NCBI GenBank assembly: GCA_023105745.1
Contig: JALGQZ010000011.1
Coordinates: 9,820,975 to 9,884,974, forward strand
DNA length: 64,000 nt
Direction of reading: 5' to 3'
DNA from: Austropuccinia psidii
Taxonomy: Eukaryota; Basidiomycota; Pucciniomycetes; Pucciniales; Sphaerophragmiaceae
Of the stretch, positions 1 to 64,000 are shown piece after piece. The notes under the pieces were generated by a model. It worked only from the letters and a program-made list of their open reading frames with translations, ran no database searches and was not told the DNA's origin. The number at the start of each line of letters is the position of its first letter. The stretch's first letter is position 1. Both the position numbers and the translations under genes were made by a program.

Positions 1-1119
1 AAAGACAAAATATTGTCTTTATTCACATTTTCTAGACCAATAATGGTCTCTTGTGAGTCTTTCACTTGTAAAGTTTCTCTAACAAGACTTTGTTGGATAT
101 ACCTAAAATTGTTAAAAGTTGCTAAAACTTTCTTTATTAAAAGTTTCTACATGAGATACAAGCTTTACAAGGTCTATTTTTTTGGAAAGGATTTACTCAT
201 TATTTACTCCTCCTTTTTTTAGCTCAATCAAAGTTCTTGTCATATTGAACACATTTCTCATGGATGTCTTTTTCTTCTTTGAAGTTCTGTAATTCTGAGG
301 ATAAGGTTTGTTCCACTTGGGCTTTTCCTTTCCCTTTTCCTTTTGCTTGCCCTTCTTATTTCTCTTTGATGTTTTCTTTCCCTTTTTTGGCACTTTTTGA
401 GGCAGATTCTTGCTTTTGGAGGCTTGTGGAGCTTCCACAGGGCTGTTGTCCTTCTTTTGGGCCAACTCTTTCCTCTGGTCCTCTGACAAAATGCTTTTGT
501 ATTTCAACCAATCTTTTACCTTTTGGACTTTTCCTTTTCAAGAAATGGTCATCCAACCCTTCAGAAGGTCTTGAGTCTTTTCTGGGCCCAAGAGCTTCTT
601 TACTTGAAAGTAATAGTTCACTTTCCCTATCCAAAATTTGGGAAGAAGTTCCCACTCCTGCTGCTTTGCCACCATAAACCAGTTTCCTACTGAGACTGAT
701 ATATTTCCACTGTTGCCTTTTGGAAGTTTTGCAGATCTGACAACAGGGATAGCAGTTATGTCAGCTTCTGGACTCTCAAGAAGAGTTTCAAAAGTGCTTG
801 CTATCCTTTGGTAACTTGTGAATTTTCTAGCATCCTCCATTTGTGCCTCTCCTCTGGGCTGACATTCTTGTCTTTTGGATTTATGACTTGAATTTCTTGG
901 TCCAAATCCATTTGATTAGATGGAGTAGTTACTTCCACTTCTAGTAAAATTTATTTCATGTAGATTGAGAGAAAATTTGACTTATATATGGATTTAATTC
1001 ACCTTCTTTCCCTTTAAAGGGTTTTGTTGTAAGTAATCCCCTGGTTGCTGGACTGGTTTGAATTTCAATGCTTGACTCTCAAATACTAGAGTTGGAAGAT
1101 CTTTCTCTGATGGATGGCA
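1..1119 (-). pseudogene. Element E ORF1 (intron-containing) and start of ORF2, degraded
   Basis: On the minus strand the coding region begins after a 3' splice site (CTCTAG then TG) at 1119. Inferred exons are 1119-1003, 940-806 and 736 downwards, separated by introns of 62 and 69 bp at the same places and in the same phase as in element A. The second ORF1 intron has GA instead of GT at its 5' end. Damage includes an in-frame TGA in the first exon and a 1-base deletion near 680, where A encodes the conserved sequence YQSQWKNW. The lysine/glutamine/proline-rich tail and the NVFNMTRTL motif (about 230-260) are shared with A, B and C. The function of ORF1 is unknown; its position just before gag-pol suggests a structural protein. 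The segment 1-190 matches the opening of ORF2 in A. Confidence 0.8.
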
Positions 1120-1661
1120 CTAGAGAAAAAAAGATTATATAAGCTATTTTATTCAAAAATAAAAAAACTTATTAAATCAACTTATTGAATAAAGTTGTTT
1201 CAATGTAATTTATGGCAAATTATGTCAAAATTGAAGAAAAATGTCTAAACAGTAAATAAAAATCTTTTTAAGTAAATATTTTTAACTTTTCAATTTTTTG
1301 TATTTGATTTTTCTTGAAATAAATAATAATTATGCAATTAATCAGTTGTTAATCAAAATTGTATTATTATTCATGTCATACTAGAATAACTCAAAGAAGA
1401 AACTTAAAGTCTGTGATATGAAAAAGCCATTAGTTAGACAATAGAAATTTATTCTAAATAACTCAATAGTATATTTTTTCAACCAATATTTTTAAGAAAA
1501 ATAACTTTATTAATATTATGAAGATTCTTCATAAGGGATAAGTCCCCCAAAATCCAGAATCAAAGTAAATATGGAACTTTTACATCAAAAAACAGTAAAA
1601 TAAGGTCTAGAATATGATTTATGTCCCAAAAATTGCTTAAAATAAAGGCCAGCACCCCAAT

Positions 1662-3730
1662 TTAAGGATTTTCTATGAAACACTTGATAATAGTAACAAA
1701 CATCAAGAGTACTATGACTGGACGCAGTAGAAAATATAATATAATGAAACATCATAACCACAAATTAATATAATTATTAAAAATAATTTCATAATAAAAA
1801 ACATATCTTGATATTTATAATAAATTATAATTATCATATTCACTGACAGTTATAATAAGAAGAATGTATAAAGCTCTTTATGAGACAATTATACATGAAA
1901 AATAATAATATTTCACCACTTATAAATAATATAAATATTATTTATAAAAGAAATATCACACACATTGTCAAGAGATAAATCTCACCAAAAAATTCTATAT
2001 AAAAAAACTAATACTAGATCAGAAAGATATAGAACTTTATAGAAAACTTAACCATAATATTTTCTTAATACAACAAGTCAAACAGCAGCAGTTATTATAT
2101 TCAAAAAGATTTATAAGTTAAAAACACACAAAAAATCAATATTTTAAAAGATAAAAAAGCTTTTATTTTCAAAAATAAGATTTAAGAGCTTCAAGAGGAA
2201 TTTGTGTATTTTAAAAGATATTGAAAACAATAATCTTATATAATAAAATTTATCATTGGTGATTAAAACAATAACCTAGTTTCTATGATCTCAATTTTCA
2301 ATTTAAAATTTAGTAATGAATAAAATACTTAAGAAATACTTTAATAGTAATATCTTATATTTAATAAGACTTTTCCTGTTTAAATGTCTAATATGATTGG
2401 ATTCATAACTGGTTATTGGAAAAAACAGTGATTTCAAGGGTCTCTTCATGCCTGCAGAGAATCCCTCATTATTCATAATGGATATAGAGGGCGTGCTTAG
2501 GTCAAAACTGAAAAACTACACTTAAAAATATGTTTATTAACTTAAGGTAGCTTATCTTTAATTCCAATTTAAAGTTACCAATGTTATTCTTAGCTCAAAG
2601 TAGCTTTAACGCTCCTTTAGATTAATTATTTTAAGTTTATTTATATCAAAGTTTATCACATGAACAACTCAAAATTAAATCTTCAAGCAAAAATCTCTTA
2701 AAATGAATTTTTAATTACTTTTTGAAGGAATCTCAATTTTCTTGAAGAGTAATTAAAAAAGCTAACTTCAAGTCCAATTATCAATTAAACCTGTTTGAAA
2801 TAGATACTTAAAATTTGATTTATACACAGATAACATTGGATTGTAATATGTGTAATACATTCAAGCAAATTCATTAACAATTGTATTTTTAATTAATTTT
2901 TGAAGTTATTTCTGTTTTCCCATGTAAAATAGCAATACACACCAAACCTTAACTTTTGATAAGGTTCTAACACGTATAAATTTAAAGTTCTTAGCTTATT
3001 TAAGCTTTTAAATTTCTTAAAACCTTGATTACAAGCTTGCATATTGGGATTTACCCTTTGGCAGCAGGTAATTCCTGTCCAAATTGAGATAAAACCAGCT
3101 TAAACTTTAAGGTTGGATCAGAGTGTGATCTTAAGGTTTGCATAATGTTGAAAACCTTAATTGAGTCCCTGCAGATCCCAAAAGCTGGGTACCCCAGCTT
3201 CATTTGGTCTTTTTTCCTTTGTCACACCTTTCTGCATGGAGTTTTCACTTTTATTATTCTAAAGCCATGCCATGGCCTTAAAACCTTCTAAATTTATCTC
3301 ACACAAGATTTACACTCTGTATGGAAAATCCTGAGCCAGTTCAGTAAATATACACAACACCTCAATTTTCACTAAAATTTTGGTAAGTTTGCATAAACCT
3401 TATGTAACTTTAAATTTAATCTTAAATTTAGCAGTTTTAAAAAAATGTTACAAAATTTGCAATTGTACTGTTAAGTTCTTTAATCTTTTAATAACATAAG
3501 AAATATCCATTTTTGGGTATTACACCCTATAGATCTACCCTAGGTTATTTTTGGTGTAGAATCCAAAAATGACATAACATATATAACAATGTTGCTTCAA
3601 AAATAAGTTATACTAATTTTTCATTATTTTTTGTTTTAAACTCAATTGATAAGTCTTTTTAAGACTCAATCAACTGTATAAAAGGCTATTTGTGGCCTTA
3701 TGGGTATCATACATATCTCACAGTCTCACA
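1662..3730 (-). repeat. 5' LTR of element E
   Basis: About 2.07 kb, alignable by eye along most of its length with the reverse complement of the LTRs of element A (42578-44724 and 51334-53498). The inner edge is blurred: where A has CCTTACA, E reads CCTTAA. Next to it inside the element is a primer-binding-site-like block TGGGGTGCTGGCC (minus strand, about 1648-1660). The position matching A's LTR splice donor (AAACAG followed by GTAAAG) reads AAACAGGAAAAG here, so the GT is lost. Confidence 0.85.
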
Positions 3731-3899
3731 AGTATAATGAATAGAATAACTAATAAATTATGTTGATACAATTTTTTATGTCTCTTAATTTCTTATTTAA
3801 TATCTTTATTAAGCTCTACTTGAATGGCTCATCTTTTTGATAAAAAGGACTCTATTTTTCCTCAAGAGAAATTCTTATCAGCTTCTTCCATATATATAA

Positions 3900-5110
3900 C
3901 AGGCATTATTGCGCATTTTCAAGTCAAGCAATATTATCAATCACTGGGTTAAGAAAATACACCAGAACTTTATTTCATGTGAATTGATTAAAATTTTTTA
4001 TGATTTCGAAATCTGGATTTTTTGATTGCTTCTGTATCCATTGAGGAATAATTTTGAAGTGACAGGTATTTATCGAAAGAATCTTACCAAAAACCAATTC
4101 TTCTTGGCAGTTTAAACTATTAATTGTGGAGATGAGATATTTTTTGAAAATATGTTTAGAATATGTAAAAGTCCAAAAAAATATTTTTTATTGGGGAACA
4201 ATTTTTTAAGGAGGGAATATTTCAACAATTGATAGTTATTTCATTATCATGTGTCACATTTATGAAGATATTTACAAAATAATCACCTTAAATCTGACCA
4301 TTACTGAAGGCAAATCAGTATCAATAGCTGAGTTTCTATTGGGAATGATATTTCTATTAATAAACCCTTTCTTAATGACCATAAGAATTTCATCAGATTT
4401 ATTTCACATAAAATTGAGCGCTATCATCTCCAACAATTCTTTGAAGAATTTCTCATGTAAGAGTAGCATTTCATGAATTATAATTTCAAATAAATGAGTC
4501 CAGCCCTCAAGAAAAGTACTAGAGTTAATGTGATGATTAAAATCTTTCATGTTTTATAGTTTGCTATTTAAATAAAATTTAGGTAGAATATTTTCATAAA
4601 TTGTATTCCTTCTGAGTAGATTGAAATTAAATTGGACCAGCTCTCCTTTAAATTTATTGAATAATGGACACTCAAAAAATTTAAATAAGATTTTTGGGGT
4701 TATTTTTTTAATTATATTTTTTAATTTTGAATGAGTAAGAATAAAAAGAAGAAGAGTATTCTGAAAGGGACCTCTTTCTATGTATGATTATGTTGATAGA
4801 TGTGGCTTTAAATGTGTTTCTACTTATAACGTTTTATTCAGAATCATTATCCCCATCAATGATTTTTGTTTCTGAGCCATATGGTATTTAGCGTTTCAGT
4901 ACTGAATTAAGGAAACTCAATTTCTCTTAAATACTAATAGATATGCAGCCATCTTTGATATTCTACAAGATATGGTGATTTCCTCATTTGAGAAAAATCT
5001 TCTGGTAATGAATAAACTTGGCTTTTTGTCACAAGGGACCTTTTTTCTCGGAGTCTTGAAAGGGAAAGAAGCTGGTCTATCATGAGCCATGAATTCAATA
5101 ACGCTTTTTC
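3900..5110 (-). pseudogene. Unidentified fossil protein-coding gene
   Basis: Minus-strand translation gives long coherent protein-like stretches broken by few stops. One runs from about 4690 to 4190, roughly 150 codons with two or three stops and no visible indel; it includes EGWTHLFEIIIHEMLLLHEK and NRNSAIDTDLPSVMVRFKV. Others lie at about 4140-3910 (FKIIPQWIQKQSKNPDFEII) and 5090-4900 (SPYLVEYQRWLHIY). The pieces may be exons of one gene. I do not recognise the family. CpG dinucleotides are commoner here than in surrounding repeats, as expected of former single-copy DNA. The gene lies head to head with the PEX6 fossil at 5553. It could instead come from an unrecognised transposon. Confidence 0.45.
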
Positions 5111-5552
5111 CAAAGTTTTTTAAATTTTTGCAATTAGTGTAATAATAATTAAATATAAATTATAACATTGAGATATTATATTTTTTGAAAAAAAAAATCA
5201 AAAAGTACCAAATTGGGAGACAGAATATGAATACGAAAATTCAATTCAAGAGAAAGTTTCGAGTGAGATAAAAAAAGACAATGAATCAAAAAAGAATTCT
5301 TATGCAATTTTAAGACCGGTATTTTTCAAAATTCTGACTGAAATGAGATCGTGCATAGAATATTTCATAATTTCTTTCCAAAAAGCGATTTTTGGATAGT
5401 AAAATGCAGGTAGGGTTCATGTACCCATGTACTATTGATGGCCTGCAGGTTTTTTCCTTTCAAGAAACCTTAGTGACATTCTATACAAAATAATGGAAGC
5501 TATTTCCGCATCTGGAATTAAAAGCTGTAATTAGAGACAAGACCTTGTAGAT

Positions 5553-6101
5553 GCAGGGATTCAATTAACGGCAGAAGATGTGTAAAATGTAATTATCAAA
5601 GATCACTAAGACTACTCCAAGAACATTGAGGTTCCCAAAATTATTAAATGCATCTGGGAAGATATTGGAGAATTAGCAAGAGTGAGCGAGGAAAAACTTG
5701 AAACATTGTAACTCTGAATACAGAACTCAGGACTATTTTCAAATGTACTCAAACAGTGTCCTGGTCTTATACTTTATTGTTCATCAGGAACAAGCCAAAA
5801 ACTACTAGCCAAGGTGGTAGCAACTTTCTGTGGTTTGAATTTCTTCATAAGCAAGGGCTCAAAGCTTCTGAACATTTACATTAGAGATTCAGAGGCCAAT
5901 GTTGGATGGCTGTTTGAGAAAACGAGATTAGCTAGACCATGTATGATATTTTTTGATCAACTAGATATTTTTGAACCCAAGTGAGGTCACAAAGGGGATA
6001 TTGGTGGTTTTATTTATCAAATCATTAGCAACCTATGGGTGAAATTGGACAGAATTCTATAAAAGTAGAATGGTGCAGAAGTAATTGTTATTGGAGCGAC
6101 A
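5553..6101 (+). pseudogene. PEX6: PEX6-like peroxisomal AAA ATPase, degraded fragment of the D2 region
   Basis: One reading frame, with no net indel across about 550 bases, recalls the second AAA domain of peroxin-6. It has the approach segment (IEVPKIIKCIWEDIGELA, near 5620-5675), a damaged Walker A (CSSGTSQK where the family has GPPGTGKT, near 5778-5801), the stretch SEANVGWLFEKTRLARPC, Walker B as IFFDQLD (family DELD, near 5946-5966), a GHKGDIGG segment, and VIVIGATK near 6084-6104. In-frame stops occur at about eight places, several where CAA or CGA is expected, i.e. C-to-T changes. PEX6 and PEX1 form the ATPase that recycles the PEX5 receptor from the peroxisome membrane. The N-terminal part and the end of the domain are not recognisable. 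Another AAA ATPase is possible, but the combined motifs fit PEX6 best. Confidence 0.72.
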
Positions 6102-6109
6102 AAATTTTT

Positions 6110-7535
6110 TTATTTTCTTTATCAATGATTATCACAGTAAAGAAAATAAAATGAAATATTTAATGAACTCTTGATAAGTCTAATGAAAGATTCATAAAAT
6201 TTGTAAAAAATACTAAATTTGTTACATACTTCATTATTTGAAGCTTTGGTATCTTATACAAAAAGCCACTTTGGCTGCCTCAATTCTTCAAATTTTTCTT
6301 TCAGTTACTTTTTTTAAAAGCTCTTCAAGTAAGCTTTTCAATTTATTATGAGGTAAAAGAATAAAAATGGATATATTTTAATAACATTACTCACTATTTA
6401 AATTTTCCAAGTCCTCAATTGTGACTAGGAAATTATCAGTTATAAGTCAAGTTATTTTTGAAAGAAATGGATTCAAATTATTAGATGACCAAAGAAGTTT
6501 TTTTCTTTTTAAGGTTTTGAAAAGAATCAAGAGGTTAAATAACTATATTTATAATAAAAATAAGAATATCTTAAGATCTAAAGGTTTTTTGATTAAATAA
6601 ATTTAAATGTCTAATTTTTAGATTTGAATAATGAAGGTTCTTTTATTCCCAGTTTTATAGCTCATCAGCCCTATTTTCTACCTGGTTGGATAATTCATCA
6701 AGCTTTTTTTTCTAACCGGTTTTATAAATACTCAATTTTTTCAAAAATAAAAGTTCCATTATCAAAAAGGGGAACTTTTCAAGAGCCCCAATTTCATCTG
6801 TAATTGTTTCAAATGAACCTTTCATTTTTTTAAGGCTAGGAGTTAAAGAGCTACTAGTTATATTCATTCATCAAATTTAAATATATGAAAAATATTAATA
6901 ATTAAATTTAAGAAGTATTATTTCTTCTGGGAGTTGAGCATTTTATATGGCTTATAAAAATATAAAAAATGTTATATCAAAAATTAATCATATAATAAGA
7001 AATATTTTGGAATAAGCTTACCAAATTGGCTTTTCTAATGGAGTCATTCAAATAAATAAATATGTTAAAAAAATTCTAGATAAAAAATAAATTCTATTTC
7101 TAACAATATTAGGTACTTTATAGGTATTATTCAATATGAGGCTGTTCCAATACCACATTTTTTTTGAAAAAAAAACTCATTTATTGTGCTTATATTTCCA
7201 AAAAAAAAACTTAAGAAAATATGAGCTATTATTATTAGATGTAATTCATATTTACACTTAGCTACAAAAGTAACTGAAGAGACTAAAAAGGCTATGAGCC
7301 ATTAGTAAGAAAGAAAATTTCCTTGTAGTTTCTAGTAAGATGTTAGACTTCAATTCTGTTTTATGACCATTTAAATTTAGAATGGTATCTAAATAAAGAG
7401 GTTGTCTCATATGTAACAAGGGATGTCTTCACCTTATAAGTCCTAGAAAGACTTTGGACTACCACTCCGGTTTATGACTATTTGAATTCAGTTTGTTATT
7501 GAAAGAAATAAGATTACTGATGTGGCATGAGGGCT
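6110..7535. other. AT-rich stretch with no recognisable gene
   Basis: I see no open frame of useful length and no clear match to the retrotransposons in this window. It lies between the PEX6 fossil and a transposase fossil and may contain worn repeat DNA. Confidence 0.5.
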
Positions 7536-7539
7536 ATCC

Positions 7540-8257
7540 TACCAAGCCAATTGAATCACCACCTCCAGATCGTTGACCATTTTTAGCTGATAGACTTTGG
7601 GGATCTTCCCCATCATGATATTCCGAAAATTCTCAATTAGATTAAGATCATTAAACTGTGCTGTAAAATTCATCTTTTTAATTGCATGTCATTCATGCCA
7701 CTCATTTATAAGGCTAGCCACATGTATTGTAGAATTTTACTCCAGTACAATAAGCTAATGTTAGCCCATAATCCAAGGTTCCATCTCCATGTGATGAATT
7801 AATGGGTGGGGGTCTTTCCGATATACTTTTTTAACAGCTTGGAAAAATTCATTTTATCTATGGGAGAAGCTATCCCTGATTGTTTGGAAGTTCAGAAAGC
7901 ACCCCACACCATTATTTATTGTTGAATAAACTCTTGAGTGGTCACTTCTCATAAGGTGTGCACCAAGTTTATACACATTCCATTTTTTTCCCAAGATCAA
8001 AAGCAAATTCATTGTTTCATATATCTTTGGAACGGTCATCTATTGTTCCATGAGTATAGGCCTGAGGAAAATATATCCAAGACATTAATTATTGGGGACA
8101 AAGGAGTGGTTTCTTTTATGGGATTTTTAAATCTTTCCCAAGACTGTGGATCTTGTTTTAAATGGTTCATCTTGAGAAATCTCTGTTCATTGAAGTGGTG
8201 ACCTGTGCTGAATTCAACTGGAACAATTGAGTATCTGTATGACTCAGTTGGTTTCAT
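7540..8257 (-). pseudogene. Tc1/mariner-type (DDE_3) transposase, degraded
   Basis: Minus-strand translation shows the C-terminal half of a Tc1/mariner transposase. NNGVGCF at about 7905-7925 corresponds to the family's V/MVWGCF block. A later stretch matches the second catalytic region (VLE, then SLINEWHE, about 7690-7760). FNDLNLIEN (about 7625-7655) corresponds to the family signature SPDLNPIEN. The frame is broken by several stops (for example between VLE and the WHE block) and the serine and proline of the signature are changed, so the protein is not functional. The N-terminal helix-turn-helix is not recognised and no terminal inverted repeats were found. Confidence 0.7.
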
Positions 8258-11178
8258 TTGTAAACTCCTTTTTTTGTGGCTCTTATGACAACTTGTTGAA
8301 GCTTAATGACCAGATCATATAATTTCCTAAAGGAAATGTCATTTAAATTGGCAATTGCTCAAAAAGTAAATTCCCGGTTGAAAAATTTCAAACATTATGC
8401 AGCTATTTTCCATATAATGGTGGGGGATCTAATTTTTAGAAAAATATAATGAATATTTTTTTAAAGAAAAGATGAAATACAAAATGATTATAAAAGAATG
8501 AAATATATAAAAATTGACCCATTTCATTTAACTGAGGTTAGTTTTGATGAGAAAAATATGAAGTCCAAGGTTCATTTTCTTTAGTATTCTAATAATGATT
8601 ATTAATTCTTATACAACTAGCTATGAAGGAAGGTTCAAAAATAAAATTCCTACAATTATTACAGAGAGAAAGTTGGATTTCAAAAAGGACAACAGGTGAT
8701 GAGGGAGATTTTTTCCATATAGTGCCTTTCCCACATCTCTATACTTTTGGAAGGGCACTGTTGGGATGGCCAGAAATTTCTTTTCTCTGGTGTGCCAATG
8801 GTGACCCAAAATGTTAATCTTTTCTCACCATTGGCTAGAACTGCATGTTTTTCATTCCACTCGGGTAATTATTTTAAGACAGTAAACTATATGAAAATTT
8901 AATTGACATATAGTATTTTCTTTATTAGGGTGCAAAAAAACATCATATATAGCCACAGCTCAAGTGAAAGAAGAAAATAAAATATGAAAAATTAAAAATA
9001 ATTTTTAAAAACATCCTTACTTTTGATAAAAACTGGGCTTAACCCCATTCTGCTTCATATCAATTTATGTTGTGTCCCAAAGAATATTCCTCTTCTTTGA
9101 CATTACCCTTATTTTGATCCCATAAGTAGAAATCAAAAAAAGGTTTTCATGGAGTAATCTTTCCCTAACCTAATTGGCTCAATTTAACTCACAAAAACAC
9201 CTTCCTCAACTTTCTCCATCTTACTTGGGGAATAAAATGAGTCATAGCCCCTTATTAATTTTAATTCAGTAGCTTAGGCTAAATGATATTCTTGACTAAA
9301 ACTTCAGCTACATCTATTGTTGATTCTTGGAAATATTGCTTGAGGGTCTTGGAGTTTTATCTGACTGATAATATTGATTGTGTCTGTATTTATTTTATTT
9401 AATTAATTCTTATTTATGGCTTCAACCATTGAAATGAGGTCTTCACACCCAGAAGCATGAGTAACAACCTAACCCATCCTTATTTCTAGCTTCGTAAGTG
9501 CCGTTTTTTTTTGAAGTCTGTTATTATTCTAAAATAGTAAAATTATCACATCTAATATTTATTTACTGAAGGCAGAAAAAAAATGTGTTATTTTTGATTC
9601 AGATGAGGAGGGGATACTTACCTTGTGGTAGTTTCTTTATGGAGACTTCCAATAGCTATATTGTCGGAACTTTGAATGTATAATCTTGTCATTTTTCTAT
9701 AAAATAAACTTTCCTAGAAGCGTTGTAGTATAATAATGGTTAGATCGTGAAGAGAATTTTTTCATGGAATCACCATTTCTGGGTATAAAAGCTGTGAGAA
9801 AGGCTATAATGTATAACTGTGTATCTATTTTTCTTTCGCTTTTGTGTAATACTGTGATGCCGTGTTACTTTAAGGGCTCATATCTGGTATAATCAAATTA
9901 ATTTGATTTCCAGGTATATTCCTTTTTTCTCCATACAAATTCCTTAAAAAAGGTGGTTTCAGTCTCAAGAAAAGCTATACTATTGACTACAGGCCTTAAG
10001 AGTGAAAGAGGCACTTAATTCAAAATTTAGTAATTTCTATAATTAGATATTTTGACCATATGGTTTGGAATCATTTTGGAATCAATATTTGGATTTAAAA
10101 TTATTTCAAAATATCTTTTGCAAATTTCTTCATGAGATTGAACCCCAAGATACACTTTTGCCATTGTATACTAATCTGGTTTTCAAAATTTCACGAGCCT
10201 ATGAGAAACATCATTCACTTTTGCCTGAATATGGATTTTCTCACTCCAAAACATTTATTAACCAAAAGAGTTCATGAAGATCCATTTTTTTGATAGTTTC
10301 ATAATTGAGGGGTGTGCTGTGATAATTTTTGAATAAATTTGAGAAGGTGCAAGACCCAAAAAATGTTTTGAAGATGTGTAAATTCACTATTTACAAGACC
10401 TGATAAGTAAAGATTACTAATAATCTTTCTAGTGTATTTCAGTCAATTAGTATTACTTAGGTGGAATTTAACCATCACCAAGGCAGAATTTATTTAAATA
10501 TCTGAAATTTTATTGTTATTGATATTTTTATACACCAATATCTTCTTAACCTAATTAAAATTGTTTTATTATATATTTCATATTCTATTAAGGTCCAGAA
10601 TATTCACAAAAAACCACCTTTTCTAATAAAAGAAGTGTTTCATATACTCTGTTTACAAAACTTTCAGTCCAGCCATCCAGAGAGAGCTTGAAGTTTTTTT
10701 GTTCATTTAGTTCCTGGAAAAGTGACTAACATTTTCAGAGATTTTATGATTCTTCAAGAAACAAGAGGAGGGGTGTGGAAAATATTGATAAATTGAGGAT
10801 CTCCCAGATTGTGGAAAACTGTTATTTGTTGGTTTAATGTATGAGAAGGAATTATGAGAAGTTAAAATATCCACTTTACACTTTAAATCAACTGTTGTTT
10901 CAGGAATTGATTCAAAAAAACATGAAAAAATGAATTAATCAGAGAAGCTTAGGGAGTATAAGAGGAAGAGAAAGAATAAGTAAGAAAATATAAAGAAAGT
11001 GGAGGAAGTAAGGAGGGTCAAAATAATTATATATTCAAAAAATTCAAAGGAGGAGTGATGAAAATAATGAAAACAAATCCAGGTGGATAATCTTGAGAAT
11101 TTCTTAATATTTCAAACTTTTTTTTTTAAAATGAATCTCAAGGGCACTTCAGAATGTCAGCTCTAATTTTGGGGAAGT
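8258..11178. other. AT-rich intergenic or relic DNA
   Basis: No gene could be supported. Short open stretches occur at 8621-8817 (both strands) and 10065-10277, but none matches a family I know. CpG is a little less rare at 9480-9870 than in the adjacent retrotransposons, so this may include old non-repeat sequence. Confidence 0.45.
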
Positions 11179-11183
11179 GGTGA

Positions 11184-12982
11184 TGTAGGTTTTTACTATG
11201 GAACAATAAGTAAAAGTTACTAATATTTTTCTTATTTTACTATTAATTTCCTAACTTATTTTATAGTAATATTTGAGATAATTATGATAATAAAGATATA
11301 TTTTAATTATCTCATGAAGTTAACTTTATTATTAATAAATAATAAAATAACATAAGAAATTAAATAAAGTAGAATATTTATGTCAATTTATTGATGTTAC
11401 CGACAATTAATAGATGAGTAAAAAATTGTTTTTCAATATCAAATGACAATATAAAGCAATAATATTACCAATTTTGGAGTTATTTATTAATATAAATCCT
11501 GTTAATATCAGTTATAGAATTATTAAAAATAATAATAGAGGAGAAATACTATAATAAGAGGAAATGGCTTACTTCTAACCCTTAATATAACAATTTTGAA
11601 TACCTTTACACCTAATAATATAAATACAACTTTTTCAGATTTTATTTAAAATAAATAATAGAAAGAATGAAAAAAATTACTATTTTTATGTGGATTTAGA
11701 AATTTTAAGAGAATTTTAACAAAAACAATAGAATATTGGGGTAAACACATCAAAACTAGCTATTGCTACAATATGGAGCTTTGTTCTTTCATAATATAAG
11801 ATTTTTATATCTAAAGAATAAAGAAATTATCTTTTTTAATGTTTTATTGTATTTGATTCATCTGAGGGGTAAACAGAGGAAGAAGAGGTCCTTTTATAGT
11901 GAATATACTTTCTCCTAGTGACAAGATACCTTCTAGTATATTTTAACTGATGTTATCAACTGGAATGTATTAATATTTCAAGCTTTGGTGATTATTAAAT
12001 TATTATTAATCCTTTTCATCTCATTATTACAGCATCTTTTAGAGTTAACACTGTAACTCTAATATTTCTGACATCATACCCTTGAAAAATGATTTATTTC
12101 TGTGTATTTTAATACTTTTGATCATAAAGTATTAGTATCCACCACCTTTATCTGCTATTTAACTTCTAAACTTAAAATAAGATTGGAGTTAATGATCATA
12201 AATGATCATTTTGAAGCCTTAAGTTTAATCCTTAAAAAGAATTAATTGATTCATTATACAGAAATTTGAATATTTAATTGTTATAGCTTGGAATCATATT
12301 ACCAAGGTTCTAAGAAAAATTCATTAAATTATTGAAACTCCATTTTTGATGATCTTACTTGTAATCCATATTTTCTGTCAAAATTTGCTATTTTGAACTT
12401 CAAACCATGATTTCAAGGGGTTATACCTTGAATATAATAATAGATATTATTTCATTATTTATATATGAGATATCAGAATCCAAATATCCACTTATTTATA
12501 AGTTTGAACCACTCTTTATTTTGAGTGGTCAACAGCTATTGCTATTTTGCCTAACATCACCTTGAGTGTTTTAGCCCTGTTTATAGCTTTCCAAAGGAAT
12601 TTTATATCTTTATTCTCACAGTTAGTTTTTCATACCTTTATTTTTTAATGAACTCTTTATCACTTTTAATTCAAAATATATGAGGTAAAAACTATGAATC
12701 TATGCACTGATCAGAAAAGCTCATATATGCAGGTTATCTCAGTAATTATTGGTTTTACAGATATGGCATAAATATGTCATATATTTAGTTTTTGATTTTG
12801 AATCCAATGGTATAATTTATTTAATCTTTCCCATTGCTTTCTTAGATAAGCAAGAATTTATGAACTATTATGGTGTTTTTACCTATTTTAAGATTGTAAT
12901 TTCAATTCTCATTATAAAAATAAGTTTTGTAAATTTGTTTTGTGACCTTTTTAGATATATTTTTAGATTACAAAGGCTCATA
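11184..12982 (-). repeat. 3' LTR of element C
   Basis: 1.80 kb direct repeat of 19499-21300. The plus strand begins TGTAGGTTTTTACTATGG and ends GGCTCATA, where the partner copy has GGCTTACA. The two LTRs align over their whole length but with many substitutions, indicating an old insertion. The splice donor seen in the partner LTR is lost here. Confidence 0.92.
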
Positions 12983-13129
12983 TTTCCTACCACCAGAAAA
13001 ATTTACCCCAATCTGATATAGTTAATTAGGGTATCATCCACTGTCCTACCTATTCAATAGACTTTCTCAGCATTGATGCTCAATAATGCTTAGTTTTATT
13101 ATTATTTATGTCTCATTTCATGTCTGAGC

Positions 13130-16100
13130 CTTCTTAGTAATTTTTAGAGTTAGTTATATCTTTCTCAAGTATCCATTAATCTTGAGTTGGGTTTTTGTAC
13201 CTCACAAGGTATTCCATTTCTTTCTTGTTTCTTGTCCTCCTTTCTTAAGGACTTGAACAGTTTTATTTTCTTCTCCTTCTACTAGCAGGGTAATTTCAAT
13301 TTATGGTTTATTTCTTAGGGGATGAAAATCCTTATCCTTTTAAATGTAAGGCTTCATTAGACTTACAGGGAAAATTGGCTGTTTATTCATTAGTTCACCT
13401 GTTAACTCCAGCTGTACAGCATTAGGGCCATGTAAGCTTTTTATCATATCAGGCCCTGCATAGGAATCTTTTAGCTTCTTTGGTCCTTTACTTTTGTTAA
13501 AGCTGAATTTTAATACTAAAACTAAGTCTCCCTTCTTAAAATCAGGTGTATTTTTACTTTTTTCCTATCTTTCCTTTGCATATTTGAAATAATCTTGCAT
13601 AAATCTCTTTGCATGATGTTTTTCTTTATCAAGAATTATCTTAAAGCTTCTTGATTTTGGATGTATGTCAACCAAGTCTTTTTAAGAGTTTAATAAGGTA
13701 GTGGTATACTCTAACCTTCTTCTAAAATTGCAGGTGTTTTACCTGTCAATTAATGAATTGATTTATCATATTCCAGATCAAGAGGTGGTATTATGGTATG
13801 CAAATAATGGGTAAAACCATCAGAGTCTTTGAGTTCTAGGCCATAAGCACATAACCATCTTATCATGTTATCTAGATATCTTATCATTCTTTCTTCTGGT
13901 CCATAAGCCTGAGGGTGGTAGGCTGTTGAGAATGATCATTTTGTGCCAAACAGGTTATGGATATTTTTCCATAAAGCTGAAGTAAATCTGGGATCTCTAT
14001 AACTTATGATATTCTGGAATAAACCTGTATTCCTAATAGCTCTAGTCCATATTATTATAGCTGTGTGCATAACTTTTTCATTTTTATTAAATGGCAAGAA
14101 CGTTTGCTTTTTGCTGTATCTGACAGCTAATACTAGGCATGCATTTAAACTTCTGCCTCCTCCTGGGGTAGGGATGTTACCCAATCCATATGAGCTATTT
14201 CCCATGGTGATTTTGGTTCTTTTATTTCAATAATCATTCCAAATTTCTTACCTGTGGCTCTGTTTTCACTTTGGAATATGTATTCTTCAACATCTTTTCT
14301 CCAATTTGGCCACTAAGAGCAGGTTTTCACCCTTTCTTATGTCCTATCTTCTGAGAGATATCCAGAAACAAAACTATCATGGAATTCATTTATTAAAGTT
14401 TTTATTGAATATCTATCTTTCAGGGTAATGACATTTGTATGTTTGGTTCTATGATAAAGAATTCCATCAAGAAGGTGGAATCTTCCTTCCTCATAGGTGT
14501 TTTTCCATATTTCATCTAGTTTGTAAGATAATGATGGGTCTTTACAGTCTTTCATCAAGATTCAGCATGAAATATGTCAAATAATTTCTATATTATAGCT
14601 CTCTTTGAATTAATGAAGGAATTCCAAGCCAATTTCTGTGACACATATTACTTCTATAATATTTTCTTCCTGTGTTACCTATGCTGTGTTTTCAGGTGTA
14701 TTTGCTAAGACCATCTTCATTTTTGGAAAGATTTCCATACTTTTGGACTATAGTCGTATTTCCTCTATATTATTTGATAGAAATATGCCATCTCAGAATA
14801 TTTCTATTTGGTGCCTTCATGTTTAATAGTGATTTTACGGAATTATAGTCTGTAATGACATCAAAGACTGTTCCATCCAAGTAATAATTTAGTTTTTTTA
14901 AAGCCCACACTAAGCAAAGGCATTACATTTGGCTTTCTCAATACCTTTGTTTTGTTGCCTTAATTTGCCTTGAAATGAAGCAAATAGGCCCTACAACAGG
15001 ATTATTGTTGATAGTTTGTGTTTGGCGTAGTGCAGCACCTAATCCTTCTCCAAAAGAATCAATGTACAGTTTGAAAGGTAATTTTAAATCTGGCATTAAG
15101 AGAGAAGGGGAATTTTTAAGAGATTTTTTGAGTCCCTAATATGCTTTTACTCTTTCTTCAGTCATTTAATATACTGTCTTCTGATCACAGAGTTTATAAA
15201 GATATTTTTCAATCTTTTAATTTCTTTCTTATTTGCTTTCTGTAGTATCCAGCAAATCCTAAAAATTATTGCAATTATTTTTTGGCTTGTGGCATTGGTT
15301 TAAGTAGTACTGATGCTACTTTATTCTTGTCTATGCCCAAAATTAATCCAGATACAGAATTTTTTTAGTTCTTTTAGTTCGTTTTATGCATAATTGCACT
15401 TTTTAAAGAAAGTTTTCATATTCACTTTTACTATTTCTTTTAAGAATCTTTCAAGTATTTTCAGGTTTTTTATACAGGTTTCTGAGAAAACCATGATATC
15501 ATCAATGTAGAGGATTGGCAATCCTTCTAATAGTTCTTCTGGAAATATGGAATTAATCATTCTTTGATAATGAGAAGGGGAATTTTTTCTACCAAAAGGC
15601 ATTCTGAGTTATTCATATATGCCACAGTGGACTATTTATATCAGTAGTTTCCTGGAATTATCTGTTACAAAATTTTTATGGAAACATTTGAGAACATACA
15701 TGGCTGTATAAAACTGAGCTTGTGACAGTTGTGTTAATATCTCATGGACTCTAGGTATTGGATATATGTCAGGGATATTGTAGGTATTGAAAACTCTAAG
15801 ATCACCTACCATCCTTGATTTACCATTATGCCGGGTTATAATAACAGGTTTAGTAACATCTACCTGCTCATTATGTCCTACTTTACTTAAAGCTCCTAAG
15901 TCCATGAATTCTTTAATTTGTATTTCTAGAGCTTCTGTATCTCTTGGGCCTGCAGGATAAGCTAGTCTTTTTAACATGGGTGGATAAGGGTTTTCTACAT
16001 GCATAATAATGTCTACCTCATTTGCAATGATAGTACCCAGTGGTGCTTTGTCAGTTACAAAGGCACTTTTGCTCTTATATAAGAGATAAATCAATTTTTC

Positions 16101-18122
16101 TTTCATTTTTTTCTGTCAACTCTTGATTGAATTCTTCCTCTAGTAATTATTCACTTATGTTGAGGTGTTCTTCTGGGATTTTCTCTTCATTTTTTATAAC
16201 AGTAATTTTTTTTGTTATTTAAGAAGCCAAATTTATGTCTTTTATTGTAACCTATGGTTAAATATATATCTTTTTGGTTAGAGATATCTATGCCATAGAT
16301 TGAGAAGTACTCATTTCCAAGTGTGAAAATGTTTACTGGTTCAGTTCTCCATTATTGAAAATTCCACTTTGATTCTTATAAATTGAGAAGGATGTGGAAA
16401 AATCAATTTCAAGTCAATTATTTCAAGGGGCTTCAGGCTTTAACTTGCACTTCTAAATTTGACCCCTTGTATTGGTATGAGTTTGTCTTCCAAATCTGGT
16501 ATAAGTGTTTTTAAAGAATTTTTTCAAACACATGTTTGGTATGCACCTGTTTCCAGATTAATTTTTGCTTCTTGATTTTTTAGCATAAAAGTACTTATAC
16601 TTGATTTTCCAGTTGTATAACCTATCCCTTTTTCAGGTTTTTGTCCATGTAGTTTGGCATTTTGTATATTTGTAAGGCATGTATCAGATGGTCTAATTCG
16701 TGAAAAATTTCAATTTGCATCTATTACTTCATAGATTCAATCAAAACTATTAATTTGGGAATTAATTGTGTTTATTTCATCACTTTAAGTGGTCTTTGAT
16801 TCTTCAGTAGCTTTTTCAAAATCAGATTTTTCTTCTTTGTCATTGTTGTCTTCTGTCTCCACAATTTCATTTATCATTGCCTTTTTAAGACATTTATTGG
16901 CCAATTGTCCAATACCACCACATATATGGCATTTTCTTTTCTCATTGGTGTTATTGGGCTTGAAGGGCCCTTTTGTTTTGTCCTTCTTAATAAATGATTT
17001 ATTTGGGATTTTTATGTCCAATTTTTTCCATTTTGTGCCAATTTTGGTTCTTTTCACAATTTCTTCTAGTGCATTGATGAATTCTTCTGTAGAACATGGC
17101 TCTATGTACCTGCTCCTTATGGAATGTTCAAGTTCTCCTCCACACTTCCTGAGTAATTTCATATGCACGATTTTTTGTGATATTTCTGGATATGATTCAT
17201 TTAATCTTTCAGATTTTTTTAAGATCCAAGCTAAATTTTTGTCTTTCTCTGGGTCAAAGAACAAGATTTAAAATGCATTTATATCTAATACCTCCAGGCA
17301 TCATTTTCCCACTTGGTGATTATTTCATTTTTCCACTAAAGCCAGGTATTTTTTTCTATTTGATTGTGTTATGCCATAATACCATCTTTTTTCAGAATTT
17401 TTAAATAATGAATGTAATATTTCAACAAGTAATTAATCTGGTAGGGAATAAGCTTCTTGCACCATGTCAATTTTCTTAATGAATGAAATGTGATCATATT
17501 CACCTTCACCTGTGAATGTTGGTCATTCATCAAGTGGAGGTGCTTCTTTTGTTAAGACTTGATTGTTTTCTTGATGGCTTAATTCTGTTATTAAGGGATT
17601 TGTTATTTCCTCTTTTAGCTTAACAGTACTTTTTATGTGGGACAATGGGGTTGATAACCTTGGAATATTTAAATTAAGCTCCTTTATTTTACCCATTTTC
17701 TTAGTAATAAGTCTGATTTCATTTTGAATATCATCTTTAATATTCATTCTTTCTTCAAATTTTTCAACATAAATGCACAGTTTTGTTAATTTTTCTTTTA
17801 GGTTATTAAAACACTGGTCATAATTTATTGTCAAAGTTTTTTCTTTGATATCCTTTATGTATTTATACAACTCTTGTTTTCCTTGTATTAATTTTTGAGT
17901 ATTGTCAATTAAAACAGTTGGTTGATTTTTTTCAACCATAAATTTAATATTTTCTATTTCTTTTTTATTCTGTACAGAAAATTGGCTTAAAGATGATATA
18001 ATACTGTTTATTTCTTTTAGCTATAATATACTTTCTTTAACTTATTTTAAATGTAATATACTATTTTCAATTTATTTCAAAGTATTTACCACATCAGGAG
18101 ACAAATTAATTTCTTTGGGAAA
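13130..18122 (-). pseudogene. Element C ORF2: gag-pol polyprotein, degraded
   Basis: Pieces in element order (right to left): gag N-terminal coiled region (17939-17523); capsid region ending in a zinc knuckle CHICGGIGQLANKC (17264-16785), in which the histidine of CCHC is replaced by glutamine; the start of RT (16106-15636); RT active site YIDDI and following palm (15602-15384); RNase H remains (about 15130-14900); integrase zinc-binding region with SGYLSEDRT (14558-14337); integrase core with SYRDPRF where family members have SDRDPKF (14205-13936); and a chromodomain remnant YLVRYKNP near 13200. At least five breaks separate these. Intact members of the family encode the structural proteins and the enzymes for reverse transcription and integration. 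The frame is entered from ORF1 by a -1 shift at 18116-18122. Confidence 0.85.
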
Positions 18123-19025
18123 GATGTTTTTCTCATTCTTTGTTCCTCTTTGTCCTTGAATATTATCAAGGCTCTGGCCATGTTGAAGACATTTTCCATG
18201 GCATCTTTTTGGATTATTTAGATCCTGTAACTGGGGTAATATTGTTTCTTCCAGTTCCTTTTCTTGTTCTTCTTCCCCTCATGAGGAGGATTTTTGGGTT
18301 GTGGCTTGCTGGTAGAAGCTACTGGGGCTTATTCCTTGCTTGCCTCCCTCTTTGTGTTGTTCCAATCTCTCATTTTCTTTATTTGAGTTTTGGATGATAG
18401 TGGATTTCATCCTTTGGAGTATTTCACTATTTCCTCCTCCTTCAGGAACTTTTTGAGGAACTTCCAGGAGTTCATCACTCCTTGGTGAATTTGTAGCAGC
18501 ATTTCCCAGTCTTGGTCTTTGTAGACTATGTAATAATTTTTGTACCAGCTCATGTAGATGTCTATATGAGCTCTCTGAATTTGATTTGTCTCTATTTTAT
18601 TTACTCCTACTTAGCTCCAATTCAGGATCAGAAATAATGGGAATCTCAGTGACTTGCCTTTGGGATATGGCACTTCCTTGTTTTAATTCTGTTCCACTGG
18701 GTATTTTGCCCTTTCTTTTCCCTTTTGTAGTATCATTTCTACTTCTGATTCCACATCAATCTTATTTTATGGAGTATTGGGAACCTCTTCTGGTAATCAT
18801 TTTGAGAAAATAAGAGATAAAAGTAAGTTAGAAAAATAATAAATAAATTCTCTTGTGTGGCAATTTGAGAGAGGTTCTCACCTTCAGAGTCCTGAATGGT
18901 GGGTCCTGGAAAAACTAATTTCTTTTTTTTCTTAGTAACCACTGGTGTTGGAGAAGTTTGGAAAGTTTCTTCTACAAGTCTTTCAAAGTTGGTTTGAATT
19001 TCTTCTTTTGGGTTGTCTCCAAACA
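18061..19025 (-). pseudogene. Element C ORF1 with two introns, degraded
   Basis: Inferred exons on the minus strand: 19025-18882, 18789-18658 and 18591 downwards. The introns are 92 bp (18881-18790, GTGAGA...CCAG) and 66 bp (18657-18592, GC...AG). Both interrupt the frame in phase 1, as in elements A, B and E. The first exon begins TG directly after a TTTTTTAG acceptor and encodes FGDNPKEEIQTNFERLVEE. The third exon opens with RAHIDIYMSWYKNYY and MNSWKFLKKFL, which align with AVEIYQSQWKNWF and MNSYLQVKKFM of A. The end of ORF1 has NVFNMARAL. Stops and shifts occur in exons 2 and 3. ORF1 has no recognised domain. Confidence 0.75.
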
Positions 19026-19483
19026 CTAAAAAAGACAAGTGAATAGAAGTCTTCTTATAATTACATGGCAATTTCATCATAAAAGAATTCACTTTATTTC
19101 TTTCATTTAAGAGAAATCAGTAAAAGAAAAAATTGTTTTTTATTATTTATTTTTATCTTATTATTATTATTATTTGTTTTTTTACTGTTTAATTTATGAA
19201 TTAAAAACAATATCATTCTTTTTTGATCAAATTATGAGATAAAGTTATATGTTTAATTTATCAACTTTTTTTTTAATTACAATAGTCATTCAAAGCAAGG
19301 AATTGCAAGTCTAAGGATGTGAAAAACCACATGTAAGATAATACAATCACTTTCCAAACTTCTCAAAAGATTTTAAAGTCAATAAGTATAAGATTATTAT
19401 ATAATTTCATGATTAGAAATTTAATTTATGATGTGATAAACCCAATTTGATGCTTTTTATAAGGTCTTTTTGGTAAATATTAT

Positions 19484-19496
19484 GGCCAGACCCCCA
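19484..19496 (-). other. Primer-binding-site-like sequence of element C
   Basis: TGGGGGTCTGGCC on the minus strand, two bases inside the 5' LTR. Equivalent blocks follow the 5' LTRs of B (TGGGGGCCCTGCC) and, changed, of A (TGAGGGCCTGTCC). The matching tRNA was not identified. Confidence 0.6.
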
Positions 19497-19498
19497 AA

Positions 19499-21300
19499 TG
19501 TATGGTTTTACTATGAAAAAATAAGTAAAAATTACTAATTTTCTACTTATTTTACTTTGAATGTCCTAATTTATTTAATAATAAGATTAAAAATAATTAT
19601 AATGATAAATATATATTATAATTATGGCTCAAAAGTAATTGTATTATCAAGAAATACATAAAATAATAAAATATATTAAATATATTAATATATAATAAAT
19701 TAATATATTTATGAAGATTTATTAATGTTACCAAAAATTAATAAATGTGTAAAAAAAATTATTTAAGAATGAATAACAATTTAAAACAATAATATTACCA
19801 ATATTAAGGTTATTTATTAATAGAAATACTGTTCATATTAATTATAGAATTATTAAAAATATTAATAGAGAAAAAAGATTATAATAAGAAAAAATAACTT
19901 ACTTCTAACACTTAATGTAGTAATTCTGGATAATTCTATTCCTAAGAATATAAAAAAAGTTTTTTTTAAATTTTATTTAAAATAAAAAATAGAGATAATT
20001 AAAAAATTTACAATTTTTAGCTGGATTTAGAGATTTTAAGAGAATTTTAACAAAAGAAATAAAATATTGGAGTAAATTTGTCAAAACTAGGGATTAATAC
20101 AATTTTTATCTTTGGCCTTTAATAATATAGGAGTTTTATATCTAAAGAATAAAGAAACTACCTTTTTTGTTATTTTTTTGTTGTATTTGATGCATCTGAG
20201 GGGGGAAAGAGGAAGAAGAGGTCCTTTTATAGTAAATAACCTTCCTTCTGGTAGACAAGTACTGATTTTATCCACTGGAATTGATCAATATTTTGAGGTT
20301 TGTTGATGATTACATCATTATTAAACCTTTTTATCTCATTATTACATCATTTTTTAGAGTTATAACTGTAAATCTAATATTTCTGACATTATAGAATTGG
20401 AAGATGATTCATTTTCATGTATTTTAATGGTTTTAATCATAAAATAATAATATCAGCCAGTTTTATCTCTTATTTATTTGTTAAACTTCATATAAGATTG
20501 GAGTTAATGATCAGAAAAGCTCATTTTGGAGTCTTAACTTTACTCCTTGATAATGCTTAGTTTATTCATGATAAATAAATTAAGAGAGTGAATTATGATA
20601 TCTTGGCATATCTTCACTAAGTTTCCAAAACAACTTAATTACATCATCAAAACTCTATTTTTGATGATTTTTTGTAATCCATCTTTTCTGTTGAAATTTG
20701 CTATTTTGAGCTTCAAACCATTATTTCAAGGGATTATAAATTGAACATAATAATATAAGCTATTTCATTCTCTATTTATGAAGCATTTGAACATGAATAT
20801 ATACTTTCTTTTAAGCTTGGACCACTTTTTATTTTATTTTGAGTGGTCCTCAGCTATTTCTATTTTCCTGATATCCCTTTATATTTTGTAACCTTGTTTA
20901 TAGCTTTCCAAATAAATCTTATAGATTTATTCTTGCAGCTATTTAGTGGTAACTTTCTTTTTTTATGAACTATTTATCATGTGTAATTCAAAAGATATGA
21001 GCTAAAAGCCATGAATATATGTACTGATCATAAAAGTGCATCTATTCAGGTTATCTCAGTAAGTATTAGTTTCACAGATATGGAATGAAGATGTCACATA
21101 TTTAGTTTCTGATGGGGAATCTGGTGGTATAATTCATTTTTCATGTTTATTAACTTGTTTCTTAGATAATGAAAAATTAAGCCTTCTTATGGCATTTTTA
21201 CTTATTTTAAGATTGTAATTTCAATTCTTATTGTAAAAATAAGTTTTGTAAAGTTTTTTGTGACCTTTTTAGATACATGGTCATATCTCAAAGGCTTACA
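19499..21300 (-). repeat. 5' LTR of element C, with TATA box and splice donor
   Basis: 1.80 kb, starting TGTAAGCC (minus strand from 21300) and ending CATACA. A TATA box TATAAAA lies at 20225-20231 (minus). About 60 bases downstream is AAAAAG followed by GTAGTT (donor at 20161), at the same place as in the solo LTR D. If used with the acceptor at 19027-19026, it would remove a leader intron of 1136 bp that includes the primer-binding site. Confidence 0.88.
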
Positions 21301-21305
21301 GGTGA

Positions 21306-23860
21306 GAAATTAGGGAACACCCTGGCAGCTTACATGTGTGGCATGCCAGCTTGTGCATCACCAGCCACCTTAATTGAAGGGCTCATCAATCACTGCAATT
21401 CTATATTATTTTTTTCCTTGTATCTCAAAAATTGGCTCAAATATCTTTTCTGGAAGATTTCCAAGCCGTAAATGGTTGTATTGAGTCCGTAACAGCTTGT
21501 AAATCATCTATCTTTGAGATATAGGTCCAAAAAGTATCAAAAATGTCTAAAGTTATCAATAATGATACTATATTAATTTTCTTTACTGTTTTTAACATTT
21601 ATGATAGTTCAAAAGAGTTTTGACATGTCCCCTGATGCTATTTACAGCCCTATATGCATATAAACCTGTTACTCAAAGCTTGTAGAATGTTTCAAAACAC
21701 ATTTCACTTCAATTCAAGCCCTCATTCAGAATTTGAGATGATAAGTGGGCTACCAGAAGTCAAAATTTTCAATATGAAATGGTGGGAAAGAAGAAAAACC
21801 CTACCTAATTCCCAGAAGGTGATAAAAGGAGATTTTTTCTCACTGTTGATCTGTAATTCCTATGTGTTAAGGCTGTGTTCAACAGTGTCTATAGATCAAA
21901 TATTAACTATTGCTAATGGACCCCATGCTTTTAGAAGAATTCACCATCACTAATCTTATTAGTTCAGCCCCTGTGTTAATATTTTACTCTATTATCATCA
22001 CATAATTTTGTGCCACACTTGTAGTTATAGCGGATATCAACTATCTTGTAGCTATCTCATAGAGTCATCCTGACAGTTTTAATACCATATAGCCTGGTTT
22101 TGGAGTAAAGATACCAATTAGTTAATCCTAGGTATATTTTTTGTAGAATTTGAATGAACTTTAAAAGAAATAGACTTTCTTGAAAATTAGGGATATCCAA
22201 TTGAATTCTTTTGAAAAGCTCTAGTAATATTGTATATATTCTTTATTTATGCAAATCGTAATTGAAATTTGATTTTATGGCAATTATTATCATTTGAAGA
22301 ATAACTCAAAAGGACACATTATGGCTAAAATAATACATGAAAGAAATATTAACCTCTCCAAAATGTCCCCTATTACTAATTTCCCCAAATTCATTTTCCA
22401 AAGGTGCAACTTCCTTCAAATGAATGACCCAATTCCTCTATATATCCCCAAAAGCTACTAGCTCTTGGAGTATAGATAAAGCTCTTATTTATTTCAATAA
22501 TCATCATCAAATATGTGTATATGAGACAACTCATTCCTATTATGAGATTATATCATATAATTGCTTTACAGAGTTTCCCCTTTAATGGACAATAAGCCTG
22601 TAAAACTTGGAACCAAAGAAGGATGGTATTTTCCAAGTCTGGTAAAGACCTCCCTTTTACACTTGAACACTCCTGGCTCTTTTGCTTTAATTGTGAGTTT
22701 TTTTAAAAGAAGGGGGCTTCTTTATCATGCGTACTAACATTAAAATGGTGAGAAAAACTATTGCATATCCTCATTTTATTAACAAGCCTTACATCACAAA
22801 AAAATAAACATTATGGGTAATTTGGTGATTCATGCGAGATTTCTCTTGCTACCATGTTTGTATGTAGATCAAGATATTGAGCCAAGATTTGATCATTACT
22901 CCTTTGGTTTGGAATGCAAATTTTATTGATAAATACAATCTGTAGAGACCTCATTTCACATGAACATTTTAAAAGTTGACATTGCCAGAAAAAACAAGAA
23001 AAATATCTCTGGCCACTCTCTGAACTGATTTCACCCATTTGACTTTCTAGTTATCAGCCAATTTTTTCTAATATTTTCAAGGACGCATTTCTGAATCAAA
23101 GTTCAATTTAACACACTCTTCAATTAGGAAGTCATTGAGAAGTATCACATGGATTTTATGCCAAATTAAAGATTTAACTGCTTAAATCTACTGATCGAAA
23201 TTTCCAAGCCACACATTTTTTTAAAGAAAACATTAATAAAACCAACGAAAAGATTATCTTTTTTAGATATCTTTTTGTTTTATAAACGATTCTCAATAAG
23301 TCATTTCACCATCCATTTTACTTGAGAATATTCTTTGAAAATTTATTAGATCGAAGATAGTTTTTTAAAATCATGGGCAACATTTCTTGCCGATAAGTTG
23401 GCCTAGTTTTTTCTTTTTTTTCAAGTTGAAAAGGACTTCTGTCCTAAGTTTGGGTTTTTCTTTTCAGTCATGACAGTTGACAAAGAAAGTATTTCCTTTG
23501 CATAAAACACCAACATCGGGTTATGGAAGCTTTCAAACATTATGATTTTTTTGCTTGAATAAACTTTTTTTTTAAAAAAAAAACATATATTCCCAGCATT
23601 TTTTTGTAACAAACGGCGTCAGTCCTGAAGCCTGGCACTTGACCTAAGAGAACACCAGTGTTGATTTTGGCTGTTTCAAAGCGATGTTTTGTTATCTTTT
23701 TGCCCTACCTGACCATTTCTTACAAAAATGAAAATTCAGGCTTTTTTAGTGAGAATAGTTAAATAGGATTTGAATTTATTTTTGAAACATTTGTGAGGAT
23801 AGACATAAAGAAGAAATAAAGACAAAGGTAAGCGTAAAATCGAGATTGACAAAGAGCACT
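21306..23860. other. Intergenic DNA between element C and the NDUFA12 gene
   Basis: No gene is supported. Open stretches at 21654-21953 (plus) and 22811-23038 (minus) resemble no family I recognise. CpG rises towards the right end (from about 23.16 kb), marking the approach to the genic island. The right end contains the 3' flank of the NDUFA12 gene. Confidence 0.5.
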
Positions 23861-24516
23861 TTATTTTCTTTCTAATACTTCAGGTTCCCATGCTTTGAAT
23901 TTTTGTGAGGTGGTAGAATATGTTTTAAAGGCAGATCTAGTACCGGTTAAATTTTCAACATGCGGCTATAATTTTAATTTCCATGCCCAAGCAAGACCGG
24001 AGTCAGCTTTAGTAATCACTCTTGAAATCAATTAGCTGTTTTCTTGAATGGCCACTCACAACCTGCCATTGTTTTTTTGACTGAATCATAATCGGATCTA
24101 GGTCTGGTACCTCTTGACGATTATGTCTCAGCCAAGATTGCCATTCGGGTGGAACCTGACTCGCATTAACATCATGAGCTTGATAATCGACCCAACGTGT
24201 TCTAAATAATGGTTCGTTTATGTCCTCAAAATATTTATTGCCATGTCTAAACTATCAAGGAAATATTGTTTTCGCCAAACACGTTCAGATGGGGCTTTGA
24301 GAAGTTTTTTTTTTCTGTAATGCCAACTTAACTGGTCTGTTCCTTTCAATTCACCAAACTTTGGGTCAGGATTGTTCCACAAGATCCGAATGTATTCCTA
24401 GCATGGATTGGAACACAGAAATAAGCCAAAATTATTTATGAAGATTTGAGCTGAAGCTTCACCTTTGGACCGAGCTTTAGTAAATTTCTAATCGAACGAG
24501 AAAGACTTGTCGACAT
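23861..24516 (-). CDS. NDUFA12: NADH:ubiquinone oxidoreductase subunit NDUFA12 (B17.2 type)
   Basis: Four exons on the minus strand: 24516-24463, 24397-24333, 24246-24063 and 23965-23861, with introns of 65, 86 and 97 bp, all GT-AG. They total 408 bases and encode 135 residues. The rebuilt protein has the family landmarks: an N-terminal MSTSLSRSIRNLLKLGPK, then PKFGELKGTDQ, GNKYFED (residues 42-48), RTRWVDY (about 55-61), SQVPPEWQSWL (about 70-80) and a C-terminal ENLTGTRSAFKTYSTT (about 105-120). NDUFA12 is an accessory subunit of mitochondrial complex I on the matrix side, at the joint of the peripheral arm. The length suits the family. The ATG at 24516 fits the family N-terminus; the frame stays open further upstream through GC-rich sequence that I take as 5' UTR. 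Exon joins were predicted by eye, but every phase is consistent. Confidence 0.9.
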
Positions 24517-24820
24517 TCTTCCTGAATCCTGGGCTATTTGTGCCGAGATGGGACTCCTCGCCTGGCAGCCAGCTTCCTCGGACAGACAAGGAAGATCAGC
24601 CGGGTCGGCTGGCCGGGTCGCCGACTCCCCGGGCAGTGGGCACCCCAAGATGCTTGTATTGAGCTGGTATGCCAATATGGAGTTTGCCTGTACTCCGAAT
24701 GCTTAGAAGATTTTCAAAAATTTCCATGCTTTGGTGGCCGATTCCGATTTTTATGGCCATCGATCATCACAAAACTTCGAAATAAAATTTTGAGCGGAAT
24801 AAGTTTTTCGATATTTGGGA
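24517..24820. promoter_or_regulatory. Bidirectional promoter region between NDUFA12 and eIF2B epsilon
   Basis: 304 bp separate the two divergent start codons. The part nearest NDUFA12 (about 24535-24655) is strikingly GC- and CpG-rich for this window, with several CCGGG/CCGAC blocks. The part nearest eIF2B is AT-rich. No TATA box is obvious. The arrangement suggests shared regulation; that is inference. Confidence 0.6.
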
Positions 24821-27448
24821 ATGTCAGCCAAATCAAAATCAACTCAACCGAAATCGCAAGTAGAATTAAAGGACGAGAGTTTGCTTCAAGCTGTCCTTTT
24901 GGTCGATCCATTTGGCACACAACAATCTTGGGGTCCCCTAGTCAAGCAAGATGACGACGAGGATGAAGATGATGAAGATCGAAGTCGTAAATCCTTGCCT
25001 TGGGTATGCAGTTCCTCATTGCTACACGTCGAACTTGCTTAGATTCACACTGATTGAATCTATCCATTCTTGTAGTGTCTCTTGCCGCTTCTGGGCACAC
25101 CTTTGTTGCTTTGGACGTTGGATTCTTTAGCTTTGGGTGGTGTTCAACAAGTCTTCTTGTTTGTTCGCCATGACCTGGATAAAATTCAATCTTTCCTATC
25201 GTAAGAGTGTGAATTGTGACCAGCAGATTTATTTATTTACTTATTTTTTATTCAATTTGGCTGATTGGATCTTCAACTTCTTTGGTTCTCATTGAAATCA
25301 TCTTGTCATCTTATCTTCAAGAAAAACTATCTATCTTAATCCAGACTCTCCCATAAGCCTCACAATCATCCCCACGACCGCATTCACACCAGGTGACGTC
25401 CTAAGAGAGGTGGATTCAAGAGCATTATTAAAGACCAAGACTGGTGATGGATCTGATATCGGAACTTTCATCCTTGCGCGATGCGGTTATATTGGCAACT
25501 TGGACCTTATTAAAGCTTCTCAATCTTTCTCAGCCTGTCGAAAGTTACAAGCTGGATTGCCTTGTCTTTCCGCAATTATGAAATCTAAACCTGATCACAT
25601 CAGCTCATCAACTTCAACTACAGTTCATCTTCTTGACCAGTCTTCCAGGTTGCTTTGTCTGCATACCGATCAACGCAAATTCCCACAGTCTAAACAAATC
25701 CAAATTCCCATTCAACTCCTTCAACAACCTCAAGACCTCCTCTTGAGGGCTGACCTCGAATCAATCGGTATAGATCTTTGTAGTGTTGAAGTCCCTCAGC
25801 TCTTTACTGAAAACTTTGATTATCAAGACGTTCGACCTGATTTCATACATGGAATTTTAACGAGTGATCTGCTTGGAAAAACTATCCTTTGTGATATTGT
25901 CAATGAAACCAATAATCTTGGCTCGGGCGTCAATTGGGTAACCTCAGTTAGTGATGTGAAAAGTTATGACCGAGCCTCGTAAGCTTGATCCAGCCAGTCC
26001 TCTCTTATTAATCTAAATTCCCCGCATCTCTCACATTGTTTTATTGGGCGGGGTACCGCCTTTTAGAAGAGATATCATCGCCCGACGTGCTCAACCATTT
26101 GTTTTGGAACAGGCACGCTTAGGCGCTCCTCCTCCTTTAACGCAGCGCCGCGGAATGGTTTATATAGGCAAGGATGTTGACCTTGCACCGTAAGCTTCTC
26201 TGTCTTTCATCAAGTATTTTAGCCTAGTATTTTTTACGCGGCTTTCGACATTCTGCTGCAGAGATTGTACGATTGGTAACTCTACCTGTCTAAGTCCGGG
26301 TTGTACGATCTCTCATCATGCTTTGATTCGCCAATCATACATCGGATCATCCACCCAAGTCGAAAGTGATTCAGAGATCACAAACTCATATGTTTTTGAT
26401 CAAGTTTTGATCAACTCGAATACGAGAATCAGGAACTCCATCATTGGCTCTCATGTTCACATCCAATCTGATTGCCTAATTGAAGATGGCTGTTTAATAG
26501 GAAACGGGGTTGTGATTGGAAGAGGATCTCAACTTAGGGGCGTAAATGTTAGCTTGACTGGTCCAAATGGTTCATCAAAGTTGGAGGGACCGGACTCAGT
26601 AGGAGTAGTATGGCCAAATAGTGAAGATCCTACTAGTCACAGGATTCATGGTCAGGATAGCGATGAAAGCGAGAGTGAGGAGGAAAAGATTGATATCAGA
26701 AACGTAAAATATGCTCGCTTAGGTCAGTGACTCTTGCTTTAATCTTTGGTATTTTTTCCCTGCGGCTAAATCGTTTGCTTTCATGATACATAATGTCAAA
26801 ACACGAATAATAGGTACTACACGCCAGAATTCCTTCTTGGTCTCACCTTCTTCATCTACTACTTCCCTCTCATCACTTTCTTCCAACGCATCCTCATCTA
26901 TATCTACTCAAATTCAGAATATTTCGTTAATTGGGGAAATGGGCTCTACAAAAGACTTTTTTATTGAATGTGTTCGCTCTTTAGAACGTGCCTTCGAGGA
27001 GGACCATACAGTTGATAACGCTACCATTGAACTCAAAACACTGAGGATGGCTTCCAATGTAGCTCAATCTAAGGTCCGATCAGTAGTACTCAAGCAAGTT
27101 TGCCAACTTGTACACAAAAATCCTCACAAGCTGCAAAAATGGGGAAGACTTATTAGGAACCTATTGAGTGTAGAAGAAGACTTGCAAGAAATGCAAGATG
27201 TTTTATTAGATTTACAGGAGTGGTGTGCTGAAAACTTGCAAGAAGATAAGGCAAAATTCTTTTCGAAATTATTACAATATTTCTACAATGAAGACATTGT
27301 TGGCGAAGAGGGTATCATTAAATGGTTCAGAAGTGCGTTATCAAAGCAGGCAGGAGGAGCAGAAGGATTGAAATTAAGGGAGATAGGTGGGAAGTTTTTG
27401 CAAATGTTAATGGATGCAGAAGAAGAAAGTGATAGCGATGAGGAATAA
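24821..27448 (+). CDS. GCD6: Translation initiation factor eIF2B, epsilon subunit (catalytic GDP-GTP exchange subunit)
   Basis: Six exons: 24821-25003, 25076-25200, 25322-25978, 26067-26189, 26262-26722 and 26814-27448. Introns are 72, 121, 88, 72 and 91 bp, all GT-AG, and the joined frame is 727 codons plus stop. Order of domains: nucleotidyltransferase-like N-terminal domain (LLQAVLLVDPF, LLPLLGTPLLLWTLDSL, GDVLREVDSR, FILARCGYIGN, ENFDYQDVRPDF; residues about 20-320), a left-handed beta-helix with isoleucine-glycine hexapeptides (about 355-470), an acidic linker (DESESEEE, about 499-508), and a C-terminal W2/eIF5C domain (about 559-727) with the tail EEESDSDEE. The protein exchanges GDP for GTP on eIF2 in the cytosol. 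Length matches the yeast protein (712 aa). An acidic insert QDDDEDEDDEDR near residue 50 is unusual. The start at 24821 is the first ATG in frame. A possible AATAAA lies at 27512-27517. Confidence 0.95.
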
Positions 27449-28520
27449 CGAATTATCAACTATATTTCTCATTTATCTATTTTGTAAGTATATTTTCAGT
27501 TTCCATAAATTAATAAAATCTTAGTGTTGATGACTGGTCATTAACCCACCTCAAAAAAACCCTTTTTATTTTTAATGCACAACTCTCCCACCCCCACCAA
27601 TTTGTGAAATTAACTTTTTGATTAGTGTACTTGAAACAATTTATCTGAGTTTTCTTGACATTAATAAAAAAACATTGGCAAAAATAGCGCTTGAACAGAG
27701 TTTTATCATTGTGTCAAATATGACCAGGAGTATATACCCTGTGATCTCACCGTCGTATTTTTGTCATCATTTTCTTTGTATTTAAGCCAAGGCCTACATC
27801 TTGTCACTTGTGTAGTACAATTATTTCCTGAGGGGAGAAGCGACTTTTAGCGCGACCCAACTTGATTTAATTGAAGTTTTATCTCTAGGTGCATGTACAG
27901 CAAGCACCAAGAACTGGTCCTATGACGGACTGAAACACTAACAGGGTGCAACCGCTTTTTTTTTTTTCTTAAAAACAAGCGGTTTAGGTTCTTTTAGAAA
28001 AATGAGTCCAGACAGAGTTATGCCTTACAATAACTTTTGTGACACATTATCTGGATTGCCTTTCAAGTATGAACACAGCGTTATTCAACTTGTGGAAGTT
28101 TCATGTTCTTAAAGCACTGATGCAACAAGAATCACTCCTGTTGGCCAACAAAGCGACGCCAACCCAAAATACAAATTAGCAAGCGCACGGGATTTTTGTT
28201 TCAACCCACATCTTTTTTTTTTGAGAAAAAATCATAGGATTTTCTTTTTAAAATTCTGTGTCTCAAATTCCTCACATAGGCTTGTCACAGCAGCAAGGAT
28301 ATTCTTAATCTCAGAAATGTTTAAAAAAATACAAATGTTTTTTTAGATTGTGCCATAATTCAACTGATAGCACCATAAGAGCCACAAGTATAAGAAAAAG
28401 AAACCTGAGAGTAGCAATCCACTACCACCTTGCTGGTGGATCATGACTGTCAATGACAGCCTAAAGTCTTACAGACGTAGATTTGGCCATTTTTTTAAAC
28501 GAATTTCAAGGTAATGTTTG
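27449..28520. other. 3' flank of the eIF2B gene, no gene identified
   Basis: The start holds the 3' UTR of eIF2B epsilon. CpG stays fairly common to about 28.2 kb. An inverted repeat, AACCGCTT (27950-27957) and AAGCGGTT (27977-27984), encloses a T-run and an A-run. Nothing here could be assigned as a gene; a short noncoding RNA at about 27.80-27.97 kb is possible but unsupported. Confidence 0.5.
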
Positions 28521-29395
28521 TCATGCTGCCTGAATTGCTTCTTGTAACTTTTCCATGGTGTGTGGCTTGAATAATTTTATCACCATGTGCTTCATTTGTT
28601 TCCATATTTTTTCAATTGGGCTCAGGTAAGGCAGGTGCTTTATTTTTTTCCACAATCTTTCAATTAGGTTCAGGTAAGGCAAGTTTTCTGTCCATGGGGT
28701 CTTGCAAACAAATTTTGATACATACAAAGCATTGTGACATTTTCTATGTCAACCAAAGCCCCATCTTCTATCAGATAGACATTGTCTTGGTTTGAAATTA
28801 TTAGGTTTGTTTAGGTAAATTATTGAACTATATAATTATTTCTTTTGAATATTGGTAATGAGATTGGTCACTGTTTTCTGACCAGTTATCATGAAGACAA
28901 GGTCCAGATGGTATGGGCCAAAACATAATTGTTTAGTGGCTGGATTGATGGTTGAAAGCCATTGAGTTCAGCTTGTATTTTGTGGATGGTGACCTAAGCT
29001 TGCACAGGTTCCAGAAACTTACCAATCTAAAAAATTGACTCATTTTCCCAGATAATTTTCTTCCAATCAAGGGTTCTTAATTGCAATATGAGATTTTTTC
29101 CCCAGTTTATGTAAGGTTTGGCATATATTAAATTTGGAAATTCTCATGGCAGATGTATTCAAAATAGCTGTGAGTTTCACTTGGTGATGCACAATAAAAA
29201 ATCCACCTGATTGGTGACAGTTGTAATTGTTGAGGTTGGAAGGATGGCCAGGGTTTGTGAGATTTTTGACATGGCCAAGGGTGGAACATTTTTCATGGTG
29301 CCTTGGATGGTTTATGGAGGAATTTGGAATTTTAATACAATATTTTGAATGTAAATTGTGACCTCCTTCATTCTGAATATTCAGCCATGAGTCAG
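28521..29395 (-). pseudogene. Second Tc1/mariner-type transposase, degraded and cut by an LTR
   Basis: The minus strand encodes, from right to left, a helix-turn-helix region (GHPSNLNNY near 29245-29219, matching the PGRPPKLNNR type of linker), TLHKLGKKSHIAIKNPWL (about 29110-29060) typical of Tc1-family DNA-binding domains, a second catalytic block IEDGALVDIE (about 28770-28740), and a C-terminal LPYLSPIEKIW (family SPDLNPIEHVW) ending KLQEAIQAA then stop at 28521-28523. The SPDLNPIE-type block is present twice because of a 48 bp tandem duplication. Frameshifts separate the parts. The N-terminus is missing at the border of the solo LTR at 29396, which seems to have inserted here. Confidence 0.75.
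28588..28683 (-). repeat. 48 bp tandem duplication inside the transposase pseudogene
   Basis: Two head-to-tail copies, 28588-28635 and 28636-28683, both ending GGTAAGGCA(A/G)G on the plus strand. Each encodes 16 residues of the SPDLNPIE region (HLPYLSPIEKIWKQMK and NLPYLNLIERLWKKIK on the minus strand). The copies differ at several positions, so the duplication is not recent. Confidence 0.85.
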
Positions 29396-31174
29396 TGTGA
29401 GAATTTGATATATGACCACATATCAAAAAAGGTCACAAAACAACTTTACAAAACTTATTTTTATAATAAGAATTGAAATTACAATCTTAAAATGAGTAAT
29501 AATGCCATAAAAAAGTCTAAATTCTTGATTATCTCATAAAACAATGAATAAAAATTTTAGAATAATTACACCATTTGATTATCAATCAAGAACTACATAT
29601 ATTACTCTCTTATGTCACATCTGTAAGCCCAATACTTACTGAGATAACCTGAATATATGAACTTTTATGATCAGTGCATATATTCATGGTTTTTAGCTCA
29701 TAAATTTTGAATTACACATTATAAGGTGTTTATTAAAAGACAAGGTTACCAAAAAAGAACTTGAATAATAAAGACATAAACCTCATTTGGCAAGCTATAA
29801 GCAAAGTTAAAGCTTATAAGGGGATGTTGGCCGAAATAGCAATAGCTGTTGACCGCTTTATATTAAAAGTGACCCAAACTTAAAAAAGTATATATCAAGA
29901 TTGTAAGAGTCTATATGTGAAAAATGGTTTAATTCAAATCATAATATTCAAGGTGAAACCCTATGAAATCATGGTCTGAAGTCCAAAATAGTAAATTTTG
30001 ACAGAAAAGACCAATTACAAGAAAAATCATCAAGAATAAAGTTTTGATTATGTAATTAAATACTCTTTAAATCTTAGTAAGAACATTCCAATCTATCAGA
30101 ATTAACTCTCTTGCTTTAGCACAAAAAAATCAAAAGTTATTAATGATCAAAGTTAAGGCTCAAAAGTGATCATTTATGATCAATAACTCTAATCTTATTT
30201 TAAGTTTAACAGTTGAATAAAAGATAAAACAGGTGGATATTAGTACTTTATTATTAAAAAATATTGTAATCCATAATACATGAAATTTAATGATTTTCCA
30301 AGCTTATGATTTCAGAAAATTAGAGCTATAGTGATAACTTTAAGAAATGGTGTAGCAATGAGATAAAAAGGTTTTATAATGATGTAGTCATCACCAAACC
30401 TTAAAATACTGATCAATTCCAGTGTATATCATCAGTAAAGACTTACTAGAGGGTACCTGGTCACTAGAAGGAAGGGTGTTTACTATAAAAGGAACCCTCC
30501 TTCCTCTATTTTTCCCTCAGACACTACAAATACAATGAAAGCATTAAATAAAAGGTAAATTTCTTTATTCTTTAATATAAAACTCTTATATTATTAAAGA
30601 AAAAAGCTTGATCTTATATTAGTAATTATTTTATGTTTGATTAAATTGATTTTTTATTGTAATTTGCTAAATTACCTAAAAACTCTATAAATACACATAA
30701 AAATAGTATAATTTGTAATTTTCTCTATTTTCTATTTGAAACAAAATTCAAATAAGTTTTATTCACATTATTAGGAACAAAATAATTCAAAATTATTATT
30801 TTGAGTTTTTAGAGTAGGTTATTTTCTTATTATTATTATTTTTAATAACTTTAATATTAATATAAATAGTATTTATATTAATCAATAACCTTGATATTAC
30901 TAATATTACTGTTATTAATTGATATTTATTATTAAATATCAATCATTTAGGCATTTATTAATTTCTAGTTAAATTAATAAATTGGAATAAATATCCTAAT
31001 TTACTATATTATATTATCATTTCTTAATAATATAATCACTTTACGCCATAACCATAATATATCTTTATTCTTATGATTATTTTTGACCTTATTATTTGTT
31101 AAATTAGGAAATCCAGAATACAATAAGTAAAATATTATTAATTTTTACTTATTTTTTCATAGTAAAGCTGTGCA
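29396..31174 (+). mobile_element. Solo LTR D, same family as the LTRs of element C
   Basis: 1.78 kb in plus orientation, starting TGTGAGAATTTGATATATGACC and ending CATAGTAAAGCTGTGCA. It aligns over its full length with the reverse complement of 19499-21300. The flanks are GTCAG (29391-29395) and GTTAG (31175-31179), a 5 bp target duplication with one C-to-T change. No internal region follows, so the element was reduced to one LTR by recombination. It keeps a TATA box at 30484-30490 and a splice donor AAAAG|GTAAAT at 30555. Confidence 0.88.
30484..30556 (+). promoter_or_regulatory. TATA box and downstream 5' splice site in solo LTR D
   Basis: TATAAAA at 30484-30490 is followed, after a pyrimidine-rich probable start-site region, by AAATAAAAGGTAAAT with the GT at 30555-30556. 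The same order is found in the 5' LTR of C and, with CAG|GTAAAG, in both LTRs of A. Confidence 0.6.
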
Positions 31175-31179
31175 GTTAG

Positions 31180-34100
31180 CTCATCAGAAATAATAGGAAT
31201 AGACCTATTGAAGAAAAAAATTGATCCCAATTTTTCAAAATCAAGGAGACAAAGAAAGTAACCTTTGAGCTTCAGTGTAATTATATATTGAAGCAAAGAT
31301 GAAAGACCAACAAATTTTGAAAATAGGACAAAAAAATCATGAAAAAAGACATCAGATTCTGATATAACAGTGGTAAAACATAAAGAATTGCAAATAAAAT
31401 AAATTCAGGAAGATTTGGGGGAATTGGAAAAAAGGAAAAAAATAGAAGGTATTGAAGAGTTTAAAGACTAGAAAAATTGAAAAAAAAGACAATGAATTTG
31501 AAAAATAATTCTGTGCATAATTCTATTGGTAGGTTATTGTTAACACTGCTACATTTTTGGACCCCCAAAGTAATGATTAGAATCAAAATTTACTAAAATA
31601 TTCTTTTACAAGAAAATGATGTCCAAAATTATAACCATTTTTTGTCTTTTTTGAGATTTTTTAATGAAAAATTGGTAAAAAGATAAATAATAAGAAGTTT
31701 GAATTTGCTTCATATATACAAATTTAAAGCATGAAATGGCTTCAAAAACAATCATTTTATTCATATTAATATATTAAATATTATTTTTATGATTTATAAG
31801 CTTCCGAAAATTAACTTTTTCCATGTATGTTATTTTTTTTGCATTTTTTTTGTATACTGCACCATTTTTAATAATTTTTTTGATCTTCATTTTTATTTTT
31901 TATTTGGAGATTTCTTGGGTATTCTATACATAGAAGAGACCATTCCTTTGAAGATCATTAAAATCATTATAAATCATAATTAAATAAAATCAAAGGAATA
32001 ACATCTTATGAATTCATTGGATAGGATTAGAAATAAATAACCTTTTCAGAGATTCCAAGTATTAAAAAAAGTTTATCCATTTTCAATGAATGAAGATAAA
32101 TACAAATCATTACATAAACAACGGTTCATATCGACAATTTCTCAATTGAAAAGTATTGGTACTTGAAATTAAGATGAACTACAAGAAACGGCCCAGAGCT
32201 TAAAAACCTAGCCGAAACAGAATATTAATCATCTATTTCTTATAAACTGAGATTAGAGTGAATATATATTAAGATCAAATCCAAATATTAAACAAAATCT
32301 AGAAAGCCACTTGAAGTAGAAAGCTAAATGGTAAATTCAACTCATTTTTTGAGTATCCAGGAGATAATAGTGTATTTATGAGTATATTATCATCTTTTTC
32401 ATTAGTGAGAAGATTTGATTTGATAAATTATTTAATTAGCTTTATGGATATATATAAGTAAGCTGAAAATATATGAATCAAATAAATAATCTATTTTGAA
32501 ACAGGAGATATGAGGAAGGTTTATAAAAGGGAGATGGTATATGAAAAGCCTCATGAGTTGATATTCTAAAAAGTCTTTTACAAGTCTTAGAATAATTTTG
32601 ATATTTTATATCAATAAATTTATACAGTTCAGTGAAAAAGTCTGCCACAAAAATCTTGGTTTTACCTTATTGGATATGTAGGGTCTGTTTTTTTGAGAAT
32701 TAAGTAATATGGCTCAAGCCATAGTTATTTCAGTATCCAAATATTGAAATTTGGAATTTGAATATTATACCAATATGAATTTTTCAAGATAAAATTTGGG
32801 ATTCTTTTGAATGGATTTAATGCAATTATTATTATCAAATTATAATATGATAACATTATATATAAAAGTATTTCTTAGCCTATATTCTCCTTAGTTTTCC
32901 AACAAAGCATAAAGCTGAGAGAATTGCATAAAATATTTTAAGCTAGAATCAGAGTTGATATGGGAAAGGGATTTTGAATACTCACCAACATTGTAGCTTA
33001 ATTGAAAACAGATATTTCAACATCAATAAACTATGCGTATTGCATCAAGGGTGTCAAGAAATAATAAACTAATATTTCCAAAATTTCGCATTCTCATGTA
33101 AAATTCAGATTGATACTATTTTATATTCTTCTTTAACACCTCTTCCACAAGCTGACTTATTAATAAAATATAACATTTTGATTTAAAAAAGAAATTATTT
33201 TTACTTGATCATTGAGAATAAGACTGGGAGAAAATCACAAAACAATTTAAGCTACCCTCAGACCCAAAAACTGAAAAATTATCTGAGATAATTAGCACTA
33301 CTTAAATGAAATTTAAAGAAAACAATTTGAGATTGATTAATTCTTCATTATTAATTATTTAATTAACCAAAAACTAATAACATAATCCTTTCAGTAATGA
33401 TATTCACATATTGGGCCATTTTCAAAAATCCCCCCCATTTTTTACCCTTAATTTTCATTTATAATAATTTTTAATTTGCTTTTGATCAATTATAATTTAT
33501 TATTTGAGTAATTTAATTTAATTTTTGGAAATAATAATGAAAAGTCTTTTGAGTAAATGTAATATTTGTCTATGAAAATATCAATCATACACCTATTATT
33601 TCAAGATGCTATTAGTGGCCTCAAATTGAAATATACAAAATAGATTTTTGTCACAAAAAACATAAATATAGCTATTATTAATAGTGATAAACCTAAGACT
33701 AATAAAAATATCAAAAAGAATAGTATTAGAGCTTTCAATATGAAAAATAAATTATCATATTATATAAAGATGAAATAACAGCTCTATTATTATCATAGGT
33801 TACTTAAAATTATAATAATAAGAATATAAAAAGTCTACTATTGAAAATGATATCTGGTTGAAATAATATTGGGCCATTTTATAGTTGATATGAATATTAA
33901 CCACAAATACAATTGTTATACACTAATATGTATTAATAATCAAGTAAAATAAATGTGTGAAAATAATAGACTGAAGAGATAGAATTTTAATTAAATGCTT
34001 TATTATAAACTGTTATTCAATTAGAAAAATACAAATTAAGGCATAATGGTGTATCAAACAATAATCATAAGTAAGAACATCTCAAAATTCATAATAAAAA

Positions 34101-34270
34101 CTTTTAGAGGTCACCTTTTTCACTTTAAAAATATCTTTAAACAATATTCCCTAAATTAAAGTAAATTATTAATTACTATAAAAATATAATACAAGTATAA
34201 AATTGCAATGATTTTCTTATAAGTATTGTGATAAATAAAAAAACAAATAATTACCTATAATTAAACAAGG
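31180..34270. other. Very AT-rich relic DNA
   Basis: No gene is supported. A block GGACCCCCAAAG at 31556-31567 resembles the primer-binding-site blocks of the local retrotransposons in minus orientation, so an old minus-strand element may start near here, but no LTR could be followed. Confidence 0.4.
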
Positions 34271-34279
34271 TTTTATTTA

Positions 34280-35330
34280 AGAAAATAGATATGATCGAGA
34301 TATTTATGGAGGAGAAACAATGATTGGATGGCCCCTTTATATAACCTAAGAAATCTCCTTCATTATTGAATGTGCTTTCAGCGGGTGTGTACACATCAAA
34401 ACTTGACATACCATCATTAGATTTGATTATAATTTATACTTAAATTGCTATATTGTTCAATATTAAGAATGACAAATATGTTTTGAATTTAATCCAATAA
34501 AGAACCTAAAATCCAAATTTATAGAAATAATTTCTTCATCTATATCGTTTGATTTATTTTGAAATTATTCTTAATTTGACTTAGAAATATATAAGTAAGA
34601 TATCTTGAAGGGTGAATACTAAGAAATGGCATAATTAAAGTGAGATTGGTATCTGGATTATAAATAGGTAAGATCAAGTTCCAAGCAATGTGAGAGCTTC
34701 AAGTATAAATAGATTTTCTATAAATTTTTGAAGTTAGTACTTTTTCCCATGTGAAAATAGAAATATACACCAATTCTCAACTTTTGATACATTTTTGATG
34801 AAGTTGAATTTAATCTTGTGCTTATTTCACCTTGATAAATCTTTTAAATCTACAAAAATCTTAATTGAAGCTCTTTAATATAGGATTTATCCCTTTAAAG
34901 CTTATAGTTCATGTCTAAATGATGTATCTTTTCCCCCTTTTGTGTGCAGTTTAAAAATTTGATTATTAAAAGTAATAAAATGGCTTTAAATTGATTTTAA
35001 TTTATTTCATGAATAAGTGAGCACCTTGATGAAAAATGAATACCCAATTAAGTAAATAAAAACAAAAAATTGATTTGAGCTTCATTTTTGTAAGTTAAAA
35101 TATACATTTTATACCTTCAAATTAATGTTAAATTTAAAAATTAAATAAACATCTTGAATTCCTCAAGTTCTCTAAGGGATTCTCAATTATTTTAATGGAA
35201 GCCAAAATATCCATTTTTGTATATAACAGCCTATGGGAATACCCTAGCTTATTTTTTGGTGTAGAATCCGAATATGTCATAGCAAATATGCATTTGCCTA
35301 TCCCAAAGAAATTCAAGATACAGTTCTATT
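34280..35330 (-). repeat. Degraded LTR fragment F, related to the A/E family
   Basis: Several blocks occur in the same order as in the minus-oriented LTR of E. ACAATGATTGGATGG near 34319 and GCTTTCAGCGGGTGTG near 34374 compare with E 2392-2520. TTTTTCCCATGTGAAAATAG near 34742 compares with E 2915-2935. TTTGGTGTAGAATCCGAATATG near 35255 compares with E 3549-3570. Similarity fades beyond; borders are approximate. Confidence 0.5.
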
Positions 35331-35499
35331 AGCTTGTTAATTAATAAAATGGTGAAACTAATATAAAGAAATTTGATACCTGACAAGTATTTTACTTCCC
35401 TAAAGAACTCATAAATTCCTTAATTAAAGATTAATTTTACACAAAAGTAAGAATTACTCAAAGATAATTTATTGAAAAACCAAAAATACTTTACTGGGG

Positions 35500-36484
35500 A
35501 AAATATAAATAATCAAAAATAAAATAAGTATTGCACCACTGGAGTATAAAATCAATTTTACCTATAGGTATGCCATAGGGTATTTCTCCCAAAAAACCTT
35601 TGTTTGGTCCCCAGAAGCCAAATAAGAAATATGAGGTAATTTTAAGAAATTATTCAGAAATTTTCAGTTTTAACTATGCTTTAGTAAGGTTAAATTGACT
35701 TAAACTTAGAACATGTATAAGCTTACTTAAAAAAATCTAGTTGGAATGGAGTGTAGTGTTTAATTTTGAAGTTAGCCTTGAAGATACCATATAGTGGTAA
35801 AACCTGTGAGCCCTTTGTCCAAAGTAGTAAAAATTCAAAAACCTAGGAAACTGGGGGTACAAAAGCTTTCAGGTTACCTAGTTTTTTGGATCTTCAGAGA
35901 CTGGCTATTAGGTTTGGTCTGCCCTGACTAAGGCTTTTTTTCTAATTTTATTTACTGATGAGACTTTAGACTTTCTGTGAAGTTAATTCCTAAGGAAAAG
36001 ATTAAGGTTGAACTTGGAATAAGCTTATTTTAGTTTACTTAAATTTGAAATCTTTAAAGCCTCAAAATAGTAAGACATTATAAGTAAAAGACCAAGATTT
36101 TCCTCTGGGAAAATTATTTTTATTTACTTATGGATCTTAATAGATATTGAAAAAAAAATTGTTTTAACTTCCTCAACTATCTTCCAGTATGCTGAAAAGT
36201 GAAAGTTACTTCCTTACAATGAAATAAACTAGAATTATCCTCAATGTTTTCATTGGATTGAGATTACCTCATAAGTAAAGCCTTTTTGATCACTTATTTA
36301 TTTTTATGACAGCTCATTGATTATAATTTTAAATGGTAAATTATAATAGAACATACCTTGAGGTAATTTGAGGCAAAATTGAAGATTTTTTCTTGATTGA
36401 GAAAATTGGGTTAAATTCTTGGAATTATGTTAGAACTCAAGTTAAATCATTGAAAAAACTTCCTCAATTATAAATCAATTATCT
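35500..36484 (+). repeat. Degraded LTR fragment G, related to the A/E family, interrupted by element B
   Basis: Plus-oriented blocks recall the left part of A's LTR: CATAGGGTATTTCTCCC near 35575, GGAATGGAGTGTAGTG near 35742, and ACTGGGGGTACAAAAGCTTT then TTTTTTGGATC near 35850-35910 (A: GCTGGGGCACCCAACTTTTTGGATC). It ends at the insertion point of B. Its continuation beyond 57429 is not recognisable. Confidence 0.42.
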
Positions 36485-38315
36485 TGTGAGCCTCAGAGGT
36501 ATTTTCATATACCCAAAAGACCACAAATGATAAATTAAGATACAAATATGAATAAAATACATTTATTTATATTATAAAAGTAAAAAAATTGAAATATAAA
36601 TACAAATTTATATGTAAAAATCAAAATTCAATTATCATTTAAAAATAAAATTAAAATAAAATCTAAAATTCTGAAAATACATTTTTACTTGTAAAAATTA
36701 AGTAAAAATGAATTTTTAATAGAAATTATGAAATTAAAATATTTTTGGTAAAAATTTATATAAGATATATTATAACTTTTTATCCAATAGATAAACATAA
36801 AGAAATTATTACACCATTAGATTCCTCATAAAAAATAAAGTGGGGTCACTTCTGGATAAAATTTCTGTAACTCAACTTTCAATAAGCTTAAATTAAGCTT
36901 TTAGTATTTTTTGTAAAGAAGTATGAAAATCCTCAAAGCCTTGATTTAATTCACACCACATTTGGTGTTAACCATCAATTTTTATGTTAAAATTGAGGTG
37001 TTGTGTTTAGTTTAGAAGCTATGAGGAACTGAAGTATTTTCAATTGAAATATCAAAATGTGCGTGTGTATTACATAAGTGAACTTTAATTTACATATGAG
37101 GTATCAATTATTACATATGTGTAATTAAAAACTCAATTGAACCACATATTTAAATTATAATTGTATTACATGATGAGGAATTAAAGAAAAAATAAATTGG
37201 AAAGATTAATTCTGGGGGGGGGGGGAAAGACACTCTAGCTCTAAGGGGGAGCTAGACCCTCAAAATCCTTGCTGACTGGTGTGGGATGTCAAAATCCACG
37301 CAAAAGCTCATTACTTTTGGCCTGGAATTGAGTCACAGGGTCTGTGACTCAATTGATGATGAGGTTTTGATACCAACCAGGGTAGGTTTAACTGCTTCCA
37401 AGAGGGTAAAACTACCCTTAAGCTATAGCAATGTTAGTAATAACAGTTTTAACTGGTTTCTACGCCTCTTACACACATTCTGACATGTTTTGAAGGCTCT
37501 AGACCAGGTATTGCTATAGTAATGGCTGATCTAAGGGTCTAAAATGGCTAAAAATAGCAAAAAATGGCTTGAACCAGCCCTTTTTTGGTCTAAACCAGGG
37601 TTCAATGATGCCATAATTGGCTTTTCTGTTGTAAAACTGTTTTTCACAGCTGAAAATAGTAAATTTTACCTTTGGAGTAAGAAAATTGATGGCTATAAAA
37701 GACTGTCTTCTTTGCCCCACTTTTCTCTTCATGTTAGAATCTTTTCCTTTTATAATTAGTGTAAACACTGTTAAACCAATCAATAAGATATTCCAACCAC
37801 CATTTTCAAATCATTGTAAACCTTCTAACCACGTGAAAAAATTATTATAATCATTGTTTGTAACTCTTATAATCATTTTAACCCTTGAAACACCCCAAAA
37901 GTGAATTAAAGCAGCTTTCATCACTGTTAGCTTTGTCACTTTGTTTCCAAACTCACTCTGGTCACTTTTGGGTGTGTTTTCTCTTTAAATATCTTTTTAA
38001 AGACTTTGTTCTTTAAGTAATTTCTTGAAGCTCTTTTCTCAATTAATTCCAATTGAAATTGCTCTTGAAGAAATTTCTTTTGTAGCCTTAAATATCTCTT
38101 GTAGAGTATTTTTGGATAAATCTTTATTGTTGGTAAAACAATAAATTTTTATTATATTATTGTTCTATACTTACAAAGTTAAAAACAATAAAATTGGACT
38201 GTTTTCTCTTAAAAATACTATTTCTTACTATTTTTAAATAATTTTACCTTATACAAATTTTGAGGACAGGAAAAGTACTTGATATTTTATCAAAGTTTCA
38301 TATCCACACCTTACA
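36485..38315 (+). repeat. 5' LTR of element B
   Basis: 1.83 kb direct repeat of 55625-57428, similar along its whole length. It contains a 12-G run at 37214-37225 (8 G in the partner) and a TATA box TATAAAA at 37694-37700. No splice donor as good as in A stands out downstream; TTTAA|GTAATT near 38019 and TTG|GTAAAA near 38132 are possibilities. Confidence 0.93.
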
Positions 38316-38534
38316 TTTGGGGGCCCTGCCATGATATTTTAACTGTGACATAATTTTTTACTTTTTTTTAATCTTTTTTCTTATATTGAAAAATTTAAAA
38401 AATATATAAAAAATACTTATAATTCAAAACAATCCTTAAAACATAATTCCTTTTTATAATCATAAGTGAGGCTTTATTTTTCCCTTTTGAAAAAACTTTT
38501 TTACTTAACTAATTGTTTTTTTCATTAATTTTAG

Positions 38535-39411
38535 TGTCTGACAACGTGGTAAGACAAGAAAATATTGAAACAGCCTCCACAGTTACTAGAATTATTCCTG
38601 CAAGCACTGTTATTATAACTCAGAATAACCAACAAGAGCCAATTTCTTCTGAATTGGTCAACTCGGATATCAGTAATACTCTTCAGAAAGCTAAAAATTT
38701 GGCAAATAGTAAGTTTTTGACGTAAAAGTACTATTTTAAACCTTTTTAATCATAAAATATTCCTTCAACCAGATCAGGAGCAAGCTATAAGCCCTCAAGA
38801 AGCTCTCAAAAAGGTCATAGACGTGATTATGGAAGAAGCCAATCAGATACAGAAGGACAAGGGTCAGTAAAATACTTCCACAACAATAAATTGTTCAATT
38901 CTGAAGCTGATGACACTATTTTACCTTCAAAAAGAGCTGACACCGCCACAAGAAGCCTTAGTGGACATTTACAAAGCCATCTAGAAGGCTTAAAACAATG
39001 CACTGCAGCAAAAAGAGTACCAGACCCTTGCAGATCTGTGGAAAAACTGCATGAACTCATACCTGACTGTAAGAAAATTCCTAGGTCATCCCACCACTTG
39101 CAAGTTACTCAATCTATGGCATCCATTGATGGAAAAGAAGAATATGATGCTTTTAACAGCATAATGGAGGAAAAACAACCCTCCACCACCAAAGCAAGTG
39201 CCAAGACCAGCCCCAGTGGCCAGCAGCAGAAATTCCAACATTAAAAAGCAGCCACAAGCTTAAAACAAGGGCAAAGGGAAGGCACCAGACCCAAAGCCTT
39301 ACAGCCAGGGCTACAGGATTCCAAAGATTCAGCAGGATTCCATTGAAAATGTATTTCAGATGGCCAGAACCATGATGGAATTACAGAAGAAGGAGGATTC
39401 CAGATAAAGAT
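38535..39411 (+). pseudogene. Element B ORF1 with two introns
   Basis: Inferred exons: 38535-38708, 38773-38862 and 38935-39411. The introns are 64 bp (GTAAGT...ACCAG) and 72 bp (GTCAGT...AAAAG), both in phase 1 like those of A, C and E. The first exon begins TG right after TTTTAG and encodes SDNVVRQENIETASTVTR. Exon 3 contains EALVDIYKAI, ALQQKEYQTLADLW and MNSYLTVRKFLG, aligned with the same region of A, then a proline/lysine-rich stretch and NVFQMARTMMELQKKEDSR before the stop. Damage: TAG and TAA soon after IYKAI, a TAA after MMLLTA, and a TAA after KKQPQA. The function is unknown; it is probably a structural protein. Confidence 0.75.
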
Positions 39412-39412
39412 T

Positions 39413-42400
39413 CCAGAAATGATTCCTGACATATTTGATTCCATCCCAGAGTTGTATGAAGCTATAAATGATGTGAAAAATCATCTTTCTAATAAAAATG
39501 AACCCATTTGTAACAATATTAAAACAAACAACTTGAGCGTGTGCCAAATTAATGAGACACTTATGTGTTTTAAAAAAGTTTTAAGAACAATTAAAGCTTC
39601 CAATAATGATAATTCTTTTGGAAATAAAATAAATGAACAATCTTCCATTATTAAAGAGTTAACAGACAAATATTCTAAATTCAATATTGATAACATAATT
39701 GAAAAAAGAATAAAACAAGCCATAAGTACTATCAAAGAGGATAATAAGAAATCTCTTGATAATATTTCAAAATCATTTAATGAAGTAAAGACACATATAA
39801 TTGCCTTGAAAAAGTGTTTTGATACCTCAAAAGAGGAAATATCAATAAAGTTAAATGAGGTTATCTCTGATAATGCTAAACAAACAGAATTATGGAATGA
39901 GCTGACAAATAAAGAGGATGATCATAAAACGAATGTGATTAACTCTATACAAAGCTTGCAACATGAATCAAGAAATTCACAAAGGTGTAACAATAGTAAA
40001 ATGAATGATATTGAGCAACTACTAAACACCTTACCAAGAATGTCTACACCTCTGAATCAAAATGAGGGTACAGGGATTCCCAATCCACAAGTATTGGATA
40101 TGGAAAATTCACTGTTAAAAAATGAATTTTCTAATTCTTTTCATAGCTTGGAACCATCAATGGGCCAAGAACTCTTGAAAGAAGTTCCAAAAATTAAAGA
40201 ATGGCCTCACTTCAGTGGTGAAGGAGGATATGACCATATGGAATTCATCAGGGGTATTGACATGATAAAAGAAGATTTTGAATTACCAGACAGATTAGTA
40301 ACAGCTAGATTTAACACCTTGTTTACCAAATTAGCTCACAGATGGTATATCAAATTGAGACAAGCACATGGACACCAAAGTTGGACTTGGTGGAAACCCC
40401 AAATTATAAACAAATGGGCCAATGATGCTTTGAGGTTTGGGGTCAAGACAGCCTTTTAATCTGCAAAATTCAATGCTTATAAAGACAAAGATTTACCATG
40501 GTTTTGCCAACAAAAAGACAGACTAACAGAATTATACCCTGACATGTCAGAATTTATGATCCACAGAAAGATTCTGAGACAATGTGGAGGTGACTTAGAG
40601 CATGCTTCCAAAAGCAGGACTACTGAACAATCTTCAGCAGAGGATATTATCAATATATTAGAAGAAGTAACCACCAGAACCAAAATTGGTTCTAGTAGGG
40701 TGAATCTCAAAACAAGGATTAATACACCTTGGAAAGATTCTGTGGACAAAAACCCCAAAGAAGCTTCTAATAATGTTAATTATAAATCCTCAGATACAGT
40801 CAGAAATTGCCATTTTTGCCAAAGAACCACACATTTAGCCGAATATATGTCCAAAAAGGGGGGAAATCAATGAAATTGATATTGAAAAGGAACCTGATGT
40901 TGAAAAAGATGACATAATTGAAGACAATTCAGATGATAAGTCATCAATATTTTCTGAATCTTCAAACGATATAGAAAATATCAATGCCACTTTTGACATC
41001 ATGGAATCTTATTCCCACTTGCCACAATTGAGAAATGGTCAACTTGATTTATCAAAAGTTCAAGATGCACAACTTATAAAAACCAAACCAAACAGGGGGA
41101 AAGGTTATACAGCTGGTAACTCCTGTATAACAGAAGTGGTGATTGAAACAAGCCCACTAAATGTTTTCTTGACCCAGGAGCCTTCTGCTCTTGTGTTGGT
41201 AAATCTTTTCTTAAAAATTGTGTACCAAATTTTGAAGACCAATTATTACCAATTGATGGTATAAAATTCATTAGTGCAAGTAATACAATACAAGCATTAG
41301 GAACTTTTGAGACCAATGTCATATTCCCACACATTAATGGGAATTTAAGAATCACAGTTTAATTTTTTGTTATGGAAAACTGCTCTAGTACCCATCTTAT
41401 ATTGGGAAATGACTATTTAATCATGTATGGGATAGATTTGCATAACAACAAAGACAGATAATTTACTATTGGAGACAATAAGCATTAGAAATTTGCCTTT
41501 TTACCATTTAAAAGACAAATTACAGTAAATAAAGTATCACCAGTCAACTTAGAATTGGAAAAATTCAAATGTGAACAGTTGAAGGAGGCTGAAATAAGCC
41601 TTCATCTGACTGATGAACAAGAAAATGAACTTTCTTCCCTTTTTTATGACCACAAAGAAGCATTTTCTTCAGAAAAAGAACCTCTAGGAGCAATTATTGG
41701 TCATGAAGTTGACATCATTCTTAATATTGAGAGACCTTATCCACCACTCTTGAGAAGACCTGCATACCCAGCAAGTCCCAAGTCAAGAGAAGCTCTGGAA
41801 ACTCATATCAAAGAACTTCTAGACCCTGGTGTAATAGGAAATGCTGGCCATAATGAAGAGGTAGAAATAATCACACCAGTCATAGTGGCATGGCATAATC
41901 CAAAATCAAGAATGGTTGGAGACTTTAAAGCTCTGAACAGTTACACTGTTCCAGATAGGTATCCAATACCAAAAATACAAATTTCCCTTACTCAAATATC
42001 TCAATCACTGTATATAGCCACTATGGATTCCCTTGAAGGATTCCATCAAAATTTGGTGACACCAAGAGCAAGAAAATATTTGATAATTATTGTTCATTGT
42101 GGAGTGTATGAATATTTAAGAATGCCCTTTGGTGTCAAAAATGCACCTTCACACTTCCAAAGAATGATGAATGAAATCTTGCCTGAAGAACTTTCAGAGG
42201 GATGGTTAATCATTTACATTGATGACATTATTGTCTGTTCCAAGACATAGGAAGAGCACATGGACAGACTGTCCAGAGCTTTGACAAAAATTCAATCAGT
42301 GAACATGAAAATCTCTTTGAAGAAATGTCATTTTGGATTTAAAGAACTTAAAGCACTAGGTCATGTTGTATCTGGTTTGTCCCTTGGAATTGAAAAAAAC

Positions 42401-42577
42401 AAGTTGCAGCAGTATTGCTAAAACCCATGCCTCAGAACAAAAAGGAAATTCAGTCATTTTTGGGTTTTGCAGGATATTACAGGCAACACATTAAATATTT
42501 TGCATCCAAAGCAAGACCACTTTATAAATTGTGTGACAAAGATACAGTATTTGAAATGACTGTTGACAGAGTCAAAG
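39413..42577 (+). pseudogene. Element B ORF2, first part: gag, protease and most of RT
   Basis: The frame follows ORF1 in the -1 register. Gag has a lysine-rich coiled N-terminal part and a capsid domain with WPHFSGEGGYDHMEF (40202-40246). A TAA stop lies at 40457-40459, and the capsid tail resumes to about 40860. The zinc knuckle CHFCQRTTHLAEY loses its last cysteine through a frameshift near 40850. The protease motif can be read as LDPGAFCSCV only after a missing base near 41170. RT (41555-42250) contains [27 protein letters not shown] and YIDDI. A TAG follows at 42248-42250, where A has tryptophan. The RT connection region then runs to the insertion of element A at 42577. Confidence 0.9.
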
Positions 42578-44724
42578 TGTGAGCCTGTGAGGTATGTATA
42601 CCATACCCATAAGGCCACAAATGATTTTATAAACAGTTAATTTTGTCTTAAACAGACTTTTTAGCAGAAATTAAAATAAAAAATAACAAAAAATAAGTAT
42701 AACTTTTTTTTGGATAAACAAAGTTATAAATATTATGTCATTTTTGGACTCTACACCAAAAATGACCTAGGGTACATCCATAAGGTGTCATACCCAAAAA
42801 CACTTATTTCTTGTGTTATTAGAAGATTTAAGAATCTCACAGTACTAATGTAACTTTTTTAACATTTTTTTAAAATTGTTAAATTTAAGCTTAAATAAGC
42901 TTAAATTTAAAGTTGCATAAGGTTAATGCAAACTTACCAAAATTTTAGTTAAAATTGAGGTGTGTTGTATATTTACTGAATTGGCTAAGGATTTGCCATA
43001 CAGAATGTAAATCCTGCGTGAGCTCAATTTAAAAGGGTTTAAAGCCATGGTATGGCTTTAAATAAATAAAAGGGCAAAATCCACGCAAAAAGGTGGGACA
43101 AAGGAAAAAGACCAAATAGAGCTGGGGCACCCAACTTTTTGGATCTGAAATGATTCAATTAAGGTTGTCCACCTGTATTGGAGGATTTTCAACCTTATTT
43201 AAACTTTATGATTAGACTTTGATCCAACCTTAAGGTTTAAACTGGTTTTATCCCAATTTGGACAGGAATTTCAAGCTGCCAAAGGGTAAATCCCAATATG
43301 CAGGCTTGAAATCAAGGTTATAAGAGCTGTCAAAGCTTAATAAAGCTTAAAAATTTAAAGTTACAAGCATCAAAACCTTATCAAAAGCTAAGGTTTGGTG
43401 TGTATTGCTATTTTACGTGGAAAAATAGCAATAACTTCAAAAATTCATCAAAAATCCAAATCTTAATGGATTTGCTTGAAAATTTCACACAGCTTAGAAT
43501 TTAATATTATCTATATATGAATTATATTTTAAGTATCTTTTATAAATAAATTTCCTTGGTAATTAGCCTGGTAATTTACTCTTTTAATTAAGCTCAAAGA
43601 AAATTATGATTTCTTTAAAAATTAATTTAAAATTGAGTTTAAGAGATTTCTGCTTGAATCTCCATTTTTAAGTTGTTCATGTGATGAACTTTAATATAAA
43701 TAAGTTTATTTATATTAAAAACTTAAAATAATCAGTTTAAATAAGGATTAAAGTTACATGGAGTTAAGGATAACACTGGTAACTTTAAATTGGAATTAAA
43801 AACAAGTTTCCTTAAGTTAAGAACTTTGTTTTTAAGTATGGTTTTTCAGTTTTGACCTGAGCACGCCCTCTATATTCATTCTGAATCATGAGAGCTGCTC
43901 TGAAGACATAAAAAGAGTCTTTTCATCACTGTTTTTGTCCATCATTCATCATCAATCCAATCATATTAGAAATTTAAACAGGTAAAGTTTTATTATTTAT
44001 AAAATCTTATTATTAAAGTAATTCTTAAGTTATTTTATTCTTTATTAATTATAAATTAAAGAATTGAAGTCATAGAATTCAGATTATTGTTGTAATAATC
44101 AATAATATATTTTATATTATAAAATTATCATCTTAAATAACTTTTAAAATCCACAAATTCCTCTTAAAAACTCTTTAATCTTAAATTTTATCATAAAAAG
44201 TTGTTTTATTCTTAAAATTTTTGATTTTAGGCATGTCTTTAACTTATAATCATTATTTAATATAATAACTGTTGTTGTTTAACTTGTTGCATTAAATAAA
44301 TGTTATAAGTAAGTTTTCCCTAAAGTTCTATATTTTTTTTATCTAGTATTAGTTTATACAGAATTTTATTCTATAAGAATTATTTCTGCACAGTGTGTGT
44401 TATAATTCTTTTATAAATAATATTCATATTATTTATAAGTGGTTAATATTTATATTTCCACGTGTAATTGTCTCATTAAGAGCTTTACAAGTCTTATTGT
44501 TATAACTGTCAGTGACTATAGCAACAATATAATAATTATAATTTATTATAATTATTATATTTTTATAATAATAATTAAATTAATTTTTTTATATAATTAT
44601 TTCTAATAATTATATTTAAATTTGTGGTTATAATATTTTATTATATTATATATTTCTATTGACGACAGTAATAGTACTCTTGATTTTGATACTATTATCA
44701 AGAGTTTCATAGACAAACCTTACA
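42578..44724 (+). repeat. 5' LTR of element A
   Basis: 2.15 kb; only scattered differences from the partner at 51334-53498. The TATA position reads CATAAAAAG (43908-43916), whereas the 3' LTR keeps TATAAAAAG. Downstream is AAATTTAAACAG|GTAAAG with the GT at 43983-43984, a near-consensus fungal 5' splice site. Confidence 0.96.
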
Positions 44725-45262
44725 TTTGAGGGCCTGTCCGTGATTTTAAACCAATTTTTGGGACATAAATCATATTCTAGACCTTATTTTACTGTTTTTG
44801 ACGTAAATTGCCATATTTATCTTAATATTGGCTTTTTTGGGACTTATCCCTTATAAATAATCTTTATAATATTAATAAAGTTATTTTTTTCTTAAGAATA
44901 TTGTTTGAAACAATATACTATTGAGTGACTTGGAATAAATTTCTTTTGTCTAACTAGTGGCTTTTTCACATCACAGACTTGAAATTTATTATTTGAGTTA
45001 TTCTAGTATAAAGTGAATAATAATACAATTTTGATTAATTAACTTTTTAATTGCATAATTATTTTTTTTTCAAAGAAAATAATAAATCAAATAAAAAATC
45101 TTTACTAAAAAAAACATTTTTTTCTTTTTATCATAGACATTTTTTCTTTATTTTTGATGTAATTTGCCATAAATTACATTAAAACAACTTTATTTAATAA
45201 GTTGAGTTTATAAGTTATTTTTATTATTTGATAAAATAACTTATATTTTTAATTTTCTCTAG
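43983..45262 (+). other. Predicted leader intron of element A spanning LTR end and primer-binding site
   Basis: The predicted donor is CAG|GTAAAG inside the LTR and the acceptor is TTTTCTCTAG|TG at 45261-45262. Removal would delete 1280 bases, including the end of the LTR and the primer-binding site. The acceptor is shared with element E (TTCTCTAG|TG) and has counterparts in B (TTTTAG|TG) and C (TTTTTTAG|TG). Splicing is inferred from sequence only. Confidence 0.5.
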
Positions 45263-46208
45263 TGTCTTCCATCAGAGAAAATTCTCCAGACTCTGAAACC
45301 TCAGAGACCAGTATTGAAATTCAAACCAGCCCACCACCAAAGGGTTTGATAACCAAAGAGCCCTTTAAAGGTCCTTCAGGTGAATTCAATTCAATTTTAC
45401 TCTATTTTTTATTAAAATTGACGTGAAATGACTCCTACTAGAAGTGGAAGTAATTACTCCATCCAATCAAATGGATCTGGACCAGGACATTCCAGCCACA
45501 AATCCAAAAGGCAAGAATGTCTTCCCAGGGGAGAGGCACAAATGGAGGATTCCAGAACTTCCACCAGTTCCCAAAGGTTAGCTAGCACCTTTGAACCTCT
45601 TATTGAGAGTCCAGAAGCTGACATAACTGCTATTGCTGTTAGACCTGAACCATTTCCAACAAGCAGCCGTAGAGATTTATCAATCTCAATGGAAGAACTG
45701 GTTCTTGGCGTCAAAACAACAAGAGTGGGAACTTCTCCCAAGTCTTTGGATAGGCACCATGAACTCTTATCTTCAAGTGAAGAAGTTCATGGGACCAGAA
45801 AAGACAGAAGACCTTCTGATGGGTTGTACACCCATGTCTGTCAAAGGGCAAGTCCAACAGATAAAAGCTTGGTTGAAAAACCAAAGCATGTTATCAGAGG
45901 ATCAGAAGAAGAAGTTGGCCCAAGGCAAGGAAACCAGCCCAGTGGAAGCTCCGCAAGCATCCACCAGCAAAAATCCGCCGCAACAAGTGCCAAACAAGCC
46001 CAAGCAAGCCCCCAAAACCAACCAGAAGGGAAAGCAAAAGGAAAAGGGAAAGGCAAAGCCCAAGTGGAACAAGCCTTAACCTCAGAACTACAGAATCCCA
46101 AAGAAGGAAAAGACAGCCATGGATAATGTATTCAATATGGCAAGAACCTTGATGGAATTCAAAAACAAGGAGGAGGAAAGATTGAATCAATATTTCCCAA
46201 AGAAATAG
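45263..46208 (+). pseudogene. Element A ORF1 with two introns (one nonsense codon)
   Basis: Inferred exons: 45263-45379, 45442-45576 and 45643-46208, with introns of 62 bp (GTGAAT...ACTAG) and 66 bp (GTTAGC...GTTAG), both phase 1. Removing them gives one frame from the TG after the leader acceptor to the TAG at 46206-46208, broken only by a TAA at 46077-46079 (E has TAT there). Landmarks: SSIRENSPDSETSETSIE, EVEVITPSNQMDLDQD, the helical block AAVEIYQSQWKNWFLASKQQ, MNSYLQVKKFMGPEKTEDLL, a basic proline/lysine/glutamine-rich tail, and [12 protein letters not shown]. No ATG starts the first exon; the first in-frame ATG is at MDLDQD. The start may be completed by the leader exon or be non-AUG. 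It is likely a nucleic-acid-binding structural protein; the family is unrecognised. Confidence 0.75.
46193..46199 (+). promoter_or_regulatory. Candidate -1 ribosomal frameshift heptamer, T TTC CCA
   Basis: In ORF1 frame the codons read TAT TTC CCA AAG AAA TAG. The heptamer TTTCCCA fits the X XXY YYZ pattern, and slipping back one base gives TTT CCC AAA GAA, the start of the ORF2 frame, just before the ORF1 stop. The same 13 bases TTTCCCAAAGAAA occur in element C (minus, 18110-18122) despite differing LTRs. No structural pseudoknot was modelled. Confidence 0.5.
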
Positions 46209-49200
46209 ATCTTGTAAAACTTGTAGCTCACTTTGAATCTTGTAATAAAGAAATTATGGCAAAATTTAAAGCATTTGATTATGTCCGACAGAAGTTGGGT
46301 AATGAGATATTAAAAGTGAAAGAACAACAAAAGACTATTATTGGCCTTGAAAATGTTAATAAAGAAAATATTGTGTCTTTGACGCAAATTTTTGAAAGAC
46401 TTGAGTCTAAAGTTACCTTACTCAATCAACCAGATGAGAACTCAATTTCTTTTATAACTGGACAGTTAAGAGAATTGAAAATACAAGTTCAAAACTTGGA
46501 AAATTCTACTGGTCACAATGCAGCTCTTTTTCAAGAACAATTGGAAAAAAGTGATAAATCAAGAATTGAATTGAAAGAAGACATTCAATCAAGTATTAAT
46601 AATATATCACTAAAAAATGAATTGCCAAGGCAATCCACACCAATTCTTGACAGAAATGTTCTTAACTTGAATAATGATTTAAATCATACAATTTCAAGTC
46701 ATGATGTGGAAACTGCTTGCAATTTTAAGGACATTCCAAGATTAGAGGAATGGCCAACCTTCAGTGGTGAAGGAGAATATAATCATATGGAATTTATGAA
46801 AACAATTGATATGTTCAGAGAAGACTTTAACATACCAGATGAATACATAAGTGCCAGATTACACTCATTATTTACCGAATCAGCAAAGAAATGGTATTAT
46901 AAAATGAGACAAGACCATGGTAAACATTCTTGGCCTTGGTGGAAAGAACAAATTATTTCCAAATGGGCAAATGATTCCTGGAGATTTAGAATGGAAAATT
47001 ATTTTGAAGAAGCCATTTTTAATATTGAGAGGGACAGGCCCATGACTTGGTTTCTTAAACAGAAGGACAGGTTAACTGCCCTTCATCCTGATATGTCTGA
47101 AACAATGGTACATAAAAGGATATTAAGAAAATGTGGTGGTGACCTTGAGCATGCTATAAGAAGCAGATGTATTGAGCCTTGCTCTACAGAAGATTATATC
47201 AATGCTATGGAGGACATCACTACTAGAACAAAACTTGGAAGAAATTGGTCCAAAACCCCAATAGACAACAAGACTAATGGGAAACCAATTTCAAAACCAA
47301 ATAAACCACATGACAGACCTCCTTTGAAATGTCATAAATGTGGAAGCATATCTCATTTTGCAAACACTTGTCCAAAAAAGGCAAGAGTCAATGAAATAAA
47401 TTTTGAAAAAGTGGAAGACACAAAAGAAACTGATGTATCTTTACATGAAAGTGATTCTGAGCCTTCAGAAGAAGAAGAAGTATCAGAAGAACTTGGTATA
47501 GAGAACATTAATGTCTCTTTTGAGGTCACTGAGGTACATACTCACTTACCACAGTACAGTGATGAATTTATGGATCTCATACATGTGCAAGACGCCAAAA
47601 TGCAAAAAACCAAACCTGCCAGAGGTAAAGGTTATACAGCTGGGTCATCTTGTATCACTAATATTGTGTTAAATAACACAGAATCCAAGATACATCTTGA
47701 CTCAGATGCTTTTTGCACTTGTGTTAGAAAAGATTATCTTGACAAAATTTATACCAATTGGCAAGACAGATTAATGCCAATTGAAGGTATAACATTCAGC
47801 AGTGCTAGCCAAAATATGCACCCCTTGGGTATATTTGAAGCAGCAATCATATTTCCTCATACTGCAGGAAGTATAAGACTGAAAGTTGAAATTGTTGTTA
47901 TGAATAATTGTACTTCACAACACTTTATACTTGGGAATGATTATCTCAATATTTATGGTATTGATATTAATAATCATAAAGACAGGTATTTCACTATAGG
48001 GGCGAATAAAACACAAAAATTTGCTTTTCCTCTAGAAAAAAGAGAAATTACTGTCATTAAACAAGTAAAAAATGTTAATAAGGAAAAATTTGTGTCAAGT
48101 CAATTAATTGAAGCACAAATTAGTCCTGAGTTAACACTGGAAATGAAGGAAGAGCTTATTGAAATTTTATTTCAATACAGGGAAGCCTTTGCCTCAGATA
48201 ATGAACCACTTGGAGATATAAAAGGCCATGAGGTGGAAATTATGCTTAATGTGGAAAGGCCTTATCCGCCACTATTAAGAAGACCAGCTTACCCAGCTAG
48301 CCCTAGGGCTAGAGAAGCATTAGAAAATCATATTAATAAACTAATGAAACTGGGAGTTCTTAGAAAAGTCAGACACAATGAGGAGGGAGAAGTCACAACC
48401 CCAGTAATCATTATGTGTCATAATGATAAGTCAAGGATGGTTGGTGATTTTAGAGCACTGAATACCTATACTATCCCAGACAGGTATCCAATCCCTAGAA
48501 TTCATGAGACTTTGACTCAATTATCCAAAGAAAGATTCATTACTTCCATGGATGCTCTAAAAGGCTTTCACCAGAATGTTTTGACACCTCATGCTAGAAA
48601 AGTATTGAGAATAATTGCTCATTGTGGTATTTATGAATATTTAAGGATGCCTTTTGGTATTAAAAATGCACCCTTTCATTACCAAAGAATGATGAATACT
48701 ATCTTCCCACATAAATTATCAGAGGGATGGTTAATAATTTATATTGATGACATTATCATTTGTTCAGAAACCTGGCAATTACATTTAGAGAGACTATCAT
48801 TAGTACTTAAGAAAATTCTACAAGTGAACATGAAAATTTCTTTTAAAAAATGTAATTTTGGGTTTCATGAGTTAAAAGCTCTAGGACATGTAGTCTCAGG
48901 ACTAAGCCTTGGTGTTGATAAGAACAAAGTGGCTGCAGTTTTACTGAAACAGATGCCCCAGAACAAAAAAGATATGATGTCTTTCTTAGGGTTTTCCAGT
49001 TATTACAGGCATCACCTTAAAGATTTTGAAATCCATGCCAGATCATTATACAGAATTTGTGATCAACAAACTGTTTTTGAAATGACTCAGGAGAGAATTC
49101 AAGCATATGATAAAATCAAGTATGCCTTGACCAATGCACCATTATTACTGATGCCAGACTGGAAACTTCCTTTCAAGCTGTATATTGATTCATGTGGTGA

Positions 49201-51196
49201 AGGTCTAGGAGCTGCTCTTCATCAAGTTCAAATTGTCAATGACAAGCCTTATGAAGGTCCAATTTGTTTTATTTCAATATAAATTAAACCTACTGAGGCC
49301 AGATATGGATCTAGCCAAATGGAGTTCCTTTGCCTTGTTTGGGCTCTGGAAAAACTTCATTACTATCTTGATGGTAGTGTGTTTGAAGTAATTACTGATT
49401 GTAACACAGTAAAGTCACTTCTTAACATGAAAACTCCAAACAGACACATGTTAAGATGGCAGATTGCTCTACAGCAGTATAGAGGCAATATGACCATAGT
49501 ACATAAAGCTGGAAATATTCACAAGAATGCTGATGGCTTAAGTAGATGGGCATTACCCAATACACCTGAAAATCCTTCCTATGTTCCTACAAGTGCAGAA
49601 CCTCAAATCCCAATTGAAGTAATTAACATCACATATGTGGGAACAGAATTCTTTGAGGAAGTTAGAGAAAGCTATAAGCAAGATAAAAATCACCATATAC
49701 CTACTGCTCTACTTGACAAAGATTGCAAAGATGCAGCATTGGCTAATTCTCTGGATGATATTTGGAAAACATCTTATGATAATGGAGGATTCCATTTGTT
49801 TGATGGTATACTATATCATAGATCCAAGCACACATGTGTCATGGTCCTATGTAGTAGAATGTTGATTAACACAATACTACTAGAATTCCATGATAACATT
49901 TATTCTGGACATCTGTCTGAAGACAGAACAATGGAAATAATTAAGACATGCGCCTGGTGGCCATCTTGGAGAAAAGATGTCATTGAGTACTGTAATAGTT
50001 TTGATAGATGCCAGAAAGCCAATAAAGCTACTGGTAAAAGATTTGGTCTGATGATCCATATCCAAGAACCAAGTACCCCATGGGAAGTGGTTCACATGGA
50101 TTGGGTAACTGCATTACCACCTGGAGGTGATAAAATTTACAATGCATGTCTTGTTATTGTAGACAGATATAGCAAAACACCAATCTTTTTACCATGTCAC
50201 AAAGATGACACAGCTATGGATACAGCTCTTTTAATCTGGAATAGAGTAATATACCATACTGGTCTCTTTAAAAACATCATTAGTGACAGAGACCCAAAAT
50301 TTACATCAGCCTTATAGACTAATTTACATAAGATTTTTGGTACAAAATTATCATTCTCAACAGCATACCATCCACAAACAGATGGATTAGCAGAAAGAAT
50401 GATTCAAACCCTTGAGGACATGATCAGAAGATTTTGTGCTTATGGCCTGGAGTTGAAAGATTATGATAGCTTTACCCATGATTGGTGTACTCTTATACCA
50501 GCATTGGAATTAGCCTACAAGACCTCCATTCATGCTTCAACAGGCAAGACCCCCGCAATGTTGGAAAAAGGATGGAACCCCAAACTTCCAATTGATACTT
50601 TGAAGAAAGATCTGGTTGACATTCATCCAACTGCTTCAATCTTTGAGCTATTGCTTGATAAAGTGAGACATCATGCAAATCAAAGCATGAATGATGCCTT
50701 TGAATATGCTAAGCAGAAATGGGATAAAAGTCATAAAACCCCCGAATTCAAAGTAGGGGACTTGATACTAGTTTCAACCTTGAACTTTAATAATATTAAA
50801 GGTCCAAAGAAATTGAAAGATTCCTTTGAAGGACCATTTATTATTAAAGCCCTTCATGGGACAAATGCAGTACAAGTAGAACTTTCAGGAGAACTGGAAA
50901 ATAAACATCCAACATTCCCTGTCAGCCTAGTAAAGCATTACACTTCAAGTGACAAGGAATTATTTCCTTTAAGAAATGAAACACTCTTAGAAGTACCCCC
51001 ACTAGATCTAAGTGAGGAGAAAAAGGTACTAAAAGTCTTGAAAGAAAGAAGACTTAGGGGAAAAAATGAAAGAGAATACTTAGTCAGGTATAAAAATCCA
51101 CAACATGAAGATGAGTGGATTGTAGAAAGCAAAATACCTGATTCCCAAAGGTTTCTCAGAAGATTCAGACATGAGAGAAGACCAATTGCTCAATAA
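46196..51196 (+). pseudogene. Element A ORF2: gag-protease-RT-RNase H-integrase-chromodomain (two nonsense codons)
   Basis: Taking ATG 46256 as residue 1: coiled N-terminal gag, capsid with [15 protein letters not shown] (about 164-178), zinc knuckle [14 protein letters not shown] (about 359-372), protease [10 protein letters not shown] (about 480) with aspartate where D-(S/T/P)-G is expected, RT with [23 protein letters not shown] and YIDDI (about 827), and RNase H starting [11 protein letters not shown] (about 973). A TAA at 49280-49282 replaces the CAA seen in B. The frame continues with the [10 protein letters not shown] and NADGLSRW segments, then integrase with [33 protein letters not shown] and DGLAERM (the D, D and E of the active site). 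A TAG at 50315-50317 replaces tryptophan. The end is a chromodomain (REYLVRYKNP, EDEWIVESKIP). One integrase zinc cysteine is phenylalanine (CNSFDRC; B has CKTCGRC). Confidence 0.93.
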
Positions 51197-51333
51197 AAAG
51201 CTTGAATTGTGTGCTTTACATACTTAAAAGTATAAGTAGAGAGGTTGGACAGTGGATTATACCCCCCCCAAATAACTTGGGGGTAAACTACAAAGGAAAA
51301 ATTGTGGTACAATTTTTTTTTGGTGGTAGGGAA

Positions 51334-53498
51334 TGTGAGCCTGTGAGGTATGTATAACATACCCATAAGGCCACAAATGATTTTATAAACAGTTAATTTT
51401 TTCTTAAACAGACTTTTTAGTTGAACTTAAAATAAAAAATAACAAAAAATAAGTATAACTTTTTTTTGGATAAACAAAGTTATAAATATTATGTCATTTT
51501 TGGACTCTACACCAAAAATGACCTAGGGTACATCCATAAGGTGTCATACCCAAAAACACTTATTTCTTGTGTTATTAGAAGATTTAAGAATCTCACAGTA
51601 CTAATGTAACTTTTTTAACATTTTTTTAAAATTGTTAAATTTAAGCTTAAATAAGCTTAAATTTAAAGTTGCATAAGGTTAATGCAAACTTACCAAAATT
51701 TTAGTTAAAATTGAGGTGTGGTGTATATCTACTGAATTGGCTAAAGATTTGCCATACAGAATGTAAATCCTGCGTGAGCTCAATTTAGAAGGGTTTAAAG
51801 CCATGGTGTGGCTTTAAATAAATAAAAGGGCAAAATCCATGCAAAAAGGTGGGACAAAGGAAAAAGACCAAATAGAGCTGGGGTACCCAACTTTTTGGAT
51901 CTGCAATGATTCAATTAAGGTTTTCCACCTGTATTGGAGGATTTTCAACCTTATTTAAACTTTAAGATTAGACTTTGATCCAACCTTAAGGTTTAAACTG
52001 GTTTTATCCCAATTTGGACAGGAATTTCAAGCTGCCAAAGGGTAAATCCCAATATGCAGGGTTGAAATCAAGGTTTTAAGAACTGTCAAAGCTTAATCAA
52101 GCTTAAAGCTTTAAAGTTACAAGCATCAAAACCTTATCAAAAGCTAAGGTTTGGTGTGTATTGCTATTTTACGTGGAAAAATAGCAATAACTTCAAAAAT
52201 TCATTAAAAATCCAAATCTTAATGGATTTGCTTGAAAGTTTCACACAGCTTATTATTTAATATTATCTATATATAAATTAGATTTTAAGTATCTTTTATA
52301 AATAAATTTCCTGGGTAATTAGCCTTGAAATTTACTCTTTTAATTATGCTCAAAGAAAATTATGATTTCTTTAAAAATTAATTAAAAATTGAGTTTAAGA
52401 GATTTCTGCTTGAAACTCTATTTTTAAGTTGTGCATGTTATGAACTTTAATATAAATAAGTTTATTTATATTAAAAACTTAAAGTAATTAGTCTAAATAA
52501 GGATTAAAGTTACATGGAGTTAAGAATAACACTGGTAACTTTAAATTGGAATTAAAAACAAGTTGCCTTAAGCTAAGAACTTTGTTTTTAAGTATGGTTT
52601 TTCAGTTTTGACCTGCAAAAGCCCTCTATATTCATTATGAATCATGAGAGCTGCTCTGAAGATATAAAAAGAGTCTTTTCATCACTGTTTTTGTCCATCA
52701 TTCATCATCAATCCAATCATATTAGAAATTTAAACAGGTAAAGGTTTATTATTTATAAAATCTTATTATTAAAGTAATTCTTAAGTTATTTTATTCTTTA
52801 TTAATTATAAATTAAAGAATTGAAGTCATAGAATTCAGATTATTGTTGTAATAATCAATAATATATTTTATATTATAAAATTATCATCTTAAATATCTTT
52901 TAAAATCCACAAATTCCTCTTGAAAACCCTTTAATCTTAAATTTTATCATAGAAAGTTGTTTTATTCTTAAAATTATTGATTTTAGGCGTTTCTTTAACT
53001 TATAATCATTATTTAATATAATAACTGTTGTTGTTTAACTTGTTGTATTAAGTAAATATTATAAGTAAGTTTTCCCTAAAGTTCTATATTTTTTTATCTA
53101 GTATTAGTTTTTTTATATAGAACTTTATTCTATAAGAATTATTTCTGCATAGTGTGTGTTATAATTCTTTTACAAATAATATTCATATTACTTATAAGTG
53201 GTTAATATATATATTTCCACGTGTAATTGTCTCATTAAGAGCTTTACAAGTCTTATTGTTATAACTGTCAGTGACTATAACACTAATAGAATAATTATAA
53301 TTTATTTTTATTATTATTTTTTTTATTATTATATTTTTATAATAATAATTAAATTTATTTTTTTATATAATTATCTTTAATAATTATATTTGAATTTGTG
53401 GTTATAATATTTTATTATATTATATATTTCTATTGAGGACAGTAATAGTACTCTTGATTTTGATACTATTATCAAGAGTTTCATAGAAAAACCTTACA
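51334..53498 (+). repeat. 3' LTR of element A
   Basis: 2.17 kb direct repeat of 42578-44724 with few differences. It keeps TATAAAA at 52663-52669 and the splice donor AAACAG|GTAAAG with GT at 52738-52739. Inserted A/T bases near 53290-53340 account for most of the length difference. Confidence 0.96.
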
Positions 53499-53503
53499 CA
53501 AAG

Positions 53504-55551
53504 CTTTTGAGTCTCTAAGAGAAGCCTTGACCACTGCTCCACTCTTACTGATGCCAGAATTTAAATTACCTTTTAAATTGTATATTGATGCATCAGAGGA
53601 TAGGCTGGGTGCTGAACTTCACCAAGTTCAGATCATAAATGATAAACCTGTGGAAGGACCCATATGTTTCATATCCAGGCAACTCAAACCAGCTGTAGCC
53701 AGATATGAAGTGAGTCAAATGGAATGTCTATGCCTTTTCTGGGCCTTGGAAAAATTCAACTACTTCTTAGAGGGATGTGTTTGTGAAGTGATAACAGATT
53801 GTACAGCTGTCAAATCACTTTTAAACATGAAAACACCTAACAGACATATGCTCATATGGCAAATAGCCATACAAGACTACAGAGGCAATATGACTATTGT
53901 ACATAAAGATGGGAATATTCATAAAAATGCAGATGGACTAAGTAGATGGCCATTACCAAATGATATTGATAATCCTGCTTATGTGCCAGAAGAAGCTTCA
54001 CCACAGATCCAAATAGAAGGAATAAGTGTTACAGACTTTAACACCACCTTCTTTGAAGAAGTAAGAAACAGTTACACTCAAGATAAGAATTGTAGAATCT
54101 TATGCCAATTACTTAACAAAGACTGTAAAGTCAACTCTCTAATACATGCCTTGGATGAAGTATGGAAGAAATCTTATGATGAATGAAGATTTCACCTACT
54201 GGATGGTATAATTTACCACAGGACCAAGCATACATGTGTCATGACAGTTTTGGAAAGTTCATTAATCAATCTTGTACTAAAAGAATGCCATGACAGCCCC
54301 TTTTCAGGACATCTGTCTGAAGACAGAACAAGAGAAAAAGTAAAGACCTGCATATGGTGGCCAATGTGGCAGAAAGATGTTTCAGAGTATTGCAAAACCT
54401 GTGGCAGATGCCAAAAGGCAAATAAATCCACTGGCAAGAGAATTGGAAATATGATCAAAGTCCAAGAACCCAGAAGACCTTGGGAAATTGTCCATATGGA
54501 TTGGGTAACTGGCCTACCACCAGGAAGTGACAGAAACTACAATGCTTGCCTAGTGATTGTAGACAGATTCAGTAAGACTCCAATCTTTTTACCATGTCAC
54601 AAAGATGGTACAGCCATGGATACAGCTCTTCTGATATGGAATAGAGTAGTATCATGGACTGGCATATTTACAAATATTGTTAGTGACAGGGATCCTAAAT
54701 TCAGTTCAGCACTATGGACAAATCTTCACCAATTATTTGGCACTAAGCTGTCTTTCTTTACAGCCTACCACCCACAAACTGATGGTCTGGCTGAGAGGAT
54801 GATCCAGACCTTAGAGGACATGGTAAGAATATTTTGTGCATTAGGCCTTGAATTCAAAGATTGTGATGGATTTACCAATGATTGGTGTACTCTGTTCCCA
54901 GAACTGTAATTAGCATATAAAACATCAATCCATCCCAGTACCAATCAAGCTCCTGCTATCCTAGAAAAGGGATGGAACCCCAAATTCCCTCAATATTCCT
55001 TAAGGAAAAATTTGATTGAAATACATCCCACAGCTGCTAGCTTCAAGGGAATGCTAGACAAAGCTAGAAGGCATGCAGTAAGGTGCATGGAAGACTCTTT
55101 TGCATATGCTAAGGACAAATGGGATAGATCACATGCAACTCCAGATTTCAAAGTGGGGGATTTAGTTCTTGTATCCACCACTAACTTCAATAACATCAAA
55201 GGATGTAAATAGCTGAAAGACTCCTTTGCAGGACCTTTTTTTATTAAGGCCCTCCATGGAGAAAATGCTGTTGAAGTAGAGTTATCTGAAGAACATAGCA
55301 ATAAGCATCCTACATTTCCAGTGAGCTTGATAAAGCCATATAAATCTAGTGATTTTGAAAGATTTCCCTTGAGGAATAAAGTTCCCCAATTTATACCTCC
55401 TATTGAGTCATCTGGTAGTAAGAAAATTACCAAAGTTCTCAAAAAGAGAAAGTTGAGAACCAACAAAGTAAGGGAATACCTTGTTAGGTACAGTGACCCA
55501 ACTTGTGAAGATGAATGGTTGCCAGAAAAAAGACATACCTGAAGCTACTAA
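53504..55551 (+). pseudogene. Element B ORF2, second part: RNase H, integrase and chromodomain
   Basis: This is the continuation of pol after the nested element. RNase H begins with [16 protein letters not shown], then [11 protein letters not shown] and [12 protein letters not shown] at 54184-54186 interrupts the frame where A has glycine. Integrase has HLSEDRT, an intact CKTCGRC zinc pair, the catalytic segments HMDWVTGLPP, VSDRDPKF and DGLAERM, and a TAA at 54907-54909 (glutamate in A). A TAG at 55210-55212 falls in the C-terminal integrase region. The chromodomain reads REYLVRYSDP and EDEWLPEK, with its end displaced by a frameshift before the TGA at 55540-55542. The polypurine tract follows. 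Confidence 0.92.
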
Positions 55552-55624
55552 ACTTCTCAGAAGGTTCAGAAACACTAGAAATAACAATATTACAAAGTAA
55601 TATTCTTTTTTTAGGGGGAGGGAA

Positions 55625-57428
55625 TGTGAGCCTTAGAGGTATTTTCATATACCCAAAAGACCACAAATGATAAATTAAGATACAAATATAAATAAAATAC
55701 ATTTATTTATATTTTAAAAATAAAGAAATTGAAACATAAATACAAATTTATATTTAAAAATAAAATTTAATTATAATTTAAAAATAAAATTACAATAAAA
55801 TCTAAAATTATGAAAATACATTTTTACTTGTAAAAATTAAGTAAAAATGAATTTTTAATAGAAATTATGAAATTAAAATATTTTTGGTAAAAAGTTATAT
55901 AAAATATATTATAGCTTTTTATCAAATAAATAAACATAAAGAAATCATCACACCATTGGATTACTCATAAAAAAATAAAGTGGGGTCACTTCTGGATAAA
56001 ATTTCTGTAGCTCAACTCTAAATAAGCTTAAATTAAGTTTTTAGTATTTTTGTACAAAAGTATGAAAGTCTTCAAAACCTTAATTTAATTCACACCACAT
56101 GTGGTGTTAACCATCAATTTTTATGTTAAAATTGAGGTGTTGTGTTCAGTTTAGAAGCTATGAGGAATTGAAGTATTTTCAACTGAAATGTCAAAATGTG
56201 CGCGTGTATTACATAAGTGAGCTTTGATTTACATATGAGGTATCAATTATTACAGATGTGTAATTAGAAACTCGATTGAATTAAATATGTAAATTATAAT
56301 TGTATTACATGATGAGGAATTAAAGAAAAAATAAATTGGAAAGATTAATTCTGGGGGGGGAAAGACACTCTAGCTCTAAGGGGGAGCTAGACCCTCAAAA
56401 TCCTTGCTGACTGGTGTGGGATTTCAGAATCCACGCAAAAGTTCATTACTTTTGGCCTGGAATTGAGTCACAGGGTCTATGACTCAATTGATGATGAGGT
56501 TTTGATACCAACCAGGGTAGGTTTAACTGCTTCCAAGAGGGTAAAACTACCCTTAAGCTATAGCAATGTTAGTAGAAACAGTTTTAACTGGTCTCTACGC
56601 CTCTTACACACATTCTGACGTGTTTTGAAGGCTCTAGACCAGGTATTGCTATAGTAATGGCTGATCTAAGGGTCTAAAATGGCTTAAACCAGCCCTTTTT
56701 TGGTCTAAACCAGGGTTCAATGATGCCATAATTGGCTTTTCTGTTGTCAAACTGTTTTTCACGACTGACAAGATTAAATTTTACCTTTTGAGTAAGAAAA
56801 TTGATGGCTATAAAAGAATGTCTTCTTCGCCCCACTTTTCTCTTCATGTTAGAATCTTTTCCTTTTATAATTAGTTTAAACACTGTTAAACCAATCAATA
56901 AAATATTCCAACCACCCTTTTTGAATAATTTAAATCCTTTAACCATGTGAAGAATAATTATAATCATTGTTTGTAACTCTTTTAATCATTTTACCCCTTG
57001 AACCACCGCAAAAGTGAATTAAAGCATCTTTCATCACTGTTAACTTTGTCACTTTATTTCCAAATTCACTCTGGTCACTTTTTGGCCTGTTTTCTCTTTA
57101 AATATCCTTTTGAGGACTTTGTTCTTTAATTAATTGCTTTCAGTTCTTTGCTCAATTAATTCCAATTGAAATTTCTCTTGAAGAAATCTCTTTTGTAGCC
57201 TTAAATATCTCTTGTAGATTATTTTTGGATAAATCTTTATTGTTGGTAAAACAATAAATTTTTATTATATTATTGTTTTATACTTACAAAGTTAAGAAAA
57301 ATTAAATTGGTGTGTTTTCTCTTAAAAATACTATTTCTTACTATTTTTAAATAATTTTACCTTATACAAATTTTGAGGACAGGAAAAGTACTTGATATTT
57401 TATCAAAGTTTCATTTCCACACATTACA
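55625..57428 (+). repeat. 3' LTR of element B
   Basis: 1.80 kb partner of 36485-38315, with TATAAAA at 56809-56815 and an 8-G run at 56353-56360. It ends CATTACA next to the target duplication TATCT. The two B LTRs show more differences than the two A LTRs, in agreement with B being older. Confidence 0.94.
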
Positions 57429-57433
57429 TATCT

Positions 57434-58300
57434 TCTGGATCTTCAAAGGAATTTATAAATTAATTCAACCCTAAATAGCACTTAAGTTCCATTTATCAAT
57501 ATCTTAAAACCTGTCTTGGCTTCATAACCCTTGAAAATAGCAATTTCAAAGTCTCTTTAAAGTTTAAATTAGTTTCATAAAGGCTAAAAGCTCTCTTTTT
57601 GAGATTACTGGAATTATTAAATCTGTGTGAATAATTATCAGTACCCTTTCTAACAATGGAGGATGGGTTTGAATACAAAAATAACCTCTAAACAAGCCAA
57701 AATAACCTAAATCCAATAAGCAATAATATAATATAATAGAATATCAATCAATGAATGAAGATTTATGGTAATAGTATTTATATTTTTTCTATTCTTACAG
57801 ATAATTAAGAGTAATATCTATAATATTTCTTTTATAATATTTTTATCATAAATACTAAACTTAATTATCATACAATATTGCTTCAATTTCTTCAAAATAT
57901 AAATTACTATTTATATTTTTGAATTTTTTGCTTAGATATATCTTCAAACCTACTATTTTTTCATAGATTTTCTATTAATATTCATTTTTTATACAATAGT
58001 AGGGTTTTTCTTATTATTGAGCTTAAACCACCATTTTTATATTATATTTATTTATCTACTGAGAAATGAAAAATTGGTTTTATTAGAGTATTTTTACTTC
58101 AATCATTTTCAAATCAATGATAGAAAATGGATATCATTAATAGTAATTACTATTTGCTATATTATTAATATTAAATATATATATAGATATTATCATTTTT
58201 TTTATAAGATTATCTTATAATTATCATATGATCAATTTTTAATTAAACGACTACTTATAGTAGTTTATTCTCAAAAAATAAGAACACAAATAGAACTATA
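57434..58300. other. AT-rich relic DNA beyond element B
   Basis: It continues the DNA into which B inserted. No gene or clear repeat border was recognised; it may include worn LTR sequence. Confidence 0.4.
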
Positions 58301-58404
58301 ATCTAATTAAGAATAACTTTATTCTTGAGATTCATAGTAAAATATTAGAAAAACATTATTTGTGGACTTATGTATATTCTTTACATACCTCACAGGCTCT
58401 CACA
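58300..58404 (-). repeat. Remnant of an LTR end, A/E family, minus orientation
   Basis: TACATACCTCACAGGCTCTCACA at 58382-58404 is the complement of the A-family LTR start TGTGAGCCTGTGAGGTATGTA with a 2-base insertion. ATTTGTGGACTTATG upstream matches E's CTATTTGTGGCCTTATGG. Similarity fades to the left, so the rest of this LTR is lost or too diverged. Confidence 0.55.
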
Positions 58405-61400
58405 CAATGTACTACATATACTCTTTTCATGCTGGGTCCGAAAGAATAATGTTCCTTTTTATATTAATGTAATTTATATTACTTATCTTAAGAGAATTCT
58501 TTGAAGTGGATAATCTGTGAGATTACTAAATTAAATTTTCTATGAAAAGAATTAGCTGTAACTTCTCCCAATGACTTGATGAACTATAGGATCTAAAAGA
58601 AATGAGGTTCAGATTAATAGATCTCCGATTGTTTGAATCTTCATTTCTCATGATTTCCGACTTAAGAAATCAAAATTTGAATATCTTAGGTTTTGAAATT
58701 AGTCAAATTTCTATACATCCCTCCTTTTTATAGCCCCTTGTGTTGAGTCAAGGGCGCAATAATAGATGGTATGGATAATGAAAGAGGCTGTTAAAAGAGG
58801 TACAGTAAATATGCAAAGGGAAATATTCATCTTTTAGTAAATATTTTACCCCTCCCTTTGATAAAAGTGTTCAATTCCTTGACAGAAAATATTGGAAATC
58901 AATTTCCAGAAATTCTTTGTGGTTTGGCTCATGTTCAGGGAGAGTTTTTCTGTTTCAAAACTTTTATTCATCGCTAATTAAAGTGGTAAAGTAATTATGA
59001 AAATATCAATCAAAAATAAGATAGTTTCAAAAAAATTAATTTTTCTCCTAATAAAAAAATTTTTTTTTGAAAAAGGAGGAAGTGTTCATTCACTCTTGTT
59101 TTAACAAAAAGATTTTTCATTATTGTATTGTTGATAATTGTCAATTTGGGGAATTTTACATCTAAAAATGACTTTCGTTAATTTTTGAAGGTAAAGTGGA
59201 AACTTAAATCACCCCAAATTGAATTTTTAAGGATAAATTTCTCATGTAGTTTTTTTATAAACGTCATAAGAAGCTAGTTTTTTGAGAAAATCATGATATT
59301 TTTTTTATGTCTTAATATTTGGTCCTTTGACAGACAAAATTAAACAAAAAGTTCTAGGGTACTTTCTGAATATTATAAAATAGAAATAAATGTTTCCATC
59401 ACTAAGCACACACATATATATATAGCTCTAATATAGCTTCATTATTGAGGAAATTTTTACTCTTGATACAAATTGAGAGCATAAACATAGATTTCAAACG
59501 TAGGATATAGAACTGTATTAATATCTTGTAGATAATATGTACTTGAAAGGGGGTATGAAAGAATTCTTATCTCAATGTGTTTGGAAGATTATTTTTTATT
59601 GCTAAAAAATGTAGGAGCATATACAATAGGAAGCCAATATTAGGAATGAATTAATGTATTCTGAATAACAGGATAGACATTTATCATAGTTTTTAAGATT
59701 GCAAAATTTATATATATATCTACTATAGTATTAAAAGGTTTTCCAAAATGATGAATTTTATCTTAATTTTTTTCATAAATAAAGTCAGGGATATCCATGA
59801 TATTTCAGTAATACAGTATATTCAAGATTGATCTTTGAGTGAGAAGCAGCATAAAATATTCTACAAGATGATGAAAGAGATATACTGCCTAATAATGATA
59901 GCTGTGATTGATCTACTGAGATAATTGAATGAAAAAATCATAAATTAGATGAATGTATTAGCTTTTAAAATAATCAATGGTCTTATTATAAAATATGCAT
60001 AAATATTTTGATTATAATGGTATACCTGTTTGTGACAGACTTAGAATGAAATAGATATACCAGGAAGATGATGAATCCCTTTGGTTATAAGAGGGACTCT
60101 TTTTAGCATCTTTAGTATGAGCTTGTCCTTTACCCGCTTAAAATTAATTCTGTGTAGAAAGATTCACCTTTAAAGTAATAATTCTTTTTTAAAAAAAGGA
60201 AATGCTTTTATTGAAGCAGGTATTTGGTTTGAATCTTCTTAAAATATTCGATAATCAGATCCTAAGCTTTTCAGGAAAATAACGACCATTGGAGGATCTA
60301 TAATAAATCTTCTCAATTATTAGAAATGTTTTATTGCATATGTCAAGTTCCTGTAGGATAAGAATTGATTATTTATAGTGTATTTCTGAAATTTTATGGA
60401 CATATTTCTAATAAATAGGGGGTTTGAAAGCTGGTAAAGTGTTTTTCAAACAGATTTTTTATTTCAAAAGCTCTACCCAAGATATCTAATGAAAGATTTT
60501 ATATAAAGGGACATAAGAAACTCATAATTTTAGGAATTGTAATTATATGAAATTTTGTATGATTGTAATTGTACCTTAATTCCTGTAAAAACATCAGAGG
60601 GTCCAGAAGTTACTATCTTTTCTGGTAATCTGTCTACCAGATTTAATAACCTCTAATCAAGATACTTTTGTCGTGCTCCAGCATATAAAAGATCTTCTGT
60701 GACCTGATTGAAGCCTTCAATGAGACATTAAATATTGTATAAATAGGCTTGTGATTTTAATTTATTCTTGAAGATATAGAAGGGATTTAAGCCTTTTTAA
60801 GCTTTTATTATTGGAAGAGAACTGTAACCAAGATATCTCAGTGAGTGTTTGAGTTACAGGGTAAATAAGACATTAGAGTTTAAGCTGTAATTAAGATACT
60901 AAATATTTTGAAAATTATTGAATGAAAGGTCTCAGATATCCTTGATATTGAAGCCAAGCTGTGGGAATTTGAAATTTTTTAAAGGCTCTATGATACCAAA
61001 CTTCGAACTGGGGTGCTAAAACATCAAATGGGTAATAGAATCATAAATATCTCACTGAGATATTTAGTAAAAAACACATTTAATGGAGGCTTATTGGAAA
61101 TTTCTAAAGCTATATGGGAGGTGATTTTTCAGGCTTGCAAAAGCGAGCTCTTGTTAAAAGAAAAAAAACTACAAGATTAATTTTGGGTCAAATAAGGTGA
61201 AAATGATATATCCTGAGATAAGAAATATTTCTCCTTCAAATGGAGATTTTAAGAGGTAATTTATTTAAGTCACCTTTGTGTGAGATATTATTTTGCTTTA
61301 AAAAATATTCAAGCATTTAGAAATCATTAATGGGCTTTGGGCTTGAGTCACAGGCTCAAAATTAATTTATATAAATTAATCAAAAATAACTTACTAATAA

Positions 61401-62230
61401 TATTGTAGGATTTAAAGTACTCCAGGTAGGTTAATCTGGGAACTGTTTAGCTCAAAATGATTTGGTATAGTAGATGTAAATTGTAAACACTAATTAAAAT
61501 ATAGTGATGTATTGAGGGAGTTTCACTTAACAATAATGTGGCTTATGACACTATATAAGATTATGAGACTGTTTTAAACACTAAAACTTTCAAAGAAGCT
61601 CTCAGACTCCAAATTAACATTACTTTACTGCACTTCAATACATAATTATATATATCAAACTTTAATTATTTTTGATATCTATCATAGTCTAATATTCTTG
61701 GCTTTTTAATGATAATATTAGATTGGTTGAAGGATAGTTTTTATATAATTTCAAGTTTAGGATAATTATATTTCCTCATACATTTTTAAATGAAAACTAA
61801 ATCAGATTTACCATCAAAAATATATATTATTGGAAGTTTCAATCAGATATATAATGAGTTTTATTCCAAAGAAATGTATATAAGAATATATTCAAGGAGG
61901 GAAAACAAAAAATTAAATAAAAAAAGGAGATTTTATATTCTTAAATTATTTCATTTATATATCAACTAAGCAGAATATGAAATATTTTTCTATCATTCTT
62001 TTGCTGATATATCATTAATCCTACTTTCCTATGACCTTCCTTATGGGAAATATGGTAATATGGGGACTATTGGTACAAATTAAAGTAAAATTCAATAGCC
62101 ATTTATTATTTTCTCTTTCTACCAGATTACATATAATAGCTTCAATATTATTTTATCACTTCCCAAAAGCAATGAGCTCTATAGAGGAAGGCTAGCATTC
62201 AGAAATGATATCAAAAGCTTTAGTTATAGC
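58405..62230. other. AT-rich DNA with no recognised gene
   Basis: No open frame worth reporting and no clear match to other parts of the window. A TATATAAG followed by CTAAAACTTTCAAAGAAGC near 61552-61600 could be an old promoter of a repeat, without further support. Confidence 0.45.
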
Positions 62231-62239
62231 CAATAATTG

Positions 62240-63380
62240 TATTTGAGATATCTTTCACAACCATGGCAATTACCCTCCTGGACTCCATATGGCATATCAG
62301 TGCCATATCAATCTTATGGCAATTTGGCCATATCCATAATCACTGGCCAAATTGGCCCTCTCATCTTTTCTGGCCTTTTATGGTCATTTCACTCTTGGGG
62401 CCAACTTGGCCCCTTCACTATCATCAGGCCTTTCCAGGCCATTCTCTGCTTTTGGGCACTCTCAGGTATTTTCCAGTCAACATGGAAAATACAGCCCAAA
62501 AGCCTGTATTTGGCTTCTTAAGATTTAAATACAGTTTTGCGCATTTTTGCTGTATTCAGCTGTATATGCCATTTTCCCATGTATTATGGGAAATATGTCC
62601 AAAAGGCCATATCAGGCCTTTTGGGGCCTAATTGCCAGTTTTGTGCATTTCGGCGCACTTTGCGCAAATACAGTTTTAAGGCTGTATAAGCTGTATTTGG
62701 CCAGAAAACCAAAATTGGCCAATACACCCAGAAACATCTTGTCACCTTTGAAGTCACCCAAAGTCCAATCTTCACTCTCATCCTCCTGACTTCACTCACA
62801 AAGACCTTTGGCCACTTTCACCCTTCAGCAACTTGTATTGTCATAAATGGTGTTATACACCATTCTGCACCTTTTTTCAGCAGAAATTCAATGGTGTCAA
62901 TATCAGAGGGGTAATTCAACATTACATAAGTCACCAAAGTGGCATGTCATCCAGAGGACCCATCAAGGCTCAAGTGCAGGTGTAATTTCTCAAAGACCAA
63001 TAACACCATCAGGAATTCATTGGATATTCTCACTTCAAGTATTCCCTCCAAGGGAATACTGTTAATTCATTCCCAAGGTATACTCATGAGGCAGTTCCAA
63101 ACAAGTTGTCAAGTTTCAATGCTCCATCAATCCAGCTTGGCAACCACATTCATTTCAATACAGTCTGGACTCATCAAGACCTGTATTTAAATCATACATC
63201 ATGGGAAAATTATTCAACACAGTTCATTTCCCAATCTGGCAAGGTATACACTTCATCAAGCTGTCAATACAGCTTCAAGGATTCAATACAGACCAGCTGT
63301 CAACCTAAAGGAGTCAAGCTCTCAACGTTTCACATATACCAGCCTCCTTTGACCCTGGGGGGTTTTTTCCCCAGTTAATT
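62240..63380. repeat. GGCC- and CTGTATT-rich repeat-like segment
   Basis: Composition changes sharply at about 62.24 kb. The next 560 bases are packed with GGCC within TGGCC/GGCCA contexts. From about 62.46 kb the words AATACAG and CTGTATT recur at least ten times in both orientations. A perfect 10 bp inverted repeat (CCAAAAGGCC and GGCCTTTTGG, 62599-62624, loop of 6) lies inside. The segment ends near a CCCTGGGGGGTTTTTTCCCC block at 63353-63372. Open frames exist in two registers at 62237-62631 but look like by-products of the repeats. It may be part of an unrelated LTR or a structured satellite-like region. Confidence 0.4.
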
Positions 63381-64000
63381 AATATATTTTGATTTTATTT
63401 TATCTTTATTTATCTTACAATTTTTGTTAAGTGAATGCTGATATTATCAAGTCAGTCATTTAGCACCTTTTTTCTTTTCTTTCTTCACCTGTCAATGGAT
63501 ATTTGGTGGTCATATCCTTACTAATTCAATTGTTCATTTTGGCAGGTTGAAACAGTGATTAAGGACTTACTTGGTTGGCTCTTTGGTCATTTGGCTTCTC
63601 ATTTCTCTTATTGCATCTCATCCTTGTACTTGCATTCTTCTTAGAGAAATTCAATTCTTTATTTTTATTTTCTTCATTCTTTTGAAGTCTTCCAAGTGAG
63701 TGCCCTGATTGTTGAGTGCCAGGCCACTCTTGTTTTTCTGTCCACGAGCCCCTGTGACAATATCCTATATTTCCAAAATAATATAAGGACAGATTGATGT
63801 CTAAATATCAAAAACTAAATTCAACCAAATTCTGAGGTACCAGATTCATGTGAAAGAGGTTTTGACAGCCAGAATTTTTATTTAAAAATAAAAATTCCAT
63901 GGAACAAGTTTCTCAAAGAAGTTTGTGATTTCAAAAATATCAATAACAGGTATTTCTAATCAATGAAAATAAGGGATAATATCATGAAATCCTCAGTATG
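63381..64000. other. Unassigned sequence at the right edge
   Basis: Pyrimidine-rich sequence with no recognised gene. CCCCTGTGACAATATCC at 63750-63766 resembles an LTR border motif, but no partner is visible in the window. Confidence 0.35.

Follow-up and report, generated by a model that had tools for sequence, protein, structure and literature searches.

Elements and predicted exons in the window

The window, by which we mean the entire 64,000-nt stretch of Austropuccinia psidii contig JALGQZ010000011.1 analysed here, contains four elements (A, B, C and E) that carry two predicted introns in their gag region. Self-comparison of the window revealed paired long terminal repeats (LTRs) for A, B and C (78% alike in C), and Pfam searches with pieces of A and B returned the reverse transcriptase (RT), RNase H and integrase order of Ty3/gypsy elements. 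The stretch right after the LTR is conserved. A and B are arranged as follows:

42578–53498, + strand: element A, Ty3/gypsy, nested in B (window self-comparison, Pfam domains)
42578–44724 and 51334–53498, + strand: 5′ and 3′ LTRs of A, 95.5% alike
46256–49282, + strand: Gag-Pol ORF of A, with zinc knuckle (matches below the Pfam cut-off), RT and start of RNase H
49319–50317, + strand: end of RNase H and integrase of A (Pfam)
50399–51196, + strand: Tf2-1-like SH3 domain of A (Pfam), with a chromodomain match below the cut-off
36485–42577, + strand: left part of B, with its 5′ LTR at 36485–38316
55625–57429, + strand: 3′ LTR copy of B, whose right part lies beyond A; the LTR pair is 92.6% alike

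The start of gag can be read in two frames, the unspliced Gag frame (f1) and a frame that splicing would assemble from three exons (f2), which map as follows:

44977–45005, + strand: possible exon 0 of A (5′ leader), proposed from a shared leader block, last base A before GT
45263–45379, + strand: A exon 1 of f2, starting with TG after an acceptor AG
45380–45441, + strand: A intron 1, GT-AG, 62 nt, containing the Gag ATG
45428–46126, + strand: N-terminal Gag part of A in f1, from the ATG as far as an in-frame stop present in this copy
45442–45576, + strand: A exon 2, without stops in f1 or f2, a putative part of f2
45577–45642, + strand: A intron 2, GT-AG, 66 nt, open in f1 only
45643–46079, + strand: A exon 3 of f2, overlapping f1, stop at 46077–46079
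38466–38534, + strand: candidate B intron 0, GTGAGG...TTTTAG, from copy alignment
38535–38708, + strand: B exon 1 of f2
38709–38772, + strand: B intron 1, 64 nt
38773–38862, + strand: B exon 2
38863–38934, + strand: B intron 2, donor GTCAGT, 72 nt, open in f1
38935–39407, + strand: B exon 3 of f2, interrupted by 4 stops in the window copy
18882–19025, − strand: C exon 1 of f2
18790–18881, − strand: C intron 1, 92 nt, containing the Gag ATG (18800–18798)
18658–18789, − strand: C exon 2
18592–18657, − strand: C intron 2, GC-AG, 66 nt
18107–18591, − strand: C exon 3 of f2
1003–1119, − strand: E exon 1 of f2
941–1002, − strand: E intron 1, 62 nt
806–940, − strand: E exon 2
737–805, − strand: E intron 2, GA-AG, 69 nt
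174–736, − strand: E exon 3 region, f2 broken in the window copy

A preliminary description of this DNA had placed the eight introns at exactly these coordinates and in phase 1 throughout, and both points hold in all four elements, as does the protein likeness it reported: EVEV.TPSNQMDLDQ is common to A and E, and a V/I-D/E-IY block recurs in each of the four. As it also stated, the stops interrupting the frame in A and E sit within intron 2, and conservation of the joined protein is clear in exon 3. Of the joined frames, however, that of A alone is open; B and C have 4 and 5 internal stops, respectively, and the frame of E breaks soon past VEIYQ.

Two frames share the start of gag

The Gag ATG lies inside intron 1, 11–14 nt before its end, as read from the sequence at 45428 in A, at 18800 in C and in 30/30 C-family loci. 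In B, the corresponding position (38759–38761) is ATT in the window copy and ATG in most copies, and an ATG with an open frame up to the splice site is found in 21 of 28. From this ATG, f1 crosses intron 2 into Gag-Pol: the A segment shares its frame with the Gag-Pol ORF at 46256–49282, and f1 stays open for at least 733 codons in 9/30 C loci. The supposition that the intervening segments are simply non-coding is not supported, with intron 2 open in the Gag frame and intron 1 holding the Gag start codon. Coding content of these segments had been named as evidence against splicing; it is present in intron 2 and leaves splicing standing, because the coding frame differs from the spliced one.

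Stop codons summed over copies separate the three frames. For the C family (28 of 30 loci, L009 and L012 left out), the counts for f1, f2 and the third frame are 1/0/56 in exon 2, 1/82/112 in intron 2 and 6/4/279 in exon 3; for the B family (28 copies), they are 2/0/86, 1/27/113 and, in the first 330 nt of exon 3, 12/43/219. Exon 3 keeps both f1 and f2 while the third frame is full of stops, and intron 2 is open in f1 only, a pattern that, judged from these counts, exceeds chance. When the f2 protein was recoded with random synonymous codons, 9.5–15.8 f1 stops were expected in exon 3, whereas 12 of 13 copies from three families had 0 and the remaining copy 1; 0 of 2000 resamples were as low as observed. 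Exon 2 is less telling than it appears, because with f1 in place hardly any f2 stops are expected there (0 to 0.9), and its openness was dropped as support for f2.

Substitutions carry the argument further in exon 3. Between families, identity is 0.36–0.51 in f2, 0.21–0.32 in f1 and 0.22–0.32 in the third frame, and differences concentrate on f2 third positions. Within the C family (28 copies), f1 third positions are variable at 19/206 in exons 2 and 3 vs 52/134 past the f2 stop (p = 9e-11), compared with 31/162 in exon 3 vs 37/134 for first positions (p = 0.10) and 20/161 vs 32/134 for second positions. Selecting these copies for their likeness to a query that finishes close to the end of f2 reduces the variation within the query, and the argument rests on the phase pattern rather than on the level of variation. 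Between A and E, f1 third positions differ at 22/189 in exon 3 vs 21/57 beyond it (p = 4e-5). Suppression of f1 silent sites stops at about the end of f2, and exon 3 behaves as an overlapping pair. There, f2 is kept by amino-acid conservation, and f1 by its openness and by the silent-site variation it has lost under f2. Since between-family conservation of f1 amino acids in exon 3 is no better than that of a control frame, f1 may matter here just by being open.

The other segments differ in what they record. A and E differ at 18/48 positions in intron 1 vs 7/66 plus a 3-nt gap in intron 2 (p = 0.001); in the C family, 4/22 f1 third positions of intron 2 are variable, not clearly above exons 2 and 3 (p = 0.25). 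Exon 1, which lies outside f1, has a weak f2 phase pattern in the C family (2/50 second and 10/50 third positions variable, p = 0.03). Exon 2 follows f1 between A and E, with differences at 4/5/10 of 45 f1 first/second/third positions and an identity of 0.80 in f1 vs 0.68 in f2, and suppression of f1 silent sites is not shown there in this comparison. Between families it is mixed (A–C 0.47 in f2 and 0.41 in f1; B–C 0.21 and 0.30), and no independent f2 coding signal was found in exon 2 in A–E phases, between-family identity or stop expectation.

These copies all come from one species, A. psidii. A first look gave 6778 and 6128 candidate places for two families, of which 40 each were scored. 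Predicted proteins of A. psidii MF-1 supplied all 360 matches considered (the best 120 each of 289, 758 and 521).

Splice signals and competing readings

Six of the eight introns are GT-AG, the second introns of C (GC-AG) and E (GA-AG) being the exceptions. The GC of C had been put down to decay, a view at odds with its presence in 29/30 fetched C-family loci, C itself included. A different constraint suggests itself: intron bases 2–4 at the second donor form one Gag codon (TTA, TCA and CAA in the A, B and C families), and a donor GTAAG or GTGAG would make that codon TAA or TGA, which would keep donor 2 off these motifs and on the unusual GC, GTCAGT and GTTAGC. In the four elements, intron 2 measures 66–72 nt and is always divisible by three, with a constant length in 28/28 B copies (72 nt) and 30/30 C loci, while intron 1 varies in length. 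Both introns are kept in all of these loci, which were chosen with an intron-holding query. B and C have another possible acceptor 5 nt past acceptor 1, the use of which would put exon 1 in frame with f1; it is absent in A.

Exon 1 opens with TG after an acceptor AG (AG/TG) in all four elements, so a start codon split by splicing, A/TG, can be inferred. A third intron (intron 0) probably creates it, most convincingly in B, where AGT stands at the donor in 27/28 copies and AG at the acceptor in 24/28. The A/E and C families share a leader block with an acceptor-like CAG/TTAG before it and CTA/GT after it, although C itself has T in place of A before GT. Intron 0 would not be the sole route to an f2 start in 3/30 C loci (C itself included) and 1/28 B copies, because an in-frame ATG precedes exon 1 in the open stretch there.

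We consider it likely, with a probability of roughly 0.75, that two proteins are encoded by overlapping frames of each element, with splicing deciding which one is made. Unspliced RNA would keep intron 1, with the Gag start, and intron 2, with Gag coding sequence, and yield Gag-Pol; it would also be the packaged genome copied into DNA, which would explain how the introns survive reverse transcription. Spliced RNA would lose the Gag start, gain A/TG through removal of intron 0 and be translated into f2. The earlier inference that splicing must be partial is supported, and the single interrupted ORF1 then proposed gives way to what appear to be two overlapping genes. To hold on to that ORF1, with two ordinary non-coding introns spliced in part, the open frame through intron 2 would have to be incidental. 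Its exon/intron boundaries fit, and in exon 3 conservation between families is higher in f2, but f1 lacks the stops expected in exon 3 and continues into Gag-Pol, and intron 2 keeps a length divisible by three and has diverged less than intron 1, which makes this very improbable. An equally improbable reading dispenses with splicing and leaves Gag as the only product, f2 being a leftover or a chance open frame; 119 of the 120 f1 gene models listed do cross intron 2 unbroken and exon 2 tracks f1 when A and E are compared, yet between-family substitutions in exon 3 fall on f2 third positions, f2 identity exceeds that of both other frames, f1 silent-site suppression ends with f2, and C-family exon 1 shows the f2 phase pattern outside f1.

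Reaching f2 by ribosomal frameshifting or internal initiation seems extremely unlikely, even though the first ATG in exon 2 is where many of the A-type f2 gene models listed start: translation would end between exons 2 and 3 because f2 has stops within intron 2 (82 over 28 C copies), the open stretch before exon 1 has no in-frame ATG in A, E, 27/30 C loci and 27/28 B copies, and splice signals stand at the boundaries. Exon 2 itself might be skipped, one longer intron joining exon 1 directly to exon 3 and leaving exon 2 to Gag, since it has no f2 signal or f2-specific constraint of its own. Its lengths in A, B and C (135, 90 and 132 nt) are all divisible by three and both introns are in phase 1, so f2 is in frame with or without it. 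Donor- and acceptor-like sites nevertheless flank exon 2 in three families, and exon 1–exon 2 joins occur in 33/120 B-type and 6/120 A-type gene models listed (18/120 and 1/120 join both junctions), and we regard skipping as improbable.

A putative accessory protein and comparable systems

If translated, f2 would be a basic accessory protein of about 230–255 residues with a lysine-rich tail and, according to two low-confidence AlphaFold models (mean pLDDT 56.1 and 55.8), a possibly helical middle (helices at about 39–129 and 194–219). Pfam, PHROGs and PDB sequence searches assigned it to no family, weak below-cut-off matches being discarded. Speculatively, and against the odds, f2 could be a regulator of the Rev/Rex type. 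It would be produced early, from fully spliced RNA, bind the element's own intron-containing RNA through its tail, favour export or block splicing of that RNA, and so shift the element's output from accessory protein to Gag-Pol and genomic RNA. Such a protein would give a fungal Ty3/gypsy element a splicing switch of the retroviral kind.

In complex retroviruses, the major splice donor precedes the Gag AUG. As outlined in PMC12789967, unspliced RNA of complex retroviruses (Rev, Rex, Tax, Rem) serves as Gag-Pol message and genome, and multiply spliced RNA gives accessory proteins. The division of labour we propose from sequence alone is alike, but here the element is a fungal Ty3/gypsy one, the accessory frame overlaps the gag start, introns 1 and 2 are 62–92 nt in the window copies, and a Pfam scan of A's ORFs found no env domain.

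The intron of Ogre elements lies further downstream, between the protease and RT regions, whereas the A. psidii introns sit at the gag start. We know of no overlapping frame through the Ogre intron. Spliced transcripts of these plant Ty3/gypsy elements are cited in PMC3735527, which also describes the barley Copia element BARE1, where a small alternative intron gives spliced and unspliced RNAs different coding roles and splicing favours Gag by adding a stop; the predicted splicing in A. psidii instead takes out the Gag start and gives access to a different frame. Drosophila copia likewise obtains distinct coding RNAs, separating Gag from Gag-Pol RNA, but does so by excising about 2950 nt of pol (PMC3735527). 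PMC7264820 describes additional ORFs beside gag-pol in plant LTR elements, some from spliced RNA; those discussed are env-like sense ORFs and antisense ORFs on the 3′ side rather than an ORF within gag. The papers searched gave no prior description of a spliced frame overlapping gag in these elements; among them, the main text of several rust genome papers contains neither 'intron' nor 'gag', and another such paper mentions introns only for host genes and COXI.

The proposed arrangement would explain how an element with an RNA intermediate can retain introns, and would offer a natural case of a splice donor shaped by an overlapping codon. One-frame annotations would miss a protein, and a contest between element and host could act at this splicing step. 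Should RNA data bear it out, splicing of the retroviral kind, with a gene concealed within gag, is used by a highly abundant class of fungal retrotransposons.

Elements and their genomic setting

The genome that carries the window spans 1.015 Gb in 84 contigs, and a published account of A. psidii gives a genome size of 1.02 Gb and mentions 29.4 GB of RNA-seq data (PMC8063080).

Ty3/gypsy elements in the window, with introns 1 and 2 of ORF1; LTR identities and element limits are from self-comparison of the window
Element A, 42578-53498, inserted in element B; LTRs 95.5% alike; introns 45380-45441 and 45577-45642
Element B, host of the element A insertion; LTRs 92.6% alike; introns 38709-38772 and 38863-38934
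Element C, minus strand; LTRs 78% alike; introns 18881-18790 and 18657-18592
Element E, minus strand, truncated by the window start; introns 1002-941 and 805-737

Element A has matches, ordered as in Ty3/gypsy elements, to RT, RNase H, integrase and a Tf2-1-like SH3 domain; its zinc-knuckle matches fall short of the cut-off. All protein relatives among the 360 matches listed come from Austropuccinia psidii MF-1, the myrtle rust. The genomic copies analysed, from the B and C families, are among the best matches to a query within ORF1, and thus form a non-random sample from one species. Elsewhere in the window, an LTR copy with about 74% similarity to those of C (self-comparison) lies at 29396-31166, and the host gene for the translation initiation factor eIF2B epsilon (24800-27448), with several short introns by eye, sits in a GC-richer island (39-42%) amid the retrotransposons.

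Predicted introns, start codons and splice donors

The preliminary description had placed two phase-1 introns in ORF1 of each element; all eight predicted introns lie at the positions given and in phase 1, and the joined exons share one frame, here called f2, as opposed to the unspliced Gag/Gag-Pol frame f1. Exon 1 begins AG|TG in all four elements, preceded by an open stretch lacking an in-frame ATG in A, E, 27/30 C loci and 27/28 B copies (element C itself being one of the three C-family loci that have one). In the B family, a putative leader intron (intron 0; 69 nt in B itself) ends at the exon 1 AG and has a donor preceded by A; of 28 copies, 27 have AGT at the donor and 24 have AG at the acceptor. 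Its removal would assemble a start codon A|TG. For A and the C family, we infer from few copies that a donor following ...CTA, within a conserved block of the leader, would likewise make A|TG, with a T at that position in C itself. This block (44945-45016 and 19345-19275) is common to the A/E and C families amid otherwise dissimilar AT-rich leaders, and is perhaps an exon 0 or a packaging signal. In MF-1, some partial gene models have their start precisely on the first complete codon that follows the TG. Intron 2 measures 72 nt in 28/28 B copies and 66 nt in 30/30 C loci; introns 1 and 0 vary in length.

Frame f1 opens inside intron 1. In A, the frame started by an ATG at 45428 crosses exon 2, intron 2 and exon 3, is the one in which the Gag-Pol ORF (46256-49282) is read, and is interrupted in this copy by a stop at 46124-46126. 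The Gag ATG starts 14, 14 and 11 nt upstream of the intron 1 end in A, B and C, respectively, so that removal of intron 1 takes away the Gag start. It is found in 30/30 C-family loci; f1 was measured in the 27 of these with the exact start word, and in 9 of the 30 it is open over the whole of the retrieved sequence (733 codons). In the B family, 21/28 copies have it in frame with no stop before the splice site; the window copy has ATT at 38759-38761, where most B-family copies carry the ATG. A second AG lies 5 nt past acceptor 1 in B (38773-38777) and C (18789-18785) and is lacking in A; its use would join exon 1 to the Gag frame (f1). In intron 2 of A (45614-45622) and B (38903-38912), the f1 residues EAD coincide with CTGAC/CTGAT, which we take to be a branch-point-like motif, and the same bases may serve both.

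Donor 2, the 5′ splice site of intron 2, lies one base ahead of an f1 codon. Intron bases 2-4 are therefore a Gag codon, which would read TAA in GTAAG and TGA in GTGAG. The donor is GTTAGC in A (codon TTA) and GCAAGT in the C family (CAA); B copies mostly have GTCAGT (TCA), all 28 keeping GT and one of these reading GTAAGT. Donor 1, which lies outside f1, reads GTGAAT in A; the majority form is GTAAGT among B copies and GTGAGC among C loci, with GTGAGA in element C. The GC of donor 2 in C had been put down to decay; its presence in 29/30 C loci instead fits the coding constraint, as GTAAG or GTGAG would put a stop into Gag. The GA in E, seen in a single copy and likewise ascribed to decay, may be just that. 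By eye, the introns of eIF2B epsilon are about 70-90 nt long and one starts GTCAGT, so the size and donor of the element introns look host-like.

Two frames kept open

Summed stops in f1/f2/third (control) frame
C family (28 copies): exon 2, 1/0/56; intron 2, 1/82/112; exon 3, 6/4/279
B family (28 copies; exon 3, first 330 nt only): exon 2, 2/0/86; intron 2, 1/27/113; exon 3, 12/43/219
Element A: exon 2, 0/0/1; intron 2, 0/2/5; exon 3, 1/2/10

Openness of f1 in exon 3 could in principle be just a by-product of the f2 protein. Randomly recoding f2 with synonymous codons, in A and in 6 of 22 C and 6 of 10 B copies with an intact exon 3 f2 (n=13), gave 9.5-15.8 expected f1 stops, where 12/13 copies have none and one has a single stop; 0/2000 resamples were as low. 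Under a stricter codon permutation, the mean was 3.2-6.1, with P from 0/2000 to 0.07. Exon 2 differs in that f2 openness there needs nothing beyond f1: f1 by itself predicts only 0 to 0.9 stops in f2 (A, and the 27/28 C and 26/28 B copies free of f1 stops), so this openness says little.

Substitutions between families in exon 3 (A compared with three copies each of the C and B families and these with one another, 15 comparisons in three family pairs) fall mostly at f2 third positions (0.56-0.67 vs 0.29-0.38 at second), and identity is higher in f2 (0.36-0.51) than in f1 (0.21-0.32) or the third frame (0.22-0.32). This marks f2 as the conserved protein in exon 3, with f1 kept open more than alike. 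Among 28 C copies, f1 third positions vary at 19/206 sites in exons 2 and 3 vs 52/134 past the f2 stop (p = 9e-11), while first positions vary at 31/162 in exon 3 vs 37/134 (p = 0.10) and second positions at 20/161 vs 32/134; excluding CpG alters these results little. The comparison of A with E, independent of the C-family copies, gives exon 3 differences at 61/187 third, 37/187 first and 22/189 second f2 positions; these last, which are f1 third positions, compare with 21/57 beyond the overlap (p = 4e-5). Intron 2 differs between A and E at 7/66 sites plus a 3-nt gap, vs 18/48 in intron 1 upstream of the ATG (p = 0.001). The within-family phase signal is weak in B, whose copies are old.

An f2 pattern is only weakly indicated in exon 1, where 9, 2 and 10 of 50 sites vary at f2 positions 1, 2 and 3 in the C family (second vs third p = 0.03) and 11, 8 and 16 of 39 differ between A and E. 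It is absent from exon 2 in the A vs E, A vs C and B comparisons. There, A vs E leans to f1 (4, 5 and 10 of 45 differing at f1 positions 1, 2 and 3; identity 0.80 in f1, 0.68 in f2), A vs C slightly to f2 (0.47 vs 0.41), and the comparisons with B are short and mixed.

Proposed roles of spliced and unspliced RNA

In the MF-1 annotation, 119 of the 120 f1 proteins listed continue uninterrupted through intron 2. Of 120 listed A-type f2 models, 6 span junction 1, 30 junction 2 and 1 both; the corresponding numbers for 120 listed B-type models are 33, 38 and 18. These gene models are predictions and no proof of splicing. One source gives the name 'No apical meristem-associated' to six f2 models (P0243, P0263, P0280, P0294, P0302, P0357); a Pfam scan of five of them showed no such domain. 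Searches matched f2 to no known family, and its predicted structure models are poor. No such arrangement was found in the literature searched, a body from which subscription papers are mostly absent.

The simplest reading of these sequences is a retrovirus-like use of unspliced and spliced RNA. Unspliced RNA would provide Gag-Pol and the template for copying, whereas spliced RNA would yield f2, with exon 2 either retained or skipped; f2 is in frame both ways. Including exon 2, f2 of A has 229 residues and a computed pI of 9.45 (10.3 for the last 80 residues). A Rev-like role is at most a possibility, suggested by this basic tail and by the need to use intron-containing RNA. The preliminary description had noted that reverse transcription of spliced RNA would erase introns, and the proposed model would resolve the puzzle of their presence here: the introns would survive because RNA without them lacks the Gag start.
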